Assembly (NCBI GenBank): GCA_025358295.1
Contig: JANYJY010000046.1
Location: forward strand, 1 to 64,000
Length of the DNA stretch: 64,000 nucleotides
DNA from: Gammaproteobacteria bacterium
Lineage (GTDB): Bacteria; Pseudomonadota; Gammaproteobacteria; Steroidobacterales; Steroidobacteraceae
Reading direction: 5' to 3'
Shown: piece by piece, positions 1-64,000 of the stretch
How positions within the stretch are numbered: the first letter of the stretch is position 1
Layout: every line of letters starts with the position of its first letter
The notes under the pieces: model-generated
Seen by the model: the letters and a program-made list of their open reading frames with translations, nothing else
The model's database searches: none
What the model was told of the DNA's origin: nothing
Translations under genes and position numbers: made by a program

Positions 1-354
1 GATTTCATCCGCTTCGAGCGCCATCAACCGGTCGATGACCAGTTCGCGCTGGGTGCCGGATAGAATTCGCACGTTTTCCAAATACATCAGGTAGCCCCGC
101 ACGTCCGTATCCAGACGTAGCAACTCCTGGCCGTTGAAAACCCGCACGGCCCGGGCAGTGGCTTCGGCGACCTTGCCGAGCTGCTCTCCGGATAACCCGT
201 CCAGCCACTCCAATGCACGTTCGATGTCCGGTTCCGCAAAGCCCGCCTTATCCAGCTCGAGCTTCAAAGTGCCGCGCTTCGGCCGCGGTTCGTCATCGGC
301 GCTCATGTAATTCTCGAAGAGATAAATGAGTAGATCGAGAACGTTATCTTTCAA
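1..354 (-). CDS. smg: Smg / DUF494 family protein (partial, cut by left edge)
   Basis: The 118 visible codons begin KDNVLDLLIYLFENYM, the typical start of the Smg (DUF494) family, a small conserved protein of unknown function found beside dprA and topA in many gammaproteobacteria. The C-terminus lies beyond the left edge. The likely start is TTG at 354, with an AGGAG ribosome-binding sequence about 7 bases upstream. This TTG is in the same frame as dprA and no stop codon lies between them, so Smg may be made from its own TTG, as the tail of a DprA-Smg fusion, or both. Family identity is firm; the molecular role is unknown. Confidence 0.85.
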   Translation of the reverse strand, partial: MKDNVLDLLIYLFENYMSADDEPRPKRGTLKLELDKAGFAEPDIERALEWLDGLSGEQLGKVAEATARAVRVFNGQELLRLDTDVRGYLMYLENVRILSGTQRELVIDRLMALEADEI

Positions 355-1494
355 CCTCCGGCTCCTAGCGACTCGGGAGTAGCGGCCCCCCCAGGGGCGG
401 CCTTGAACGTGACCTTCGAGCTCGAGGATCAGCATCATCGAGGACACGGCTTCTGGTTTGAATCCGGTGCGAACGACCAATACATCGAAGTCCGCAGGAT
501 CAAAGCCGAGCGCATCTAACAAGATTTTATGATCCTTGTCCATGCCCGATGCGAAGCCGCCGGTCGTGGAAGGGTCCGCGCAGGCGCCCGTATCGGCCGG
601 CCGGGCACCGGCGAAAAATGCCGAAAAGTCCAGTTCGTTCAATATGTCATGTGCGGTTTCGGTCAGTTTTGCGCCCTGCCGGATCAGCTCGTGGCAGCCG
701 CGGCTCAAGGGGCTGTGAATGGATCCGGGCACGGCGAACAGTTCCCGCCCCAAATCTCCCGCCAGGCGGGCGGTAATCAGAGAGCCGCTTCGACGCGCGG
801 CTTCGACAACCAACGTTCCCAGGCTCAAGGCGGCAATAATGCCGTTTCGGCGTGGAAAGTTTTCGCGCCGCGGAGGAGTTCCCAACGGGAATGCACTGAC
901 CAGCGCGCCGCGCTGCCCGATGGCTTCGCCCAAGGGGTGATTGATCGCCGGGTAGATGATGTCGGCCCCCGACCCCAGCACGGCGATGGTCAGTCCCTGC
1001 GCCATGAGTGCGCCCCGGTGAGCCGCACTGTCCACCCCCAAGGCGAGCCCGCTGGTGATCACCAGGCCGCGCGCGGCGAGATACTCGGCGAGATCGTGCG
1101 CCGTGTCTCGGCCTTGCAAGGTAGGATTGCGGCTGCCGACGATGGCGAGTTGAGGGTCGTTCAGGACATCGACGTTGCCGACGACATACAGGGCAATGGG
1201 ATGTCGCCCCGCCGTGCGCAATAGGTGGGGATAGCGACTATCCGTGAACGGCACGAGGTGATGGCGCGGACTCTCCAACCAGGCCCGTTCAGCAGGCTTG
1301 AGTTTCGCCCCGGCGCTCGATAAAAATTCGCGCGCGGCCGCGGGCAGGCCTGCTCGTTCGCGCTGTGTGTCCGACGCCGCCGTGATTTCTTGCGCGTGCC
1401 GCAAGAAGGTGAACGCTCTTGATAAGGTGCAGCTATTGAGACCTGGCGTGCGGGTGAGCGTAACCCAGGCAGAGGATTCTTCGCTCGGTGGCAT
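355..1494 (-). CDS. dprA: DNA-processing protein DprA, reading frame continuous with smg
   Basis: DprA binds single-stranded DNA entering during natural transformation and loads RecA. Reading from ATG at 1494 gives a complete DprA of about 380 residues. It has the Rossmann-like core with GSRNP (about 120-124), SGLALGVDSAAHRGA (about 148-162) and LGSGADIIYP (about 173-182), then a C-terminal winged-helix region ending LELEGHV...GGRYSRV. The usual stop after this motif is absent: the frame runs through ARSRR straight into the Smg start at 354. A run of seven G at 387-393 and an out-of-frame TTGA at the smg start suggest an ancestral TGA/TTG overlap changed by an indel, or an assembly error. The gene lies downstream of the LysM lipoprotein on the same strand. 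Confidence 0.85.
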
Positions 1495-1560
1495 CCCGAG
1501 GATTATCGGATTTGCAACGCGGCTATGCCGCGTGAGAACTCAGCGTCTACGTGCAGATTT

Positions 1561-1590
1561 GCAGCCGGCGGCATTGGGCGCGCCGGCTGC
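1561..1590. other. Perfect 10-bp GC-rich stem-loop between the LysM gene and dprA
   Basis: GCAGCCGGCG at 1561-1570 is perfectly complementary to CGCCGGCTGC at 1581-1590, with a 10-base loop. It sits in the 110-base gap after the LysM stop codon and before dprA. Read on the minus strand it is not followed by a T-run, so it is not a standard intrinsic terminator. It may attenuate transcription or stabilise an mRNA end. Confidence 0.4.
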
Positions 1591-1604
1591 AGAGACGCGA
1601 GACG

Positions 1605-2804
1605 TTATGGATTTTCGACCCGATCCAAGACGCGAATGACGTTGGTCGCTTCCATGATCAGGCCGTAGCTCAAGTGGTCGAAGGTCTTGAAGACCATAAA
1701 AGTACCTGTGCGTTCGTCCGGCAGCCTGACCTTGGAAGAGCCCAGGCGTGTCATGGTGTTCAGAAAACCCTTGTTCGCGGTGTCGGCAATGAGGTCGCCG
1801 GCTTGATAAACCGCCAACACGTTGCCCGGAGCGAGTCCGTCGATCGCGCCTCGATTGATCACCACCACCTCGTATTGACCGATGATGCTGACGCCGTCGG
1901 ATACGGCGATGATGCGGCCATTGGTCTTCACCTTGGGCGGGCTGGGAATGAAATCGAGCGGCACATCGACGCCACCGGCAAATAGCTTGTCTCCCGGTAC
2001 GGTTTCGCGGGCCGACTCGGTCATGATGAGAGTGGTCGGATCGCCGCCTCGAGTGACGCGACCGGCGCCCGTAAAGATGCCGTCGTAGCCGACGACGCGA
2101 TTGTCGTCCGGGTCGCGCAACGCATCCCCGATATGCACAATGTTGAAATGAGTGCCGAGTTCAGCGGGACTGTTGAAGCCTCGCGCGTATACGGTATCGC
2201 CGTCCGCCATGGCCACGTGCAGGTCGCGCGTGGCAAGCACATACGGCGCGCCCTTGATCTGTTCCTTACTGAGCACGGTGGGCTTCGACATGAAGGCCGC
2301 GACCGTTTCATATGGGATGGTGGTGATGGCTGCCTCGAAGGGCTGGCTGCGAACGCGCGGCACTACCCGTGCGGCGTCGCCGCGTTGCAGCATGATGGTC
2401 GGTCGTCCGTCGATATACACCAGCCGTAGGGTGTCGCCTGGGTAAATTAAATGCGGGTTCTGGATCTGGGGATTTACCTGCCAAATCTCCGGCCAAAACC
2501 AGGGGTCGCGCAGAAAGACCTTGGAGATGGCCCACAGGGTATCGCCCTTCTTCACGACGTAACTGTCGGGTGCATTGGGGTTGAGTGCCAACCCGGTCTG
2601 TTGCGCGTCGGGAAGGGGCGCGGCGGCGGATGGGCCCGCATCGACCGCTGCCTCCATCGCCGTGCGATCGTCGCCCACCACGGTGCCTTGCGCATTGCTT
2701 TCCGGTACCACCACCGCCACGGGTGCCGATACCGGCCGCTCCGTCTGGCATCCGGCGAGGACCGCCAGGGTTACGGTGAGGGCAATAATTTGATGACCTT
2801 GCAT
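1605..2804 (-). CDS. LysM-domain lipoprotein
   Basis: A 399-residue exported protein. From ATG at 2804, preceded by GGGAG, it starts with a lipoprotein signal peptide ending LAGC (Cys19). A low-complexity linker follows, then one LysM domain at about 82-131 (YVVKKGDTLWAIS...PGDTLRLVY) and a long C-terminal region. LysM domains bind peptidoglycan, so an outer-membrane or periplasmic cell-wall role is likely. A LysM protein between dprA and the divergent def-fmt genes is a conserved gammaproteobacterial arrangement. The frame extends further upstream to 2870, but the lipobox and ribosome-binding site favour 2804. The exact function is not known. Confidence 0.85.
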   Translation of the reverse strand: MQGHQIIALTVTLAVLAGCQTERPVSAPVAVVVPESNAQGTVVGDDRTAMEAAVDAGPSAAAPLPDAQQTGLALNPNAPDSYVVKKGDTLWAISKVFLRDPWFWPEIWQVNPQIQNPHLIYPGDTLRLVYIDGRPTIMLQRGDAARVVPRVRSQPFEAAITTIPYETVAAFMSKPTVLSKEQIKGAPYVLATRDLHVAMADGDTVYARGFNSPAELGTHFNIVHIGDALRDPDDNRVVGYDGIFTGAGRVTRGGDPTTLIMTESARETVPGDKLFAGGVDVPLDFIPSPPKVKTNGRIIAVSDGVSIIGQYEVVVINRGAIDGLAPGNVLAVYQAGDLIADTANKGFLNTMTRLGSSKVRLPDERTGTFMVFKTFDHLSYGLIMEATNVIRVLDRVENP

Positions 2805-2845
2805 TCGTTTCGCTCCCTTGCCACAGCTTATGGTCGCTGACCGAC

Positions 2846-2854
2846 TGGTATACT
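2846..2854 (+). promoter_or_regulatory. Candidate extended -10 promoter element before def
   Basis: TGGTATACT matches an extended -10 element (TG-N-TATACT) in the 201-base divergent region between the LysM lipoprotein and def. No clear -35 box is visible at the right distance. It could drive def-fmt-rsmB with a leader of about 145 bases. This is a weak, motif-only call. Confidence 0.25.
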
Positions 2855-3005
2855 GCCGGACTGCTGCCAAAGACTGGGACGTATCGCCCGTTTTTGCCGT
2901 TTGCCAGCGCTAAAGCGCGCCGTCATGACTGGCATTAAGTTAAGCAGCGGCGGAACTTTAGCAACATTCTTCAGCCAAAAACACGATATTGCTCTCATAA
3001 CTCCC

Positions 3006-3590
3006 ATGACAAAGCTCGTAATTTTGGAGTATCCCGATCCGAGGCTGCGGAAGAAGGCCACCGCAGTGACCGTGTTTGATGATGCGTTGCGTCATTTTGC
3101 GAACAATATGCTCGAAACAATGTACGCGGCCAAGGGTGTCGGCTTGGCCGCTACCCAGATCGACGTGCATAAGCGATTGATCGTACTAGATATAAGTGAG
3201 CGGCGGGATCAGCCTTTGATTTTGATCAATCCGGAGCTGTTGAAACTCGAGGGCTCGGGGCCCGGCGAGGAGGGATGCCTGTCGTTGCCCGGCATATACG
3301 ATAAATTGTCGCGCGCGACCCATATTCGTGTGCGCGCGCTCGACTGCAAGGGCGAGTCCTTCGAATTGGACGCTGAAGGGCTGCTGGCCGTGTGCATCCA
3401 ACATGAGATGGATCATCTTGAGGGCAAGCTCTTCGTCGATTACCTTTCCGAACTCAAGCGCCAGCTCATTCGCCGGCGGCTGGAAAAAGAGCGTAAGCAG
3501 CGATCCACCGGGAGCGAACTTCGCGTGCTGCCACTGGGCGCGGCGGCGCCCGGCGCGCCCATGCGCAGATCCTCGACTCCGGCTCTTTGA
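3006..3590 (+). CDS. def: Peptide deformylase
   Basis: Removes the formyl group from the N-terminal methionine of nascent proteins. The 194 residues contain all three metal-site motifs: GVGLAATQ (44-51), EGCLS (89-93, with metal ligand Cys91) and HEMDH (133-137). The start at 3006 gives the family-typical N-terminus MTKLVILEYPDPRLR; an upstream in-frame extension to 2901 has no family support. About 30 residues at the C-terminus beyond the conserved core are basic and then Ala/Pro-rich. It is followed after 3 bases by fmt, the enzyme that makes its substrate's formyl group. Confidence 0.95.
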   Translation: MTKLVILEYPDPRLRKKATAVTVFDDALRHFANNMLETMYAAKGVGLAATQIDVHKRLIVLDISERRDQPLILINPELLKLEGSGPGEEGCLSLPGIYDKLSRATHIRVRALDCKGESFELDAEGLLAVCIQHEMDHLEGKLFVDYLSELKRQLIRRRLEKERKQRSTGSELRVLPLGAAAPGAPMRRSSTPAL

Positions 3591-3593
3591 GCT

Positions 3594-4553
3594 TTGAGCA
3601 CGGATTTCCCTCCCCTAAGGCTGGGTTTCGCCGGCACACCGGCATTCGCCGTTCCGGCGCTCGGCGCGCTCGCGAAGGTGTATCAGGTGGAAGCGGTGTT
3701 TACTCAGCCGGACCGCCCGGCCGGCCGCGGCCAGCCCTTGCATGCGAGTCCCGTCAAGGTTTACGCAATCGAACACGGAATCACCGTTCACCAACCGGCC
3801 GGCTTCAAGTCGCCGGAGGTGCTGGAGACTCTGCGCGGCCTGGATCTCGACGCCTTGGTGGTTGTTGCCTACGGGCTGATTCTGCCGCCCGCCGCACTGC
3901 AGATTCCGAGACTCGGCTGCATCAATGTCCATGCCTCCTTACTGCCCCGATGGCGCGGGGCCGCGCCGATTCAGCGTGCCGTTCTGGCGGGAGACAAAAA
4001 GACCGGTGTCACCATCATGCGAATGGAGAGGGGTCTGGATACCGGACCTCAGTTGGCGCTGAGGGAACTGGACATCGGTGACAGCGACACCGCCGGGACC
4101 GTGCATGATCGCCTGGCCGAGCTCGGTGCAAATCTCATTGTCGAATCTTTGGATGAGTTGCGCCGCGGGCGCGGCCGCGAGGTGCCGCAGCCTGCCGAAG
4201 GGATCACATACGCTGAGAAAATCAGCAAGGCCGAAGCGCGGATCGATTGGCGGCAGGATGCCGTTGAAATTTGGCGCCGCGTCCGCGCATTCAATCCGTG
4301 GCCGATTGCAGAAACGCGGTTCGACGGCGGCCAGCTGCGCGTCTGGGATGCTCAAATGCAGGACTGCTCGGTGACACCGTCGAGTATCGCGCCGGGCACG
4401 GTGCTCGCGGCCACGCCTGATGGCATCGACGTTGCCTGCGGCAACGGGGTGGTGCGGATACTTCGGCTGCAACTCGCCGGCCGCAAGCCGCTGCCTGCGC
4501 GGGAATTCATCAAGGCACAGCGCCTAGATGGCGCGCACTTCGGTCCGCCATGA
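3594..4553 (+). CDS. fmt: Methionyl-tRNA formyltransferase
   Basis: Transfers a formyl group from 10-formyl-tetrahydrofolate to initiator Met-tRNA. The 319 residues match the normal family length. The N-terminal Rossmann domain has GFAGTPAFAVP near the start and the catalytic segment NVHASLLPRWRGAAPIQ (Asn111, His113), with Asp149 in GLDTGP. The C-terminal tRNA-binding domain follows. Translation appears to start at TTG 3594, 3 bases after the def stop, and the gene overlaps rsmB by 4 bases (ATGA), so the three are probably co-translated. Confidence 0.95.
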   Translation: MSTDFPPLRLGFAGTPAFAVPALGALAKVYQVEAVFTQPDRPAGRGQPLHASPVKVYAIEHGITVHQPAGFKSPEVLETLRGLDLDALVVVAYGLILPPAALQIPRLGCINVHASLLPRWRGAAPIQRAVLAGDKKTGVTIMRMERGLDTGPQLALRELDIGDSDTAGTVHDRLAELGANLIVESLDELRRGRGREVPQPAEGITYAEKISKAEARIDWRQDAVEIWRRVRAFNPWPIAETRFDGGQLRVWDAQMQDCSVTPSSIAPGTVLAATPDGIDVACGNGVVRILRLQLAGRKPLPAREFIKAQRLDGAHFGPP

Positions 4554-5875
4554 CGACCTCGGCCGCCAGCGCTCGCTCTTTGGCCGCATACGCGGTGGCG
4601 CGCATTTTACGTGAGGGTGTGACCCTGGATGCGGCGCTCAAGGATGCTCTTGTCGCAGCTAATCCCAAACTGGCGCCCTCGGTGCGCTCGCTGAGCTACG
4701 GCGCGGTGCGTGGATATTATCGCCACGAAGCCGTCCTCGGCGCCCTGCTCTCCACGCCGGTAAGGTCGTTGGATTTCCTCGTGCGCGCCTTGTTGTCGGT
4801 CGCGCTGTATGAGCTCGAGGATGAACGCACGCCGGAGTACGCTGTGGTCGATGCCGCCGTACAAACCGCAAAGGCTACCGACGCGGTGCGGGCCGCCGGG
4901 TTGATCAACGCGGTGCTGCGCCGATACCTGCGCGAGCGCAAGACCTTGGATGCGGACATTGCGCGCAATCCCGCAACCCGTCACGCCTCGCCCGTGTGGC
5001 TCGCCGATCGATTTCGCGCCGACTGGCCGGTGCGCTGGACTCAGCTGCTGGCCGCAGGCGACGCTCAAGCGCCGATGTGGTTGCGCGTCAACAGTCAGCG
5101 CGCCACAACGGAAGAATATCTCGAGAAATTGCGCGAGGCGAGAATCGGCGCGCGCGCGGAAGCGCGCGTGCCTTACGCCATCGCGCTGGATTCACCTTGC
5201 GACGTGAGCGCCCTGCCGGGATTCGCAGAAGGACTGGTCTCCGTCCAAGATTTGGGGGCCCAGTGTGTCGCCTTTCCCCTGGGGCTTGCCGCCGGCCAGC
5301 GGGTGCTCGATGCCTGCGCAGCGCCCGGCGGCAAAACTGCCCTTATTGCCGAGCGGCAGCCGGATTTGAGCCGGGTGGTCGCGGTCGACGTGGACCCGCA
5401 GCGGCTCGTCAGGGTGCAGGAGAATTTGAAGCGAGGAGATCTGCGCGCCGACGTTATCAGCGGCGACGCCGGCGCGCCGGGCGCCTGGTGGGACGGAGTG
5501 CCATTCGACCGAATACTGCTCGACGCGCCCTGTTCGGCGCTCGGCATTATCCGCCGTCACCCCGATATTCGCCTGCGTAAGTCCCCGTCGGATATCGACA
5601 AATTGCCGCAGCTGCAGACACGCCTGCTGAATTCCGCTTGGTCCATGCTGGCTTCGGGGGGGCGCCTGGTTTATGCCACCTGTACCGTGACTCGCAGTGA
5701 AAACCGCGATCTTGTCGGCGCCTTTCTGAGCAATACGCCGGGCGCCGCCAGCCTATCGGCGGAACATTGGGAAGGTTGGCCGAATTTCGGCGAGGCCGAC
5801 GAATATGGCCGGCAGATTTTTCCGGGAGAGGCGGGTGCTGATGGCTTCTATTATGCTGCCCTGACCAAACAATGA
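4550..5875 (+). CDS. rsmB: 16S rRNA (cytosine-967 C5)-methyltransferase
   Basis: Methylates C967 of 16S rRNA. The 441 residues comprise an N-terminal NusB-like RNA-binding domain (about 1-140) and an S-adenosylmethionine-dependent methyltransferase domain. The latter has DACAAPGGKT (about 254-263), DAPCSALG (Cys328) and YATCTV (Cys378); the two cysteines are the usual pair for RNA m5C enzymes. It overlaps fmt upstream and the DUF4390 gene downstream by 4 bases each, a conserved arrangement. Confidence 0.95.
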   Translation: MTTSAASARSLAAYAVARILREGVTLDAALKDALVAANPKLAPSVRSLSYGAVRGYYRHEAVLGALLSTPVRSLDFLVRALLSVALYELEDERTPEYAVVDAAVQTAKATDAVRAAGLINAVLRRYLRERKTLDADIARNPATRHASPVWLADRFRADWPVRWTQLLAAGDAQAPMWLRVNSQRATTEEYLEKLREARIGARAEARVPYAIALDSPCDVSALPGFAEGLVSVQDLGAQCVAFPLGLAAGQRVLDACAAPGGKTALIAERQPDLSRVVAVDVDPQRLVRVQENLKRGDLRADVISGDAGAPGAWWDGVPFDRILLDAPCSALGIIRRHPDIRLRKSPSDIDKLPQLQTRLLNSAWSMLASGGRLVYATCTVTRSENRDLVGAFLSNTPGAASLSAEHWEGWPNFGEADEYGRQIFPGEAGADGFYYAALTKQ

Positions 5876-6510
5876 ACGCCGCGCGATCAAACCCAGAGAG
5901 TGCCCGCCGCCGGCCGCAACCGCAACCGCAGCCGTGGCGGCGTGTCTGGTTCGCATGGCTGATGGGCGCGGCGATTGCAGCGACGCTGTGGACGACTCCG
6001 CTGCGGGCGGATGGCTTGGAGGGACGATTCGAGGTCCGCTCCGCCGACCTGCAGATCACGGATGGCGTCTATCATCTGAACGCGCATCTAGACTTGCCCA
6101 TCAGCGACGCCGTGCGGCGCGGGCTTGCCGAGGGCGTGCCGTTGACGATGGAACTCGCTCTCGACATCGAGCGGGTGCGCCAGCTGCTGCCGAATTCGCG
6201 TGTCGCCGAACTGACTCAGCGGTATCACTTGCAGTACAACGCCGTCAGCGCCCGCTATATATTGCGCAACGACAATAGTGGCCAGCAAGAATCCCTTAGC
6301 ACCATCGATGCCGCCTTCGACCGGCTCTCCGAAGTGCGCGGCCTGCCTGTGTTGGACAAAGCCCTGCTGACCGCCGACCGCCGCTACGAGGCGAGCGTGC
6401 GGGCAAAGATCGATTACGGGTCGGTGCCGTTCAGCCTGCGGGTCGTGATGTTCTGGGTCAATGACTGGCACCGGGAAAGCGACTGGTACACTTGGACGCT
6501 GCAGCCGTGA
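5872..6510 (+). CDS. DUF4390 family protein
   Basis: A 212-residue protein with a Pro/Gln/Arg-rich N-terminus (a PQ repeat near 15-21), one hydrophobic segment at about 29-43 that could be a signal anchor, and a DUF4390 domain (about 48-212) ending in the WYTW segment common in the family. DUF4390 genes typically sit between rsmB and ntrY, as here, with ATGA overlap upstream and GTGA overlap downstream. It is probably membrane-anchored with a periplasmic domain. The role is unknown; its position suggests a link with the NtrY sensor. Confidence 0.8.
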   Translation: MNAARSNPESARRRPQPQPQPWRRVWFAWLMGAAIAATLWTTPLRADGLEGRFEVRSADLQITDGVYHLNAHLDLPISDAVRRGLAEGVPLTMELALDIERVRQLLPNSRVAELTQRYHLQYNAVSARYILRNDNSGQQESLSTIDAAFDRLSEVRGLPVLDKALLTADRRYEASVRAKIDYGSVPFSLRVVMFWVNDWHRESDWYTWTLQP

Positions 6511-8726
6511 TTCGCAAATACGGCGCCACGGTGCTCGGTTCCATCGGCGTCGCGTTGTGGTTGGTTGCCTTGTATCTACTGGCATCAGCCGCGCAAAATT
6601 CAGCCGAGTTCGACAAATGGCTGCCGTGGATCCTGCTGATCAACATCGCAGGTCTGCTCACCCTGTTCGCCCTGCTCGCCGCCAAGATCTCGCACCTGGT
6701 GCGCGACTATCGCAGGCACATCCCCGGGTCCAGGCTCAAAGGCCAAACGGTGGCGATATTCAGCGCCCTGGCAGTTGCGCCGATACTGGTCGTCTATTAT
6801 TTTTCATTGCAATTCATCAATCGCGGCATCGATAGTTGGTTCGAATTGGAAGTAAGCCAGGGATTGAAGGACACGCGCGAGCTTTCGCATGCTGCGCTCG
6901 AAGTGCGGGTGCGGGAATTTCTCCAGCACACACAGCTTGTCGCCCACAATTTATCCGTCGGTTCGGATCTCGAATTGATCGGTACGTTGGACCGCGAGCG
7001 CCGTGAAAGCACCGCGCTCGAGTTCACCATTGTGGGTGCGCAAGCGCAAATTCTCGCCACCAGTTCCGACCGACCGATGGATACACTGCCGGTGCCGGCG
7101 ACCGACGAGATGATGCTGCAATTGCGGCGCGGCCGACCCTATGTGAGCTTGGATACGGACTCGGTGGGCGGTTATGTGATTCGTGCGGCGGCACCTCTCG
7201 ACGCCAACGGCAGCAGCGGCCCGCGCGTGCTGATTGCCTTGTATCCCGTGCCGCAGCAGTTGAGCCAGCTCGCCGACACCGTGCAGCGTTCCTATACTCA
7301 GTACGCGAATTTGGTGCAATTGCGCCGGCCGCTCAAATCCACCTTCGTATTGATCCTGAGCTTCGTCGTGCTGATGTCGCTCATTGCCGCCGTCTACGGG
7401 GCATTGTTCGCGGCCCAGCGTCTGGTGCAGCCGGTGCAGGATTTGATATTCGGCACGCGCGCCGTGGCCAAGGGAAATTACGACACCAAGTTGCCCCTGC
7501 CCTCGCGCGACGAGTTGGGATTTCTCGTCACCTCGTTCAACGACATGACCAAGCGCCTGGGCCGTGCCCGCGAAGAGACGCGGCGCAGCCAGCAAACCGT
7601 GGAAGCCGAGCGGGCGGGGCTCGCCGTGATACTGGCGCGCCTGTCCACCGGCGTGGTGTCGCTCGAGGCGGATCTGACCGTGCGCACCGCGAATCAGGCA
7701 GCCAGCGCCATTCTCGGGGTTGATCTCGAGGCGGCCGTCGGCAAGCGATTCGACGAATCCATCAGCGACACGACGCTGTTCACTCAGTTTCTCACGGCGC
7801 TCAAATCGCATCTCGGTGCCGAGGATCTGGATTGGCGCGAACAGGTCGAACTATTCTCGGACGCCGGCAAACGTGTGTTGATGTGCGCGTGCACCGCATT
7901 GCCCAATGACTTGGGCGGCGCGCCCGGGGTGGTGCTGGTCTTCGACGACATCACCACCTTGTTGCAGGCGCAGCGCGATGCGGCCTGGGGCGAAGTCGCG
8001 CGTCGTCTGGCGCACGAGATCAAAAATCCCCTCACGCCGATCCAGCTGTCGGCGGAGCGCATGCGGCGCAAATTCCTGGGCAGCATGAATGAGCAAGATG
8101 CCCAGATCCTCGAGCGAGCGACCCATACCATCATCGCTCAAGTCGATGCCATGAAGCAGATGGTCAACGCGTTCAGCGAATATGCGCGCGCGCCCGACAT
8201 GCATTTCTCGCGCTTCGATTTGAATCAATTGATCACGGAAGTCGTGGATCTGTACCGCGTCCAGGATTCGAGCGCGGACCTCAAGCTCGTGCTTGACCCG
8301 CACCTGCCGGCCATTTCTGCGGACCGGATCCGAATCCGTCAGATTCTCAACAATCTGGTCACCAATTCGCTCGAGGCTCTGGAGGGCCGGCCGGGAGCCA
8401 GCATCGAAATCGAGACTCATGTGGCTGAGGAAGGAATCAAGCAGCCGGCAACGGTGGCCATCCAAGTCAGCGACAATGGGCCGGGGTTTCAGCGCGACCT
8501 GATCGGAACCGTGTTCGACCCCTATGTCACAAGCAAACCCAAGGGCACGGGCTTGGGGCTCGCGATAGTGAAGAAAATCGTCGAAGAACACGGCGGGCGC
8601 ATTGAGGCGGATAATCAACGCAGCGGCGGCGCCCGCGTGCGAATTCTATTGCCGTTGGGTGACGGCGCACGCTCGATGGGCGTGCGCGAGCCGCGCAAGG
8701 GCGAACACAGGAGAGAACGCGTATGA
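6507..8726 (+). CDS. ntrY: NtrY-like membrane sensor histidine kinase
   Basis: A sensor kinase of about 739 residues. N-terminal membrane segments (about 5-55 and near 90-105) enclose a periplasmic loop, and a further segment lies near 280. HAMP (about 300-350) and PAS-like domains follow, then the HisKA box with RRLAHEIKNPLTP (His503) and an HATPase domain with DNGPGF and GTGLGLAIVKK. The GTG start at 6507 forms a GTGA overlap with the DUF4390 stop; TTG at 6492 is an alternative. It overlaps the ntrX-like regulator by 4 bases. The NtrYX family is linked to nitrogen, redox or envelope control, but the signal here cannot be read from sequence. Confidence 0.88.
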   Translation: MIRKYGATVLGSIGVALWLVALYLLASAAQNSAEFDKWLPWILLINIAGLLTLFALLAAKISHLVRDYRRHIPGSRLKGQTVAIFSALAVAPILVVYYFSLQFINRGIDSWFELEVSQGLKDTRELSHAALEVRVREFLQHTQLVAHNLSVGSDLELIGTLDRERRESTALEFTIVGAQAQILATSSDRPMDTLPVPATDEMMLQLRRGRPYVSLDTDSVGGYVIRAAAPLDANGSSGPRVLIALYPVPQQLSQLADTVQRSYTQYANLVQLRRPLKSTFVLILSFVVLMSLIAAVYGALFAAQRLVQPVQDLIFGTRAVAKGNYDTKLPLPSRDELGFLVTSFNDMTKRLGRAREETRRSQQTVEAERAGLAVILARLSTGVVSLEADLTVRTANQAASAILGVDLEAAVGKRFDESISDTTLFTQFLTALKSHLGAEDLDWREQVELFSDAGKRVLMCACTALPNDLGGAPGVVLVFDDITTLLQAQRDAAWGEVARRLAHEIKNPLTPIQLSAERMRRKFLGSMNEQDAQILERATHTIIAQVDAMKQMVNAFSEYARAPDMHFSRFDLNQLITEVVDLYRVQDSSADLKLVLDPHLPAISADRIRIRQILNNLVTNSLEALEGRPGASIEIETHVAEEGIKQPATVAIQVSDNGPGFQRDLIGTVFDPYVTSKPKGTGLGLAIVKKIVEEHGGRIEADNQRSGGARVRILLPLGDGARSMGVREPRKGEHRRERV

Positions 8727-10084
8727 CCGCTTCGAGAATACTGGTGGTGGACGACGAGGCGGACATCCGCGGCTTGCTCAAGGAGATTCTGTCCGAGGAA
8801 GGCTATGACGTCGATGTCGCAGCCGACGCGACCCAGGCACGCTCGTCGCGCGCGACCCAGGTTCCCGATCTGGTGCTGCTGGATATCTGGATGCCGGATA
8901 CGGACGGCATCACCTTGCTGCGTGAGTGGTCCGTGACCGACGGCTACGACTGCCCCGTCGTGATGATGTCGGGTCATGGAACTGTCGAGACTGCCGTTGA
9001 GGCCACTCGCTTGGGTGCATTCGACTTCGTCGAGAAGCCATTGTCCCTGACCAAATTGCTGCGAACCGTGGAGCGCGCCCTCGACGCCGGGCGCCGCAAG
9101 CGGCTGTCCGCGCGCTCACATGGACCGACGCTCTCCGTACCCATCGGCAAGAGCAAGGTGACCCAAGCGCTGCGCGACCAAGTGCAGCACGCCGCCTCCA
9201 GTTCGTCCCCGGTGCTGTTGCTAGGCGAATTGGGATCCGGCCGCGAGGCCTACGCCCGCTATCTGCACTCGCTGAGCGCACGTGCGTCGAAGCCGTTTTT
9301 TATGGTGGTCGCGGCAAGCTTGGGCGCGGATCCGATCGCGGTTCTATTCGGCAGCGAACGGGACGGCCGCGTGGAGCCAGGTGCGCTCGATCAGGCCGCC
9401 GGCGGAACGCTGTACATCAACGGATTGGAGGACTTGAACAGCGAGGCACAGCGCGCGTTGGCGGGTGCCATCGAGCAAAGCGGCTACACGCGAGCGGGCG
9501 GCCGTCAACGATTGCCGCTCAATGTGCGCTGGATCAGCTCTGCGCAGGACGGCTTCGAAATGCGTGCCTCTCCGGAACCGTTTCGCCGCGATCTGGTGGC
9601 GCACCTGAACGTAATCACTTTGCGGGTGCCTCCGTTGCGCGAATACTCCGAGGATGTTCCGGATTTGTTGCGCTACTACGTGGACAGGCTGGTCGACGAT
9701 CAGCATTTGCCGCTGCGCCGCTTCAGCGTCGCGGCGCAGAACCGGCTACGAAACTATCCTTGGCCGGGCAACGTCGGGGAGCTCAAGAATCTGGTGCAGC
9801 GCGTGCTGGTCTTGGGCGTGGGAGAGGAGATTCGGCTCGAGGAAATCGAACGCGAGCTGGCGGTGAAGCGGTCGGTCGACGAGCCGCTGGTGAAACAAGA
9901 TTTGCTCGCGCTGCCGCTGCGTGAGGCGCGCGAACAATTCGAACGGGCATACCTGCAGCAACAGCTCTTGCTGTGCAACGGCAAAGTGGGCCAGCTGGCG
10001 AAGCGGGTGGGTATGGAACGCACGCATTTGTACCGCAAATTGCGGGCATTAGGCGTCGATTTTCGTCAATTAGGCGAGGATTGA
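8723..10084 (+). CDS. ntrX: NtrX-like response regulator with degenerate AAA+ domain
   Basis: 453 residues: receiver domain (acidic pair Asp10-Asp11, phospho-acceptor Asp54, Lys105), AAA+ domain (about 140-370) and a C-terminal Fis-type helix-turn-helix ending near 448. The AAA+ domain is eroded. Walker A reads GELGSGRE, with Arg in place of the catalytic Lys. The GAFTGA loop that contacts sigma-54 is absent, with unrelated residues after LFGSERDG. Walker B reads GGTLYINGL without the expected DE. It therefore probably regulates without activating sigma-54. It is cotranscribed with the overlapping kinase gene. Confidence 0.88.
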   Translation: MTASRILVVDDEADIRGLLKEILSEEGYDVDVAADATQARSSRATQVPDLVLLDIWMPDTDGITLLREWSVTDGYDCPVVMMSGHGTVETAVEATRLGAFDFVEKPLSLTKLLRTVERALDAGRRKRLSARSHGPTLSVPIGKSKVTQALRDQVQHAASSSSPVLLLGELGSGREAYARYLHSLSARASKPFFMVVAASLGADPIAVLFGSERDGRVEPGALDQAAGGTLYINGLEDLNSEAQRALAGAIEQSGYTRAGGRQRLPLNVRWISSAQDGFEMRASPEPFRRDLVAHLNVITLRVPPLREYSEDVPDLLRYYVDRLVDDQHLPLRRFSVAAQNRLRNYPWPGNVGELKNLVQRVLVLGVGEEIRLEEIERELAVKRSVDEPLVKQDLLALPLREAREQFERAYLQQQLLLCNGKVGQLAKRVGMERTHLYRKLRALGVDFRQLGED

Positions 10085-10116
10085 GCGGCTAACGAGGCGG
10101 GCGGAGGCCGGCTGGT

Positions 10117-10695
10117 TCAGTCGCCGACGCGGATGACCAGTACATCGACGTCCGCCTTGCGCAGGATTTGCCGCAAGCGATTCAATTCATCCAGCTTGGA
10201 AATCGGTCCTATGCGGATCCGGTGCCAGGTATCGTTGTCCACCGACACTTTCTGAACCTTGGATTCGATTCCCTGCAGCGCCAGTTGGGCGCGCACGCGA
10301 TCTGCATCGGCATAATTTTTGTAAGAACCGGCCTGCAACACATACGTGCCGCGGCGTGTTTCGGGGACGGATTTGGTGTCCGGACGGACATCCTTTTCCT
10401 TCTCCGGCACCACCACTTCGAATTTCGGCAGCATGTCGTAGAAGGAGTAGGACTTCGCCGGCTCTTCCGTGCCGGCATCCCCGGTTTCGGCATCGGGGGG
10501 CTCGTTGCCGTGGGATTTCTTTTTGTCCACCTTGCCGGTTCGGGCGGCGGGCGTATCGGGCCGATGGTCCTTGATGTAGACGATGCCGGCCACGCCGAGG
10601 CCCACCGCCAGTCCGCACACAACGCCCATCCAGCCGGAGAACCCGGAGCTTTTTCCTCGCCGGCTCTTATAGTCGCGTGCTGCAGCCTTGACCAT
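10117..10695 (-). CDS. SPOR-domain inner-membrane protein (FtsN-like)
   Basis: 192 residues: a short basic cytoplasmic N-terminus, one transmembrane helix (about 20-42), a charged Lys/Glu/Pro-rich linker and a C-terminal SPOR domain (about 115-190) starting at TYVLQAGSYKNYADADRVRAQL. SPOR domains bind denuded glycan strands at the division septum. The topology matches FtsN-type division proteins, and a gene of this type after argS is common. It lies 9 bases after argS on the same strand, probably one operon with priA-argS. Confidence 0.85.
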   Translation of the reverse strand: MVKAAARDYKSRRGKSSGFSGWMGVVCGLAVGLGVAGIVYIKDHRPDTPAARTGKVDKKKSHGNEPPDAETGDAGTEEPAKSYSFYDMLPKFEVVVPEKEKDVRPDTKSVPETRRGTYVLQAGSYKNYADADRVRAQLALQGIESKVQKVSVDNDTWHRIRIGPISKLDELNRLRQILRKADVDVLVIRVGD

Positions 10696-10704
10696 GGCTC
10701 TTCT

Positions 10705-12492
10705 TTACATCGTTTCGGGCGCGGACACGCCCAATAGATCGAGACCGTTGCGGATGACCCATTGCGCTGCCAACGCGAGATCCAGGCGCGCGTCGCGCAA
10801 CCCTACATCCTCCACTATGAACTGATGCGCGCTGTAGTTAGTGTGAAAATCGTTCGCCAGATCCCGCAGGTAGTGCACCAACGTATGCGGTGCGCGTTGC
10901 GCCGCGCATTGCAGGACAATCTCCGGGAAGGCGCTCACGCGCTTGATCAGCTGCAACTCCTGAGGTTCGACCAGCTTGCTCAGGGTCGAGATGCCGTGCG
11001 CCGCATCGTGAGCCAGGCCGCGTTCCTGCAGTTGCCGCATGACGCTCGCAACCCGCGCGTGTGCATACTGAATGTAGTACACCGGATTGTCGTTCGATCG
11101 CGCGGTGGCCAGTTCCAAGTCGAAATCCAGATGCTGATCGTTGCTGCGCATGACGTAGAACAACCGGGCGGCATCGTTTCCCACCTCTTTGCGCAAGTCG
11201 CGCAAAGTCACGAATTCGCCCGACCGCGTCGACATTTGAGCCTTTTCGCCGCCGCGGAACAACGAGACGAATTGCACGAGTCTGACCTCGAAGCTGCCGG
11301 CCGGGCCGCCCAGCGCGGTCAAACCCGCGCGCAATCGCGTGATGTAGCCGTGATGGTCCGCGCCCCATATGTACAGCAAATGATCGAACCCACGCTCCAG
11401 CTTGTTGAAGACATACGCGATGTCCGACGCGAAATAGGTTTTGACTCCGTTGTCGCGCACCATCACGCGGTCTTTCTCGTCGCCGTAGTCCGTGCTCTTG
11501 AACCACAAGGCGCCGTCCTTCACGTAGGCATGTCCGGCCTTCGTCAGTGCCTCGAGCGCCCGGTCCACGGATCCGTTGTCATTCAAAGATCGCTCGGAGA
11601 ACCAGCAATCGAAGCTGACGCCGAATTCCCTCAGGTCCTCGCGGATGTCGCCCAAAATTCCCGCGAGCGCCATATCCAGCACGCGGCGAAAGGCCGCGTC
11701 CCCGATCAGGCCGCGCGCGCGCACGATGAGCGCGTCGATAAAGCTGTCCTTATCGCCTCCCTGCGGCTCATCCGGAGGCAAGTCTTTAAAAATTTCGGCG
11801 GCGCCATGCCGCAAGCCCGAGCCCTCAGCGGCAAACAGCTCGGCGCCGATCACCGCGATGTAGTCGCCACGGTAACCATTCGCGGGAAATGCAAAGCGCT
11901 CGCCGCAATGTTCCAGATATCGCAGCCAGGTGCTGACCGCCAGAATTTCCATCTGCCGGCCCGCATCGTTGATGTAGTACTCGCGCTCGACGCGATAGCC
12001 CACCGCCTCCAGCATATTGGCGACAGTTGCGCCGAAAGCGGCATGACGACCGTGGCCGACGTGCAGCGGGCCGGTCGGGTTGGCCGATACGAACTCCACT
12101 TGCACGGACTTGCCGGCACCCATTTGCGAGCGGCCATACTGCTTGCCATCCTTCAAAATCCTGCCGATCTCAGCGTGGTAGGCATCCGTCGATAGAAAGA
12201 AATTAATGAAGCCCGCGCCGGCGATATCGACCTTGGCGACCGCCGCACTGGGCGGCAGCAAACGCACCAGAGCTTCGGCCAGCTTGCGCGGATTCTGGCG
12301 CGTCGCTTTGGCGAGGCGCATGGCAAGATTGCAGGCGAAATCACCGTGCTGAGCATCGCGGGTGTTCTCGACCTCGATGCTCAGGCCGCGCGCATCCGGC
12401 GGCACCAAGTCATCCGGCAGAGCGGCCAGGGCCTGAGTCAGAAGTTTTTCGATCAAAGTCTTCAAAGCGGATTCCAGGGTTCGGGAATACAA
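10705..12492 (-). CDS. argS: Arginyl-tRNA synthetase
   Basis: Class I synthetase that charges tRNA-Arg. 595 residues with an N-terminal Add-1 domain, the HIGH-type signature HVGHGRH (about 144-150) after SANPTGPL, and a KMSKS-equivalent in AQMSTRSGE, a degenerate form normal for ArgRS. The C-terminal anticodon-binding DALR domain is intact. The first start is TTG at 12492; a TTG ten codons later at LKTLIEKL would also fit the family. It lies 50 bases downstream of priA. Confidence 0.95.
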   Translation of the reverse strand: MYSRTLESALKTLIEKLLTQALAALPDDLVPPDARGLSIEVENTRDAQHGDFACNLAMRLAKATRQNPRKLAEALVRLLPPSAAVAKVDIAGAGFINFFLSTDAYHAEIGRILKDGKQYGRSQMGAGKSVQVEFVSANPTGPLHVGHGRHAAFGATVANMLEAVGYRVEREYYINDAGRQMEILAVSTWLRYLEHCGERFAFPANGYRGDYIAVIGAELFAAEGSGLRHGAAEIFKDLPPDEPQGGDKDSFIDALIVRARGLIGDAAFRRVLDMALAGILGDIREDLREFGVSFDCWFSERSLNDNGSVDRALEALTKAGHAYVKDGALWFKSTDYGDEKDRVMVRDNGVKTYFASDIAYVFNKLERGFDHLLYIWGADHHGYITRLRAGLTALGGPAGSFEVRLVQFVSLFRGGEKAQMSTRSGEFVTLRDLRKEVGNDAARLFYVMRSNDQHLDFDLELATARSNDNPVYYIQYAHARVASVMRQLQERGLAHDAAHGISTLSKLVEPQELQLIKRVSAFPEIVLQCAAQRAPHTLVHYLRDLANDFHTNYSAHQFIVEDVGLRDARLDLALAAQWVIRNGLDLLGVSAPETM

Positions 12493-12542
12493 AGGGTCGG
12501 CAGTTTACCGCTGCGCGCGCCGCTGCGCGCGCCCGAATCCTC

Positions 12543-14747
12543 TCAATCTACTTCCAAGGGATCTACATCAATGGACCAACGCAGTCCCGCGGGCCCGGGC
12601 AATTGCTCGACGCGGGGCAGCCAGTCGTCGAGGAAGCGCTGCAGGGTCGTGCGCGAAGCGGCCTCGATCAAGAGATGGGCACGGAAATGATCCGCCCGCC
12701 GCGCGATCAAGGCTCTTGCAGGTCCCAACACTTTGACGGTGGCCCGCAAATTGCCGCCCGAATCGGCGGCGGCGCGCAGAAAGGCATCCAATCCGGGGCT
12801 GTCCTTGGCTTCCGCCCGCAGCATGGCAAGCCGCGAGTAGGGCGGCCAACCGGCCTCGCGGCGTTCTTCCAAGGCGCTGATCGCGAAACCCTCATATCCT
12901 TCCGTCAAAAGCCGATTCAGCAGCGGATGTTCCGGGAACTGCGTTTGAATCAATACTTCGCCGGCAAGCCGGCCTCGTCCGGCGCGCCCGGCGACTTGGG
13001 TGATGGTTTGTGCAAGGCGTTCAGTGGCGCGAAAATCGCTGGCGAACAGTCCTTGGTCGGCATCGAGGATCACCACCAGGCTCACATCGGGGAAATGATG
13101 TCCTTTGGTGAGCATTTGCGTGCCCACCAGAATGCGCGCCTCGCCGCTGTGTACTCGGTCGAGCACGGATTGCACCGCGCCGCGTGCCGACGCCGTGTCT
13201 CGGTCCAGACGCGCCAGCGGCGCGTCGGGGAACAACCGCACGAGGGTTTCCTCGACTCTCTCCGTACCCTGACCCACCGGGTTCAGCGGTTGGTTGCACC
13301 GGCCGCAGGTCGTGGGAATATCCGTGTGCGCGCCGCAGTGATGGCAGCGCAGCTGCTGCGCACGGCGGTGCAAGGTCATGCGCGCGTCGCAATGCGCGCA
13401 CGGCGCTATCCAGCCGCAGGTATTGCAGAACAGGCTCGGCGCATAGCCGCGGCGATTCAAGAACACGATGATCTGACCGCCTGCCGCCAGATGCTGTTTC
13501 ATTGCCTGCAGTGCCGGCGTCGACAGTCCCTGATCCGACGCGTGCCTGCGCAAGTCGACCAGTCGCATGCGCGGCGGTTGAGCCGTTCCGGGTCGCTGCG
13601 GCAATACGTGTCTCGCATAGCGTCCCGTGGCCGAATTATCCAATGTTTCCAGCGAGGGTGTCGCCGATCCCAAAATGACGGGCACTCCCGCCCGGCGCGC
13701 CCTGAATACGGCCAGATCGCGCGCCGAATACCGAAAGCCCTCATGCTGTTTGTACGATCCGTCGTGTTCTTCGTCGACCACGATCAGCGCCAGGTTTGGC
13801 AGCGATGTGAATACGGCGGAGCGGGTACCGATGATAATTCGCGCCTGACCGCCGCGCGCCGCGCGCCAGGCGTCGCGCCGCTCCTTGCCGCTCAAGGCCG
13901 AATGCATCGCCACCACGCCTCCGCTGAAGCGGCGGGTGAAGCGGTCGACCAGCTGCGGCGTCAAGGCGATCTCAGGTACCAGCACCAGGGCCTGACCGCC
14001 AGCGGCGATTGCGGCCGCGATGACCCGCAGATACACCTCCGTCTTGCCGCTACCGGTTACACCGTAGAGCAGGTGTGCGGCGAATCTCGACAGAGTAGCA
14101 AGTATCGCGGTGACGCTCTCTGCCTGGGCCGGCGTGAGTTCCACCTCAGCCGCGCGCACGTCGATCTGCGCCGGTCCCAGCGCGACATTGGCCGTCGCCC
14201 CCGCGGTCGTGAGCCATCCGCGTGCGGCCAGCGCTCGCAATTGCGCCGGCTTGAAGTTCTCGGCGACCTCGGCGCTGGAAATGGCCTCCCGCTCTGCCAG
14301 CCAGGCAAGCAGGGCGCGCTGTTCCGGTGCACGCCGCGAACTGGGACTGGTCAACTCCTGCCGACCGGTCTCGCTGAGGCGCCACGTTACAATGTTCTGT
14401 CTAACGGCCTGACCTTGCCGCAGGCTCGACGGCAATGCGGCGGCGAATACCTCGCCGAGCGGATGGTGGTAATACTCGGCGGCCCAGCAGAGGAGACCGA
14501 AGGTGACCGGATCGAAAATCGGACTCGCGTCCAAAATATCGATGGCGGTCTTGAGCTTCGGGGCGCTGATGGCCGATTCGGCGCTGACCCCGACCAGGAT
14601 ACCGATCAACTGCCGGCGTCCAAAGGGAACACGGACCCGAACGCCGACGGGCGGAACTCCGCTGGAAGCCAAGCCGGCAACGTCCGCAGGCGCTCGGTAA
14701 TCGAATACGCGGCGCAACGGGGTATCCAGCGCGATTTGCAGAATCAT
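12543..14747 (-). CDS. priA: Primosomal replication restart helicase PriA
   Basis: Restarts stalled replication forks by loading the replisome at D-loops and forks. 734 residues: N-terminal 3'-DNA-binding region (MILQIALDTPLRRVFDY), helicase Walker A GVTGSGKTEVY, a DEEH box, and a zinc-binding insert with eight cysteines in CxxC-type pairs (CNTCGW, CAHC, CHHC, CGRC). The helicase C-terminal motifs include AGRAGRG. Start ATG 14747 matches the family N-terminus. Two DnaA-box-like sequences lie 9 bases upstream. Confidence 0.95.
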   Translation of the reverse strand: MILQIALDTPLRRVFDYRAPADVAGLASSGVPPVGVRVRVPFGRRQLIGILVGVSAESAISAPKLKTAIDILDASPIFDPVTFGLLCWAAEYYHHPLGEVFAAALPSSLRQGQAVRQNIVTWRLSETGRQELTSPSSRRAPEQRALLAWLAEREAISSAEVAENFKPAQLRALAARGWLTTAGATANVALGPAQIDVRAAEVELTPAQAESVTAILATLSRFAAHLLYGVTGSGKTEVYLRVIAAAIAAGGQALVLVPEIALTPQLVDRFTRRFSGGVVAMHSALSGKERRDAWRAARGGQARIIIGTRSAVFTSLPNLALIVVDEEHDGSYKQHEGFRYSARDLAVFRARRAGVPVILGSATPSLETLDNSATGRYARHVLPQRPGTAQPPRMRLVDLRRHASDQGLSTPALQAMKQHLAAGGQIIVFLNRRGYAPSLFCNTCGWIAPCAHCDARMTLHRRAQQLRCHHCGAHTDIPTTCGRCNQPLNPVGQGTERVEETLVRLFPDAPLARLDRDTASARGAVQSVLDRVHSGEARILVGTQMLTKGHHFPDVSLVVILDADQGLFASDFRATERLAQTITQVAGRAGRGRLAGEVLIQTQFPEHPLLNRLLTEGYEGFAISALEERREAGWPPYSRLAMLRAEAKDSPGLDAFLRAAADSGGNLRATVKVLGPARALIARRADHFRAHLLIEAASRTTLQRFLDDWLPRVEQLPGPAGLRWSIDVDPLEVD

Positions 14748-14755
14748 CGGTCCTT

Positions 14756-14778
14756 TTGTCCACAAAACTTGTGGATAA
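14756..14778. promoter_or_regulatory. Pair of inverted DnaA-box-like sequences at the priA start
   Basis: TTGTGGATAA at 14769-14778 is the reverse complement of a perfect DnaA box (TTATCCACA, flanked by A). TTGTCCACAA at 14756-14765 is a one-mismatch box facing it, with 3 bases between. Together they form a near-perfect inverted repeat directly upstream of the priA start at 14747. DnaA could control priA here. The sequence is clear; binding is inferred. Confidence 0.5.
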
Positions 14779-15063
14779 GTCTGTTGAAAAGCCGGGATCA
14801 TCGACCTTAAGTGCCCGTTCCGTTTCAGCTCCCATTCAAATTGGTGAAAAAGTGTCCGAAATCGCTATGAATCTTTACAATTCAATGAGTTACAACGCCC
14901 TCTAGATGCCGCACCGAGGTGTTGATCGAAAATATTGCAATGGATGTCATAGTCGGTGTGCGTAAGTCGCTGATCTTGCGCAAACCCCTGCCGTCAACCG
15001 CGGCGGCGGACAGGCGTTTATACCTGGAATGGCGACGGTTCGTCGACGTTAAGAGGACGAGGC
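14779..15063. other. Divergent intergenic region between priA and the sigma factor
   Basis: About 285 bases with no convincing reading frame or RNA gene. It is AT-richer than the surroundings in its first half (around 14840-14940). A strong purine-rich ribosome-binding stretch (AAGAGGACGAGG) ends just before the sigma factor start at 15064. It must carry promoters for both priA and the sigma operon, but I could not assign -35/-10 boxes with confidence. Confidence 0.5.
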
Positions 15064-15681
15064 ATGCCCCGCTTTGATACGCTCAATGCAGCTTGGATGG
15101 TCTGGGAGGATCCCGCTCCAGCACCTGAGGGAGTGATTCTGGAGTACAGGCGCGAGCTAGACAAATTCTTAGGCGAGATCGAGCGCCGGGCGTTCCGTAT
15201 GGCGCAGGTCGCATTGCGCGATCCCGACGACGCAATGGATGTGGTGCAAGACACCATGCTCAAGCTGGCGCGCAGCTACTCGGCGCGTCCCAGTAGCGAA
15301 TGGCGGCCATTGTTCTATCGGATTTTAGAGAATGGCATTCGCGATCTGCAACGCCGCAGGTCGGTGCGCAAGCGGTTCATGACGTGGCTGCCGGGGGCGA
15401 AAGAAGATCCCGACAACGAAGCGCAGGATCCTTTGGATAATGTCGCCGACTCGGCGCCTGCCATCCCCGAGATCCTGATGCAAGGGCAGGCGATGCAGCA
15501 GCTCGAAGTGTCGCTGCGCGCATTACCGACACGGCAACGGGAAGCGTTCATGCTGCGCAATTTTGAAGGTTTGGATGTGGCCGAAACCGCGACCGCCATG
15601 GGTTGTTCTGAGGGCAGCGTCAAAACACATTACTCGCGTGCGGTGCACACCCTGCGCGAACAACTGGTCGGAGTCTGGTAA
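15064..15681 (+). CDS. ECF-type RNA polymerase sigma factor (sigma-70 family)
   Basis: 205 residues. The sigma2 region (about 35-100) contains DPDDAMDVVQDTMLKLARSY and an RNA polymerase-binding WRPLFYRI segment. The sigma4 region (about 145-200) has LPTRQREAFMLRNFEGL and the helix-turn-helix ETATAMGCSEGSVKTHYSRA. This is an ECF factor that would redirect RNA polymerase under a specific stress. It starts at ATG 15064 after a good ribosome-binding site and overlaps the next gene by one base (TAATG). The following membrane protein probably acts as its anti-sigma factor, by position. Confidence 0.9.
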   Translation: MPRFDTLNAAWMVWEDPAPAPEGVILEYRRELDKFLGEIERRAFRMAQVALRDPDDAMDVVQDTMLKLARSYSARPSSEWRPLFYRILENGIRDLQRRRSVRKRFMTWLPGAKEDPDNEAQDPLDNVADSAPAIPEILMQGQAMQQLEVSLRALPTRQREAFMLRNFEGLDVAETATAMGCSEGSVKTHYSRAVHTLREQLVGVW

Positions 15682-16100
15682 TGAACGAGCAACCGCCAGA
15701 ACATGGCCTGGATACAATCGAGGAGCGCAGCCGCGCGCTGTTTCACGACAGCGTCGAGGGCTTGGATTTTGCACTGCGCTCGCGCCTCACTCAGGCACGC
15801 AACGCCGCTGTCGAGGCCGCCTCTGCGCGGCGCCGTCCTTGGATTTTTCGGATCGGCACATGGACCCCGGCCGCCGGCGTGACCGCCGCCGCGGTCTTGG
15901 GCGTCTTTCTATGGCTGGGTTCGCCATTGGGTCATCACGCCGTTACAGTAGCGGATGGTCAGTCGACTTTCGAAGATCTGGAAATTGTCGCATCCGTGGA
16001 TGAGGCAACGGGCGACGCCATGGACATGCTGCAAGACGATTTCGAATTCTATGATTGGGCAGATAAAGCTGCGGTGTCGGGAGCGGCAACTTCGGGTTGA
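15681..16100 (+). CDS. DUF3619-like membrane protein, possible anti-sigma factor
   Basis: 139 residues: a cytoplasmic N-terminal region with a short alpha-helical LDFALRSRLTQARNAAVEAA segment typical of DUF3619 proteins, one transmembrane helix (about 60-80), and an acidic periplasmic tail containing LDEATGD-like and DFEFYDWAD segments. The start overlaps the sigma factor stop. A one-pass membrane protein right after an ECF sigma gene is the standard anti-sigma position, but no zinc-binding HxxxCxxC motif is present, so this is inferred from context. Confidence 0.65.
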   Translation: MNEQPPEHGLDTIEERSRALFHDSVEGLDFALRSRLTQARNAAVEAASARRRPWIFRIGTWTPAAGVTAAAVLGVFLWLGSPLGHHAVTVADGQSTFEDLEIVASVDEATGDAMDMLQDDFEFYDWADKAAVSGAATSG

Positions 16101-16119
16101 TGTTGGGTCGAGGTGGGGA

Positions 16120-16383
16120 TTGGTTTGGCTGTTGGTCGGGATAACCTTGGGCATCGCCGCCTATGCCGGTCCGCAGCCCGAGGCCTCGCCTCCGCCGAAG
16201 TCGTCCGCGCAAGCACCGGGGCCGGGAACGCCGCGCTCGTCGCAGAGCACGCCCGACGATGAGTTCATCGAGTTCTTGGGTACCGATGATGTGGCGGATG
16301 CAGATTGGTGGGAATTCTTGAAGAAGGTGGCGCCGCGCGGGGATGATCCTCATGCGGCGCCACCCCAGGAAGCAAAGCAATGA
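16120..16383 (+). CDS. Small single-pass membrane or exported protein in the sigma operon
   Basis: 87 residues if translation starts at TTG 16120, which follows a GAGGTGGGG ribosome-binding stretch. The N-terminus is a hydrophobic helix (VWLLVGITLGIAAYAG), followed by a Pro/Ser-rich linker and an acidic segment DDEFIEFLGTDD...DWWEFLKKV. The same acidic and aromatic style appears at the end of the preceding protein. It overlaps the DUF3106 gene by 4 bases. I do not recognise a named family; it belongs to the four-gene sigma module. Confidence 0.6.
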   Translation: MVWLLVGITLGIAAYAGPQPEASPPPKSSAQAPGPGTPRSSQSTPDDEFIEFLGTDDVADADWWEFLKKVAPRGDDPHAAPPQEAKQ

Positions 16384-16874
16384 TTAGGGCGGTGTTGGTC
16401 TGTTTGGGTTTGCTCTTGGCGGCTGCGAGTTCCGTGGCCCAAGTCCCGGCTGCGCCCGCGGCGGAATCTGCTGCGCCCAAGTCTTGGTCGTCCATGACCC
16501 CTCAGCAACAGCAATTGCTGCATGGGTATCATGACAAGTGGGAAAGCCTGACTCCGGAACGACGGCAGGCGCTGGCCACGGGAAGTCAACGTTGGCTATC
16601 CATGTCCCCCGATCAGCGGTCGAGCGCCCAGCAGCGCTTCACGCAATGGCACGCCATGCCCCCTGAAGAACGCCAACAGCTGCGCCAGCGATGGCAGCAG
16701 TTCAAGAGTCTGCCGCCGGAACAGCAACAAAGAGTGCGCGAGTCGTTCAACCGCTTTCGGCAAATGCCTCCGGAACGGCGCACGGAGCTGCGCAAGCAGT
16801 GGCGTCAGCTGTCCCCCGCGCAACGCCGCAACATCATCCAACGAACGCCGCCGGCGCGGCGCGGGCTGCGCTAG
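16380..16874 (+). CDS. DUF3106 family exported protein
   Basis: 164 residues with a signal peptide (about 1-20, cleavage after SVAQ). A highly polar region follows, built of repeats of the form W/F-x-x-(L/M)-(S/T/P)-P-(E/D)-(Q/E)-R, for example SLTPERRQ, SMSPDQRS, AMPPEERQ, SLPPEQQQ and QMPPERRT. This is the DUF3106 pattern, predicted to be helical and periplasmic. It is the last gene of the sigma operon. No biochemical role is established; the repeats resemble those of small periplasmic helical chaperones or sensors such as CpxP-like proteins, by analogy only. Confidence 0.75.
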   Translation: MIRAVLVCLGLLLAAASSVAQVPAAPAAESAAPKSWSSMTPQQQQLLHGYHDKWESLTPERRQALATGSQRWLSMSPDQRSSAQQRFTQWHAMPPEERQQLRQRWQQFKSLPPEQQQRVRESFNRFRQMPPERRTELRKQWRQLSPAQRRNIIQRTPPARRGLR

Positions 16875-16891
16875 CGTCGATCTTCGTCCGT

Positions 16892-19108
16892 CTACGGGTG
16901 ATAACTGCGCTCGGCATGCGCGTCGACGTCCGCGCGGCTGAACAGCACGTCGCGGAAACGTCCTTGCGTGAACATCAATGCCTGATCGGTGAAGTGGGCA
17001 GACTTAGGATCGCCGCTTTCACCGCCGCTCATGATGGCCTTGGCACGAATGGTCGGCCCGAATTCCACCGCGGCGACGAAGCTGTTGCCCACCGAACCAT
17101 ATATTTTTCTCGTCTTGCGCGGGTAAGGCGTATCGAATGACGCCAAGGCGCCCCAGTTTGAAGACGCGAATCCCACCGGCAGGCTCGGCTTGCCATCGTC
17201 GAAGGGCTGCACGATATCGTCGGTCAATCGTTGATAGCGGTTGATGTCGCCCCACGGGGTCTGCCATCGGCCAAAGTCGTGCTGCAGTTTCGCCACCGCC
17301 GCGCTCAAGCCATCGATGCGCTCAGCTGGCGTCAGATGGCCGACCAGGTAGTCATACACCGGTTCATCGGCATCACGCGCCTCGGGGCCCTTGCGTTCGA
17401 GCATTTCCTGTCCCCAAAAAATGGCGAGTGCCGTGGGCACCGAGTCCGCCGCGGTACGTCGGTCCCAGGCGCGCAAGCTGTCGATCGGCTCCTTGAGGCT
17501 CGCGCGCCGCGGATCGTCCGCCGACAACTGATCGTAGTCGTTGAACAGGGGCGGCAAGAGCACGTCGAAGGCGGTCAGATGGGCGTCATAACCGGTGGCG
17601 ATCAAGCTGTCCAAGGTCACATCGTGAATGTCTTTGAGAACTTCCGTGGCGTGAATGCCGCGCGGATTCTCGCCCTTGATCCACATGTAGGCCGGATAGT
17701 TCTCGCGCTTCGGGCTGGCCGCGCCCGCCGCGGAAAACGGCCAATTATTCGTGTTCAAGATCCAGCCATTGCTGGGATTGAGCAAGGTGATGGTGTCGCT
17801 CAGGGCGTGTGGTCCATGCCATTCGGTCTGCAGATTGCTGCCGTCGACGGGATGCGTGAAATCGAATTTCGGATCCCGCTTAGGAATGAAATTGCCGTGG
17901 AAATAGGCAATGGTTCCATCGGCGTCCGCGTAGACCGTATTGTTCGAAGTGTCGGTGCGCATCTCCTGGGTGTTGCGAAAGGAGGCATAGTCCGAGGTCT
18001 TGGTGCGCAAGTACGACTGGGCCAGCGCCGGCACGGGATCCTGAAGCAGTTTGAGCGCAATCCACCGGGTGTCGCCGCCCGCCTTGCTCTCCGCGCGGAT
18101 GATCGGGCCGTGATGGCTGTGATACACGACGAACTGCCGCCGACCGAGGCCTGCTCCCCGTTTGAACGAGATGCTGACTTGGCTCACTTGCAATTTTCGC
18201 AGCGTGCCGCCGTACCTGTAATACAGGCCGTCCGGTTTCTCGACAATGGTCTCGGCATATTCGTCGATGGCGTCTCCGCCGTACGAGGTGTGCATCCAGC
18301 CGTTGCGCGCATTGAAGCCCTGATACACGAAGAACTGACCCCAGGTCACGGCGCCATACACGTTCAAACCCTGCTCGCTTACCATCTGCAATTCGGAGCG
18401 GAAATAGTACGAGGTGTGCGGATTTATCCAGAGCAACGCATGCCCGGACGCACTGCGGCTCGGCGCAATGGCAAATCCATTCGAACCGCCGAGCAGACGG
18501 TCCGCCGAGGCACGGGCCGCCACGGGCTCCCCGGTCGCCGCGGGCGTGTCCAACGCATGTCCCGTACCAGGCGGAGTCTTCCCATAGAATTCTTGAAGCT
18601 TGGCGAGGTCGATGCTCTCGATGTCCCCGCCGATGCTGCCTTCGGTAAAGGACAGTGCCATCCACGGTTCGAATCGACGGATGACCTTGGGCGTCGCCGC
18701 GGGATGTTTCGACAAGTAGTAATTCAACCCGTCCGACCAGGCCAGCATCAGGGTCTTGAGCCAAGCCGGGCTGCTTCGATAGTCCTGCTGCAAACGGCGG
18801 GGGTCGACAAACAGCCTCTGGCGAAGATCGCTATAGACAGCGCTTTCGCCCTCGGCCTGAGCAAGCAGCCCAAGGCCGTTGAGATAATTGCGCTCGACGC
18901 GGCCGAAGTCATCTTCGGCTTGCGCATAAATCGCCCCGAACACGGTGTCGGCATCGGATTTGCCGTAGATATGCGCAATGCCCCAATTGTCGCGCACGAT
19001 GCGGACATGGGCGGCGTGCTCTCGCCAGCGCGCGTTCTGCTCGCCGATGGGCGCAGCAACACCTATCGCGCTCGATGCGATAAGCGCTGCAAAGATCAGG
19101 AATCTCAT
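16892..19108 (-). CDS. Penicillin acylase family protein (Ntn hydrolase, S45)
   Basis: 738 residues with a signal peptide (cleavage near Ala18-Ala19), an alpha-like region, and the autoprocessing site GG|SNGFAIAPSRSASG, where Ser209 becomes the N-terminal nucleophile of the beta chain. Members hydrolyse amide bonds of penicillins, acyl-homoserine lactones, aculeacin or related N-acyl compounds in the periplasm. The N-terminal VRIVRDNWGIAHIYGKS is closest in style to the aculeacin/AHL acylase branch, but substrate cannot be assigned. It is convergent with the sigma operon; the next gene upstream is pntB. Confidence 0.85.
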   Translation of the reverse strand: MRFLIFAALIASSAIGVAAPIGEQNARWREHAAHVRIVRDNWGIAHIYGKSDADTVFGAIYAQAEDDFGRVERNYLNGLGLLAQAEGESAVYSDLRQRLFVDPRRLQQDYRSSPAWLKTLMLAWSDGLNYYLSKHPAATPKVIRRFEPWMALSFTEGSIGGDIESIDLAKLQEFYGKTPPGTGHALDTPAATGEPVAARASADRLLGGSNGFAIAPSRSASGHALLWINPHTSYYFRSELQMVSEQGLNVYGAVTWGQFFVYQGFNARNGWMHTSYGGDAIDEYAETIVEKPDGLYYRYGGTLRKLQVSQVSISFKRGAGLGRRQFVVYHSHHGPIIRAESKAGGDTRWIALKLLQDPVPALAQSYLRTKTSDYASFRNTQEMRTDTSNNTVYADADGTIAYFHGNFIPKRDPKFDFTHPVDGSNLQTEWHGPHALSDTITLLNPSNGWILNTNNWPFSAAGAASPKRENYPAYMWIKGENPRGIHATEVLKDIHDVTLDSLIATGYDAHLTAFDVLLPPLFNDYDQLSADDPRRASLKEPIDSLRAWDRRTAADSVPTALAIFWGQEMLERKGPEARDADEPVYDYLVGHLTPAERIDGLSAAVAKLQHDFGRWQTPWGDINRYQRLTDDIVQPFDDGKPSLPVGFASSNWGALASFDTPYPRKTRKIYGSVGNSFVAAVEFGPTIRAKAIMSGGESGDPKSAHFTDQALMFTQGRFRDVLFSRADVDAHAERSYHP

Positions 19109-19118
19109 GGTCTCGAGG

Positions 19119-20528
19119 CTAGCCCGCGGCTTTGACGGCTTGAATCAGCTGACCGACGGCCGCCTGTGCATCGCCGTACAGCATGCGGGTTTGATCCAGT
19201 CCGAATAGCGCATTGTCGATGCCCGAAAAGCCCTGACCCTGGCCACGTTTGATGACAATGACGTTCTTGGCCTTATCCGCATTCAAGATCGGCATGCCGA
19301 AGATCGGGCTGGCCCGGTTGGCGCGAGCGTCCGGATTGACCACGTCGTTGGCGCCGATGATCAAGGCCACATCGGCAGTCTCGAACTCGGCGTTGATTTC
19401 ATCCAGATCGGAGATCAAGTCATAGGGCACCCCTGCCTCAGCAAGCAGCACATTCATGTGGCCGGGCATGCGTCCGGCCACCGGATGAATGGCGAACCGG
19501 ACCTTGACGCCATGATCGATCAGCAGCTGGGCGAGTTCCCACACCTTGTGCTGAGCTTGCGCGACCGCCAAGCCGTATCCGGGAACGATGATGATTTTTT
19601 GCGAGTACGCCATCATGACGCCGGCGTCGGAGGCTTCAATGGCTTTCTGTGTGCCGGTGACAGTGCCGCCGCCGGCCGCTGAACTCTCGCCGAAGTTCGA
19701 GAACAAGACATTGCTGAGTGAACGGTTCATGGCCTTGGCCATGAGTTGAGTGAGCAAGGTACCGGCGGCACCGACCACCGTGCCGGCGATGATCATCGCC
19801 GCGTTGTCGAGCACGAAGCCTTCGAAGCCGACGGCGAGCCCGGTCAGGGCGTTGTACAGCGAAATGACCACCGGCATGTCGGCGCCGCCGATGGGCAAGG
19901 TCATGGCGACGCCGAGCAGCAGTGCGCAGGCGAAGAACAATGAGACCGCGGGCAGTCCCCCGATCGGCAAGCCGAAGTCGAATCCGGACACGACCACGAA
20001 TCCCAGCGCAACGGTCAACAGCAATATGCCCAAATTCAGGAATTTCTGACCGCCGAATCGTACTGATTTGGTGATCAGGCCCTGCAGTTTCGCAAAAGCG
20101 ATCAGGCTGCCGCTGAAGGAGACCGAGCCGATGAAGCCCCCGACGGTCGCGATGGCCAGGTGTGCGATGCTGTGCTCGCTGCCCCTGTACAGCTCAACGG
20201 CCGCGATCGCCGCCGCCGCGCCGCCGCCCATGCCGTTGTACAGCGCAATCATCTGCGGCATATCGGTCATGGCGACGCGCTTGCCGCTGATCCAGGCCAG
20301 AATGCCGCCGACCGCGATGGCGCCGATAACCAGCATCAAATTGAGCGGCGATGCGCTCATGAACCCCAGCGTCACCACCGTCGCGAGCACCATGCCGGCG
20401 CCGGCCCAGCGGACGCCGCTGACCGCGGTAACCGGTGAGCTCATGCGCTTAAGGCCGAGAATGAACAGCGCCGCGGCCACCAGATAGGAAAGCTGCGTCA
20501 GGGTTTGTATGCTCGAAACGGAGGGCAT
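19119..20528 (-). CDS. pntB: NAD(P) transhydrogenase subunit beta
   Basis: The membrane and NADP(H)-binding subunit of proton-translocating transhydrogenase, which couples the proton gradient to NADPH formation. 469 residues: about nine transmembrane helices (residues 1-260), then a cytoplasmic dIII domain with the fingerprint PGYGLAVAQAQH, GVKVRFAIHPVAGRMPGHMNVLLAEA and a GANDVVNPDA segment. It is last in the pntAA-pntAB-pntB operon, 3 bases after pntAB. Confidence 0.95.
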   Translation of the reverse strand: MPSVSSIQTLTQLSYLVAAALFILGLKRMSSPVTAVSGVRWAGAGMVLATVVTLGFMSASPLNLMLVIGAIAVGGILAWISGKRVAMTDMPQMIALYNGMGGGAAAAIAAVELYRGSEHSIAHLAIATVGGFIGSVSFSGSLIAFAKLQGLITKSVRFGGQKFLNLGILLLTVALGFVVVSGFDFGLPIGGLPAVSLFFACALLLGVAMTLPIGGADMPVVISLYNALTGLAVGFEGFVLDNAAMIIAGTVVGAAGTLLTQLMAKAMNRSLSNVLFSNFGESSAAGGGTVTGTQKAIEASDAGVMMAYSQKIIIVPGYGLAVAQAQHKVWELAQLLIDHGVKVRFAIHPVAGRMPGHMNVLLAEAGVPYDLISDLDEINAEFETADVALIIGANDVVNPDARANRASPIFGMPILNADKAKNVIVIKRGQGQGFSGIDNALFGLDQTRMLYGDAQAAVGQLIQAVKAAG

Positions 20529-20531
20529 GAA

Positions 20532-20825
20532 CTATCCTTTCTTGCGGCCGGCGGTGACGAACATCTTCAGCATGCGCTCGGTGACCACGTAGCCTCCTAC
20601 CGCATTGCCCGCGGCCAGAATCACGCCAATGACGCCGATGACGCGCAACAAGGTGGTGTCCGCAGCGGCCAACGCAACCATGGCGCCGACCAAAACGATG
20701 CCGTGCACGAAATTCGAGCCGGACATGAGCGGGGTATGCAGGATGACCGGCACACGAGATATCACTTCGTAGCCCGTGAATGCGGCCAACATGAATATAT
20801 AAAGCGCAATGACGCCGTCTATCAT
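20532..20825 (-). CDS. pntAB: NAD(P) transhydrogenase subunit alpha part 2 (membrane domain)
   Basis: 97 residues with three predicted transmembrane helices. It corresponds to the C-terminal dII part of the E. coli PntA chain and carries the typical SRVPVILHTPLMSGSN segment. Here the alpha subunit is split into two genes, as in Rhodospirillum-type three-subunit transhydrogenases. It lies 4 bases after pntAA and 3 bases before pntB. Confidence 0.95.
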   Translation of the reverse strand: MIDGVIALYIFMLAAFTGYEVISRVPVILHTPLMSGSNFVHGIVLVGAMVALAAADTTLLRVIGVIGVILAAGNAVGGYVVTERMLKMFVTAGRKKG

Positions 20826-20829
20826 CTGA

Positions 20830-21951
20830 TTACCCCTCTACCGATTTACGCGTCGCTTCATGCTTGATCTGGCCGTCGTGAGTCAGCACCGCGCCGGCGA
20901 ACACTTCGTCGGACCAGTCGATGGCAAGTTCGCCTTTCAACAGCGCCGGTTTCAGCAGATTGAACAAGTTGCGCGAATACATCTCGCTGGCGTGATACGG
21001 CAATGAGGCCGGCAGATTCAAGGGTCCGATGACCTTGACGCCGCCGTGCACGACGGTCTCGCCGGGCCGCGTCAGCTCGCAATTGCCGCCCTGTTCGGCC
21101 GCAATGTCGATGATCACCGAACCGGCCTTCATCCGCTCGACCGCCGCTTGCGTGATGATCCGAGGCGCGGCCCGTCCGGGCACGGAGGCCGTGCTGATGA
21201 CGGCATCGCTGGCCGCGATTCGCGCATCTAGAACCTCTTGCTGTTTGCTCTTTTCCTCGGCGGTTAGTTCGCGGGCATAGCCGCCGGCGCCTTCGGCCGA
21301 CACGCCGGTTTCGATGAACTTCGCACCCAGGGATTTCACTTGATCCTTAGTTGCGCTGCGTACGTCATATGCCTCGACCACGGCGCCGAGGCGTTTTGCG
21401 GTGGCGATGGCTTGCAGCCCGGCAACGCCGGCACCGATGACGAGGACGGAGGCGGGACGAATCGTGCCTGCTGCGGTGGTCAACATGGGCAGGAACCGCT
21501 CCAGAGTATTGGCTGCAATCAGTGCGGCCTTGTATCCGGCCACCGATGCCTGCGAGGAAAGCGCGTCCATCGACTGCGCCCGGGAAATGCGCGGTACCAG
21601 TTCCATGGCAAAACTGGTGACACCGCGATCCTTGAGGGCCCTGACGAGATCGGGCCGCGCATACGCCTGCATGTAGCCGATGACCACCGCTCCCTTCTTC
21701 AAGGCGCTCACTTCCGCGAGACTCGGCGGTTGAACCTTCAGCAGCACGTCCGCCGACCCCAGAATCGTCGCGGCATCGCTAAATTCGGCATCGGCGTACA
21801 GCGAATCCGGGAAATGGGCAGCCGCTCCCGCGCCGCGTTCGATCAGCACGCGCACGCCGGCCGCCTTCAACTTTGCGGCAATTTCCGGGACAACGGCGAC
21901 TCGAGTTTCTTTGGCAGCGGTTTCCGTGAGGACACCGACGACGACGACCAT
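20830..21951 (-). CDS. pntAA: NAD(P) transhydrogenase subunit alpha part 1 (NAD-binding)
   Basis: 373 residues forming the soluble dI NAD(H)-binding domain. Signatures are ETRVAVVPE near the N-terminus, the mobile-loop region with RISRAQSMDALSSQ, and the Rossmann motif VIGAGVAGLQAIATAKRLGA. It starts at ATG 21951 with an unusual run of five valines. It heads the three-gene pnt operon and is divergent from the HNH nuclease gene, with 77 bases between. Confidence 0.95.
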   Translation of the reverse strand: MVVVVGVLTETAAKETRVAVVPEIAAKLKAAGVRVLIERGAGAAAHFPDSLYADAEFSDAATILGSADVLLKVQPPSLAEVSALKKGAVVIGYMQAYARPDLVRALKDRGVTSFAMELVPRISRAQSMDALSSQASVAGYKAALIAANTLERFLPMLTTAAGTIRPASVLVIGAGVAGLQAIATAKRLGAVVEAYDVRSATKDQVKSLGAKFIETGVSAEGAGGYARELTAEEKSKQQEVLDARIAASDAVISTASVPGRAAPRIITQAAVERMKAGSVIIDIAAEQGGNCELTRPGETVVHGGVKVIGPLNLPASLPYHASEMYSRNLFNLLKPALLKGELAIDWSDEVFAGAVLTHDGQIKHEATRKSVEG

Positions 21952-22028
21952 GCAGATATCTCCCCAAAGCTTAAAATCACGCCAAACGTTGAATTATGGC
22001 ATAAGACTCGACTATCTTAAGTACTGTT

Positions 22029-22703
22029 ATGAAGCCGGCGATCGAACACAAGCTGCACTTGATGGATTGGCGAGACGACCTTGCTGCGGTTTCGCACGGC
22101 CACCCGTTGTCGCAACAAATCTTGCGTACCGATGTGTCCGGCATGCCGCTGGAGTGGGTGGATTATCGAGAGGCCGCGCGTCTCTATCACACCGAGCAGG
22201 TGGCTTACACTTGTGGAACGCTGCTGTATCGGCTCTATGGAGGCACCTGCGCGAGGACGGGCTTGCGAACCATCGTGGATGTGAATTCGATCATCGCTAC
22301 GCTGGGGACTTCGGGAAATCCTGGAAACCTGCGGGGAGCGTCATACACACCGCCGCTCAACAATCAGACTCTTTTCCGGCGCGATGCCTATCTCTGTCTC
22401 TATTGCGGTGCGCGGTTTGCCTACAGTCTGCTGTCGCGGGATCACGTCACGCCGTTTAGTCGCGGCGGATGCGATACCTGGAGCAATGTCGTGTCGGCGT
22501 GCCGTCGCTGCAACAATGCCAAGGCGTCGCGGACTCCGGAACAGGCGGGCATGCAGCTGCTTGCTGTGCCGTTCACACCGACTTATGCCGAGTACATCTT
22601 CCTGAAAGGCCGCCGCGTGCTGGCCGACCAGATGGAATACCTGGTCGCCCACTTCCCACGTTCGAGCCCCCTGCACGAGCGCATGCAACGCTGGCCGATG
22701 TGA
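22029..22703 (+). CDS. HNH endonuclease family protein
   Basis: 224 residues. The C-terminal half holds a complete zinc-ribbon HNH domain: CxxC at 123-126, Asp138-His139 in SRDHVTPFSRGG, Asn153, and CRRCNN at 158-163. The N-terminal 110 residues show no family I recognise. Such stand-alone HNH proteins are widespread in bacteria and their cellular substrates are mostly unknown. It overlaps the following 5'-nuclease gene by 4 bases (GTGA), which suggests the two nucleases are made together. Confidence 0.85.
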   Translation: MKPAIEHKLHLMDWRDDLAAVSHGHPLSQQILRTDVSGMPLEWVDYREAARLYHTEQVAYTCGTLLYRLYGGTCARTGLRTIVDVNSIIATLGTSGNPGNLRGASYTPPLNNQTLFRRDAYLCLYCGARFAYSLLSRDHVTPFSRGGCDTWSNVVSACRRCNNAKASRTPEQAGMQLLAVPFTPTYAEYIFLKGRRVLADQMEYLVAHFPRSSPLHERMQRWPM

Positions 22704-23629
22704 GCGTCGGCGCGGTGCAGCCCCAAACGCGGTCGGGCGTCGTGTACTACATCGACGCCAGTTACTTTATTTTCCGCGCCTACCATTCCATGCCGCCCGA
22801 CATGGTCGATGGCGAAGGCAACGCCACGCACGCCCTGTACGGATTCGCGCGCTTCCTATCGGATCTCTTGGAACAGGTTCGGCCGGAGCGAATCGGCGTC
22901 GCATTCGATCTGAGTTTGCGCAGCGTCACTTCGTATCGCAACAGTATCTATCCGGCGTACAAGGCCAATCGCGATGCGCCGCCCGCGGATTTGGAGCGCC
23001 AATTTGCGCTCTGCCGCGAATTTTGCCGGCATATGGGGCTCGCTGAGTTCGCCAGCGCCGAGTACGAGGCGGACGACATCATCGGCACGCTGGCAGCGCG
23101 CTCGCGGGCTGCCGGGCTGCGCAATGTGCTGGTGACGCGCGACAAGGATCTCTCCCAGCTCATCCGCGACGGCGATGTGTTTTGGGACTACAGCGGCAAT
23201 ACTCGATATCAATACCACGACATTGGCCCGCGCTTCGGTGCTGCACCGGAGCTCATTGCGGACTACCTGGCGCTGACCGGCGACACCGTGGACAATATTC
23301 CGGGAGTCCCCGGAGTAGGCAAGAAGACCGCTGCATTGCTGTTTGCCGTGTTCGGCTCACTCGACGATCTGTACGCAAATCTCGACCGCATACCACTGAT
23401 GAAGCTGCGGGGCGCCGCCGCCGTCGCCGCCAAGCTGCTGGCCCACAAGGACGCGGCGTATCTGGCGCGACGCCTTACCGGCATCGTGTGCGATATTCCG
23501 CTGCAGGCAACGCTGGATGACTTGAAGCCGCGGCCGCCGGACAGCGCGGGGTTGGATTTCTTTTTTAATACTCACGGCTTCGGCAATATCCTGCGCCAGC
23601 AGGCGCGCCGGATCGCCGCCGGCGTGTGA
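22700..23629 (+). CDS. 5'-3' exonuclease / flap-endonuclease family protein
   Basis: 309 residues resembling the stand-alone 5'-nuclease of the PolA N-terminal/FEN family (ExoIX or Xni type). It has a metal-binding Asp in [14 protein letters not shown], a helical-arch region with [31 protein letters not shown], and the helix-3-turn-helix DNA-binding motif [18 protein letters not shown]. No polymerase domain follows. The GTG start at 22700 overlaps the HNH stop. An in-frame extension further upstream lies inside the HNH gene and is not family-like. Confidence 0.88.
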
Positions 23630-23672
23630 TGCAAGTAAAAGTAAGCTGCAAATAGAGTTGGAGAAACTCGCG

Positions 23673-25862
23673 ATGGCCCAAAAAGACATTCAATCCGTGC
23701 TGCAAGAGGACCGTATATTTCCTCCGACGGCGAGGTTCCGAAACGCCGCCGCGCTCAAGGCGGACGATCTGCAGGAAATGTACGCGAAGGCCGCGCGCGA
23801 CTATGTCGGTTTCTGGGCGGATTTGGCGGTGGCGGAGATTGATTGGCACAAGCCCTTTTCGGTGCCCTTGGACGACAGCGATGCGCCCAATTACCGATGG
23901 TTCGCCGACGGACAATTGAACGTCTCTTATAATTGCCTGGACGTGCATTTGCGCGCGCGCGGCAATAAGACCGCCATCGTGTTCGCGGGCGAGCCGGGCG
24001 ATGTGCGCAAGCTGACCTACGCTGAGCTACACCGCGAAGTATGCCGGTTCGCCAATGCACTGAAGTCCAAGGGCATCGTGCGTGGCGACCGGGTCGTCAT
24101 TTACATGCCCCTCATTCCGGAGGCCGTGATCGCCATGCAGGCCTGCGCGCGCATCGGCGCCGTGCATTCGGTGGTGTTCGGCGGATTTTCCTCCAACGCA
24201 GTCAAGGACCGCATCGAGGATGCGGGTGCCAAGCTGGTGATCACCGCCGACGGCGGCTGGCGCGGCGGCCATGTCATCGAACTCAAGCGCGCCGTGGATA
24301 AGGCTCTCGCCGACGGTTGCCCAACCGTGCGGAACGTCATCGTCTACGCGCGCACGGGAGGCGAATGCCCCATGCTCGCGCGACGCGATACCTGGTGGCA
24401 GGATGCGGTGTCCGGAGAAAGTGCGTCCTGCGAGCCCGAATGGGTGGATGCCGAGCATCCCCTGTTTCTGCTTTATACGTCCGGCTCGACCGGCAAGCCC
24501 AAGGGTATTCAGCATTCCAGCGCCGGATACCTGTTGAACGCCAAGACGAGCAGCCGTTGGGTGTTTGACCTGAAAGACAACGACGTATTTTGGTGCACCG
24601 CCGATGTCGGTTGGATCACGGGACACACCTACGTCGCCTACGGGCCCCTGGCGGCGGGCGCCACCGTGCTCATGTACGAAGGCGCACCGACGTTTCCCGA
24701 TGGCGGACGGTTCTGGAAAATCTGCGAGACGCACGGCGTAACCATTCTATATACGGCGCCCACCGCGATCCGCGCGCTCATGAAACTGGGCGACGACATT
24801 CCCGCCAACTACGATCTCAGCAAGCTACGTTTGCTGGGCAGCGTCGGCGAGCCTATCAATCCAGAAGCGTGGATGTGGTATCACAAGGTCATCGGCGGCA
24901 AGCGTTGTCCCATCGTGGACACGTGGTGGCAGACGGAGACCGGAGCCACCATGATGACGCCCATCCCCAGCACCACCCCGGCCAAGCCCGGATCCTGCGC
25001 CAAACCATTGCCCGGAATTTTCGTCGACATAGTCGATGATGAAGGACGGCCCGTCACGACTCCCGACGGCGGCGGCTACCTTGTGATCAAACGCCCGTGG
25101 CCTTCGATGCTGCGCACGATATGGGGTGACAACGAGCGATACGTTCGCACGTACTGGGAGAAATTTCAGAATCGCTACTACGTCGCCGGCGATTCGGCGC
25201 GCCGCGACAAAGACGGTTATTACTGGATCATGGGCCGTATCGACGATGTTCTGAATGTCGCCGGCCATCGGCTTGGAACCATGGAAATCGAATCGGCACT
25301 GGTGGCGCATGCGCAGGTGGCGGAAGCGGCTGTGGTCAGCAAGCATCACGAGATCAAGGGCGAATCGGTTTTCGCCTATGTGGTGCTCAATGTGCCCCGC
25401 CCGGACGAAGCGGCGGCGAAAGCGCTGATGGAAGAGCTCAGGGGTTGGGTGGGCGATCAGCTCAGTCCGATCGCCAAGCCCGATGAAATCCGCTTGACCG
25501 ACAATTTGCCTAAGACTCGATCGGGCAAGATCATGCGCCGCCTGCTGCGCTCGATTGCGCGCGGTGAAGAAATTACCCAGGACATGTCGACGCTGGAGAA
25601 TCCCGGCATACTCGACCAGTTGCGCGGCGTCGCGGTCACGGACCAAAAGACGGCCGCGACAACTCGACCAACCAAGCCGGTGAAAAAGGCCGGGGCGGTC
25701 AGAAAGGCCCCGCTTGCCAAGAAGGCAAAGGTTGCCCAAAAGACCAAGGCTCCTGGCGTTCGCCGCAAGCCGATCAAACGGGCCAAACGCAAGGTTATCG
25801 CGGCGAAGCGGCGCCCTGCGAGGACCAAGAGTGGGCGGCGCAAGCCGCGCGGCAAAAAATAG
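23673..25862 (+). CDS. acsA: Acetyl-CoA synthetase with basic histone-H1-like C-terminal tail
   Basis: Converts acetate, ATP and CoA to acetyl-CoA. 729 residues from ATG 23673, with GGAG 9 bases upstream. The core (about 1-651) has the AMP-binding signature [11 protein letters not shown], the WWQTETG motif and the C-terminal [11 protein letters not shown] containing the regulatory lysine that protein acetyltransferases target. After the normal end ([12 protein letters not shown]) there is an extra tail of about 78 residues: 19 Lys and 12 Arg against a single acidic residue, interspersed with Ala and Pro, like histone H1 or AlgP. Usual Acs length is about 650. The tail might bind nucleic acid or membranes. 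Confidence 0.93.
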
Positions 25863-25883
25863 GGTTGCGACAAGGCGGTCCCC

Positions 25884-25900
25884 GGCCGTTGCAAATGGCC
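25884..25900. other. Small stem-loop after acsA
   Basis: GGCCGTT and AATGGCC can pair over 7 positions (one G-U) around a 3-base loop, 22 bases after the acsA stop. No T-run follows, so terminator function is uncertain. The rest of the 119-base gap up to the peptidase gene shows only a GGGAG ribosome-binding site at its end. Confidence 0.25.
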
Positions 25901-25981
25901 ACGACATGCCCTAAAACTTCCCCGTGGAGCATCAGAGCGAGTAGCAAGACTTAAGAACCTCGTCCGTCGTCGGGAGTTCAC

Positions 25982-27001
25982 ATGGATCGTCGAAGTCTCA
26001 TTGTCGGTAGCGCTGCAGCTGTCGTGACGGGCACCGCGGGTATGCCGGCACGTGCGTCCCAAGACTCGGCGCCACCTGCCGACATCGTCACCGGACGCCC
26101 GGACGGGCTGAATCCTCCCGGAATTCGCGTGGCCGGCATTCGCATGCTGCCGGTGATGGGCGGAAAGTATAAGGTTTGGACCAAGAAATTCGGCTCGGGG
26201 CCGGTCAAAGTGCTGTTACTCCACGGCGGGCCGGGCTTCAGCCACGAGTATCTCGAAGCGCTCGAATCCTTCCTACCGCGCGCCGGCATCGAGATGTATT
26301 ACTACGATCAGCTCGGCTGCAACAATTCCGACCAGCCCGATGATCCGGCGCTCTGGACTCTCGCTCGCTATACCGCTGAAGTGGAGGAAGTGCGCAGCGC
26401 CCTCGGCCTGGAACAATTCGTTCTGTATGGGCACTCGTGGGGCGGATTGTTGGCCATCGAGTATGCGCTGCACCATCAGCAGCACTTGCGCGGCCTGGTA
26501 ATCTCGAACATGACCGCCGGGGTCCAGTCTTATCTCAAGCGGACCGCGTTCATCAAAAACCAACTTCCGCCCAACAAGTTGGCGCGTCTGGCGGCGATCG
26601 AAGCCAAACAGGACTACGATTCGCCCGAATATCAGAAGATCATGACGGAGGATTTGTACCCCAAATTGATCTGCCGCGTTCAGCCCTGGCCGGAGCCCAT
26701 AGTCCGCTCATTTCGCCATGCGAACACCAAAATCTATAACGAAATGCAGGGCAAGAGCGAATTCCTCGTCACCGGCAACCTGAAGGATTGGGAGCGCTGG
26801 AATCGGCTGCACGAAATCAAGGTCCGGACCCTGACGATCGGCGCCCAATACGATGAGATGGATCCGGAAGACATGAAGAAGATGGCCTCACTGATGGCGA
26901 ACGCCACCTATGGGTTCTGCCCCAATGGCAGCCACATGTGTATGTGGGACGACCAGCAGATTTACTTCAAGCACCTGCTCGGTTTTCTGCGCGCGTTGTG
27001 A
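25982..27001 (+). CDS. Proline iminopeptidase-like alpha/beta hydrolase (S33)
   Basis: 339 residues. The N-terminus MDRRSLIVGSAAAVV has a twin-arginine-like signal with cleavage near PARA, so export is likely. The fold has the oxyanion HGGPGFSHEY, YYYDQLGC, the nucleophile elbow GHSWGG and a C-terminal His in NGSHMCMWDD. These are the hallmarks of the proline iminopeptidase/tricorn-interacting F1 family, which removes N-terminal residues from peptides. GGAG lies 6 bases before ATG. It is convergent with the ArsR gene. Confidence 0.85.
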   Translation: MDRRSLIVGSAAAVVTGTAGMPARASQDSAPPADIVTGRPDGLNPPGIRVAGIRMLPVMGGKYKVWTKKFGSGPVKVLLLHGGPGFSHEYLEALESFLPRAGIEMYYYDQLGCNNSDQPDDPALWTLARYTAEVEEVRSALGLEQFVLYGHSWGGLLAIEYALHHQQHLRGLVISNMTAGVQSYLKRTAFIKNQLPPNKLARLAAIEAKQDYDSPEYQKIMTEDLYPKLICRVQPWPEPIVRSFRHANTKIYNEMQGKSEFLVTGNLKDWERWNRLHEIKVRTLTIGAQYDEMDPEDMKKMASLMANATYGFCPNGSHMCMWDDQQIYFKHLLGFLRAL

Positions 27002-27009
27002 GCCTGACG

Positions 27010-27306
27010 TCAGCGGCGCGGCTCCCAGAATCGGCGGTAGTTATTGATCCAATCGGCGGCCTCCGCCAGCCGAGGGGCCTTCAGCGAGAGCACATGATTC
27101 CGTCCGCTTACCGTGCGTTGGATCAGCCCCGCGCGTTCCAACTTGCGAATGTGCTTGGACGTTGAATTCAGCGAGATCGGGAATTCCGCCGCGAGATCCG
27201 TTACGCGGGCGTCGGAAATGGCGAGGCGCGCGAGTATGGCGCGGCGGGTGGAATCTCCGATTGCGGTGAACAGGGCGTCCAGCCGCGGTATTTTATATTC
27301 ATCCAT
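27010..27306 (-). CDS. ArsR-family winged-helix regulator
   Basis: 98 residues: DALFTAIGDSTRRAILARL, then the recognition region DLAAEFPISLNSTSKHIRKLERAGLI and a wing with SGRNHVLSL. No CxC-type metal-binding motif is present, so it belongs to the non-metal branch (SdpR/YgaV-like regulators that often pair with SRPBCC/AHSA1 genes). No such partner is adjacent. It lies 8 bases beyond the convergent peptidase and is divergent from ybiT. Confidence 0.85.
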   Translation of the reverse strand: MDEYKIPRLDALFTAIGDSTRRAILARLAISDARVTDLAAEFPISLNSTSKHIRKLERAGLIQRTVSGRNHVLSLKAPRLAEAADWINNYRRFWEPRR

Positions 27307-27468
27307 ATGGGTGAATATACCGAAAACGCAGAATCATTGCTCCGGCTCGGTTAGAATCTGCCCGCCGGAATGGGGGGCTGTTCGCATAACGAAGCGACTC
27401 CATCCGAGTACCCCCTCGTAGCGTAACCGCGGCCGAATTCGCCGCATTTGTCAGTTGATTGGATAAAC

Positions 27469-29073
27469 ATGCTTGCTACTTCCAACGTCGCCATTCAATT
27501 CGGTGCCAAGCCGCTCTTCGAGCAGGTCACGGTCAAATTTTCCGACGGCAATCGCTATGGCCTGATCGGCGCGAACGGTTCCGGCAAGTCGACGCTCATG
27601 AAGGTGCTGGGGGGCGATCTTGACCCCACCGCGGGCGACGTGATGCTGCAGGCCGGCATGCGGTTGGGCAAGCTGAACCAAAACCAATTCGGTTATGAAG
27701 ACGAGCGTGTGCTTGACGTGGTTATGCGCGGCCACGCGGAATTGTGGAATGCGATGCAGGAACGCGACCGCATCTACGCCGATCCCAACGCCACCGACGA
27801 CGACTACATGAAAGCTGCCGAGCTCGAGGGCGTGTTTGCGGAATACGGCGGCTATGACGCCGAGGCTCGAGCGGGCAGCATTCTTACCGACGCCGGCATC
27901 AACGAATCGCGGCACAACGGACCGATGCGCGAGGTGCCGCCGGGCCTGAAGTTGCGCGTGCTGCTTGCTCAGGCGTTGTTCTCGAGGCCGGACGTGCTGC
28001 TGCTGGACGAACCGACCAACAATCTCGACATCAATTCCATCCGCTGGCTGGAACGCGCGCTCAACGACTATGACGCCACCATGGTGATCATCAGCCACGA
28101 CCGCCATTTCCTGAACCAGGTGTGCACGCATGTCGCGGACTTGGATTTCCAGCAGCTCAAAATCTATCCTGGCAACTACGACGACTTCATGCTGGCCTCG
28201 GTACAGGCGCGCGCGCGCGTCGAGGCTGCGAACGCCAAGGCCAAGGACAGAATTTCCGACTTGCAGGAATTCGTGCGGCGTTTCTCCGCCAATGCGTCCA
28301 AGGCGCGGCAGGCAACTTCGCGCAAGAAGCAACTCGAAAAGATCAAGATCGAGGAGATCAGGCCCTCATCGCGGCAGAATCCCTATATTCGATTCGAACA
28401 GGGCAAGAAACTCTATCGCTCGGCGGTATCCGTCGAGAAATTGAGCTTCAGCTATCCTGGCTCGGACGAAAAAGTGCTCGACAACCTCACCTTCAATATA
28501 GAAGGCGGCGAGCGCGTCGCCATCATCGGCCCGAACGGTGCCGGCAAGACCACATTGATGCGCTGTCTCGCGGGCGAGTTGCGGCCCAATTCCGGGCGCA
28601 TTGTCTGGGTCGAAAATGCTCAGCCAGGCTACATGCCACAAGACCCGCAGGCTGAGTTTGACGACAAGACCGATCTTTTCTCCTGGATGTCCCAGTACAC
28701 CGGCAAGGCCGACGACGACCAGATCGTAAGGGCGACTTTGGGCCGCCTGCTGTTCTCGGGCGAGGAGACCAAGAAGTCGGTGAAGGTGCTTTCCGGCGGA
28801 GAGAAGGGCCGCATGATTTACGGCAAGCTGATGCTGACCAAGCCCAATGTGCTGCTGATGGACGAACCCACCAACCACATGGACATGGAAACCATCGAGT
28901 CCCTGCAAATCGGCCTCGAACATTACCCAGGCACACTCATTTTCGTCTCCCACGATCGCGAGTTCGTCGGCGGCCTCGCCACACGCATCATCGAACTTCG
29001 CCCCGGCGGCGGAATCGTCGATTTCCGCGGCACCTACGATGAATATCTGAAAGGTCAGGGAATCGAAACCTAG
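27469..29073 (+). CDS. ybiT: ABC-F family ATPase YbiT
   Basis: 534 residues with two ABC domains in one chain and no membrane part, the ABC-F layout of ribosome-associated translation factors. Domain 1 has GANGSGKST and [12 protein letters not shown]. The linker contains [18 protein letters not shown]. Domain 2 has [18 protein letters not shown] and [10 protein letters not shown]. The N-terminus [18 protein letters not shown] and the overall match are closest to E. coli YbiT. The start at ATG 27469 is family-typical. Confidence 0.93.
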
Positions 29074-29155
29074 TTTCCCACCGGCAGCTGCAACGATGGA
29101 AGCGGCCGTTCCGACTTGCTAGGATTGGGCCCTGTTCATTGACAGGGAGATGTCG

Positions 29156-30766
29156 GTGCAAAAGTTAGCGGCCGGCTCATGGGCTTTCATTTTGCTCACT
29201 GCATCGTCGCTGGCGGCGCCGCAGTCGGATCCCGTCACTATTAATCGCATCGCGGATGCGGCGTTCAATCATGGCGAAGTAGTCGACATCGCCGCCCACC
29301 TGGCCGATCAAATCGGCGGGCGCATGACCAATTCTCCCGCCATGCGCAAGGCCGAACGCTGGACTCAAGATCAATTCAAGAGCTGGGGACTGAAGGACGT
29401 TCGGACGGAAGGATTCGATTTTGGCCGCGGCTGGTGGATCGAGTCCGCCGAGGTGCGGATGACCGCACCGCGCCCGCTGGAATTGCACGGCATTCCCATT
29501 GCCTGGACCCCCGCTACCAATGGTGTGTTGAGCGCGGCCATCATCGTCGCTCCCATGAGCACGGACAAGGATTTCGCCGATTGGAAAGGCAAGCTATCGG
29601 GAAAGATCGTGCTGGTGACCTGGCCGGCGCCGCCGAAGGACGACGCTGACGCGCCGTTCGAGCGCCTGAGCGATGCGGACATCGCGAAATTGGACAAGTA
29701 CCTGGAACCGGCTTTCGATCCGGAGATGCGGCAGAAGCGGATCGATCGCTATCGTTTCCGGGCGAAACTGGACGGCTTCCTTGCGGAGGAGGGCGCGGTT
29801 GCGTGGATTCAGATGTCGCGCACCGAGGGCCGGCTGGTGCATGGTGAAGGCTCCGGCTATCGCGTCGGCAAGACCCCCAGGCTGTCGGCGTTGGAGCTTG
29901 GAGCCGAGGACTACCGCCGGCTCACCCGCCTGGCCAAGGTGGGGGAAGTGAGGCTCGACATCGACAGCCGCGTTCACTACGAGGATGCCGATCACAACGC
30001 CTACAACATTCTCGCCGACATTCCGGGCACCGATCCGCAGGCGGGCTACGTGATGGCCGGCGCGCATTTGGATAGTTGGGTTGCGGGCGACGGCGCCGCG
30101 GACAATGGCGCAGGCGCCGCGGTGGTGATGGAAGCCGCCCGGATTCTGGCGAGCGTCGGCGCGAAGCCCAGGCGCAGCATCCGATTTGCCCTGTGGTCAG
30201 GTGAGGAACAGGGATTGCTGGGGTCAGCGGCGTATGTGGAGAAGCATTTGGCGCGGCGCCCGCCGCCCACCGACCCCGCGATGGCGGACTTGCCCGTGTA
30301 TTTCTCGCCGGATAGCTACCCGGTACAAACCCTGCCCGGATTCTCTGAACTGGCCGCCTATTTCAACATCGACAATGGCTCGGGCAAGGTTCGCGGCATC
30401 TACACCGAAGGTAATTTTGCGGTGGTGCCGATGTTTCGCGAATGGTTAGCGCCGTTTGCCAGCCTGGGTGCGGCGTCGGTTGTGGCACAACCCACGGACT
30501 CGACGGACCATGTGTTCATGAGCCGGCTGGGGTTGCCGGCGTTTCAATTCATTCAGGATCCCCTGGACTATGAAACCCGGGTTCACCATACCGATCTGGA
30601 CACCTTCGATCATTTACGTCCGGAAGATCTGCGGCAGGCGGCAGTAGTGCTTGCCGGCGTGCTCTTGAATGCGGCTATCACCGAGAAGCCGTTGCCGCGC
30701 AAGCCTGTGCCCAGCCAACCCGGACTCACCGATCCATTCCACTATCCCGATCCAGCGAAGAAATAG
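29156..30766 (+). CDS. M28 family zinc aminopeptidase, exported
   Basis: About 536 residues with a signal peptide (cleavage near LAAP), a PA-type insert, and the M28 catalytic region: AHLDSW, the bridging Asp in DNGAGAAVVMEAA, GEEQGLLGS with the catalytic Glu, and a late His in THRV-like TRVHHTDLD. These are the metal ligands of an aminopeptidase or carboxypeptidase acting in the periplasm or outside the cell. GTG 29156 is 6 bases after AGGGAG; the ATG at 29150 sits directly on that sequence and is less likely. It stands alone between ybiT and the convergent FAD gene. Confidence 0.87.
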   Translation: MQKLAAGSWAFILLTASSLAAPQSDPVTINRIADAAFNHGEVVDIAAHLADQIGGRMTNSPAMRKAERWTQDQFKSWGLKDVRTEGFDFGRGWWIESAEVRMTAPRPLELHGIPIAWTPATNGVLSAAIIVAPMSTDKDFADWKGKLSGKIVLVTWPAPPKDDADAPFERLSDADIAKLDKYLEPAFDPEMRQKRIDRYRFRAKLDGFLAEEGAVAWIQMSRTEGRLVHGEGSGYRVGKTPRLSALELGAEDYRRLTRLAKVGEVRLDIDSRVHYEDADHNAYNILADIPGTDPQAGYVMAGAHLDSWVAGDGAADNGAGAAVVMEAARILASVGAKPRRSIRFALWSGEEQGLLGSAAYVEKHLARRPPPTDPAMADLPVYFSPDSYPVQTLPGFSELAAYFNIDNGSGKVRGIYTEGNFAVVPMFREWLAPFASLGAASVVAQPTDSTDHVFMSRLGLPAFQFIQDPLDYETRVHHTDLDTFDHLRPEDLRQAAVVLAGVLLNAAITEKPLPRKPVPSQPGLTDPFHYPDPAKK

Positions 30767-30789
30767 ACGCGGATAGCGGTGCAAAGGCC

Positions 30790-32415
30790 TTAGGCTTGTT
30801 TCACGCGCCCGCGCCGGAAATCGGCGACGATCTCGCGTGCGGCATTGTGACCGGGCGCGCCGGTTACTCCACCGCCCGGATGCGTGCCGGAGCCGCACAT
30901 GTATAGTCCCTTCAGCGGACCCCGATAGTCGCCATGTCCCAACATCGGACGGGCCGAGAACATTTGATCGAGGCTCAAGGCGCCGTGAAAGATATCCCCG
31001 CCGATCAGACCAAAAGTACGTTCGAGATCCAGCGGACTCATGATCTGTCGTCCGAGCACCGATGCCTTGAAATTCGGCGCATGGGTATTGACGAGGTCGA
31101 TCATCACATCCGCCACTTGTTCGCGGTGATCGTCCCAGGACGCGCCATTGGGCAGTACCGGCGCCACGTGTTGGCAGAACAGGCTGGCCACGTGCAGGCC
31201 AGGAGGAGCCAGGCTGTCGTCCAGAGTCGAAGGAATCAGCATCTCAACGATGGGCTGCTTCGACCAACCACCGGCCTTGGCATCGAGATAGGCCTGCTCC
31301 ATATAGGCAAGACTCGGCGCCATGATGATGCCGGACGTATGATGTTCGGCGAGAGAGCGGCCCGGTAGGACGGTGAAATCAGGCAATTCCGATAGCGCGA
31401 CGTTCATGCGGAACGTGCCTGACCCGCAACGCCAGTGATTGATGCGCTCGCGGAAATCCTGCGGCAGGGCTGCGGGATCAATCAGCGATCCGTACAGCAG
31501 CTTGGGATTCAAATTCGAAACGACGCAGCGCGCGCGAATTGACTCGCCCTTTTTCGTGACCACACCAACCGCGCGGCCGCCTTCCACCAACACCTCGCGC
31601 ACCGGGCTGCTCACACGGATGTCCACGCCGCGCTCGGCTGCGGCCTTCGCCATGGCTTGGCTGATGGCGCCCATGCCGCCGATGGCGTGTCCCCACGCTC
31701 CCTTCTTGCCGTTGACCTCGCCGAATACATGATGCAGCAGCACATACCCGGAACCCGCCGCGTAGGGACTGGCGTAATTGCCGACGATGCCGTCGAAACC
31801 ATAGGCAGCCTTGATGGGTGCGCTCTCGAACCAGGTATCCAAGTAGTCGCCCGCGGATTTGACGAATAGATCGAGGAGTTCCCGGCGCATGGGCAGGTCG
31901 AGTTTCGAGATTCGCTTCCCCAGGCGCGCACTGCGCAACAGTTCGGGCAGCGCTTCCAGCCAGCCACCGGCGGTGACATTCGGCGGAGTCTCGAGCACCA
32001 GGTCGCGCAGTACGTCGGCAACCACGTCGAGGCGTTGGCCGTAGGCGGCAAGGCGAGTCGCATCACGCGCGGAGAATTTCGCGACTTCCTGTTCGGTTTT
32101 GCCTGCGCCGATTTTCAGGTATTGCGTTTCATCCAAGGGTAGAAAGTTGGCCAGGCCTCGCTCGACCACGCGCAGGCCGTGCCGCGGCAAGTCCAGATCG
32201 CGGATGACTTTCGGATTCAACAGCGAAACGGTATATGCCGCCACCGAATTACGAAAGCCCGGGTGAAACTCCTCCGTCACCGCTGCGCCGCCGACTACGC
32301 CGCGCCGTTCGAGCACGGTCACCTTGAGCCCGGCTGCCGCCAGATAAGCCGCGCAGACGAGACCGTTGTGACCGCCGCCGATTATGACGACATCGCGGCC
32401 TTTCGAATCAACCAT
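30790..32415 (-). CDS. Phytoene desaturase-like FAD-dependent oxidoreductase (PYROXD2-like)
   Basis: 541 residues. The dinucleotide-binding motif is VVIIGGGHNGLVCAAYLAAAG followed by the family ERRGVVGGAAVTEEF, with a C-terminal CGSGTHPGGGVTGAPGHNAA FAD segment. The family includes carotenoid desaturases and the PYROXD2 group of unknown substrate. There are no carotenoid genes nearby, so the second group is likelier. The start overlaps the Rieske gene at 32408 by 8 bases, and the four genes further upstream are on the same strand, so it is probably part of an oxidative catabolic pathway. Confidence 0.85.
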   Translation of the reverse strand: MVDSKGRDVVIIGGGHNGLVCAAYLAAAGLKVTVLERRGVVGGAAVTEEFHPGFRNSVAAYTVSLLNPKVIRDLDLPRHGLRVVERGLANFLPLDETQYLKIGAGKTEQEVAKFSARDATRLAAYGQRLDVVADVLRDLVLETPPNVTAGGWLEALPELLRSARLGKRISKLDLPMRRELLDLFVKSAGDYLDTWFESAPIKAAYGFDGIVGNYASPYAAGSGYVLLHHVFGEVNGKKGAWGHAIGGMGAISQAMAKAAAERGVDIRVSSPVREVLVEGGRAVGVVTKKGESIRARCVVSNLNPKLLYGSLIDPAALPQDFRERINHWRCGSGTFRMNVALSELPDFTVLPGRSLAEHHTSGIIMAPSLAYMEQAYLDAKAGGWSKQPIVEMLIPSTLDDSLAPPGLHVASLFCQHVAPVLPNGASWDDHREQVADVMIDLVNTHAPNFKASVLGRQIMSPLDLERTFGLIGGDIFHGALSLDQMFSARPMLGHGDYRGPLKGLYMCGSGTHPGGGVTGAPGHNAAREIVADFRRGRVKQA

Positions 32416-33613
32416 GTTTTTTTCTCATATCATTGCGAACATGCCAGCCGGAACTCGGGGCATGATCGAGCCGGCTTTCGGGAATAAGAGTACGAATGCG
32501 ATGCGCGAAGCTGCGCAGGCTCACTTCGGTTCGGCCGAGCGGCCCCGGTGTATAACTGCGCGATTCCATGCCGGTTTGCACTCGCTCGATGAGCGATTTG
32601 TCTTCGATGCTCACCCTGCGATTGATGCGCCAATTGAGATAGCGTGCCACGCGCATCTCCCGGCGTTCGTCGGGATGTGCATAGGCGATTTCGCGGATCA
32701 GGGTTTCCGTGGGCGAAATCGGGATCATCTGCATGAAATCGATCTGATCCGGATAAATGTCGAAGGCTACATTCGGCCACAATTTGAAGTAGGTCCAGAG
32801 TCTCTGCCGATCATCGGGAAGGTGCGGCGAACGCGGCAGCACGGCTTGATACATGCGCTCGGACAGCTGGGAGGAGGGGATGTCGCGCAGGTTGCCCCAC
32901 ATCTTATCGACCCAGGGCTGGGCATCCACGCCGTAGCTCTGGCCGAATAGACGCGTCAGTCCCGGGTGCGCCACGGTGATGTGCATGGCGTCAGAGTAAT
33001 TGTCCGTCACGTTCTTCCAATTCACTTGTCGCGTCCGCAAGGTGACGCGGCCCATTGACTGCAGTTCTTCGAGGCGATACGTCGCCAACTCGGCATCGTA
33101 CGGCGCCAGCATAGCCGCGACGCTCGGCAAGCCGGGCTTCAAGCGCGCGAAAATAAATCCCTTGTAGATCTCCGTCTCCACCGGTTTGAGCCCGTATTCA
33201 TCGAGACTGAAGTCGACGAATTCCTTGCGGTGCGGAACGGCAGTGAGGCGTCCGTCGAGATCGTAGGTCCAGGCGTGATACGGACACACGATCCGTCCGG
33301 AGCAGTGGCCGGATCCCCCGTCCAAAAGGCGCGCCGCACGGTGACGGCAGACATTGAAGAAAGTCTTGACGCCGAGATCCTGGCCGCGAACGGCGACCAG
33401 GGGTTCACCGAGAAAATCCAGGGTGTGATAATCGCCGGGCCTGGGTATGTCGTTGACGTGGCACACCACCTGCCAGGACGTGGCGAACACCCGTTCCTTT
33501 TCCGCTTCCAGAAAATCTGCATCGTGATAGATCCAGCCGGGGAGGCTGAAACCTTCGAGGTCGGCGGGATTCCGCGCCGATGGATCCGCGCGCAGAGAAC
33601 GCTTTGCTTCCAT
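32408..33613 (-). CDS. Rieske aromatic-ring-hydroxylating oxygenase alpha subunit (first)
   Basis: 401 residues. The N-terminal Rieske domain has the 2Fe-2S ligands CRHRA and CPYHAWTY. The catalytic domain has the iron ligands in DNYSDAMHITVAHPG. The type (single-component alpha chain, about 400 residues) matches oxygenases that demethylate or hydroxylate small substrates such as betaines, carnitine or aromatic acids. No beta subunit or reductase gene lies next to it. It overlaps the FAD oxidoreductase and is preceded by the TetR gene after 93 bases. Confidence 0.85.
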   Translation of the reverse strand: MEAKRSLRADPSARNPADLEGFSLPGWIYHDADFLEAEKERVFATSWQVVCHVNDIPRPGDYHTLDFLGEPLVAVRGQDLGVKTFFNVCRHRAARLLDGGSGHCSGRIVCPYHAWTYDLDGRLTAVPHRKEFVDFSLDEYGLKPVETEIYKGFIFARLKPGLPSVAAMLAPYDAELATYRLEELQSMGRVTLRTRQVNWKNVTDNYSDAMHITVAHPGLTRLFGQSYGVDAQPWVDKMWGNLRDIPSSQLSERMYQAVLPRSPHLPDDRQRLWTYFKLWPNVAFDIYPDQIDFMQMIPISPTETLIREIAYAHPDERREMRVARYLNWRINRRVSIEDKSLIERVQTGMESRSYTPGPLGRTEVSLRSFAHRIRTLIPESRLDHAPSSGWHVRNDMRKKHG

Positions 33614-33706
33614 GATCGGGGCCTTGTCTAATCTTGTTGAACGCTAGAATAACAAGGGCCGCTGTTGGCCACTAGCGGCGTGTGAGCTACGGAACCGTCG
33701 AACGGG

Positions 33707-34396
33707 TCACAGTTTGCGGCGTTTCGACCCGGCTTCGCCCTTTTTTGCCTTAGGTGCCAACACCAGACCGGGAAAGGCACCGCTGCATAGAGCGTTCACC
33801 CAGTCCTCGCAATGCGCGATCGCGTCGCGCGGTTTGAAGACCGTCGGACTCAAACTCAATTCAATCCAGAATCCGTCGAGTAATGCGGAGAGCGATATCG
33901 CGGCATTGCGCAGCTTGAGGGGCGGGGCGGCGCCGGAATCCACGAGCTGACCCAGGAAGGACTCGAGGACCGACCGATATTTGCCGTAGGTGCTGTTGTG
34001 AACAGCGCGAATTTCCGGCGAGTGCGCCACCATGCTCCAGAAAACCAGCCACACATTGAATACCTGGGGATCGAGGATTTCCGGCGCGAACGAAGCGCGG
34101 AAAAAATTGCTCAACCGGTCGCGCGGCGAAATCTCTTTGTTTTCGGCCTGACTGCGGATCGAGTCCTGCAATGCCAGAGCCAACGTCTCGTAGGTTTCGG
34201 CAATGAGTCCCGACTTGCTCGGGAAATGATGATTGATCAATCCGATGGACACGCCGGCCGCGGCGCTAATGCGGCGCACCGATACACCCTCATGGCCAAA
34301 CTGCTTTAGGCATTGCAAGGTCGCGCTCACGAGCGCTTCGCGTCGCACCGCCGGAGTCGCGCGGTGGAATTTCGGTACATGCCGCTTGGTTGCCAT
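33707..34396 (-). CDS. TetR/BetI-like transcriptional regulator
   Basis: 229 residues. The N-terminal helix-turn-helix (about 15-65) includes GVSVRRISAAAGVSIGLINHHFPSKSGL, closely similar in style to BetI, the choline/betaine regulator. The C-terminal ligand domain fits TetR, and a basic Lys/Arg tail ends the protein. A good AAGGAAGAGG ribosome-binding site precedes ATG 34396. It lies between the two Rieske genes, so it is the likely local repressor of this cluster. The ligand is unknown. Confidence 0.85.
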   Translation of the reverse strand: MATKRHVPKFHRATPAVRREALVSATLQCLKQFGHEGVSVRRISAAAGVSIGLINHHFPSKSGLIAETYETLALALQDSIRSQAENKEISPRDRLSNFFRASFAPEILDPQVFNVWLVFWSMVAHSPEIRAVHNSTYGKYRSVLESFLGQLVDSGAAPPLKLRNAAISLSALLDGFWIELSLSPTVFKPRDAIAHCEDWVNALCSGAFPGLVLAPKAKKGEAGSKRRKL

Positions 34397-34434
34397 TTGT
34401 TCCTCTTCCTTGGGATTATAGCGAAGCGCGTCAG

Positions 34435-35583
34435 CTACGACGGCGGGTCATTGACGAACGCTCTGATTCGCTCCACCACGTAGCGTCGAATATCCAGATT
34501 CCAGTCCTCCATCGGCGCATAGAACCCCTGGGTATGGACGCGCGAGCCGATACCGTTCTGCACGCTTTCGCATATGGCCCAATCTTGGCGGTTGACCAAA
34601 TCCCAGAAATCCACGGCATCGGACGGATCGAAGTCCGCCTTTTCCATTTCGTGCGGCTCGAACAGGAAATGACAGGTGATGTCGGTCATTCCGGCTTCCC
34701 GTGGCGTGAGGATAAAAGCCGCCACATGATCGCAGGCCACGCTCAAGAACAGATTCGGATACACCAGCTCGCCCTTGTGCCGAACCTGTTCGTCCGCGTC
34801 GAGACCTGGAAACGCGCGCCGCGCGGTGGTGCCGCTGAGCGTGAATGTGTACGCCCCTTCGCGGTGAGGAATGCCGCGATTCCAATCCAGATTGCCGCCG
34901 CCGGCCTCGCGAAACGAAGGCACGATCGCGCACAGTTCGGGATGGACGCCGGCGCAGTGGTAACACTCGTTGTAATTCTCGCAGATGATTTTCCAATTGG
35001 CCGCGACTACATAGCGAATAGTGGCGCCGATACGCAGGCCCGCTAGGGGATAGCGTTGCAGCCGACCCGGAATCCCCTCCAATTGCGCGGCCAGCGGCTT
35101 GGCTTCGGCCGGGGTTAAATTCAAAAAGACGAATCCTCCCCAACTGTCGGCGCCGACCGGATAGAGATGGAAGTCTTGTTTCCTAAAGCCAGTGTCGGTG
35201 GTCAGGTGCGGTGCGGCAACCAGCGCGCCGTTGAAGTCATATGACCACTGGTGGTATGGGCAGACGATCATCCGTCCGCCGGTGATTCCGCCCGGAAGAG
35301 CCACTCTTAATGCGGCCGTCTCCTCCGGCGTGCGGCACAGGCGCGATCCACGGTGCCGGCAGACGTTGTAGAACGCTCGCAATTGTCCGTCGCGATTGCG
35401 GACCAGCAGAATGCTCTCGCCGAGCACATCCAACACCAAGAAATCTCCCGGATTGGGAATCTCTTCCTCGCGGCACACCGCGATCCATTCTCGGCAGAAT
35501 ATCCGTTCCTTCTCGGTCTTGAATATCTCGGAGCTGCGATACCAGGTGGAGGGCAGGGTGCGTTCCAATTGGGCGGCGTTCAT
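34435..35583 (-). CDS. Rieske oxygenase alpha subunit (second, GbcA/choline-monooxygenase-like)
   Basis: 382 residues. Rieske ligands are CRHRG and CPYHQWSY; the catalytic iron ligands lie in ENYNECYHCAGVHPEL with a later Asp in VNRQDWAICE. The length and ligand spacing resemble glycine-betaine or stachydrine demethylating oxygenases (GbcA/Stc2 type). Start ATG 35583 overlaps the stop of the TMADH-like gene (ATGA), so the two are translationally coupled. No reductase gene is adjacent. Substrate assignment is by family and context only. Confidence 0.85.
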   Translation of the reverse strand: MNAAQLERTLPSTWYRSSEIFKTEKERIFCREWIAVCREEEIPNPGDFLVLDVLGESILLVRNRDGQLRAFYNVCRHRGSRLCRTPEETAALRVALPGGITGGRMIVCPYHQWSYDFNGALVAAPHLTTDTGFRKQDFHLYPVGADSWGGFVFLNLTPAEAKPLAAQLEGIPGRLQRYPLAGLRIGATIRYVVAANWKIICENYNECYHCAGVHPELCAIVPSFREAGGGNLDWNRGIPHREGAYTFTLSGTTARRAFPGLDADEQVRHKGELVYPNLFLSVACDHVAAFILTPREAGMTDITCHFLFEPHEMEKADFDPSDAVDFWDLVNRQDWAICESVQNGIGSRVHTQGFYAPMEDWNLDIRRYVVERIRAFVNDPPS

Positions 35584-37640
35584 ATCGGATAGTCCCGTAT
35601 ATAGGGTGCGACTCCCGGTACTGTATCGAACTCACGGGCGTAGCGATGTCCGCTGTGAACGGCGTGCACGATCGCGCCGGGCGCGAGAGCGTCGCCGATG
35701 CGTGTGACCGAGGCGATGCCGGCCTTGTCGAAATCCGGCGCTCTGGCGATGAGCGACTGGTACAGATCGTCCCGCGGTACCCTGACTCCCACGATGACCA
35801 GCGAACGGCAGGCGATGCGTTTCTCGACGCCGCTGTACACATCGGCGATCGTGGCGGACTCGCCGTCGAAAGCCGTCACGCGCTGCAGAGTGTGAATCGG
35901 CACTTGGGCCTTGGCCAGCGCACGGTGCACCAGGGGCAGCTCATTGGTCATGAAGGTCCAGGCGGACGCGTTTCCCGCCGGCGTTACATAGGTCACGTCG
36001 CCGACCGTCTTGGCCAATTGTTCGGCGATGGCACCGGCCAGATAATAGTTGTCGAAATCGAACACGACCACAGGGGCTTGCGGCACGACGCCGGCAGCGA
36101 GGTCATCCGGTGTATAGACCGCCGGCCCGTCAAGTTCGCCGACGGCAAACTCCAAGGTCGAAAAATTCATTTTCGTCCAACGTGCACCGGTGGCGATCAC
36201 CACATGACGATGTTCGAGTCCCAATATATCGTCGACGCCGAGCGCACTTCCGGGATACAGGCTGACGTTCGGTCTTTCGCGCAATTGTCCCAGGCGCCAA
36301 TCGGCAACGCGGCCCCATGTCTTCAGTCCCGGCAGCGCAGTTTCGAAGCGCAGCCGGCCGCCGAACTCCCCGGCGGAATCTGCGACGGTCACGGCATATC
36401 CGCGCCGCGCGAGCGTGGTGGCGCACTCGAGTCCGGCCGGACCGCCGCCGACGATCAATATAGATGAGTCGCTGGTCGGCGGCGCAAACCGCTCGGGATG
36501 CCAATTACGGCGCCATTCCTCCCCGGCGGTGGGATTTTGTGTGCAACGTACCGGCACGCCATCGTGCCAGCTCGAAATGCAGATATTGCAGCCGATGCAT
36601 TCGCGGATCTCATGCTCTCGGCCTTCGTCGATCTTCTTCGGCAGGAACGGGTCTGCAATCGAGGGCCTGGCGCCGCCGATCAAATCAAGGATGCCGCGGC
36701 GCACTTGTGAAACCATCACGTCCGGGGAAGTGAACCGCCCGACGCCTACCACGGGCCGCTTGGTCAATTGCTTCACGAAATTGACGATGGGCTCGTGGCT
36801 GCCTTCGGATGCGAATCGCGAGGGAGCGCAGTCGGTCGGGCTGGAGTCCATTTTGACGTCCCACAGATCCGGGATATCGGCGAGCAGGGCCACGACCTCG
36901 TGTGCTTCCGAAGCCGCGTTCTGACCCGGTCTGCCGCGCAATTCCTCCAGGCTGATGCGCAGCGCCACGGCGCACTTGTCGCCCACCGCGTCGCGCGTCA
37001 CGGCGAGAAGTTCTCTCACCAGCCGCACCCGATTTTCGATCGATCCGCCGTAGGCATCCGTGCGGTGGTTGTATTCAGGCAGTAGAAACTCATAGGGCAG
37101 GTAGCCCATGCCGGCGTAAACATAAACGATGTCGAATCCAGCCTGCATGGCGCGTCGCGCGCCGGCCGCCTGCCAGCGAAGCAAATCCTGGATATCGTCA
37201 TTGTTCATGGCTCGAGGCCGCTGATTGCCCATGAATCCCAAATGAGTCGACAACCAAGGCATGCCCGACGGCGACAGCGGCGCCATGCGGCTCGTGCGAT
37301 TCAGAGTGCACGCGCCACCGTGCCATAACTCCACTCCCGCCAATGCACCGTGCCGATGGACGGCGTCGGTCATCAGGGCATGGGAACGGATGTCCTTGTC
37401 GTCCCACAACGTGGCAAAGGGCAGCGGAGAATCGTCGGAACTGGGATGAATCGACACTGCGCCGGTGCACACCACGCCCCATCCGCCCTCGGCCTTGGTT
37501 TCGCGAAATGCGGCCCGCACCTGCGGCAGAGAATTGGTCATGCCGCTGGCATGCGGCACCTGATAGAAGCGATTCGGCGCCGTAACGGGTCCGATACGGA
37601 CGGGCTCGAACAAAATATCAAACCGCGGATTGCGCGCCAT
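35580..37640 (-). CDS. TMADH/DgcA-like flavoprotein (NADH:flavin oxidoreductase family)
   Basis: 686 residues, the typical length of trimethylamine dehydrogenase and dimethylglycine dehydrogenase DgcA. There is an N-terminal FMN-binding TIM barrel (ILFEPVRIGPVTAPNRF), a 4Fe-4S motif CIGCNIC followed by a further Cys 12 residues on, and a C-terminal NAD(P)/FAD-like domain beginning SSILIVGGGPAGLECA. Start ATG 37640 is chosen because MARNPRFDILFEP matches the family. With the Rieske gene it could carry out stepwise N-demethylation of a quaternary amine. Confidence 0.85.
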   Translation of the reverse strand: MARNPRFDILFEPVRIGPVTAPNRFYQVPHASGMTNSLPQVRAAFRETKAEGGWGVVCTGAVSIHPSSDDSPLPFATLWDDKDIRSHALMTDAVHRHGALAGVELWHGGACTLNRTSRMAPLSPSGMPWLSTHLGFMGNQRPRAMNNDDIQDLLRWQAAGARRAMQAGFDIVYVYAGMGYLPYEFLLPEYNHRTDAYGGSIENRVRLVRELLAVTRDAVGDKCAVALRISLEELRGRPGQNAASEAHEVVALLADIPDLWDVKMDSSPTDCAPSRFASEGSHEPIVNFVKQLTKRPVVGVGRFTSPDVMVSQVRRGILDLIGGARPSIADPFLPKKIDEGREHEIRECIGCNICISSWHDGVPVRCTQNPTAGEEWRRNWHPERFAPPTSDSSILIVGGGPAGLECATTLARRGYAVTVADSAGEFGGRLRFETALPGLKTWGRVADWRLGQLRERPNVSLYPGSALGVDDILGLEHRHVVIATGARWTKMNFSTLEFAVGELDGPAVYTPDDLAAGVVPQAPVVVFDFDNYYLAGAIAEQLAKTVGDVTYVTPAGNASAWTFMTNELPLVHRALAKAQVPIHTLQRVTAFDGESATIADVYSGVEKRIACRSLVIVGVRVPRDDLYQSLIARAPDFDKAGIASVTRIGDALAPGAIVHAVHSGHRYAREFDTVPGVAPYIRDYPI

Positions 37641-37720
37641 GGCCGATCCCTTGATTGTTGTGGCCAACAAAAGTGACGGCAGAGTAGTTGATCAGTCGTA
37701 CAGTAGCAACTTGGACGCAA

Positions 37721-37755
37721 ACAAACGCGCCGCCTTCCGGGGCGGCGGCGGCGCG
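37721..37755 (-). terminator. Probable rho-independent terminator of ald
   Basis: CGCGCCGCC at 37726-37734 pairs perfectly with GGCGGCGCG at 37747-37755 over a 12-base loop. Read on the minus strand, 15 bases past the ald stop, it is followed by TTTGTTTG. The T-run is interrupted, so efficiency is uncertain. It also insulates ald from the downstream TMADH-like gene. Confidence 0.55.
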
Positions 37756-37769
37756 TGGCAACACCAGCA

Positions 37770-38879
37770 TTAGGCGGCGTGGAATGCCTGAAAATGCAGG
37801 CCCAAGGCGCTGGCTACCGCTTCGTGAGTCAGCTCACCCGCGTGTACATTGAGACCGCGCGCCAGTCCTGGATCGTTGGCGAGGGCTTTGCGCCAGCCGT
37901 GGTCGGCCAGAGCCCGTACGTACGGCAGCGTCGCATTGGTCAGGGCAAACGTAGAGGTGCGCGGCACGGCGCCTGGCATATTGGTGACGCAGTAGTGAAT
38001 CACGCCGTCAACAACGTAGGTGGGTTCGGCATGAGTCGTGGGCCGGCTGGTCTCAAAGCAGCCACCTTGATCGATGGCGATATCGACCAACACCGCGCCC
38101 GGCTTCATGGTTTTCACCATGGCGCGCGTGACGAGCTTCGGCGCCGCTGCGCCGGCAATCAGTACGGCGCCGATGACGAGGTCGGCATCGCGCACCAGTT
38201 CTTCAATGGCATGAGCGGTCGAATAGACGGTCTTCAGTTGACTGCCGAAAATGGATGATAACTCGCGCAGTCTTTTGACCGAGCGGTCCACCACCGTCAC
38301 GTCGGCGCGCAGGCCGACCGCCATTTCCGCAGCGTGCGTGCCGGAAACGCCGCCGCCCAATACCACGACTTTGGCAGGCGCCACGCCGGGCACGCCGCCG
38401 AGCAACACGCCGAAGCCGCCATTGGCTTTTTGCAGGCTGTTGGCGCCCACCTGAACCGACATACGTCCGGCCACTTCGCTCATGGGGGTCAGGAGCGGCA
38501 AGGAGCCGTCGGGAGCGGTTACGGTCTCATAGGCGATCGCGGTTGCGCCCGAGGCCATCAGCGCCTGAGCCTGTTCCCGATCCGCAGCCAGGTGCAGGTA
38601 GGTGAACAAGGTCTGGCCGCTGCGCAATTGTTGGCACTCGGCGATCTGCGGCTCCTTGACCTTCACCACCAGATCCGCGGACGCAAAGACATCCTGGGCG
38701 CGCTGCGCGATGGTGGCGCCAGCCGACTGGTAGTGAGAATCCTCGAAGCCTATGCCGGCGCCGGCGCCGCTTTGCACCAGCACCTGGTGTCCGGAGTCGA
38801 CGAGTTCGCGCACACCCGCGGGTATCAATCCGACACGATATTCGTGAATCTTGATCTCTTTGGGTACGCCGATTTTCAT
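37770..38879 (-). CDS. ald: Alanine dehydrogenase
   Basis: NAD-dependent enzyme that oxidatively deaminates L-alanine to pyruvate and ammonia. 369 residues, the normal family length. MKIGVPKEIKIHEYRVGLIP at the N-terminus, the substrate-site Lys/His region with LFTYLHLAAD, and the Rossmann motif VVVLGGGVSGTHAAEMA are present. It is divergent from an Lrp/AsnC gene with 162 bases between, the classic layout in which that regulator activates ald in response to alanine. Confidence 0.95.
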   Translation of the reverse strand: MKIGVPKEIKIHEYRVGLIPAGVRELVDSGHQVLVQSGAGAGIGFEDSHYQSAGATIAQRAQDVFASADLVVKVKEPQIAECQQLRSGQTLFTYLHLAADREQAQALMASGATAIAYETVTAPDGSLPLLTPMSEVAGRMSVQVGANSLQKANGGFGVLLGGVPGVAPAKVVVLGGGVSGTHAAEMAVGLRADVTVVDRSVKRLRELSSIFGSQLKTVYSTAHAIEELVRDADLVIGAVLIAGAAAPKLVTRAMVKTMKPGAVLVDIAIDQGGCFETSRPTTHAEPTYVVDGVIHYCVTNMPGAVPRTSTFALTNATLPYVRALADHGWRKALANDPGLARGLNVHAGELTHEAVASALGLHFQAFHAA

Positions 38880-38943
38880 TGTTGGACTCCGCTGGCCGGC
38901 AATTTTTGGGTAGGGCTAGGTTACGTAAGCGCACCGCCGGAAT

Positions 38944-38957
38944 ATTGCAAAAACAAT
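38944..38957. promoter_or_regulatory. Candidate Lrp-type operator between ald and lrp
   Basis: ATTG at 38944-38947 and CAAT at 38954-38957 form an inverted repeat around an A-rich core, in the otherwise GC-rich 162-base divergent region of ald and the Lrp gene. AT-rich inverted repeats of about this size are typical Lrp/AsnC sites. Only one clear copy is visible. Confidence 0.3.
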
Positions 38958-39041
38958 CATTACAAGCCTGGAAATGGCAGAATAGTGCGGTAACTTTAAA
39001 GTACACGCAAGAAACTGCCGGAATTCGACCAGGATGTGAAT

Positions 39042-39503
39042 ATGACACTAGATCGCTACGATCGCGCCATTGTCCGAGCCTTACAGCTTGACGGCCGCAT
39101 AACCAACAGCCAGTTGGCTGAGAGCGTCAGCCTTTCAGAGTCGGCCTGCCTGCGGCGAGTCCGCGCCCTGGAGGAGTCGGGGTTTATCGAGGGATATACC
39201 GCGCTGATCAATCAGCAAAAGGCGGGTTGCCCGGTGAATGTTTTCGTCAACATCACTCTGGAGCGGCAGGAGCAGGCGCATTTACATGCTTTCGAGGAAG
39301 CTGCGCGCAAGGTGCCCGAAGTCATGGAGTGTTACCTCATGTCCGGCGAATACGACTTCCTATTGCGCGTGGTGCTGGCCGATACGGCCGACTTCGAGCG
39401 TCTGCACAGTCAGCATCTCACGCGCCTGCCGAACGTCGCGCGCGTGCATTCCAGCTTCGCGCTGCGCACGGTGCAGAAATCGCGCGAGCTCCCCGTTCGC
39501 TAG
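39042..39503 (+). CDS. Lrp/AsnC-family transcriptional regulator
   Basis: 153 residues from ATG 39042, with AGGA about 7 bases upstream (GTG 39036 is an alternative). The N-terminal helix-turn-helix is DRAIVRALQLDGRITNSQLAESVSLSESACLRRVRALEESGFI. The C-terminal RAM ligand-binding domain has VPEVMECYLMSGEYDFLLRVV. It is divergent from ald and so is the probable alanine- or leucine-responsive regulator of that gene. It ends overlapping by 4 bases the stop of the convergent acetyl-CoA hydrolase gene. Confidence 0.9.
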   Translation: MTLDRYDRAIVRALQLDGRITNSQLAESVSLSESACLRRVRALEESGFIEGYTALINQQKAGCPVNVFVNITLERQEQAHLHAFEEAARKVPEVMECYLMSGEYDFLLRVVLADTADFERLHSQHLTRLPNVARVHSSFALRTVQKSRELPVR

Positions 39504-41659
39504 ATCACCGATCGAAGTTCGCGCACCAGCAGCCGCTGCCACAGCCACTCTTGGCGGGTGCGCGGCTGTTCCAAGGACAGGCGCCGCAGGTACGGCTGCA
39601 AATTCACCGGCGTTCCCCAAGACAGCATGGCGCTTGCGACGGTCCGCAGGCGGGTCCATCTGCCCGTGGTATGCGTTTTGAGCCTCGCCAGCGCCGAAGC
39701 TAGGATAATCTCCTCACTTGTGAGATCGGTGCCGAACGGAAATTCGGAGAACAGCCCGCGGGCGCGAGCCATGGCGAATCTCTCCTCCAGGGCGCGCGGC
39801 GTATTGTTTCGATGCAATTCCGGAATCTGATAATCGCGCGCAAGCTTGCCCGCATCCTGAGCTGCGCGTTTCAGTTCGTCCTGAAAACGCAAGTCGGCAA
39901 TGTTCAGCAGCGCCGCGATCACATCCTGATCGCTCCGGCCGCGCAAATCGGCGATGCCATATTCGGTCACGACGATATCGCGCAAATGCCGCGGGATGGT
40001 GGCGTGTCCATAGTTCCACACGATATTCGAGGACGTCATACCGTTCTTTTGGCGGGTGCTGCGCAATGCCACAATGGAGCGCGCCCCGGGTAGCGAATGC
40101 GCCATCGCCACGAAGTTGTATTGCCCGCCGACCCCGCTGACCACCTGGCCGTCCGCCAACCCATCCGAGACGGCAGCGCCCAGCAGCGTCACCATCATGG
40201 TCGAATTGATGAATCGGCCGTGCCGACGCTGCGCAATCTTCAGCGCCTGGTCGGGACCGTCGAGTCCGTTGATGAAGGCGACACCGCCCATGGAGAACTG
40301 TCGGCGCTCCAGCTCGGGCAGATCTCGCAATGCCGCGTAAAAGCCGCGAGGCCCCAGGAAAAATCCGCCGTGCAACAGCACTCCCCCGATCAACTGGCGC
40401 CCCGTGCAAAGCGCCAAGAGATCATTGCGAGCGCTGTTGGAATCCAGGCGAGCCGCGGCGCTCCGGCCTTCTGAATTCACGATGCGCCCGCTGCTGTAGC
40501 AACACTCCCGTTGAAATACCCCGAGCCGCTGCAGCAACGTGAATTCCACCTCGCTTAACGGCGCGCCAAAGCCGGCCGCAGCCAGACCCGCCAGGAACTG
40601 TGCATCGATGCGCTCGCCTATCGAGCCGTCGTTGATCAATTCCTGAATTCGCAGGTGGTCATACACGCGCCGTCTGAGAATGCCGCTTCGATATAGATCC
40701 AAAAACCCGTCGATGAACATCTCCGTGCATGCATACAGCCCGGATTCGAACGGCGCATCGCCGCCGATGGCATCCAGCGAAGGGCCGAATCGGACGTCGG
40801 CCTTCAGGGCGCGCAGCATGTCGCGAAATTCTGCGTTCTGCTGCTGGCGCAGCTGCAATGCGTAAACCACGGCCTCGCCCAACTCGCCAATGCCCAGCTG
40901 CAGGGTTCCGCCGTCCCGTACCAGCCGCGCGGCATACAACCCGACCGAGTAATCGACGGCTTGCAGCCGCTGGTTGGGAGGTGCAAACAGGTCGTAGTCG
41001 TAACGCGAGTGCTCTATCACATAGTCGAAGGTCTCCGCCGTAACGGCCGCCGGACCAAACATGAAAGGCATGTGGCGGTTGACCTCACCGATGACCACGA
41101 CCTCCCGGCCGCGCCGTCGGTCCTGAGCCAGAATCTCGAGCAAATCCACGGTGACATCCGGATTCGATCCCAGACTATATTCCGCACGCCCATCGATGGT
41201 GCGCTTGGCGACCAGTTGAGCGATCACGTTGACGCCTTGAGCGGCGACGTCACGCGCCACATGGGTGTAGTTGGTGCTTACGTAATGCCGCTGCGAATGG
41301 TCCACATGCAGCAACGCGCCGGGGTCGAGAAAGAACTCCACGATTTCCACGTTCGCGGGGACTTTGTTCTCATGCAAATCCTGCACATAGTCCAGGGGCA
41401 CGTAATTGCCGAATATGCGCTCCGACAACGGCTGCAAAAAGCGCCGTTCAAGCTCGCCGTGCCACTGTGGCGTGCGCAGGCTCAGCGCGGTGAATATCTT
41501 AAGTTTGATGACCGGATCGCGACCTGCCCGCCGATAGAATTCGTTGACGAGGGGGTTGGGCTTGCCGATGCCCAATGGGAGAGCCAGGACGATGTTCGGC
41601 CCGACGCGGGCCAATGTGCTCTCTACGCACTCGGCGACGTCGTCGAATGAGCGGGGCAT
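39500..41659 (-). CDS. Acetyl-CoA hydrolase/transferase family protein
   Basis: 719 residues, longer than the usual 430-640 for the family. The C-terminal domain carries NGMTSSNIVWNYGHATIP and VVTEYGIADLRGRSD, which includes the catalytic Glu region of class I CoA transferases (4-hydroxybutyrate and acetyl-CoA:succinate types). The N-terminal domain has LALPLGIGKPNPLVNEFYRRA. The long middle region is not a recognised fusion; it may be the DUF-type insert seen in longer homologues. Substrate is unknown. YceI lies 4 bases upstream on the same strand. Confidence 0.85.
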   Translation of the reverse strand: MPRSFDDVAECVESTLARVGPNIVLALPLGIGKPNPLVNEFYRRAGRDPVIKLKIFTALSLRTPQWHGELERRFLQPLSERIFGNYVPLDYVQDLHENKVPANVEIVEFFLDPGALLHVDHSQRHYVSTNYTHVARDVAAQGVNVIAQLVAKRTIDGRAEYSLGSNPDVTVDLLEILAQDRRRGREVVVIGEVNRHMPFMFGPAAVTAETFDYVIEHSRYDYDLFAPPNQRLQAVDYSVGLYAARLVRDGGTLQLGIGELGEAVVYALQLRQQQNAEFRDMLRALKADVRFGPSLDAIGGDAPFESGLYACTEMFIDGFLDLYRSGILRRRVYDHLRIQELINDGSIGERIDAQFLAGLAAAGFGAPLSEVEFTLLQRLGVFQRECCYSSGRIVNSEGRSAAARLDSNSARNDLLALCTGRQLIGGVLLHGGFFLGPRGFYAALRDLPELERRQFSMGGVAFINGLDGPDQALKIAQRRHGRFINSTMMVTLLGAAVSDGLADGQVVSGVGGQYNFVAMAHSLPGARSIVALRSTRQKNGMTSSNIVWNYGHATIPRHLRDIVVTEYGIADLRGRSDQDVIAALLNIADLRFQDELKRAAQDAGKLARDYQIPELHRNNTPRALEERFAMARARGLFSEFPFGTDLTSEEIILASALARLKTHTTGRWTRLRTVASAMLSWGTPVNLQPYLRRLSLEQPRTRQEWLWQRLLVRELRSVI

Positions 41660-41663
41660 CGGT

Positions 41664-42245
41664 TTACGTCTTGGGCTTGAGCACCAACGAAAAATTTATC
41701 TTCACGGCATCCGGCACCCATTCGGTGCCTTTCCAGTCTCCCTGGCCGGCGCCAAAATCCAAGCGCTTGAGCGCGGCGCTACCGTTGAGTTTTGCACCCG
41801 ATGCGGCCGGCACGAATTGAAAATCTATGGGGACATCTTTGGTCACGCCGCGCAGCGTCAGTGCGCCTACGGCAGCGTAGCCTGAAGATGTCTTGGTGAT
41901 GCTGCGGGTCACGTAATGGGCCGTGGGGAAGCGCGCCACATCGAAGATGTCGGCACTGCGAATGATGGTGTCTCGATCCTTGTCCATGGAGTCCACGGAA
42001 TTCAATTCAATCTGTACGTCGATACGTGAACTCGGCAATGCATCCGGCGCGAAATCCACGCTCGCCGCCCATTTGTGGAATACCCCTTTAAATTCAGCGC
42101 CTGCCTGGACGCCGGTGAATTCCAGGCGGCTCTGCGCGGGATCGGCGGAATAGCTCGTCAGGGGGCCCGCGCCGCAAATTGTGGCCGTGAATGCCGTGCA
42201 GGCGAGCAATAGGGCCGCGCCGGCCGAGCTTCTCGTGGTATTCAT
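41664..42245 (-). CDS. YceI-family periplasmic protein
   Basis: 193 residues with a signal peptide (cleavage near ICGA) and the lipocalin-like YceI beta-barrel: YSADPAQSRLEFTGVQAGAEFKGVF, SIDVQIEL-like strands and KDVPIDFQF. YceI proteins bind amphiphilic molecules such as isoprenoid quinones. It overlaps the cytochrome b561 gene by 4 bases (ATGA), a common pairing. The acetyl-CoA hydrolase gene follows after 4 bases. Confidence 0.9.
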   Translation of the reverse strand: MNTTRSSAGAALLLACTAFTATICGAGPLTSYSADPAQSRLEFTGVQAGAEFKGVFHKWAASVDFAPDALPSSRIDVQIELNSVDSMDKDRDTIIRSADIFDVARFPTAHYVTRSITKTSSGYAAVGALTLRGVTKDVPIDFQFVPAASGAKLNGSAALKRLDFGAGQGDWKGTEWVPDAVKINFSLVLKPKT

Positions 42246-42820
42246 CGATCTTTCTCCGATCCGGCGTCTCTTGATCTTGTAAAGGGCAGCATGCGTAGCA
42301 GCACGTCATCTCTGTCCCAAAAGTGATGCTTAAGCGCGGCGAGTATGTGCAATATCGCGATTGCCAATAGAACGCCGCTTAGGATCTGATGCGTGGAGCG
42401 CAAGAGGTCGAAAGCCGCCTCATTCTTACCGATGAGATTGGGCCAGGTGAACAATCCGAACCAACTAACCGAGTAATTTTTAGCCGATGACATGAGCCAA
42501 CCGCTGAGCGGCATCGCAAACAAAAATACGTAGAAAACAATATGCGTTGCCCGCGCGAGCATACGCTCCAAGGGCTTCATGCTGGTAGGCAGGTCGGGGG
42601 GCGGGTGATTCAGACGCCACAGCAGCCGCAGGACGGCCAGCATCAGCACTGTCATACCGAAACTCTTGTGCCGCGCCAGCAACGCGAGTTTATGAATGCC
42701 GAGAGGCAGATCCTCGGCCATGTTGGCGAGCACGAACTGGGTCACGATCAATGCGGCGATGAGCCAATGAAATGTCTGCGCGACCGCACCGTAGCGGGTG
42801 GGTAAGTTTTTATTTTGCAT
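42242..42820 (-). CDS. Cytochrome b561 family protein
   Basis: 192 residues with four predicted transmembrane helices and the family's heme-ligand histidines: FHWLIAALIV near the N-terminus, HK in LLARHKSFGM, HIVFY and HQILSGVLLAIAILH. It moves electrons across the inner membrane, probably from quinol. It overlaps YceI by 4 bases. It is divergent from a second YceI-like gene, with 62 bases between. Confidence 0.9.
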   Translation of the reverse strand: MQNKNLPTRYGAVAQTFHWLIAALIVTQFVLANMAEDLPLGIHKLALLARHKSFGMTVLMLAVLRLLWRLNHPPPDLPTSMKPLERMLARATHIVFYVFLFAMPLSGWLMSSAKNYSVSWFGLFTWPNLIGKNEAAFDLLRSTHQILSGVLLAIAILHILAALKHHFWDRDDVLLRMLPFTRSRDAGSEKDR

Positions 42821-42882
42821 GTAAAGGGCTCCGCGCGCAGACTGGACCGAACATAGTCTAGCAAGACAGCGAGGCGCCGCTG

Positions 42883-43611
42883 GTGTTCAAATTCTTCGGT
42901 GCGGGAATATTTATCCTGTTGATTGCCGGGTGCGGTGCACCCCGCCCGCGACAATCCGTATCCCAGTGCAAGGACGACTCGCCGTCGCGGCCGGAAATGG
43001 CGCTGCCGGGAAAGGCCTACCGGATCGATGCGAGCCAATCCGAACTGCGGGTTCTAGTCTACCGAGCAGGCCCGATGGCGAGCCTCGGCCACAACCACGT
43101 TTTGTTGCACCGAGATCTCTGCGGTGCGGTCAGGTTGCGTGACCAAACATCTGCGTCCGCTTTTTGGCTGAAAATATCTGTGGGCGAATTCGTCGTCGAC
43201 GACGCTCAGGCGCGCCGGGAGGAAGGGCCGGATTTTGCCGCCCAGGTGTCCGACGGCGCCAAATCGGGAACGCAGGAAAATATGCTCGGTGCGGCGGTGC
43301 TCAATGCGGTCGAGTTCCCGGCGATCGTAGTCCATGGCGGCGCTGTCGTTGGCGCGCAGCGCAGGCCGGCGGGAGGCACACCGGATGCAGCCACATTGAT
43401 CGCGACGGTTGCCGTCAGCGTCGCCGGACATGAGACGAAGATCGATGTGCCTCTTACGCTGCAGGTCGACCCGAGTCGGGTATCGGCATCTGGGACTCTG
43501 GTCGTGCGCCAATCGACCCTAGGTCTTACCCCTTACAGTCTTATGCTGGGCGCGCTGCAGGTTCAGGATGGAATAGCGATTAAGTTCAAAATCGTCGGAC
43601 GGCAGATCTAG
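42883..43611 (+). CDS. YceI-like lipoprotein
   Basis: 242 residues. The start is GTG 42883, followed by a lipoprotein signal peptide with IAGC (Cys17), and then a YceI-type domain with YRIDASQSELRVLVYRAGPMASLGHNHV. This is the variant in which a His-rich HNHV segment replaces the usual first strand. It would sit in the outer or inner membrane facing the periplasm. It is the second YceI-like gene flanking the b561 gene, on the opposite strand. Ligand unknown. Confidence 0.75.
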   Translation: MFKFFGAGIFILLIAGCGAPRPRQSVSQCKDDSPSRPEMALPGKAYRIDASQSELRVLVYRAGPMASLGHNHVLLHRDLCGAVRLRDQTSASAFWLKISVGEFVVDDAQARREEGPDFAAQVSDGAKSGTQENMLGAAVLNAVEFPAIVVHGGAVVGAQRRPAGGTPDAATLIATVAVSVAGHETKIDVPLTLQVDPSRVSASGTLVVRQSTLGLTPYSLMLGALQVQDGIAIKFKIVGRQI

Positions 43612-43616
43612 CGTCA

Positions 43617-44324
43617 TCAGAACAGAAGTATCTGAGTCCCCTCGGGAGCCACCAGAACGGCTGCCGGCAATTGCCGCAACGGCGGCGGAATTTCGCCGCT
43701 CGGAGTGACGCCGACTTCGGCAAGACGCGCCAATGTGCCGCCGACATCGTCACTTTCGAATCGCAACGCTGGTCGACGCAAATGCGCCGGATCGTAGAGC
43801 CCTAAATCGATGTAGTCGCTGGTGCACGATATATGGGGCAGCCGATCCTGCGTTTCATCTATCCCGACGAAGCCGAATCGTTCCCAATAGGCCTTGGCCG
43901 CATCGAGATCGGGAACAGGCAGTGCAATCTCCAGAAAATAGCCGCATCGGGAGGTTTCCGTGGCCAGCCGTTTGCTCGGCGAAAAAGTGCGCGCCTCGAT
44001 GAGTCTCACCAGCAGACCGGAAGGATCGAACCAGCCGATTTCGTTGAATACATCGTTGCCGAGCCGGCGGAACTCGAACTCCAACCCCAGCGCTTCGAGC
44101 GATTCCAAATGCCTGAGCAACTGCGGTTTGACGAATGTCATCGACGGCGCAGCGGCGGCCCGCTGATGAAGTCCCAGGCATACCCTTCCATCCGTCACGA
44201 CAGCGTAAGCATGCGGCCAAGTCTCTCCGACTTCCGCCTGAGAAAATCCGAGCCTGGTGTAGAAATCCAACGATGCCTGAATATCTGGCGTGGCGAGCGA
44301 ATACTCGAGGAATCGTCCCAGCAC
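43617..44324 (-). CDS. VOC-superfamily (glyoxalase/dioxygenase fold) protein
   Basis: 235 residues with two tandem betaalphabetabetabeta VOC modules: residues about 5-115 (FLEYSLATPDIQASLDFYTRLGF) and about 125-235 (LEIALPVPDLDAAKAYWERFGF). A metal-dependent enzyme or a binding protein is possible; no family-specific motif separates these. It is the last gene of a tight four-gene operon, 7 bases after the aldehyde dehydrogenase gene. Confidence 0.75.
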   Translation of the reverse strand: MLGRFLEYSLATPDIQASLDFYTRLGFSQAEVGETWPHAYAVVTDGRVCLGLHQRAAAAPSMTFVKPQLLRHLESLEALGLEFEFRRLGNDVFNEIGWFDPSGLLVRLIEARTFSPSKRLATETSRCGYFLEIALPVPDLDAAKAYWERFGFVGIDETQDRLPHISCTSDYIDLGLYDPAHLRRPALRFESDDVGGTLARLAEVGVTPSGEIPPPLRQLPAAVLVAPEGTQILLF

Positions 44325-44331
44325 CGGTTTG

Positions 44332-45786
44332 CTAGCTCACTCCGCCGATGCAGATGTACTTGAGTTCGGTGTAATCCAGGATTCCGTACTTAGAACCTTC
44401 GCGCCCGATGCCCGACTCCTTGACGCCGCCGAAAGGCGCCACTTCGGTGGAAATGATGCCGGTATTCAATCCGACGATTCCATATTCAATGGCCTCGGAA
44501 ACCCGCCAGCTTCTCGCAAGATCGCGTGTATATAGATACGCCGCGAGGCCGAACTCGGTGTCGTTGGCCATGGCTATGGCCTCCGCTTCCGATTGAAATT
44601 TGAACAGGGGCGCGACCGGGCCGAAGGTTTCTTCACGGGCAATGAGCATCCGGGGCGTTACCTGGGTCAGGATGGTGGGTTCGAAGAACGTTCCCCCCAG
44701 AGCGTGCCGCTTGCCCCCCAATGTAACCGTAGCGCCCTTCGCCACCGCGTCCGCGATGTGCTCTTCGATTTTGGCCACCGCTTTTGCATCGATCAGCGGC
44801 CCCTGATCGGTCACTCCGGCCAGTCCGTCGCCGATCCGCAATTTTCCCACCGCCTCCGTGAGCTTCGCGGCAAATTCATCGTATACGCCCGCTTGTACCA
44901 GCAGGCGGTTGGCGCAGACGCAGGTCTGCCCGGTATTGCGGTACTTGCTGGCAATTGCTCCCTGAACCGCCGCATCCAGATCGGCATCGTCAAAGACGAT
45001 GAAAGGCGCGTTGCCGCCGAGTTCGAGAGAAATCTTCTTCACCGTTCCCGCGCATTGCGCCATCAACTTCTTGCCGATTTCCGTTGACCCGGTAAAAGTC
45101 AGTTTGCGCACGCTGGTATTCGATGTCATCTCTCCGCCGATCGCGGCGGCGGAGCCCGTGATGACATTGAACACGCCCTTCGGGATTCCGGCTCTGTGGC
45201 TAAGTTCGGCGAGAGCCAGCGCGGAATAGGGGGTTTGGGTCGCCGGCTTGCAAACCATGGTGCAGCCCGCCGCCAGCGCGGGTGCTGCCTTGCGGGTGAT
45301 CATCGCGGCCGGAAAGTTCCACGGGGTGATGGCCGCGACCACTCCGACGGGTTGCCGTAGCACCAGTATTCGCTTGTCCGCTTGATGGCCTGGGATGATG
45401 TCGCCGTATACCCGCTTGGCTTCCTCCGCAAACCATTCGATAAACGAGGCCGCGTAGAGTATTTCTCCCTTCGATTCGGCCAATGGTTTGCCCTGTTCCG
45501 CGGTCATCAGCATGGCCAGATCATCTTGATGCACGATCATCAGATCGAACCAACGCCGCAACGCCACCGCGCGTTCCTTGGCGGTGCGGGCCGCCCATGC
45601 GGGCAGGGCCGCCGTTGCCGCGGCTATCGCCCGGCGGCACTCGGCGGCGCCCATGTTCGGTATCAGCCCCAGCCGTGCGGAGGTGGCGGGATTGTGCACC
45701 GGCAGCGTGCCGCCGTTGTCCGCGGCCGCCCAGCCGCCGTCGATGAAGCAGGATTCGCGGAGTAAGAGAGGGTCTTTCAGTTTCAT
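44332..45786 (-). CDS. gabD: Succinate-semialdehyde dehydrogenase, NADP-type aldehyde dehydrogenase
   Basis: 484 residues from ATG 45786, matching the usual GabD length. The NAD(P) site is GVVAAITPWNFP with FTGSTEIGKKL; the catalytic region is LELGGNAP with the active Cys in NTGQTCVCANR. The N-terminus RESCFIDGGWAAADNGGTLPVHNPAT is typical of GabD. Substrate specificity within aldehyde dehydrogenases cannot be proved from sequence, so glutarate or other semialdehydes are possible. It lies in the thiolase/DLH/VOC operon, 8 bases after the dienelactone hydrolase gene. Confidence 0.85.
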   Translation of the reverse strand: MKLKDPLLLRESCFIDGGWAAADNGGTLPVHNPATSARLGLIPNMGAAECRRAIAAATAALPAWAARTAKERAVALRRWFDLMIVHQDDLAMLMTAEQGKPLAESKGEILYAASFIEWFAEEAKRVYGDIIPGHQADKRILVLRQPVGVVAAITPWNFPAAMITRKAAPALAAGCTMVCKPATQTPYSALALAELSHRAGIPKGVFNVITGSAAAIGGEMTSNTSVRKLTFTGSTEIGKKLMAQCAGTVKKISLELGGNAPFIVFDDADLDAAVQGAIASKYRNTGQTCVCANRLLVQAGVYDEFAAKLTEAVGKLRIGDGLAGVTDQGPLIDAKAVAKIEEHIADAVAKGATVTLGGKRHALGGTFFEPTILTQVTPRMLIAREETFGPVAPLFKFQSEAEAIAMANDTEFGLAAYLYTRDLARSWRVSEAIEYGIVGLNTGIISTEVAPFGGVKESGIGREGSKYGILDYTELKYICIGGVS

Positions 45787-45794
45787 ATATGTTC

Positions 45795-46454
45795 TCAGCC
45801 TATGTGCCGATGCAAGAATTCCAAGCTGCGGTGCAAAGCGAGCTTCGCGCTGTTGGGGTCGAAACTCGCACGATCGGTGCAATTAAAGCCGTGTTCCGCC
45901 GCGTACCAATAATAGACGCCATCGGGATAGGCGGCCTGGATCCGTTCGACGGCCGACCGCGGAATATGCGCGTCCTTTTCACCGAAATGAAACATGACGG
46001 GGGCGTGCGGCTTCTCGCCAGTATAACCGTCAATTGCGCCGCCGTAATACGCAACCGCGGCGCCGATATTTGATCTCGCCGCGGCCAGGTAAGCCAGGGT
46101 GCCTCCCCAGCAATATCCGACGACGCCCACTTTGCCTGCGACGGCGGTGCGATCGATGGCGGCCTGGATGTCGGCCATTGTTTCTCCGTCGTTCAGGGCC
46201 CGCATGTAGGCGCGGCCCGTTGCCGCATCGGTATAGGGGACATCGACGTCGCGCTCGACGCGGTCGAACAGCGCCGGTGCGATGCTGAGAAATCCCGCCG
46301 CCGCGTATTGGTCGGCCATGGCGCGAATGTGGCGTGTTACGCCGAATATTTCCTGCAATACGACGATGGCGCCACGCGGCTTGTCTGAAGGCTCGGCCAG
46401 ATATGCCGACAAGCGATGACCGTCGGACGCAGTGAGGTGAACGTTATGTCCCAT
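45795..46454 (-). CDS. Dienelactone hydrolase family protein
   Basis: 219 residues from ATG 46454. It is an alpha/beta hydrolase with the DLH nucleophile motif GYCWGG (Cys in place of Ser), a later Asp in FGEKDAHIP and a His in AEHGFNC. Family enzymes open lactone rings in aromatic degradation, but many homologues act on other esters. It lies between the thiolase (54 bases upstream) and GabD genes in one operon. Confidence 0.85.
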   Translation of the reverse strand: MGHNVHLTASDGHRLSAYLAEPSDKPRGAIVVLQEIFGVTRHIRAMADQYAAAGFLSIAPALFDRVERDVDVPYTDAATGRAYMRALNDGETMADIQAAIDRTAVAGKVGVVGYCWGGTLAYLAAARSNIGAAVAYYGGAIDGYTGEKPHAPVMFHFGEKDAHIPRSAVERIQAAYPDGVYYWYAAEHGFNCTDRASFDPNSAKLALHRSLEFLHRHIG

Positions 46455-46508
46455 GACTTCGGGGGCTCGCAGGCGCGGCCGCAAAGCATAGCCTGACCAC
46501 CGACGTGG

Positions 46509-47795
46509 TCATCGCTCGAGAATCGCAGTAACGCCCATTCCACCCGCCGTGCAAATCGATATCAGGCCGCGCTTCGCCTGTTGCTCGTCGAGGATCTTCG
46601 CGAGTGTGGCGACGATGCGCGTGCCGGTCGCGGCAAAGGGGTGGCCGATCGCGAGACTGCCGCCTTTCACGTTGAGCTTGGATCGATCAATGGCGCCGAG
46701 GGCTCCTGGCAATCTGAGCTTGTCGCGGCAGAAATCCGGATCGGTCCAGGCCTTGAGCGTGCACAGAACTTGTCCGGCGAAGGCCTCGTGAATCTCGTAA
46801 AAATCGAAATCCTGGAGCGCCAGGTGCGCGTCCGCCAGCATGCGCGGCACGGCGTACGCCGGCGCCATGAGCAAGCCTTCCTTCTTGTCGATGTAATCCA
46901 CCGCCGCGACCTTGCCGTAACTCAAGAATGCCAGCACCGGTAAATTTCGCTCGCGTGCCCAAGCCTCGGACGCGAGCAATACTGCCGACGCACCGTCCGT
47001 CATCGGGGTCGAGTTGCCCGCGGTCAGAGTGCCGCCGCCGGAGCTATCGAATGCCGGCTTGAGCTTCGCGAGTTTTTCGAGGCTGCTGTCGCTCCGAATA
47101 TTATTGTCCTGGGTAACTCCGAGATAGTCGCGCACCAGGCCCTCGTAGAACCCCGACGCATAAGCGGCGGCGGCCTTTTGATGGCTTTCGAGCGCCAGTT
47201 GATCTTGATCGCCGCGTGTGATGCCCCAGGTTTTGACCATGAGTTCCGTGCTTTCACCCATCGACAAGCCGGTGCGGGGCTCGGCGATTCCCGGCAGAAC
47301 CGGCCGCAGGTTCCTTGGACGCAAGCCGAACCAGGGTCGCGCGCGCTCGCCAAAGGTCCTGCCGCGATAGCTGCGCAGCAAGAGCTGCTGAAAGCTCCTG
47401 GGGTAAACCACGGGCGGGTCGCTCACGGTGTCGACGCCTCCGGCAATCGCGCAATCGATCTGACCGAGCGCAATCTTGTTGCCGAGCAGGATCGCCGCCT
47501 CCAGGCTGGTGCCGCAAGCCCGCTGTAAATCCAGCCCCGGTGTTTCCGCGGCAAGTCCGCAGCCCAAAACCGACTCGCGGGTCAGATTCCATTGACTCGA
47601 GTGCTTCATGACGGCCCCCGCGGCGACGTCATCCAAGCGTTGACCCTGCAGCCCATAGCGTTCGACCACGCCGCGCAGCGCCGCGGTCAGCATCTCTTGA
47701 TTGCCCACTTGAGCGTAGGCGCCGTTTCCGCGTACAAACGGAATGCGCACGCCGCCGACAATCGCGACGCGTCGCGGATTTGTTCCGACCAACAT
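46509..47795 (-). CDS. Acetyl-CoA C-acyltransferase (thiolase, FadI-like)
   Basis: 428 residues. The nucleophilic Cys is in QRACGTSLEAA, the His in GHPFAATGTRIV and the second Cys in CTAGGMG. Length and sequence fit the FadI branch of degradative thiolases (thiolysis of 3-ketoacyl-CoA) rather than biosynthetic PhbA. Start ATG 47795 is chosen because an upstream extension is arginine-rich and not family-like. It heads a catabolic operon and is divergent from the DUF885 gene. Confidence 0.88.
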   Translation of the reverse strand: MLVGTNPRRVAIVGGVRIPFVRGNGAYAQVGNQEMLTAALRGVVERYGLQGQRLDDVAAGAVMKHSSQWNLTRESVLGCGLAAETPGLDLQRACGTSLEAAILLGNKIALGQIDCAIAGGVDTVSDPPVVYPRSFQQLLLRSYRGRTFGERARPWFGLRPRNLRPVLPGIAEPRTGLSMGESTELMVKTWGITRGDQDQLALESHQKAAAAYASGFYEGLVRDYLGVTQDNNIRSDSSLEKLAKLKPAFDSSGGGTLTAGNSTPMTDGASAVLLASEAWARERNLPVLAFLSYGKVAAVDYIDKKEGLLMAPAYAVPRMLADAHLALQDFDFYEIHEAFAGQVLCTLKAWTDPDFCRDKLRLPGALGAIDRSKLNVKGGSLAIGHPFAATGTRIVATLAKILDEQQAKRGLISICTAGGMGVTAILER

Positions 47796-47866
47796 AGCCC
47801 GACCCCCGATTAAGCGAATGACAACGCGTCGAATTATGAACCTACACGTCGGCTTATAATCGACAG

Positions 47867-49555
47867 ATGACCGGATTTTATTCCAAGGTTTCGCTCGGAC
47901 TGGTATTCCTGGGGCTCGCCGCCTGCGGTTCGCCGTCGGCGCCCACCCCCTCCCAAGCGGCCCGCTCCGCGGCGCCCTACGACGCATTAAGGCGAATCGT
48001 CGATCGCTACTGGGAAGAGCACCGGGCCTTCGGCAATCCGATTTCACCTCAATCCATGGCCGATTCTCTGGCAGCCGAACGCCGCTTTCTCGGCGAACTG
48101 CTCGCTGTTCCACGGGCGGACCTTGATGCCGAGGCGGGGTTGACCTACGACATTTTCAAAGAGCAGCGCGAGTTAGATATCGAGGGGTTTACCTATCCGA
48201 CAGAGCTCTTACCGATCAATCCGTTCGACGGAATCCCGCTGCAATTCGCGCGCGCGGCGGCGGAAGCGGCGCAAATCCCGTTCAAGAACGCCCAGGACTA
48301 CGAGAATTGGCTGCATCAAATCGACGACAATGTACGGTGGGAGAGGCAGGCGATAGCGAATATGCGGGAGGGAATGCGGCGCGGCTATACCTCTCCCCGG
48401 GTATTGGTCGAGCGGATGTTACCGATATTGCAAAATCTCGATGAGGACCGTGCCGCCAATGTCTTTTATATCCCCCTCAGGAACATGCCCGCCGGCATCG
48501 ATGAACCCGCGAGGACGCGTATTTCCACGCGCCTCAGCAATGCAGTGCGCGACAAGCTGCTGCCCGCCTATCGCGAGTTGCACGACTTCATTCAAGGCGA
48601 ATACCTGCCGCGAACGAGGGCGACCCTGGCATTGTCGGAGCTGCCGATGGGGGCGTCGTGGTACGCCTATCGGGTCAAACGCGCGACCGGCACTCAATTG
48701 ACGCCGGGTGACATTCATGGCATCGGCGTGGCGGAAGTCGAGCGTATTCGTGCGCGCCTGCTCGCTTTGCCGCCGGTCGCGCCACCCGCCGGCAGGTCCG
48801 ATCTGTTGGGTGGGTACCAAGAATTGAAGGCACAAACGCTGGCGGCCATGCCGACCCTGTTTTCTGCCGTCGCGCATGCGGATTTCGAGATCCGCTCCGC
48901 GGGACCGCCGGGCGATTCGACCGCCCTTCTGGTTTATCGGCGCGCGGGGGCCGACAGCAGGGCGCCCGCCGTTCTTTTCGTAAATACCACGGCAATCGAA
49001 GGGCAGCCCGTCACTCTGCAAGTTGCCGGGTTCCTGCAGGAGGCGCTGCCGGGACGCCATTATCAATCCGCACTTCAGCAGGGGCGCACCGATTTGCCCA
49101 AATTCCGGCGATACGGCGACGATCCCGCCTTTGTCGACGGTTGGGCTCTCTATGCCGCCTCGCTCGGCGAAGAGCTGGGCCTGTATCGGGAGGCTGACGC
49201 CACCAAGGACGCGCTTCTCGGTCAGTTACGATGTGCGACCGCGCTGGTCGTCGATACGGGCCTGCATGCGCAGAATTGGACCCGTGCGCAGGCTGCTGCC
49301 TATCTTGGCGAACAACTGTCGATTGACGCCGCCACGGCCGGTCTGATGATTGAGCGATTCGCGGCATTCCCAGGGGATGCGCTGGCCTGCAAGATGGGTG
49401 AAATTAAGTTTCAAGCGCTGCGTGTCCGGGCGCAGCAGGTTATGGGCGCGCGGTTCGACATCCATGAATTTCATTCACAGATTCTTGAGGATGGGGCGAT
49501 GCCGCTCGATATTCTCGACGCGAAACTCAAGCGCTGGATGGAGACTCGACACTGA
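47867..49555 (+). CDS. DUF885 family lipoprotein with degenerate active site
   Basis: 562 residues. The lipoprotein signal ends LAAC (Cys20). The DUF885 domain (about 40-555) has the family WALYAA and GLHAQNWTR regions. The family's zinc-peptidase motif, normally HEAxPGHHLQ, here reads LQEALPGRHYQ (near 388-398): the first His is Gln and the middle His is Arg, leaving one possible His. It may be an inactive or altered peptidase homologue anchored to a membrane. It follows a short divergent gap from the thiolase gene. Confidence 0.8.
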   Translation: MTGFYSKVSLGLVFLGLAACGSPSAPTPSQAARSAAPYDALRRIVDRYWEEHRAFGNPISPQSMADSLAAERRFLGELLAVPRADLDAEAGLTYDIFKEQRELDIEGFTYPTELLPINPFDGIPLQFARAAAEAAQIPFKNAQDYENWLHQIDDNVRWERQAIANMREGMRRGYTSPRVLVERMLPILQNLDEDRAANVFYIPLRNMPAGIDEPARTRISTRLSNAVRDKLLPAYRELHDFIQGEYLPRTRATLALSELPMGASWYAYRVKRATGTQLTPGDIHGIGVAEVERIRARLLALPPVAPPAGRSDLLGGYQELKAQTLAAMPTLFSAVAHADFEIRSAGPPGDSTALLVYRRAGADSRAPAVLFVNTTAIEGQPVTLQVAGFLQEALPGRHYQSALQQGRTDLPKFRRYGDDPAFVDGWALYAASLGEELGLYREADATKDALLGQLRCATALVVDTGLHAQNWTRAQAAAYLGEQLSIDAATAGLMIERFAAFPGDALACKMGEIKFQALRVRAQQVMGARFDIHEFHSQILEDGAMPLDILDAKLKRWMETRH

Positions 49556-49630
49556 TGAATTCCGTCCAAAACAACCGCCAGGCGGCGATATCCGTAGAAC
49601 CGTCTGCCTTGATCGGAGTCAGACTACCCC

Positions 49631-50212
49631 GTGCGCCGCTTATTCCCCCTGCTCTTGTTCATATTCGCAGTTCACGCGGCGCGCGCCGCGGATCTTGCTC
49701 AAGAGTCGATTCAGCACGGCGACGTCGAGATTGCGGTCAGGCTCGACGCCACGGAACAAAGCGGCAGCGCCAGCGCGTCTGTCAGAATGCATGCATCTCG
49801 CGAGGTTGTTTGGTCGTTGATCACCAGTTGCAGGGAAGCCTTGCACTTGGTTCCGGGTCTCGTCACTTGTGATGTCATGGAAACGGCGCCGGACGGCTCA
49901 TGGCAAAGGATTCGGCATGTTTCGGACTATTCCTGGTACGTGCCCCAAGTGACCTATGAATTCCGGGCATCCTATGAGCGGCCGGCGCGCGTGTCGATCG
50001 AGCGGATATCGGGAGACTTACGCGTCCTACGGGGTTCGTGGGTATTGCAGGGCGATGGTGATTACACGATTGCGCACTACGCCGTTGACCTGGCGCCGGG
50101 CTTTTGGGTTCCGCATTGGATCGTCCGGGCCGCGCTGCGACGCGACCTGCCAAAAATGTTGCGTGCCCTGCGCGCCCGTGCTGAATTGGTTCAGAAGCAG
50201 AAACGAGGGTAA
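49631..50212 (+). CDS. Exported SRPBCC/START-like protein
   Basis: 193 residues from GTG 49631. A signal peptide (cleavage near AARA) precedes an SRPBCC fold with VRMHASREVVWSLITSCREALHLVPGLVTCDVMET, typical of polyketide-cyclase/START-like lipid-binding domains. The C-terminus is basic (QKQKRG). The fold suggests transport or binding of a hydrophobic ligand in the periplasm. It lies 7 bases before the RidA lipoprotein gene, so the two are probably co-expressed. Confidence 0.75.
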   Translation: MRRLFPLLLFIFAVHAARAADLAQESIQHGDVEIAVRLDATEQSGSASASVRMHASREVVWSLITSCREALHLVPGLVTCDVMETAPDGSWQRIRHVSDYSWYVPQVTYEFRASYERPARVSIERISGDLRVLRGSWVLQGDGDYTIAHYAVDLAPGFWVPHWIVRAALRRDLPKMLRALRARAELVQKQKRG

Positions 50213-50219
50213 TGCGGAC

Positions 50220-50693
50220 ATGCCGGGCCGAATCTTCCTCGTCGCGTGGGTTGGGTCGGCGCTCCTGTTGACCGGTTGCGAACGCGAACCGCAGCCGCCG
50301 CCGGCACGGGTCAAACAAGTGTTCCACCTGAATCCCTACGAGAAGGATTTCGGCTACTCGCAGGCCGTACAGGTCGATAAAACGCTGTATATTTCAGGAT
50401 CGGTGTCCGTGGATCAGAATGGACGCTTGATCGCGCCCGGCGATATGGCTGGTCAAATGCGCGCCGCTTACTCCAATATACGCCGCACGCTGGCCGCGCA
50501 TGGGGCCGGCTTCGACGAAGTCGTCAAAGAGACCATCTATACGACCAACATGGATGCCATGTTGAAGGCCTGCGACTTGCGTTTCGAATATTACGACAAG
50601 GAGCGGCTGCCGACGACCTCGTGGGTACAGGTGCAGCGGTTGGTGGATCCGGGATTCCTCGTTGCAATCGAGGTCGTTGCAGAACTGCCGTAG
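50220..50693 (+). CDS. RidA-family protein with lipoprotein signal
   Basis: 157 residues from ATG 50220. The first about 20 residues are a lipoprotein signal ending LLTGC (Cys20), followed by a Pro-rich linker and a RidA (YjgF/YER057c) domain with AVQVDKTLYISGSVSVDQNGRL and ETIYTTNMDAM. Typical RidA proteins are cytosolic, about 130 residues, and hydrolyse reactive enamine or imine intermediates. The usual Arg of the active site is not seen in the expected position; the C-terminus has PTTSWVQVQRLVDPGFLVAIEVVAEL. A membrane-anchored version is unusual. Confidence 0.8.
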   Translation: MPGRIFLVAWVGSALLLTGCEREPQPPPARVKQVFHLNPYEKDFGYSQAVQVDKTLYISGSVSVDQNGRLIAPGDMAGQMRAAYSNIRRTLAAHGAGFDEVVKETIYTTNMDAMLKACDLRFEYYDKERLPTTSWVQVQRLVDPGFLVAIEVVAELP

Positions 50694-50725
50694 GTCGATA
50701 ATCGGGGATCGAGGTATTGCGTAAC

Positions 50726-52297
50726 GTGGTTGATAAGAAATTCGAACGCCGCCTTGCAGGGCTGATCAATTCCGGCGAAAGAAACGTGCTGCGCGGCGGC
50801 CGAAAAGGCGTGGAGAAGGAATCTTTGCGCGTCTCGCCCGCGGGCGACATCGTGCAGACCCGGCATCCCGTCGCATTGGGCGCGCCGCTCACCAACGAGA
50901 ACATCACGACGGATTTTTCCGAGTCGCTGATCGAGCTGGTTACCCCGCCGTTCGGCGAGACCTGGGAGTTGTTGCAGTACTTGTGCGATATCCATCAGTT
51001 CGTGTATCGCCATTTGGGCGATGAACTGCTGTGGGCGACGAGCATGCCGTGTGCAATCGACGGCGATGCGAGCATTCCGCTCGCGCAATTCGGGACTTCG
51101 AATGTCGGCCGCATGAAGACCATCTATCGGCACGGGCTGGGGGTCCGTTACGGGCGCATCATGCAGGCGATTTCCGGCGTGCATTTCAATTATTCATTCT
51201 CGCCCCGCCTGTGGGGCGTTCTCGAGGACGTCAATCAATCCAAGCTTCCGCAGCAGGGTTTTATTTCCGACCAGTATTTCGGCGTTTTGCGCAACTACCG
51301 ACGATATGGTTGGCTGGTGCTGTACCTGTTCGGCACGTCGCCGGCCGTGTCGAAGAGTTTCTTTGGCGGCCGCGAAACAACACTGGCGCGGCTCGACGCC
51401 GATACTTATTACGAGCCGTACGGAACCTCGCTGCGCATGAGCGACATCGGCTACCGCAACAAGAATCAGGCAACCGTAGATGTGTCGGTCAATAGCTTGG
51501 ACGAGTACGTGCGCGATCTTTCCCGGGCGATAGAGACGCCGTATCCGCCGTACGAGAAGCTCGGCGTCAAGGTCGACGGCGAGTATCAGCAGCTCGATGC
51601 CAATATCCTGCAAATAGAAAATGAGTATTACAGCTTCATCCGACCGAAACGAGTTGCGCGCTCCGGCGAGCGACCGACCAAGGCATTGCAGCGGGCCGGC
51701 GTGGAATACGTCGAAGTGCGCGCGCTGGACGTGAGCGCATTCGATCCGGTCGGCGTCAATCAGAACAAGCTGCGTTTCATGGAGGCTTTTCTGGCTCTAT
51801 GCCTGCTGCGCGATGGCGCACCGATCGGACAGAGCGAGCAGGCCCGCCTGGATGCCAATCATCTGTTGGTTGCCCGACGTGGCCGCGAACCGAATCTCAT
51901 GTTGAAACGCGATGGCCGCGATTTCTCGATGTTGGAGTGGGCGCGCGAATTGCTCGATGCGATGCAGGGGCTATGCGAATTGCTCGATCAAGGCGAGTCC
52001 GCCCGCCCGTATACGTCCGCCCTGGAGCAGCAGCGGGCAAAAATCGACGATGTCGAACGTACGCCGTCAGCGCGGCTATTGACGGAAATGAAGCAGAGCG
52101 GCGAGTCGTTTTTTCAGCTGGCGCGGCGCATGTCTAAATTGCACAAGGATTACTTCCTCGGCCTCTATCCTCCCAACGAACGACGCTTGGCGGAATTCGC
52201 CGCGGCGGGGCGCGAATCGCACGAGGCCCAGGCGCGTATCGAGGCGGCGGACAAAACGGATTTCGATACCTATCTGGCGCACTACCTCGGCGATTGA
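50726..52297 (+). CDS. gshA: Glutamate-cysteine ligase
   Basis: First step of glutathione synthesis (Glu + Cys + ATP). About 523 residues, close to E. coli GshA (518). The characteristic RGGRKGVEKESLRV, ITTDFSESLIELVTPPF and QAISGVHFNYSFSPRLW motifs of the proteobacterial type are present. A GAGG sequence at 50711-50714 fits GTG 50726 better than TTG 50717. No gshB is in the window. The gene precedes a diguanylate cyclase. Confidence 0.93.
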   Translation: MVDKKFERRLAGLINSGERNVLRGGRKGVEKESLRVSPAGDIVQTRHPVALGAPLTNENITTDFSESLIELVTPPFGETWELLQYLCDIHQFVYRHLGDELLWATSMPCAIDGDASIPLAQFGTSNVGRMKTIYRHGLGVRYGRIMQAISGVHFNYSFSPRLWGVLEDVNQSKLPQQGFISDQYFGVLRNYRRYGWLVLYLFGTSPAVSKSFFGGRETTLARLDADTYYEPYGTSLRMSDIGYRNKNQATVDVSVNSLDEYVRDLSRAIETPYPPYEKLGVKVDGEYQQLDANILQIENEYYSFIRPKRVARSGERPTKALQRAGVEYVEVRALDVSAFDPVGVNQNKLRFMEAFLALCLLRDGAPIGQSEQARLDANHLLVARRGREPNLMLKRDGRDFSMLEWARELLDAMQGLCELLDQGESARPYTSALEQQRAKIDDVERTPSARLLTEMKQSGESFFQLARRMSKLHKDYFLGLYPPNERRLAEFAAAGRESHEAQARIEAADKTDFDTYLAHYLGD

Positions 52298-52411
52298 GGT
52301 CGATTTGCGCGGCAAGGAATGTCGTCAACCGTGGCCTTATTTGACATAATATAGGGGTGGCAGCACTGTCTTTTGCTCTAAAAAGAGGCGCAGTTCGTTG
52401 AGGGCGGCGTC

Positions 52412-53665
52412 GTGCAGCGGTACGGTGCGCGAATGAGAGGCGGCGACCGATTTCCCAATGCAGACCTTCCGGATTCTCCGGAAGCTCGTCAGCTACAGGC
52501 CGGCTTTCCCTGGCTCACCTTCGATCCGGATCTGGAGACGACCTTCAGGCGCGCCTATTTCGACGAGAATTTGCTGCACACGCGCGTGAACTTTTGCCTG
52601 GCCGTGGTCATTACGATTGCCTTTCTTGCCGTCGAATCGGTGGTGCTGGGTCCTGAACTCAAGCGCATTCCCAACATGATCCATATGCTGGTTAACATTC
52701 CGATCCTCCTCATCGGACTGGCGTCGAGCTTCACTCCGCAGCGGCATCGGATCTATCCGCCACTCGCGCTGGTCGCGTCGACCGTGCTTGGGCTGGGCGT
52801 GGTTGCAATTCAAGTGGTCGCCGCGCGGGGCGGCACCGCCATTCTGTTTCCTTGCCTGCTGCTCAGCATCGTTTTCATTTACTTCATGGGCGGGCTGATT
52901 TTCTATCATGCGGTGGCGGCCAACGCCCTGGTGGCGTTCGCCTATCTGGCGGCGGGAACCGCAATGCAGCTGCCCGGACGAGATTTTTCGTACGATGCGC
53001 TGGCGATCGTCGCGATCAATCTGTTCTGTGCGTCCGTGGTCTTCATGCATGAAAAAACCAGCCGCATGCATTTTCTCGAAGCCAGCCTGCTGCGCGAGTT
53101 GGTGTCGCGCGACGGCCTGACAGGCATCCAGAATCGCCGCATGTTCGACCACCACATTCAGCGCGTCTGGCAACAAGCCGTGCGCGAGGAAGAGCGCGTC
53201 GCGGTACTCCTAGTCGATGTCGACTGTTTTAAGGACTATAACGATCGGTACGGGCATCAAGCGGGCGACGAATGCCTGCGCGCGGTGGCTGTGTCCTTGA
53301 GTCAATGCGCGCGCCGACCTTTGGATTTCGTGGCGCGCTACGGCGGCGAGGAGTTTGCGGTCGTGTTGTTCGAGGCCAGCCGCGAATACGTTGCCGAAGT
53401 GCTGACGCGCATTCAGCGTTCCATAGCGGAACTCAACATACCTCACGAGGCCTCCAAGGTGGCAAGCCGCCTGACCGTGAGCATCGGCGCCGCCTTCATC
53501 TTGCCGAGCAGCAACCGCACACCCGATGGGTTAATTCAGCTTGCCGACGAAGCTCTGTATGCCGCAAAGGAGCAGGGCAGAAATCGTGTGGTCGTGATGG
53601 AAGCGGAATACCACACTATGACAACTGGCCGGTTCGAAAAACGCCGGGGTCAGCGCGCCCTTTAG
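52412..53665 (+). CDS. Membrane-bound diguanylate cyclase (GGDEF domain)
   Basis: 417 residues. About five or six transmembrane helices occupy residues about 60-215, followed by a cytoplasmic GGDEF domain (about 240-405) with the active site RYGGEEF (about 309-315) and an intact inhibitory I-site RPLD five residues upstream. It should make cyclic di-GMP from two GTP, with feedback inhibition. The membrane part is not a named sensor domain that I recognise. It is separated from gshA by 114 bases containing a TAATAT -10-like box at 52347 but no convincing -35. Confidence 0.92.
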   Translation: MQRYGARMRGGDRFPNADLPDSPEARQLQAGFPWLTFDPDLETTFRRAYFDENLLHTRVNFCLAVVITIAFLAVESVVLGPELKRIPNMIHMLVNIPILLIGLASSFTPQRHRIYPPLALVASTVLGLGVVAIQVVAARGGTAILFPCLLLSIVFIYFMGGLIFYHAVAANALVAFAYLAAGTAMQLPGRDFSYDALAIVAINLFCASVVFMHEKTSRMHFLEASLLRELVSRDGLTGIQNRRMFDHHIQRVWQQAVREEERVAVLLVDVDCFKDYNDRYGHQAGDECLRAVAVSLSQCARRPLDFVARYGGEEFAVVLFEASREYVAEVLTRIQRSIAELNIPHEASKVASRLTVSIGAAFILPSSNRTPDGLIQLADEALYAAKEQGRNRVVVMEAEYHTMTTGRFEKRRGQRAL

Positions 53666-53703
53666 CTTTGCGCGCCTTGCCGATGCTGAACGGCGGATTT
53701 CAT

Positions 53704-54621
53704 TCAAGTTCGATATATCGAAATTTGCGCCGCTTGGCCTGCGCTTCGCGCGGCGCGAAACATCCCTTCTGAATTGAATTCCATCGCGATCTCGCCTTGA
53801 CGGTCGATCGCAATGACTCCTCCCTCGCCATTCAGGGCCGGAAGTTCCTCGAACACGACTTCGCGTACGGCCTCGCGCAATGGGCGGCCGCCGAAGCGCA
53901 TCCGCGCGCAAATGTCGTGCGCCACCGCGGCGCGAATGAATATTTCGCCGTGCCCCGTAGCCGATACTGCGCAGGAGCGATCGTCAGCGTAGGTGCCCGC
54001 ACCGATGATGGGCGAATCACCGATGCGGTTATAGCGCTTACCCGTCATGCCGCCGGTGGATGTGGCGGCAGCCAGGTGGCCGGCCTCGTCCAGCGCGACC
54101 GCGCCCACCGTACCTATGTGTGAGATGGTCAAGGCAGAGAGCCCGGTGTCGCCAGCACGGATCCTTTCAAGTTGGCGCCACCGCTCCGGCGTATAAAAAT
54201 AACTGCGTGGCACCAGTGCAAATCCGCGACTGAGGGCGAATTCCTCGGCACCCGTGCCGCTCAGCATGACGTAGTCGGAATGCTCCATGACGGTGCGCGC
54301 CAATTCGATCGGGTTCCTGATATGGGTTACGCCGCAAACCGCTCCGGCCCTGAGTGAGCTGCCGTCCATGATTGCGGCATCCAATTCGTTGCCGCCGTCG
54401 TGGGTGAACACCGAGCCCCGTCCGGCGTTGAACAGAGGATTATCCTCGAGGTTGACGACGGCGCGCGTGACGGCCTCCAGGCTCGTCCCTCCGCCCTGCA
54501 GCACCGCATAGCCGGCATCGAGCGCCGCCGCCAGCGCGGCGCGATATTCCAACTCTCGTTCCGCGCTCATTTCTGTTCGCGGCATGGTACCCGCTCCGCC
54601 GTGAATCGCTAGCCCGAACAT
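53704..54621 (-). CDS. Isoaspartyl peptidase / L-asparaginase (Ntn hydrolase)
   Basis: 305 residues. The N-terminal IHGGAGTMPR is the family mark, and autocleavage occurs before the nucleophile Thr171 in SHIGTVGAVAL. The substrate segments TGGMTGKRYNRIGDSPIIGAGTYAD and SATGHGE are intact. The enzyme hydrolyses beta-aspartyl (isoaspartyl) dipeptides and asparagine. The protein is slightly shorter than E. coli IaaA (321). It is divergent from pyc, with 53 bases between starts. Confidence 0.9.
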   Translation of the reverse strand: MFGLAIHGGAGTMPRTEMSAERELEYRAALAAALDAGYAVLQGGGTSLEAVTRAVVNLEDNPLFNAGRGSVFTHDGGNELDAAIMDGSSLRAGAVCGVTHIRNPIELARTVMEHSDYVMLSGTGAEEFALSRGFALVPRSYFYTPERWRQLERIRAGDTGLSALTISHIGTVGAVALDEAGHLAAATSTGGMTGKRYNRIGDSPIIGAGTYADDRSCAVSATGHGEIFIRAAVAHDICARMRFGGRPLREAVREVVFEELPALNGEGGVIAIDRQGEIAMEFNSEGMFRAARSAGQAAQISIYRT

Positions 54622-54674
54622 GTATGTGTGATCCTCTGGTCGGTCCGACGCCGCAAGGCTATCATCATTCTCCG

Positions 54675-57600
54675 ATGAATCTATTTCCCAAGACAGGGGC
54701 CATCAAAAGCCTGCTCATTGCCAACCGCGGTGAGATCGCCATTCGCGTGATGCGCGCCGCCACCGAACTCGGCATTCGCACGATTGCCATTCATTCGCAA
54801 GAAGATCGCTTCTCGCTGCACCGAACCAAGGCGGACGAAAGCTACCTGGTCGGGGACGGCAAGGGCCCGATCGAGGCTTACCTCGACATTGATGACATCA
54901 TCCGTATCGCCAAGGAGGCGCGGGCCGACGCCGTTCATCCGGGCTATGGCTTCCTCTCGGAGAGCCCTGAGTTCGCCGAAGCCTGTGCCGCGGCTGACAT
55001 AATTTTCGTAGGACCTCTGCCCGATACCATGCGCAGATTGGGCAACAAGGTCGAGGCCCGCAATTTGGCTGCCGAAGCGGGGGTGCCGGTGATGCCAGCG
55101 ACGCCCCCATTGCCGGCCGACGAGGCGCAGGTGCTCGCCATGGCCCACGCCGTGGGATTTCCGGTGATGCTCAAGGCAAGCTGGGGCGGCGGCGGCCGCG
55201 GCATGCGCATCGTCGAGGACGACCGCGAGCTGACCGAGACGGTGGCGGCCGCGAGACGCGAAGCCAAGGCGGCATTCGGCAAGGACGAGGTGTATCTCGA
55301 GAAGCTGATCCGGCGCGCTCGGCATGTGGAAGTGCAGATCCTGGGCGACTCGCACGGCAATCTCGTGCACCTGTTCGAACGCGACTGCACGGTACAGCGG
55401 CGCAATCAAAAAGTGGTCGAACGCGCGCCGGCGGCGTTTCTCACGGAACAGCAGCGCAGCGAACTCTGCGAGGCGGCGTTGAAGATCGGCCGGGCGGTGC
55501 AGTATCGCGCCGCAGGCACGGTCGAGTTTCTGCAGGATGCCGACACCGGCCGGTTTTATTTCATCGAGGTCAATCCGCGCATTCAAGTGGAGCATACGGT
55601 GACCGAGTGCGTGACTGGAATCGACCTGGTCAAGGCGCAGATTCGGATCTCCGCGGGCGCGCGGATCGGCACCCCAGAGAGCGGCGTTCCGCGGCAGGAA
55701 GATATTCGCGTCAACGCCCATGCTTTGCAATGCCGCGTCACGACCGAGGATTCGGAAAACAATTTCGTGCCGGACTACGGCCGCATCACGGCCTATCGCA
55801 GCCCGGCGGGTTTCGGCATACGGCTCGACGCGGGGACCGCCTATGCCGGCGCCATCATCACGCGCTTCTACGATTCTTTGCTGGTCAAGGTGACCGCGTG
55901 GTCACCGACTCCGGAGGAGACCATCGCGCGGATGCACCGCGCGCTGTGGGAGTTCCGAATTCGCGGCGTGGTCACCAATTTGCGGTTCCTCGACCAGCTG
56001 ATCACGCATCCGCGGTTTGCCTCGGCTGATTACACCACGAAGTTCATCGATCAATCTCCCGAGCTGTTCCGCAGTCCGCGCAAGCGCGATCGGGCGACCC
56101 GGCTGCTTGGTTTCATCGGCGATGTCATCGTCAACGGAAATCCCGAGGTGAAGGGCAGAGCGCGGCCCAAGCAGCCGGTATTCCCCCGTCTGCCGCGTGC
56201 CGCCCTGGGTACGCCGCTTGCCGGCAGCAAGCAAAAGCTCGACGAACTGGGAGCGGAGAAGTTTGCGGATTGGATGTTGCAACAGTCCCGCGTCCTGCTT
56301 ACAGATACAAGCATGCGCGACGCGCATCAGTCCCTGCTGGCTACCCGGTTCCGCACCCAGGATATGGCGCTGATCGCGCCGTATTATGCGGACTTGCTGC
56401 CGCAGCTATTCTCCGTGGAATGCTGGGGCGGGGCGACCTTCGATGTCGCCATGCGGTTCCTGCGCGAAGATCCGTGGGCGCGGCTCGCCGCATTTCGCGA
56501 AGCCATGCCCAATCTGCTGCTGCAGATGCTGTTTCGATCGGCCAATGCCGTCGGCTACACAAACTATCCCGACAACGTCGTCCGGCATTTCGTCGGACGG
56601 GCGGCCGATGCCGGCATAGACGTGTTTAGGGTATTCGACTGCTTGAACTGGACGGAGAACATGAAAGTCGCGGTGGAGGCGGTGCGGGATTCCGGCCGGC
56701 TTTGCGAGGCGGCGATCTGCTATTCCGGCAATCTCACTAATCCTCGTGAGACCAAGTACGACTTGAAGTATTACATCAAGATTGCCAAGGAGCTGCGCGC
56801 CATGGGCGCCCATGTACTGGCGATCAAGGACATGGGCGGTCTGTGTCAGCCGCGGGCCGCGTCCGCGCTCGTCAGGGCGCTCAAGGAAGAAGTGGGCCTT
56901 CCGATTCACTTCCACACGCATGACACGAGCGGCATCGCGGCGGCCAGTGTGCTTGCGGCCGTTGAGGCCGGCGCCGATGCCGTGGACGGGGCGATCGATG
57001 CCCTGTCCGGCTTGACCTCGCAGCCCAATCTCGGATCGCTCGTTGAAGCGCTGCGCTTTGGTCCTCGCGACACGGGGCTCGACGCCGACAAGATGCGGGT
57101 GATTTCGACCTACTGGGAACAGGTAAGGCGCGGCTACACGGCGTTCGAAAGCGATATTCGCGCCGGTGCCTCGGAGGTTTACGTGCACGGCATGCCCGGC
57201 GGGCAGTACACCAACTTGCGCGAGCAGGCGCGCTCGCTTGGGATCGACGAGCACCGCTGGCCTGAAGTCGCACGCGCCTATGCCGAAGTCAATGACATGT
57301 TCGGCGATATCATCAAGGTAACGCCCACCTCCAAGGTGGTCGGAGACATGGCCATCACCATGGTGACGAGCGCTTTGACCCGGGAGGCGGTACTCGATCC
57401 CGCGGTGGAGATTGCATTTCCCGACTCGGTCGTGAGCTTGTTTCGCGGCGATCTGGGCCAACCGGTCGGTGGCTTTCCCGCAGAGCTGCAGAAAAAAGTG
57501 CTGGGCGGCAAGCCACCGCTCACCGTTCGCCCGGGGGAATTGTTGCCGCCCGCAGACCTCGCGGCCGAGCGCGAAAAAGCGGAAGCTAAGGTGGGCCGTG

Positions 57601-58136
57601 CGATCAGCGACGATGAGCTCGCGTCCTACCTGATGTATCCGAAGGTATTCGTCGACTATGCGGCTGATCGTGCCGCGTATGGTGATGTCAGTGCGCTGCC
57701 CACCGCTGTGTTCTTTTATGGAATGGAATCCGGCCAAGAGATCAATATCGACATCGAGCGAGGTAAGACGCTGATCGTGCGCTATGTCACCACTAGCGAC
57801 CCGCACGAGGATGGTACGCGGACGGTGTTCTTCGAATTGAACGGTCAGCCGCGGCCGATTCGTGCCGCGGATCGCAGCCAGGTGGCGAAGAGGCCGCCGC
57901 GGCGCAAGGTTGAGCCCGGCAACGCCGCACATGTGGGCGCCCCCATGCCCGGCACCATTGCCACCGTACCGGTGCATATCGGGCAAAAAATGGGCAAAGG
58001 CGAGGCGTTACTGACATTGGAAGCGATGAAGATGGAGACCACCGTGCGCGCGGACCGCGACGGGGTCATCAAGGAAATCCTGGCCCGCCCCGGCTTGCAG
58101 GTCGATACCAAGGATTTGCTGATCGCTTTCGAATAG
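54675..58136 (+). CDS. pyc: Pyruvate carboxylase
   Basis: Biotin enzyme adding CO2 to pyruvate to give oxaloacetate. 1153 residues in one chain, the full multi-domain length: biotin carboxylase (about 1-460, with GGGGRGMRIV and HVEVQILGD), carboxyltransferase (about 530-800, starting LTDTSMRDAHQSLLATR), the allosteric/PT region, and the C-terminal biotin carboxyl carrier domain with EAMKMET (biotin on Lys1119). Start ATG 54675 is chosen since MNLFPKTGAIKSLLIANRGEIA fits the family. Confidence 0.95.
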   Translation: MNLFPKTGAIKSLLIANRGEIAIRVMRAATELGIRTIAIHSQEDRFSLHRTKADESYLVGDGKGPIEAYLDIDDIIRIAKEARADAVHPGYGFLSESPEFAEACAAADIIFVGPLPDTMRRLGNKVEARNLAAEAGVPVMPATPPLPADEAQVLAMAHAVGFPVMLKASWGGGGRGMRIVEDDRELTETVAAARREAKAAFGKDEVYLEKLIRRARHVEVQILGDSHGNLVHLFERDCTVQRRNQKVVERAPAAFLTEQQRSELCEAALKIGRAVQYRAAGTVEFLQDADTGRFYFIEVNPRIQVEHTVTECVTGIDLVKAQIRISAGARIGTPESGVPRQEDIRVNAHALQCRVTTEDSENNFVPDYGRITAYRSPAGFGIRLDAGTAYAGAIITRFYDSLLVKVTAWSPTPEETIARMHRALWEFRIRGVVTNLRFLDQLITHPRFASADYTTKFIDQSPELFRSPRKRDRATRLLGFIGDVIVNGNPEVKGRARPKQPVFPRLPRAALGTPLAGSKQKLDELGAEKFADWMLQQSRVLLTDTSMRDAHQSLLATRFRTQDMALIAPYYADLLPQLFSVECWGGATFDVAMRFLREDPWARLAAFREAMPNLLLQMLFRSANAVGYTNYPDNVVRHFVGRAADAGIDVFRVFDCLNWTENMKVAVEAVRDSGRLCEAAICYSGNLTNPRETKYDLKYYIKIAKELRAMGAHVLAIKDMGGLCQPRAASALVRALKEEVGLPIHFHTHDTSGIAAASVLAAVEAGADAVDGAIDALSGLTSQPNLGSLVEALRFGPRDTGLDADKMRVISTYWEQVRRGYTAFESDIRAGASEVYVHGMPGGQYTNLREQARSLGIDEHRWPEVARAYAEVNDMFGDIIKVTPTSKVVGDMAITMVTSALTREAVLDPAVEIAFPDSVVSLFRGDLGQPVGGFPAELQKKVLGGKPPLTVRPGELLPPADLAAEREKAEAKVGRAISDDELASYLMYPKVFVDYAADRAAYGDVSALPTAVFFYGMESGQEINIDIERGKTLIVRYVTTSDPHEDGTRTVFFELNGQPRPIRAADRSQVAKRPPRRKVEPGNAAHVGAPMPGTIATVPVHIGQKMGKGEALLTLEAMKMETTVRADRDGVIKEILARPGLQVDTKDLLIAFE

Positions 58137-58182
58137 CCCTAAGCCGACGATCGGCCTGCCGCCCAGCGGGATGCCGCCCAGC

Positions 58183-58503
58183 CTAGCCCTGACGCTGTGG
58201 GACGGTGACCTGCAGACCGTCTAGTGCGGCCGTGACATGAATCTGGCAACTGAGGCGGCTATTGGCGCGGGGCTCCCAGGCCGATTCCAGCATGCCCTCT
58301 TCCATGTCCTCGCGTGATTCGAGCTGTGCGAGCCAAGCGGGATCTATGTATACGTGGCAGGTCGCGCAGGCGCAGGCGCCGCCGCATTGCGCCAGGATTC
58401 CCTGCACGCCGTTCTGGCGTGCCGCCTCCATCAACGTGATGCCTGCAGGCGCATCTATTTCACGCCGCCGGCCGTCCGGCTCCGTGAATACGATTTTGGG
58501 CAT
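58183..58503 (-). CDS. 2Fe-2S ferredoxin (adrenodoxin/P450 type)
   Basis: 106 residues. The cluster ligands are Cys40, Cys46, Cys49 and Cys86 (spacing C-x5-C-x2-C-x36-C), the adrenodoxin/putidaredoxin pattern. It is coupled to the ferredoxin reductase gene: its ATG overlaps the reductase stop by one base. It is an electron carrier for a monooxygenase. No P450 gene is in the window, so it could serve the Rieske oxygenases at 32-36 kb or an unlinked enzyme. Confidence 0.92.
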   Translation of the reverse strand: MPKIVFTEPDGRRREIDAPAGITLMEAARQNGVQGILAQCGGACACATCHVYIDPAWLAQLESREDMEEGMLESAWEPRANSRLSCQIHVTAALDGLQVTVPQRQG

Positions 58504-59717
58504 CAGACCGCTTCTTTGAGCGCACAGTTACCGTCCGCTATTTTTTCTGGGTTCAACAAAGTGCGCTCGGCGATGAGCTTGCGCGCCGCCATGTAATCCT
58601 TCGAATGGTTGATGGCTTCCACTGCCAGCAATTCCCGACCCTTGAGGTAGCACACGCTGAAGCTGCGCGAGGCCGGATCGCCACGCACTATCTGTCTGTC
58701 ATGGTCTTGCGAGAGACCGACAATGAGCAATTTGTTGTCGAATTGGTCGGACCAAAACCAAGGCACTCGATCATGCACGGTCGGTCGGTCGAGCATATTG
58801 AGCGCTGCGGTTTTCGCCTGTTCAAATGCATTATCCACGGATTCCAGGCGCATGCGACGGCCATAATGCGGCGACGGGTGGTTGGTGCAGTCGCCGGCGG
58901 CAAAGATTGCGGCATCGCTGGTGCGGCAGTGTTCATCCACCACAATGCCGTTGTCGCAGGCCAGTCCGGCCGCGCTTGCAATGTCCGTGGCCGCAACGGC
59001 GCCGACGCCGACGACGATGAGATCGGCGGCATGGCTTTTGCCGTCGGCACACACTACTCGCTCGACCCGGCCCGCACCTTCGAGGCCGACCACCCGTGTG
59101 TCGCAATGGATACGCACGCCATGCGAGGCGTGTTCGTCGGAAAAATATGTCGACACGCTGGGCGCAACGACTCGATTCATGATGCGGTCGGCCATCTCCA
59201 GCACGGTGACTTCGCAGCCCATTTTGATGCCGGTCGCCGCGGTCTCGAGTCCGATATAGCCGCCGCCGATGATCACGACGCGCGCCAGCGGCTTGAGGCC
59301 CGCCTGAATGGCTCCCACATCCGCGATGCCCCGCAAATAGTGAACTCCCGCTAGATCGGCACCGGGGCAGGTCAAGCGTCGCGAGGCTGCACCCAGACAG
59401 AGCAGCAATCGGTCATAGCTCAACGTCTCGCCGTCTGCCAGTGCCACCTGCCGCGCCTGAGCATCGAGGCGAACCGCCCGCTGGCCTAATTTGAGCTCGA
59501 TTCGGTGTTCGTCATAGAAAGAGCGATGCCGGAACAGCAGGCGATCGGCAGCCATTTCACCCGACAGATATTTCTTCGACAGCGGCGGCCGCTGGTAGGG
59601 CAATTCCGGCTCGTCGCCGATCAAAACGATACGGCCGCCGAAGCCCTCCCGTCGGAGCGTGTCAATGGCCTGCGCACCGGCCTGGCCCCCGCCTATGATG
59701 AGAATGGTCGAGATCAT
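58503..59717 (-). CDS. NAD(P)H:ferredoxin reductase (FAD-dependent)
   Basis: 404 residues from ATG 59717. FAD motif ILIIGGGQAGAQAIDTLRREG, second dinucleotide motif VVIIGGGYIGLETAATG, and IFAAGDCTNHP near 295. This matches the putidaredoxin/rubredoxin-reductase family, which pairs with P450- or Rieske-type ferredoxins. It overlaps the ferredoxin gene at one base, so the two make a complete electron-transfer module. Confidence 0.92.
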   Translation of the reverse strand: MISTILIIGGGQAGAQAIDTLRREGFGGRIVLIGDEPELPYQRPPLSKKYLSGEMAADRLLFRHRSFYDEHRIELKLGQRAVRLDAQARQVALADGETLSYDRLLLCLGAASRRLTCPGADLAGVHYLRGIADVGAIQAGLKPLARVVIIGGGYIGLETAATGIKMGCEVTVLEMADRIMNRVVAPSVSTYFSDEHASHGVRIHCDTRVVGLEGAGRVERVVCADGKSHAADLIVVGVGAVAATDIASAAGLACDNGIVVDEHCRTSDAAIFAAGDCTNHPSPHYGRRMRLESVDNAFEQAKTAALNMLDRPTVHDRVPWFWSDQFDNKLLIVGLSQDHDRQIVRGDPASRSFSVCYLKGRELLAVEAINHSKDYMAARKLIAERTLLNPEKIADGNCALKEAV

Positions 59718-59890
59718 TGGATTCCTTGAAATTCCCCGCAGCACCCGCGGGCACGCCTTTATAGCGGTTCAGGGGGCTCTCTGAAAGGGCGGATTCGCAG
59801 TTGTCCCCCCCCAAACCCGGGTACCCCAAACATATGGCCGTGCCTGTTGCGCCCAATCGTAATAGTATTGTCGCGACGGCCTCAGGTTGA

Positions 59891-60241
<351 letters not shown>

Positions 60242-60253
60242 CGGTTTAGTCGG

Positions 60254-61933
60254 ATGAGGCTATCCGACGGCTCTCGACTGATTTTGGCCTCGGTGCTGAC
60301 CGCGGCGATCTGTCATCCGGGAAACGCCGCGCGATTGACCGACCTGGAACATACCAGTATCGGGGAACCGCGCGCCGCGAATCTACCCAGCGATTCGACT
60401 CTGGAAGCGAACGGCGCCGTCATCGGCAGCATCGAAATAGATGCTCGAAACATCTTCAATACCGGCGATGCACGCGAGAACAATGGCCTGTTTCGCCTCG
60501 CGAATGAGCTGCACATTCGCACCAAGCACGCGACCATCCGCGCGCAGTTGCTGTTTGCGAGCGGCGATAAGTATCTTGCGCGCAGGCTGGCGGAAACGGA
60601 GCGAGCGCTGCGCAAGCTGCCCTACGTTTATGACGCGCGGGTGGTGCCGCTGCGTTATGTCGACGGCAAAGTCGACATCAAGGTCATCACCAAGGACGTC
60701 TGGACCTTAAGTCCGGGAATTTCCTTCGGCCGCGCCGGCGGTACCAACGATACCAAGTTCAACCTTCAAGACACGAATTTCCTGGGTTGGGGCAAGACGC
60801 TGCAGGTGTCGCACGGCAGCACCGTGGATCGCACCACCAACACAGTGGCGTGGACGGACCCTAACATCCTGGGATCCCGGTGGAATTCGGATCTCACCTA
60901 CGAGAATTCAAGTGACGGTTCGCAACGCACCGTGCAGGTCACCCGCCCCTTTTATTCATTGGATGCTCTGTGGAGCACCAAGATAGCGGCGTCGAAATTC
61001 GACCGCACCATTTCGCGCTACGACCAGGGCGACATCGTCGATCAATTCAACGACAACGAGACCTCATACGAATTGAGCGGTGGACTCTCGCGCGGCCTGG
61101 TGGACGGCTGGACCAAACGACTGACATTCGGTGTGCGCTACGACCGCAACCTGTTCCTGCCCACGCCGAACACTTCGATGCCGGCGCAGCAATTGCCTCC
61201 GAATCGAACCCTGTCATATCCCTTCGTCGGGTTCGACATTCTTCAGGACAAATACAAGAAAGTCGGCGACCAGAACCAGATCGGGCGAACCGAGGACCTC
61301 TATTTCGGCACTGAAATCAAAGGTGAAGTGGGGTACTCGAGCGAAGCGTTCGGGGCGGACCGTAATGGCGTCATGCTGGCGGCAAAGGCGTTGCGCGGAA
61401 TCGAATTGGACGAGTATCAACAGCTTTTTCTAACCGGCGATTTCTCCTCGCGCATCGAAGACGGCCGGGCCAGGAATTTGATCGCCGACGCCGGCGCCAA
61501 GTACTACTGGCGCTGGCGGCCGGACTGGCTGCTCTATGCCTCGATTTCAGGTACGGTCACGGATGCGCTGGATCCCGAGATGCAGCTGCTGCTGGGCGGC
61601 GACAATGGCCTGCGCGGTTACCCGCTGCGCTACGAGTCCGGTACTTCGCGGGCGCTGCTTACCGTGGAGCAACGTGCATTCACCGATTGGTTTCCCTTCC
61701 GGCTCGTTCGTGTGGGGGCGGCAGTCTTCGCCGACGTCGGTCGAACCTGGGGTAACGGCGTGATCGGCAATAGCGACCCAGGGCTGCTGCGTGACGTGGG
61801 ATTTGGCTTGCGGCTCGGTAATTCACGCACCGGCTTGGGCAATGTGCTGCATATCGACTTTGCCTTCCCACTCAATAATATTGCGGGAATTCAAAAATTC
61901 CAATTCCTGGTGCAAACGATGCAAAGCTTCTAG
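60254..61933 (+). CDS. POTRA-domain outer-membrane beta-barrel protein (surface antigen family)
   Basis: 559 residues. A signal peptide (cleavage near NAAR) is followed by a linker, one POTRA-like domain (about 75-145: RRLAETERALRKLPYVYDARVVPLRYVDGKVDIKVIT) and a beta-rich C-terminal region of the bacterial surface antigen (BamA/TamA-like) family, with GGDNGLRGYPLRYESG near 450 and a terminal FQFLVQTMQSF. It ends in Phe, the outer-membrane-protein pattern. It probably inserts or translocates proteins or lipids. It follows P-II by 12 bases. Confidence 0.85.
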   Translation: MRLSDGSRLILASVLTAAICHPGNAARLTDLEHTSIGEPRAANLPSDSTLEANGAVIGSIEIDARNIFNTGDARENNGLFRLANELHIRTKHATIRAQLLFASGDKYLARRLAETERALRKLPYVYDARVVPLRYVDGKVDIKVITKDVWTLSPGISFGRAGGTNDTKFNLQDTNFLGWGKTLQVSHGSTVDRTTNTVAWTDPNILGSRWNSDLTYENSSDGSQRTVQVTRPFYSLDALWSTKIAASKFDRTISRYDQGDIVDQFNDNETSYELSGGLSRGLVDGWTKRLTFGVRYDRNLFLPTPNTSMPAQQLPPNRTLSYPFVGFDILQDKYKKVGDQNQIGRTEDLYFGTEIKGEVGYSSEAFGADRNGVMLAAKALRGIELDEYQQLFLTGDFSSRIEDGRARNLIADAGAKYYWRWRPDWLLYASISGTVTDALDPEMQLLLGGDNGLRGYPLRYESGTSRALLTVEQRAFTDWFPFRLVRVGAAVFADVGRTWGNGVIGNSDPGLLRDVGFGLRLGNSRTGLGNVLHIDFAFPLNNIAGIQKFQFLVQTMQSF

Positions 61934-62448
61934 TCGGCGGCCTTTTCTCTGGCTGCCGCCGCCTTGCGCCGGCGCGATACAAGCATCAGGAAGCCGATGC
62001 ATACAGCGAAATTGAGCACCCACCACCATAGCTGTCGCGCGGAATTCTTATCTTCGGGCTGACCGATGCCGCCCGCCGCCTGCAACGTGCCCTTGAGCGT
62101 TTCTTGCGCAGCAGCTTGCGCAACCTGAAATTCGACCGCCGCCGCGCCAGGCAAGCTAAGTTCCTTTGCCTGCAAAGTGAAGCTGCCGTCGGCTTCGGCG
62201 GTAGTTGGGTACGCGACGCCGCGCAACACCACGGTAATCACCGCGTCGCGTACGGGCGCGTTATCGATCAACCGGGTCAAGTGAATGGACATGCGGTCGT
62301 TGTGCACCATGCCGACCGCCAGCAGATCGCTGGAGCGCGCCTCTAGTCGGGGCGCTGCCGGGGTCTGCACGGCTGCGCTGCCGGCCCCCGCCGCTGCGCT
62401 CAAGATCACCAGCGCGGCTGCGCGCGATAACGCGGCCGCTTTATTCAA
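61930..62448 (-). CDS. Exported membrane protein, 172 residues, unknown family
   Basis: The best start is TTG 62448, overlapping the stop of DUF4337 (TTGA). The protein has a signal peptide (cleavage near GSAA), a beta-rich region (EARSSDLLAVGMVHNDRMSIHLTRLIDNAPVRDAVITVV...), and a C-terminal transmembrane helix (about 140-160) followed by basic residues (SRRRKAAAARE). It would span the inner membrane with a periplasmic immunoglobulin-like domain. I do not recognise a named family. Coupled to DUF4337, it is probably its partner. Confidence 0.6.
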   Translation of the reverse strand: MNKAAALSRAAALVILSAAAGAGSAAVQTPAAPRLEARSSDLLAVGMVHNDRMSIHLTRLIDNAPVRDAVITVVLRGVAYPTTAEADGSFTLQAKELSLPGAAAVEFQVAQAAAQETLKGTLQAAGGIGQPEDKNSARQLWWWVLNFAVCIGFLMLVSRRRKAAAAREKAAD

Positions 62449-62966
62449 AGCAAGAAGCCCCAGATACCCATTGCGGTACCGGCGGCGCTTGCCAACACGC
62501 CAAAGATAGGAAAGAAGTTCTTGCGCGCCAGGAAGAATAGAGAGCACAGCACGAGTCCCAGCTCGAGCAGGCCTTCGCCGATGTCGAACTTCAAGGCACG
62601 GATCTCTTCGGTCTGGCTTTCGCGGTCCTTTTCTTTGGCAGCGTCCTGAATCGTCTCGGCGTCGGTCGCGTATTTGCTGCTGGCGGCCCGCAGTTTTTCC
62701 ACCGTTGGCCCGCTCTTGGCCGGGTCCGACCCCAGCACTTCGAGCACGTTGATGGTCACCTCGCTGGTATACTGGCGATTCTTCTTGGCCTGGAAATACG
62801 CCCACTCATCATTCGATTCGGTGCGGTGTATGACCGCGTCCGTGTGCGCGCGGTGCGATGCGATGGTGACGACCGACAACAGAATGCCGACCACTCCCAC
62901 CAGAATACCCACGCCCCGGGTGTAGGGATCGGCGACATGTTCGGGTTTGAATTCTATTTCAGGCAT
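62445..62966 (-). CDS. DUF4337 family membrane protein
   Basis: 173 residues: one transmembrane helix near 20-37 (VGILVGVVGILLSVVTIASHR), a long charged helical region about 38-120 (NDEWAYFQAKKNRQ, KYATDAETIQDAAKEKDRES) and two C-terminal helices at about 130-173. This is the DUF4337 layout. Function is unknown. It is coupled by a 4-base overlap to the 172-residue membrane protein downstream and sits between ilvH and the outer-membrane gene. Confidence 0.8.
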   Translation of the reverse strand: MPEIEFKPEHVADPYTRGVGILVGVVGILLSVVTIASHRAHTDAVIHRTESNDEWAYFQAKKNRQYTSEVTINVLEVLGSDPAKSGPTVEKLRAASSKYATDAETIQDAAKEKDRESQTEEIRALKFDIGEGLLELGLVLCSLFFLARKNFFPIFGVLASAAGTAMGIWGFLL

Positions 62967-63011
62967 GGTGCTAAGGTTTCCTTAGAATTAACGTGAAGGA
63001 GTGGCATGCGC

Positions 63012-63512
63012 TCATTTGACGACATGCAGGCGCGGATTGGCACGTGCAATCCCAAGAACGCCGCTGCGCACCACCTCGACGATTTCGCCGAAGGCGGCGA
63101 CGTTGGCGATGAACTCGCCGATCTCGGTTTCGGTGCTGGTGAGTTCTACGATGTAACTTGAGGGATTCGACGACAACACTTTGCCGCCGACGCGGCGCAG
63201 CAGCGTCCCCACCGCCTCGACATGTTCGGCGGCGAGCTGCAATTTTATCAGCAGCAATTCGCGCGCCAGGTGGTCGTCGCTGGTCATGTCCTCGACCGCG
63301 ACGACATCCACGAGCTTCAACAGCTGGGCGTTGATCTGCGCAATCACGTGGTCGGAGCCGGTGGTCACGAGCGTGATGCGCGACACCGTAGGGTCATTGG
63401 TCGGGGCCACCGACAGCGACTCGATATTGTAGCCGCGGCTGGATATGAGGCCGGTAACGCGCGTCAGCGCGCCCGCTTCATTTTGCAAGAGTATTGCGAT
63501 GAGGTGGCGCAT
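63012..63512 (-). CDS. ilvH: Acetolactate synthase small (regulatory) subunit
   Basis: 166 residues. The N-terminal ACT domain (MRHLIAILLQNEAGALTRVTGLISSRGYNIESLSVAPT) and the second ALS_ss_C region from about 85 are complete. It binds valine and activates the catalytic subunit for branched-chain amino acid synthesis. Unusually, it lies on the strand opposite the adjacent large-subunit gene, with only 64 bases between starts. Confidence 0.93.
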   Translation of the reverse strand: MRHLIAILLQNEAGALTRVTGLISSRGYNIESLSVAPTNDPTVSRITLVTTGSDHVIAQINAQLLKLVDVVAVEDMTSDDHLARELLLIKLQLAAEHVEAVGTLLRRVGGKVLSSNPSSYIVELTSTETEIGEFIANVAAFGEIVEVVRSGVLGIARANPRLHVVK

Positions 63513-63576
63513 GGGCCGGTAAGCATACGGGAGGGCGGCACTTGGGCGCCAGGGCGAGAACTGCTAGTCTTTCACC

Positions 63577-64000
63577 GTGAAAGACCGTTACGACATGTTA
63601 AATCAGGCAGCGCACCCTCTCGCCGGCGCCAGTATGACCGGCGCGGACATGCTGGTGCAGGTATTGGCGGACGAAGGCGTCGACACCATTTTCGGCTATA
63701 GCGGCGGCGCGATTTTGCCGATTTACGACTCGGTATTTCGCTATAACCAGGAACACAAGGCCGCGATGCCGCTCATCGTGCCGGCCAACGAGCAGGGCGC
63801 TGCCTTTATGGCGGCGGGATTCGCCCGCGCCAGCGGCCGGGTGGGAGTGGCGCTGGTCACCTCGGGACCAGGTGCGACCAATACGGTTACGCCGGTGCGC
63901 GACTCCATGGCTGATTCGGTGCCCATCGTGGTGATCTGCGGCCAGGTGCCGACCACAGCCATCGGCACGGACGCATTTCAGGAGGCACCCGTACCCAGCA
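63577..64000 (+). CDS. ilvB: Acetolactate synthase large subunit (partial, cut by right edge)
   Basis: The visible 141 codons give the N-terminal thiamine-diphosphate domain: GVDTIFGYSGGAILPIYD, PANEQGAAFMAAGFARASG with the conserved catalytic Glu, TSGPGATNTVTPV and GQVPTTAIGTDAFQEA. It condenses two pyruvates to acetolactate. The start is GTG 63577 or ATG 63595; neither has a strong ribosome-binding site. It is divergent from ilvH instead of preceding it as usual. The rest lies outside the window. Confidence 0.9.
   Translation, partial: MKDRYDMLNQAAHPLAGASMTGADMLVQVLADEGVDTIFGYSGGAILPIYDSVFRYNQEHKAAMPLIVPANEQGAAFMAAGFARASGRVGVALVTSGPGATNTVTPVRDSMADSVPIVVICGQVPTTAIGTDAFQEAPVPS

What the first reader, a model, noticed from the sequence alone, without database searches (positions are those of the whole stretch)
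30790..37640. Compact Rieske/flavoprotein cluster of unknown substrate
Two Rieske alpha subunits, a DgcA/TMADH-like flavoprotein coupled to one of them by ATGA, a PYROXD2-like FAD enzyme coupled to the other, and a BetI-like TetR regulator lie on one strand. The enzyme set fits oxidative N-demethylation of a quaternary amine such as a betaine, carnitine-like or proline betaine compound, but the combination with the phytoene-desaturase-like enzyme is not a pathway I recognise.
Basis: partly seen in the sequence, partly recalled or inferred. Interest (0 to 1): 0.65.

Follow-up and report, generated by a model that had tools for sequence, protein, structure and literature searches.

The report
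Regulated methylated-amine demethylation gene cassette
A soil bacterium carries a set of enzymes, probably under joint control, that most likely strips methyl groups one by one from a nitrogen compound such as trimethyl-lysine, and it pairs known kinds of demethylating enzymes with a poorly understood flavin enzyme of a family thought to have a human member of unknown function.

Summary
The five genes are real and placed as described. They form two separable modules. Module 1: a TMADH/histamine-dehydrogenase-like flavoprotein overlapping by ATGA a Rieske oxygenase with the Group V quaternary-ammonium signature (56 of 56 rows at >=50% identity). The flavoprotein belongs to a subfamily lacking TMADH's Cys30 and His172; 48 of 56 RieB1 loci encode it or (L060) a divergent form. 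In two loci it sits with an MttB-type gene instead. Module 2: a second Rieske (Asp bridge, no Cys pair) plus a phytoene-desaturase-like FAD enzyme. The modules meet in one genus, beside alanine dehydrogenase. A palindromic operator precedes both modules in separate lineages (29 of 41 sites; shuffled palindromes at most 4). The host's only perfect operator match precedes a trimethyllysine dioxygenase-family gene; that family adjoins module genes in two other loci, but is absent from most. Kinship to human PYROXD2 was not tested.

The parts
35580..37640 (-). TMADH/histamine-dehydrogenase-like flavoprotein (P0005); subfamily with Ala for TMADH Cys30, Met for His172, Ser for Trp264; keeps Tyr169, Asp267, Trp355 and four Fe-S cysteines
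34435..35583 (-). Rieske oxygenase B1 (P0004), Group V signature NYNECYHC (Glu bridge, Cys-X-X-Cys)
   Evidence: signature from PMC10952381 (passages)
33707..34396 (-). TetR/BetI-type regulator (P0003)
32408..33613 (-). Rieske oxygenase A2 (P0002), motif NYSDAMHI (Asp bridge, no Cys pair)
30790..32415 (-). Phytoene-desaturase/amine-oxidase-like FAD enzyme ('PyrD', P0001)
37681..37709 (-). Conserved promoter/operator TTGCTACTGTACGACTGATCAACTACTCT upstream of the flavoprotein; -35/-10-like hexamers 17 nt apart flank the operator (read by eye)
   Evidence: (1 match in 64 kb, 0.01 expected); 5 mismatches to the 16-nt palindrome
33634..33655 (-). Weak candidate second operator upstream of Rieske A2 (TTGTTATTCTAGCGTTCAACAA)
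   Evidence: 8 mismatches to the long pattern; 3% of random stretches do as well
37770..38879 (-). Alanine dehydrogenase, co-directional upstream gene kept beside cassette genes in the genus
39036..39503 (+). Lrp/AsnC regulator divergent from alanine dehydrogenase

Best explanation
A BetI-type TetR repressor controls, through a shared palindromic operator, two oxidative N-demethylation modules. Rieske B1 (with a reductase encoded elsewhere) hydroxylates one methyl group of a quaternary trimethylammonium substrate, releasing formaldehyde and a tertiary amine. The flavoprotein then dehydrogenates the tertiary (and perhaps secondary) amine and passes electrons to ETF. Rieske A2 and the phytoene-desaturase-like FAD enzyme complete or parallel the removal of the last methyl group(s); the freed amino acid goes to general catabolism (alanine dehydrogenase if it is alanine). 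Shown here: gene anatomy, signatures, module conservation, operator sharing. Inferred: all reactions, the order of steps, TetR binding the operator, and the substrate. The stated confidence is for this general mechanism. Most likely substrate: N6-trimethyllysine (about 0.35), because the operator and two neighbourhoods lead to trimethyllysine-dioxygenase-family genes.
For: RieB1 carries the Group V Glu+CxxC signature in 56 of 56 rows of at least 50% identity; the paper links Group V to quaternary ammonium substrates (PMC10952381, abstract and passages). 48 of 56 RieB1 loci also encode a flavoprotein of this kind (one, L060, the divergent form), 45 within 300 bp. In two loci the flavoprotein sits beside an MttB-type gene with no RieB1 in the stretch read; PF06253 proteins are described as glycine betaine demethylases, and GbcAB as the Rieske alternative (PMC12478193, passages). 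ETF-alpha lies beside the Ensifer orthologue. Operator: 29 of 41 palindrome sites in 2.60 Mb of loci lie in the 3.7% of bases upstream of cassette genes; 200 shuffled palindromes gave mean 0.17, maximum 4. The host's only 0-mismatch place of the pattern lies just upstream of a gene over the trimethyllysine dioxygenase cut-off (309.9 of 268.3 bits). L075 has TetR, operator, a gene of that family (275 bits), flavoprotein and RieB1 in a row; L178 has one (308 bits) with an amino acid permease divergent from the FAD enzyme. Human PYROXD2, which I recall as a relative of the FAD enzyme, is a leading locus for methylated lysines (PMC8109053, PMC9730628, passages).
Against: No substrate was tested. 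The operator consensus was learned from the regions then scanned, and 10 of the 29 sites are from one genus; 12 of 41 sites are not upstream of cassette genes. The window's own operator copy has 5 mismatches to the palindrome and was not found by the host-genome scan at 2 mismatches; of the 22 places found there only three could be tied to a plausible gene. Trimethyllysine-dioxygenase-family or related dioxygenase genes were found in only 8 of 234 other held loci (many overlapping), two of them of the TIGR02410 type by score, so most module loci lack one. The FAD enzyme is widespread and mostly without Rieske neighbours in deeper branches. Eight genus members keep flavoprotein and FAD enzyme without RieB1. 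L036 and L040 have TmpA-like genes (phosphonate analogue) nearby instead. No reductase or C1 gene is in the cassette.
Confidence: 0.6

Rival explanations
1. The same stepwise N-demethylation, but the substrate is another betaine: glycine betaine, an N-methylated alanine (with alanine dehydrogenase finishing the route to pyruvate), a proline betaine, or a dipeptide- or ester-bound trimethylammonium compound.
For: Alanine dehydrogenase lies directly by the FAD enzyme even where the other cassette genes are missing (about 30 bp between matched ends in G007, about 75 bp in G009). Peptidase/amidohydrolase families (S15, S33-like, Xaa-Pro dipeptidase-like, M20, M28, Amidohydro_3) occur in 28 of 48 RieB1 loci against 2 of 40 control loci (the query proteins came from the first set, so biased). 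TmpA-like genes (L036, L040) and a TmpB-like gene (tested in L040 only) lie 4-5 kb from the pair; their route ends in glycine betaine (recalled).
Against: A better glycine betaine monooxygenase candidate exists elsewhere in the genome (498 of 670 bits; RieB1 207). Alanine dehydrogenase linkage was seen only in genus g1 and one g3 genome, so may be inherited gene order.
Confidence: 0.3
2. Two unrelated operons happen to be neighbours in this genus; the FAD enzyme and Rieske A2 serve another pathway (for example lipid, carotenoid-like or steroid-related) and do not share a substrate with the flavoprotein and Rieske B1.
For: The FAD enzyme clade is widespread in the family and lies next to unrelated genes such as LexA in deeper branches. 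Sphingobium homologues lie by bile-acid:sodium symporter and enoyl-CoA hydratase genes. Rieske A2 has an Asp bridge and no Cys pair.
Against: Both modules carry the same operator type in lineages where they are apart; in L178 the FAD enzyme is divergent from a trimethyllysine-dioxygenase-family operon with an operator-like site between.
Confidence: 0.25
3. The Rieske proteins are aromatic ring hydroxylases of a xenobiotic pathway.
For: Pfam Ring_hydroxyl_A domains; many plasmid homologues are annotated 'aromatic ring-hydroxylating dioxygenase'; the top solved structure for RieB1, 3n0q, is deposited as a putative aromatic-ring hydroxylating dioxygenase.
Against: No beta subunit, ring-cleavage or dihydrodiol dehydrogenase gene seen among the annotated or Pfam-scanned neighbours; Group V signature in RieB1; CntA and 3vca (recalled as Stc2) score almost as high as 3n0q.
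Confidence: 0.04

Closest known systems
Glycine betaine catabolism (GbcAB Rieske monooxygenase, then DgcAB demethylase) of Pseudomonas
   Same: Logic of a Group V Rieske oxygenase followed by a TMADH-family demethylase (DgcAB part recalled)
   Different: RieB1 scores 207 of 670 on the GbcA equivalog model; flavoprotein has lost the Cys30/His172 equivalents; no reductase in the cassette
Trimethylamine dehydrogenase / histamine dehydrogenase
   Same: Full-length similarity, Fe-S cysteines, Tyr169, Asp267 and Trp355 equivalents (residue roles recalled)
   Different: No cysteine for covalent FMN, Met for His172 in 48 of 48 and Ser for Trp264 in 47 of 48 subfamily rows
Carnitine monooxygenase CntA and stachydrine demethylase Stc2
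   Same: Group V Rieske signature in RieB1
   Different: Similarity moderate (about 145 bits to CntA and to 3vca, recalled as Stc2); no carnitine or proline betaine genes recognised beside it
Two-FAD-enzyme + aminomethyltransferase + Rieske clusters (Fuscovulum, Shinella, Rhizobium SL42, Parasedimentitalea; also this genome's contig C12)
   Same: Homologous FAD enzymes and Rieske A2-like proteins, TetR regulators, operator-like sites in Shinella and Rhizobium
   Different: P0001 belongs to a third, separate clade (29 rows, 100/100); the window has one FAD enzyme and no aminomethyltransferase
Carotenoid desaturases/ketolases CrtI, CrtO
   Same: FAD enzyme superfamily
   Different: Below curated cut-offs (263 of 1000, 120 of 238); no carotenoid gene recognised nearby

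Membership tests
Group V Rieske oxygenase (RieB1) | Rieske [2Fe-2S] plus catalytic domain | tested here: met
Group V Rieske oxygenase (RieB1) | Glu bridging residue and Cys-X-X-Cys at the mononuclear iron | tested here: met
   56 of 56 rows of at least 50% identity, window included; feature
Group V Rieske oxygenase (RieB1) | Quaternary ammonium substrate | not testable with these tools
   needs an assay
Group V Rieske oxygenase (Rieske A2) | Glu bridge and Cys pair | tested here: not met
   Asp and no Cys pair in 8 of 8 rows of at least 50% identity; the paper calls the pair 'unique to some Group V' members
Glycine betaine monooxygenase GbcA | NF058607 equivalog cut-off 670 bits | tested here: not met
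   207 (B1) and 152 (A2) bits
Trimethylamine/histamine dehydrogenase | Cysteine for 6-S-cysteinyl FMN (TMADH Cys30; role recalled) | tested here: not met
   Ala in 46 of 48 subfamily rows, 2 lack the region
Trimethylamine/histamine dehydrogenase | Active-site His172 (role recalled) | tested here: not met
   Met in 48 of 48
Trimethylamine/histamine dehydrogenase | Four cysteines of the 4Fe-4S cluster and C-terminal nucleotide-binding domains | tested here: met
DgcA dimethylglycine demethylase | Orthology to Pseudomonas DgcA | not testable with these tools
   no DgcA model among the matches and no named sequence found
Stachydrine catabolism of S. meliloti | Orthology to its demethylases | tested here: inconclusive
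   best flavoprotein match on pSymB is 29% identical; the record has no usable annotation, so the stc genes were not located
BetI choline-responsive repressor | TIGR03384 cut-off 201.3 bits | tested here: not met
   120 bits; the looser NF001978 is just met, 121.1 of 118
PYROXD2 | Orthology of P0001 to human PYROXD2 | not tested
   no human sequence held and no PYROXD2 model among the matches; kinship is recalled
Carotenoid enzymes CrtI/CrtO | Curated cut-offs | tested here: not met
Trimethyllysine dioxygenase (host gene on contig C35) | TIGR02410 cut-off 268.3 bits | tested here: met
   309.9 bits; best solved structure is TmpA, then gamma-butyrobetaine dioxygenase

The most novel reading that the evidence does not exclude
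The cassette is part of a bacterial regulon for eating N6-methylated lysines freed from proteins: a BetI-type repressor senses the methylated amino acid, a Group V Rieske oxygenase and a new TMADH subfamily take trimethyl- to monomethyl-lysine, and the phytoene-desaturase-like FAD enzyme finishes the job. It would imply that the orphan human enzyme PYROXD2, if kin, is an N-methyl-lysine (or N-methyl amine) oxidase.
Probability: 0.28. Interest if true: 0.85.

Novelty: new variant of a known kind. Interest (0 to 1): 0.6.

Why it matters
It proposes a concrete regulon (operator, repressor, enzymes) for a quaternary-amine demethylation route in soil and marine bacteria known largely from metagenome assemblies, defines a flavoprotein subfamily that has lost the covalent-flavin cysteine and active-site histidine of TMADH, and gives a bacterial test bed for the phytoene-desaturase-like FAD enzymes. 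[quoted passage not shown]

Tried and rejected
Rejected or weak leads. (1) A single ancient five-gene pathway: rejected, because the modules occur apart. (2) Homarine catabolism: one and three papers listed, none with a homarine operon in title or abstract start. (3) Stachydrine-type system: inconclusive. (4) Alanine betaine through alanine dehydrogenase: kept as rival. (5) Peptidase enrichment is biased, since the query proteins came from the positive set, and the 40 control loci came from one family. (6) Plasmid neighbourhoods of P0001 homologues are diverse: of nine read, several hold aminotransferase, GABA-aldehyde dehydrogenase or acetylpolyamine genes and no Rieske alpha gene, so the family is not tied to Rieske proteins in general; hits H73 and H75 were not examined, nor the 125 records not listed. 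(7) Structure prediction was not run; I judged that it would not decide the substrate.

Literature: searches showed no title or abstract start describing this cassette; two returned no paper, 118 listed 15 of 682; searches were for PYROXD2. The library holds only open-licence papers, so this is no proof that it is not in print.

Biases in counts: the operator consensus was drawn from upstream regions and then scanned in loci fetched because they hold these genes; 10 of the 29 sites are from one genus; L174 and L213 overlap; loci duplicated by another tool (L001-L025, L107-L126) and L203-L212 were left out. Tree rows were 64 places from 50 chosen loci plus the window, matches over 380 residues only. 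The 123 of 217 figure is a hand count of the listing. In one search the eight four- or five-gene loci were left out of the positive set.

Full report
What is there. The five genes are confirmed on the minus strand: FAD enzyme 30790-32415 ('PyrD', P0001), Rieske A2 32408-33613 (P0002), TetR 33707-34396 (P0003), Rieske B1 34435-35583 (P0004), flavoprotein 35580-37640 (P0005). The overlaps are ATGA between flavoprotein and Rieske B1 and ATGGTTGA between Rieske A2 and FAD enzyme. Upstream are a co-directional alanine dehydrogenase (37770-38879, 539.5 of 391.85 bits) and a divergent Lrp-type regulator. The window is on contig C72 of a 4.02 Mb, 74-contig assembly. Named records with the same genes are Gammaproteobacteria MAGs, some of the pair's hosts being titled Steroidobacteraceae; I take the window's family (f1) to be that one, and soil or peat as its home, from those titles only.

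Families. Rieske B1 and A2 hit Rieske and Ring_hydroxyl_A; TetR has the BetI-type C-terminal domain; the flavoprotein hits Oxidored_FMN and Pyr_redox_2; the FAD enzyme hits Amino_oxidase and DAO. Every NCBIfam model listed for the two Rieske proteins, the flavoprotein and the FAD enzyme is below its cut-off, including GbcA (207 and 152 of 670), CrtO (263 of 1000) and mycofactocin OYE (339 of 793); for TetR one BetI model is just reached (121.1 of 118) and the other is not (120 of 201.3). By sequence the flavoprotein is closest to histamine dehydrogenase (642 bits), an unnamed Oxidored_FMN protein 6l6j (640) and TMADH (about 500). Rieske B1 is about equally near to 3n0q (deposited as a putative aromatic-ring hydroxylating dioxygenase), CntA and 3vca (recalled as Stc2) at 144-153 bits; Rieske A2 is nearest to CntA (143 bits).

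Active-site signatures. The paper on CntA describes a Glu bridge (E205) and a Cys206-X-X-Cys209 pair, the latter unique to some Group V members, the quaternary-ammonium oxygenases (PMC10952381, abstract and passages). Rieske B1 reads NYNECYHC, and all 56 rows of at least 50% identity (window included) keep Glu, Cys, His, Cys at these columns; among 27 more distant rows 26 keep Glu and 22 the second Cys. Rieske A2 reads NYSDAMHI: Asp and no Cys pair in 8 of 8 rows of at least 50% identity; 5 more distant rows have Glu but no Cys pair. So only B1 bears the Group V mark. In the flavoprotein, 46 of 48 rows of at least 60% identity have Ala at the TMADH Cys30 column (the other 2 lack the region), 48 of 48 have Met at His172, 47 of 48 Ser at Trp264, and 48 of 48 keep Tyr169, Asp267, Trp355 and the four Fe-S cysteines; the Tyr60 column varies (Ala 30, Tyr 16, other 2). 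Of five more distant rows three keep Cys and His, L060 has Ala with His, and the fifth (27%) has neither (numbering counted, residue roles recalled). This is a distinct subfamily, presumably with non-covalent FMN (inferred).

Module 1: flavoprotein + Rieske B1. A genome-contig scan with Rieske B1 gave 78 loci. Of the 56 with at least 53% identity, 48 encode a flavoprotein of this kind in the fetched stretch (L060 the divergent form), 45 within 300 bp; of the 8 without, L059 holds a fragment of it (81%) at its contig end. Hosts of the pair include marine gammaproteobacteria (HTCC2148, SAR92, Porticoccaceae), a Caulobacteraceae and an Emcibacteraceae MAG. An MFS transporter of two families occurs in 36 of 48 such loci against 2 of 40 control loci, with the bias named above. 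On plasmids, orthologues at 64-70% occur in Ensifer, Rhizobium and Fuscovulum. In Fuscovulum an MttB-type gene follows the flavoprotein, then an S15 peptidase and a peptide-type ABC transporter. In genome G165 of the window's family (L174/L213) an MttB-like gene adjoins the flavoprotein (tblastn, 41% to the Fuscovulum protein) and a PF06253 gene lies further on, with MFS, TetR and S15 genes between; RieB1 was not found in those stretches, the rest of that genome was not searched for it. In Rhizobium RCAM05350 the flavoprotein shares its stretch with MFS and S15 genes, the same type of transporter and a frame-broken Rieske B1. Because PF06253 proteins are described as glycine betaine demethylases, GbcAB being the Rieske counterpart (PMC12478193, passages), the swap supports a quaternary amine as substrate. 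ETF-alpha lies beside the Ensifer orthologue.

Module 2: Rieske A2 + FAD enzyme + TetR. P0001 matches at E <= 1e-120 occur in 153 of 217 genomes of the family; some are paralogues near 40-47% identity, and by hand count 123 of 217 genomes have a match of 50% or more. In 40 neighbourhoods taken from other genera of the family, 14 have Rieske A2 (63-69% identity) beside the FAD enzyme, while none of the 19 deeper-branch ones (L182-L200) does. Sphingobium TomTYG65 has Rieske A2 (57%) immediately upstream of the FAD enzyme (61%). A tree of 64 rows puts the P0001 clade (29 rows, 100/100) apart from two other clades, A (12 rows) and B (13 rows, with long branches), whose members sit in pairs with aminomethyltransferase and Rieske genes in alphaproteobacteria, acidobacteria and on this genome's own contig C12. 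The window's FAD enzyme is thus a third type without an aminomethyltransferase.

How the modules meet. Eight fetched loci have flavoprotein-Rieske B1-TetR-FAD enzyme in order, six of them with Rieske A2. Within the genus (23 genomes; stretches read) the order is alanine dehydrogenase - [flavoprotein - (Rieske B1)] - (TetR) - (Rieske A2) - FAD enzyme with bracketed genes coming and going: at that place G007 and G009 have only alanine dehydrogenase and FAD enzyme, about 30 and 75 bp apart (matched ends); G020 has TetR and Rieske A2 but no module 1; five neighbourhoods (L144, L146, L153, L154, L156) have flavoprotein, TetR and FAD enzyme without either Rieske gene; and L167 (another genus) has alanine dehydrogenase, TetR, FAD enzyme. 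So the cassette is a mosaic.

A shared operator. Upstream regions of the flavoprotein in eight genus loci (window included) share a block TTGCTACTnTACGATCGATCAATTACTCT, window 37681-37709; the core pattern occurs once in the 64 kb window, 0.01 expected. In all held loci the 24 places with at most 4 mismatches (duplicates of the same genomes included) lie upstream of the flavoprotein or, in L167, of TetR. Related sites upstream of Rieske A2 and of flavoproteins in other genera point to the palindrome TTGAACGATCGTTCAA; a good number of the tested upstream regions have no such site. In 2.60 Mb of loci, 41 sites have at most 3 mismatches; 29 lie from -260 to +40 of a start of one of the five genes, zones that make up 3.7% of the bases: 19 before flavoproteins (10 of them in this genus), 8 before Rieske A2 (including Shinella and Rhizobium SL42), 2 before TetR; 12 lie elsewhere, one of them about 90 bp before the class III aminotransferase of the Shinella cluster. 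200 palindromes with the same half-site letters shuffled gave on average 0.17 such sites, at most 4. Caveats: the consensus was learned from these regions, the loci are related, and the window's own copy has 5 mismatches. Still, the same operator type before both modules in lineages where they are apart argues that one type of BetI-like repressor controls both.

Towards the substrate. In the host genome the pattern TTGNACGATCGNTCAA at up to 2 mismatches gives 11 forward and 13 reverse matches (22 places) against 4 and 2 for a reversed control pattern; the only place with 0 mismatches is C35:30613-30628. It ends 30 bp before the ATG that I take as start (from where the protein aligns) of a gene over the curated cut-off for trimethyllysine dioxygenase (TIGR02410, 309.9 of 268.3; closest solved structures TmpA, then gamma-butyrobetaine dioxygenase); an earlier in-frame GTG would put the site inside the frame. 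Of the other 21 places one is near a TetR-like gene and one before a TonB-receptor-like frame; 19 are unexplained. Elsewhere L075 (Arenicella MAG) has a divergent TetR, an operator site, a TIGR02410 gene (275 of 268.3), flavoprotein and Rieske B1 in a row, and L178 has a TIGR02410 gene (308) with an amino acid permease divergent from the FAD enzyme, an operator-like site lying between (permease start uncertain). Against this, among 234 other held loci (many overlapping) only 8 have any match to this dioxygenase, two of the TIGR02410 type by score; L036 and L040 have TmpA-like genes (361 and 348 of 400 bits; phosphonate analogue route) at 4-5 kb, so trimethylammonium compounds in general are the firmer statement. 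Human PYROXD2 variants are a leading signal for N6-methyl- and dimethyllysine and also associate with trimethyllysine and N-methylpipecolate (PMC8109053, PMC9730628, passages) and with trimethylamine and dimethylamine (PMC3169529, passages); that P0001 is kin to PYROXD2 is recalled, not tested.

Partners in the genome. Reductase candidates with Fer2, FAD and NAD domains are on C20 (FAD-NAD-Fer2 order) and C36 (three PF00175 places in all); ETF pairs are on C14 and C42. The genome holds 17 Rieske matches and 12 GCV_T matches, with a Rieske and a GCV_T match close together on C47 and on C62, two DAO-GcvT fusions by Pfam, a GbcA-like protein at 498 of 670 bits and a TMAO permease over cut-off. 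The organism looks like a methylated-amine specialist, which makes the general reading more likely but also means glycine betaine has a better candidate elsewhere.

Verdict. Observation confirmed; interpretation partly supported and sharpened. Stepwise oxidative N-demethylation of a quaternary amine under BetI-like control: about 0.6. N6-trimethyllysine as substrate: about 0.35. Novelty: new variant of a known kind.

Noticed in passing
L133 (G000 C12:36000-55900), 4696-17422: The host has a second cluster of the two-FAD-enzyme kind: aldehyde dehydrogenase, Rieske, class III aminotransferase, two FAD enzymes, aminomethyltransferase and an ABC ATPase with TOBE domain.
   Followed up: partly
L133 4696-6342: One open frame (548 aa) holds a BetI-type TetR C-terminal domain and a Rieske domain but no TetR N-terminal or catalytic Rieske-partner domain; fusion or frame artefact not resolved.
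   Followed up: no
L089 5864-7375 and 503-506 aa homologues in other acidobacterial loci: An IclR helix-turn-helix joined in one open frame to a GcvT-like protein, next to FAD enzymes and divergent from Rieske (domain scan of L089 only).
   Followed up: no
L214 1546-2727 (G000 C35): Trimethyllysine dioxygenase-family gene with the genome's only perfect operator match upstream.
   Followed up: yes
L075 3976-10665: TetR, operator, TIGR02410 gene, flavoprotein, Rieske B1 and a cytochrome P450 in a row in an Arenicella MAG.
   Followed up: partly
L036, L040 (about 1-4.8 kb): MFS transporter (L036), TmpA-like genes (both) and a TmpB-like HD protein (L040) close to the flavoprotein-Rieske pair.
   Followed up: partly
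L138 (G000 C14), 2145-10815: ETF pair, TMAO permease over cut-off, haem-dependent oxidative N-demethylase-like protein, GCV_T gene and aminobutyraldehyde dehydrogenase together.
   Followed up: no
L129, L130, L211 (Sphingobium plasmids): P0001 orthologues (61-62%) beside bile-acid:sodium symporter and enoyl-CoA hydratase genes in strains named Tom and in S. herbicidovorans.
   Followed up: no
L182-L200: The FAD enzyme gene is kept in several small-genome members of the family beside LexA-like, glycosyltransferase and conserved unknown genes, without Rieske A2.
   Followed up: partly
L222 (G000 C12:102038): An operator-like site (2 mismatches) just upstream of a TonB-dependent-receptor-like open frame.
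   Followed up: no
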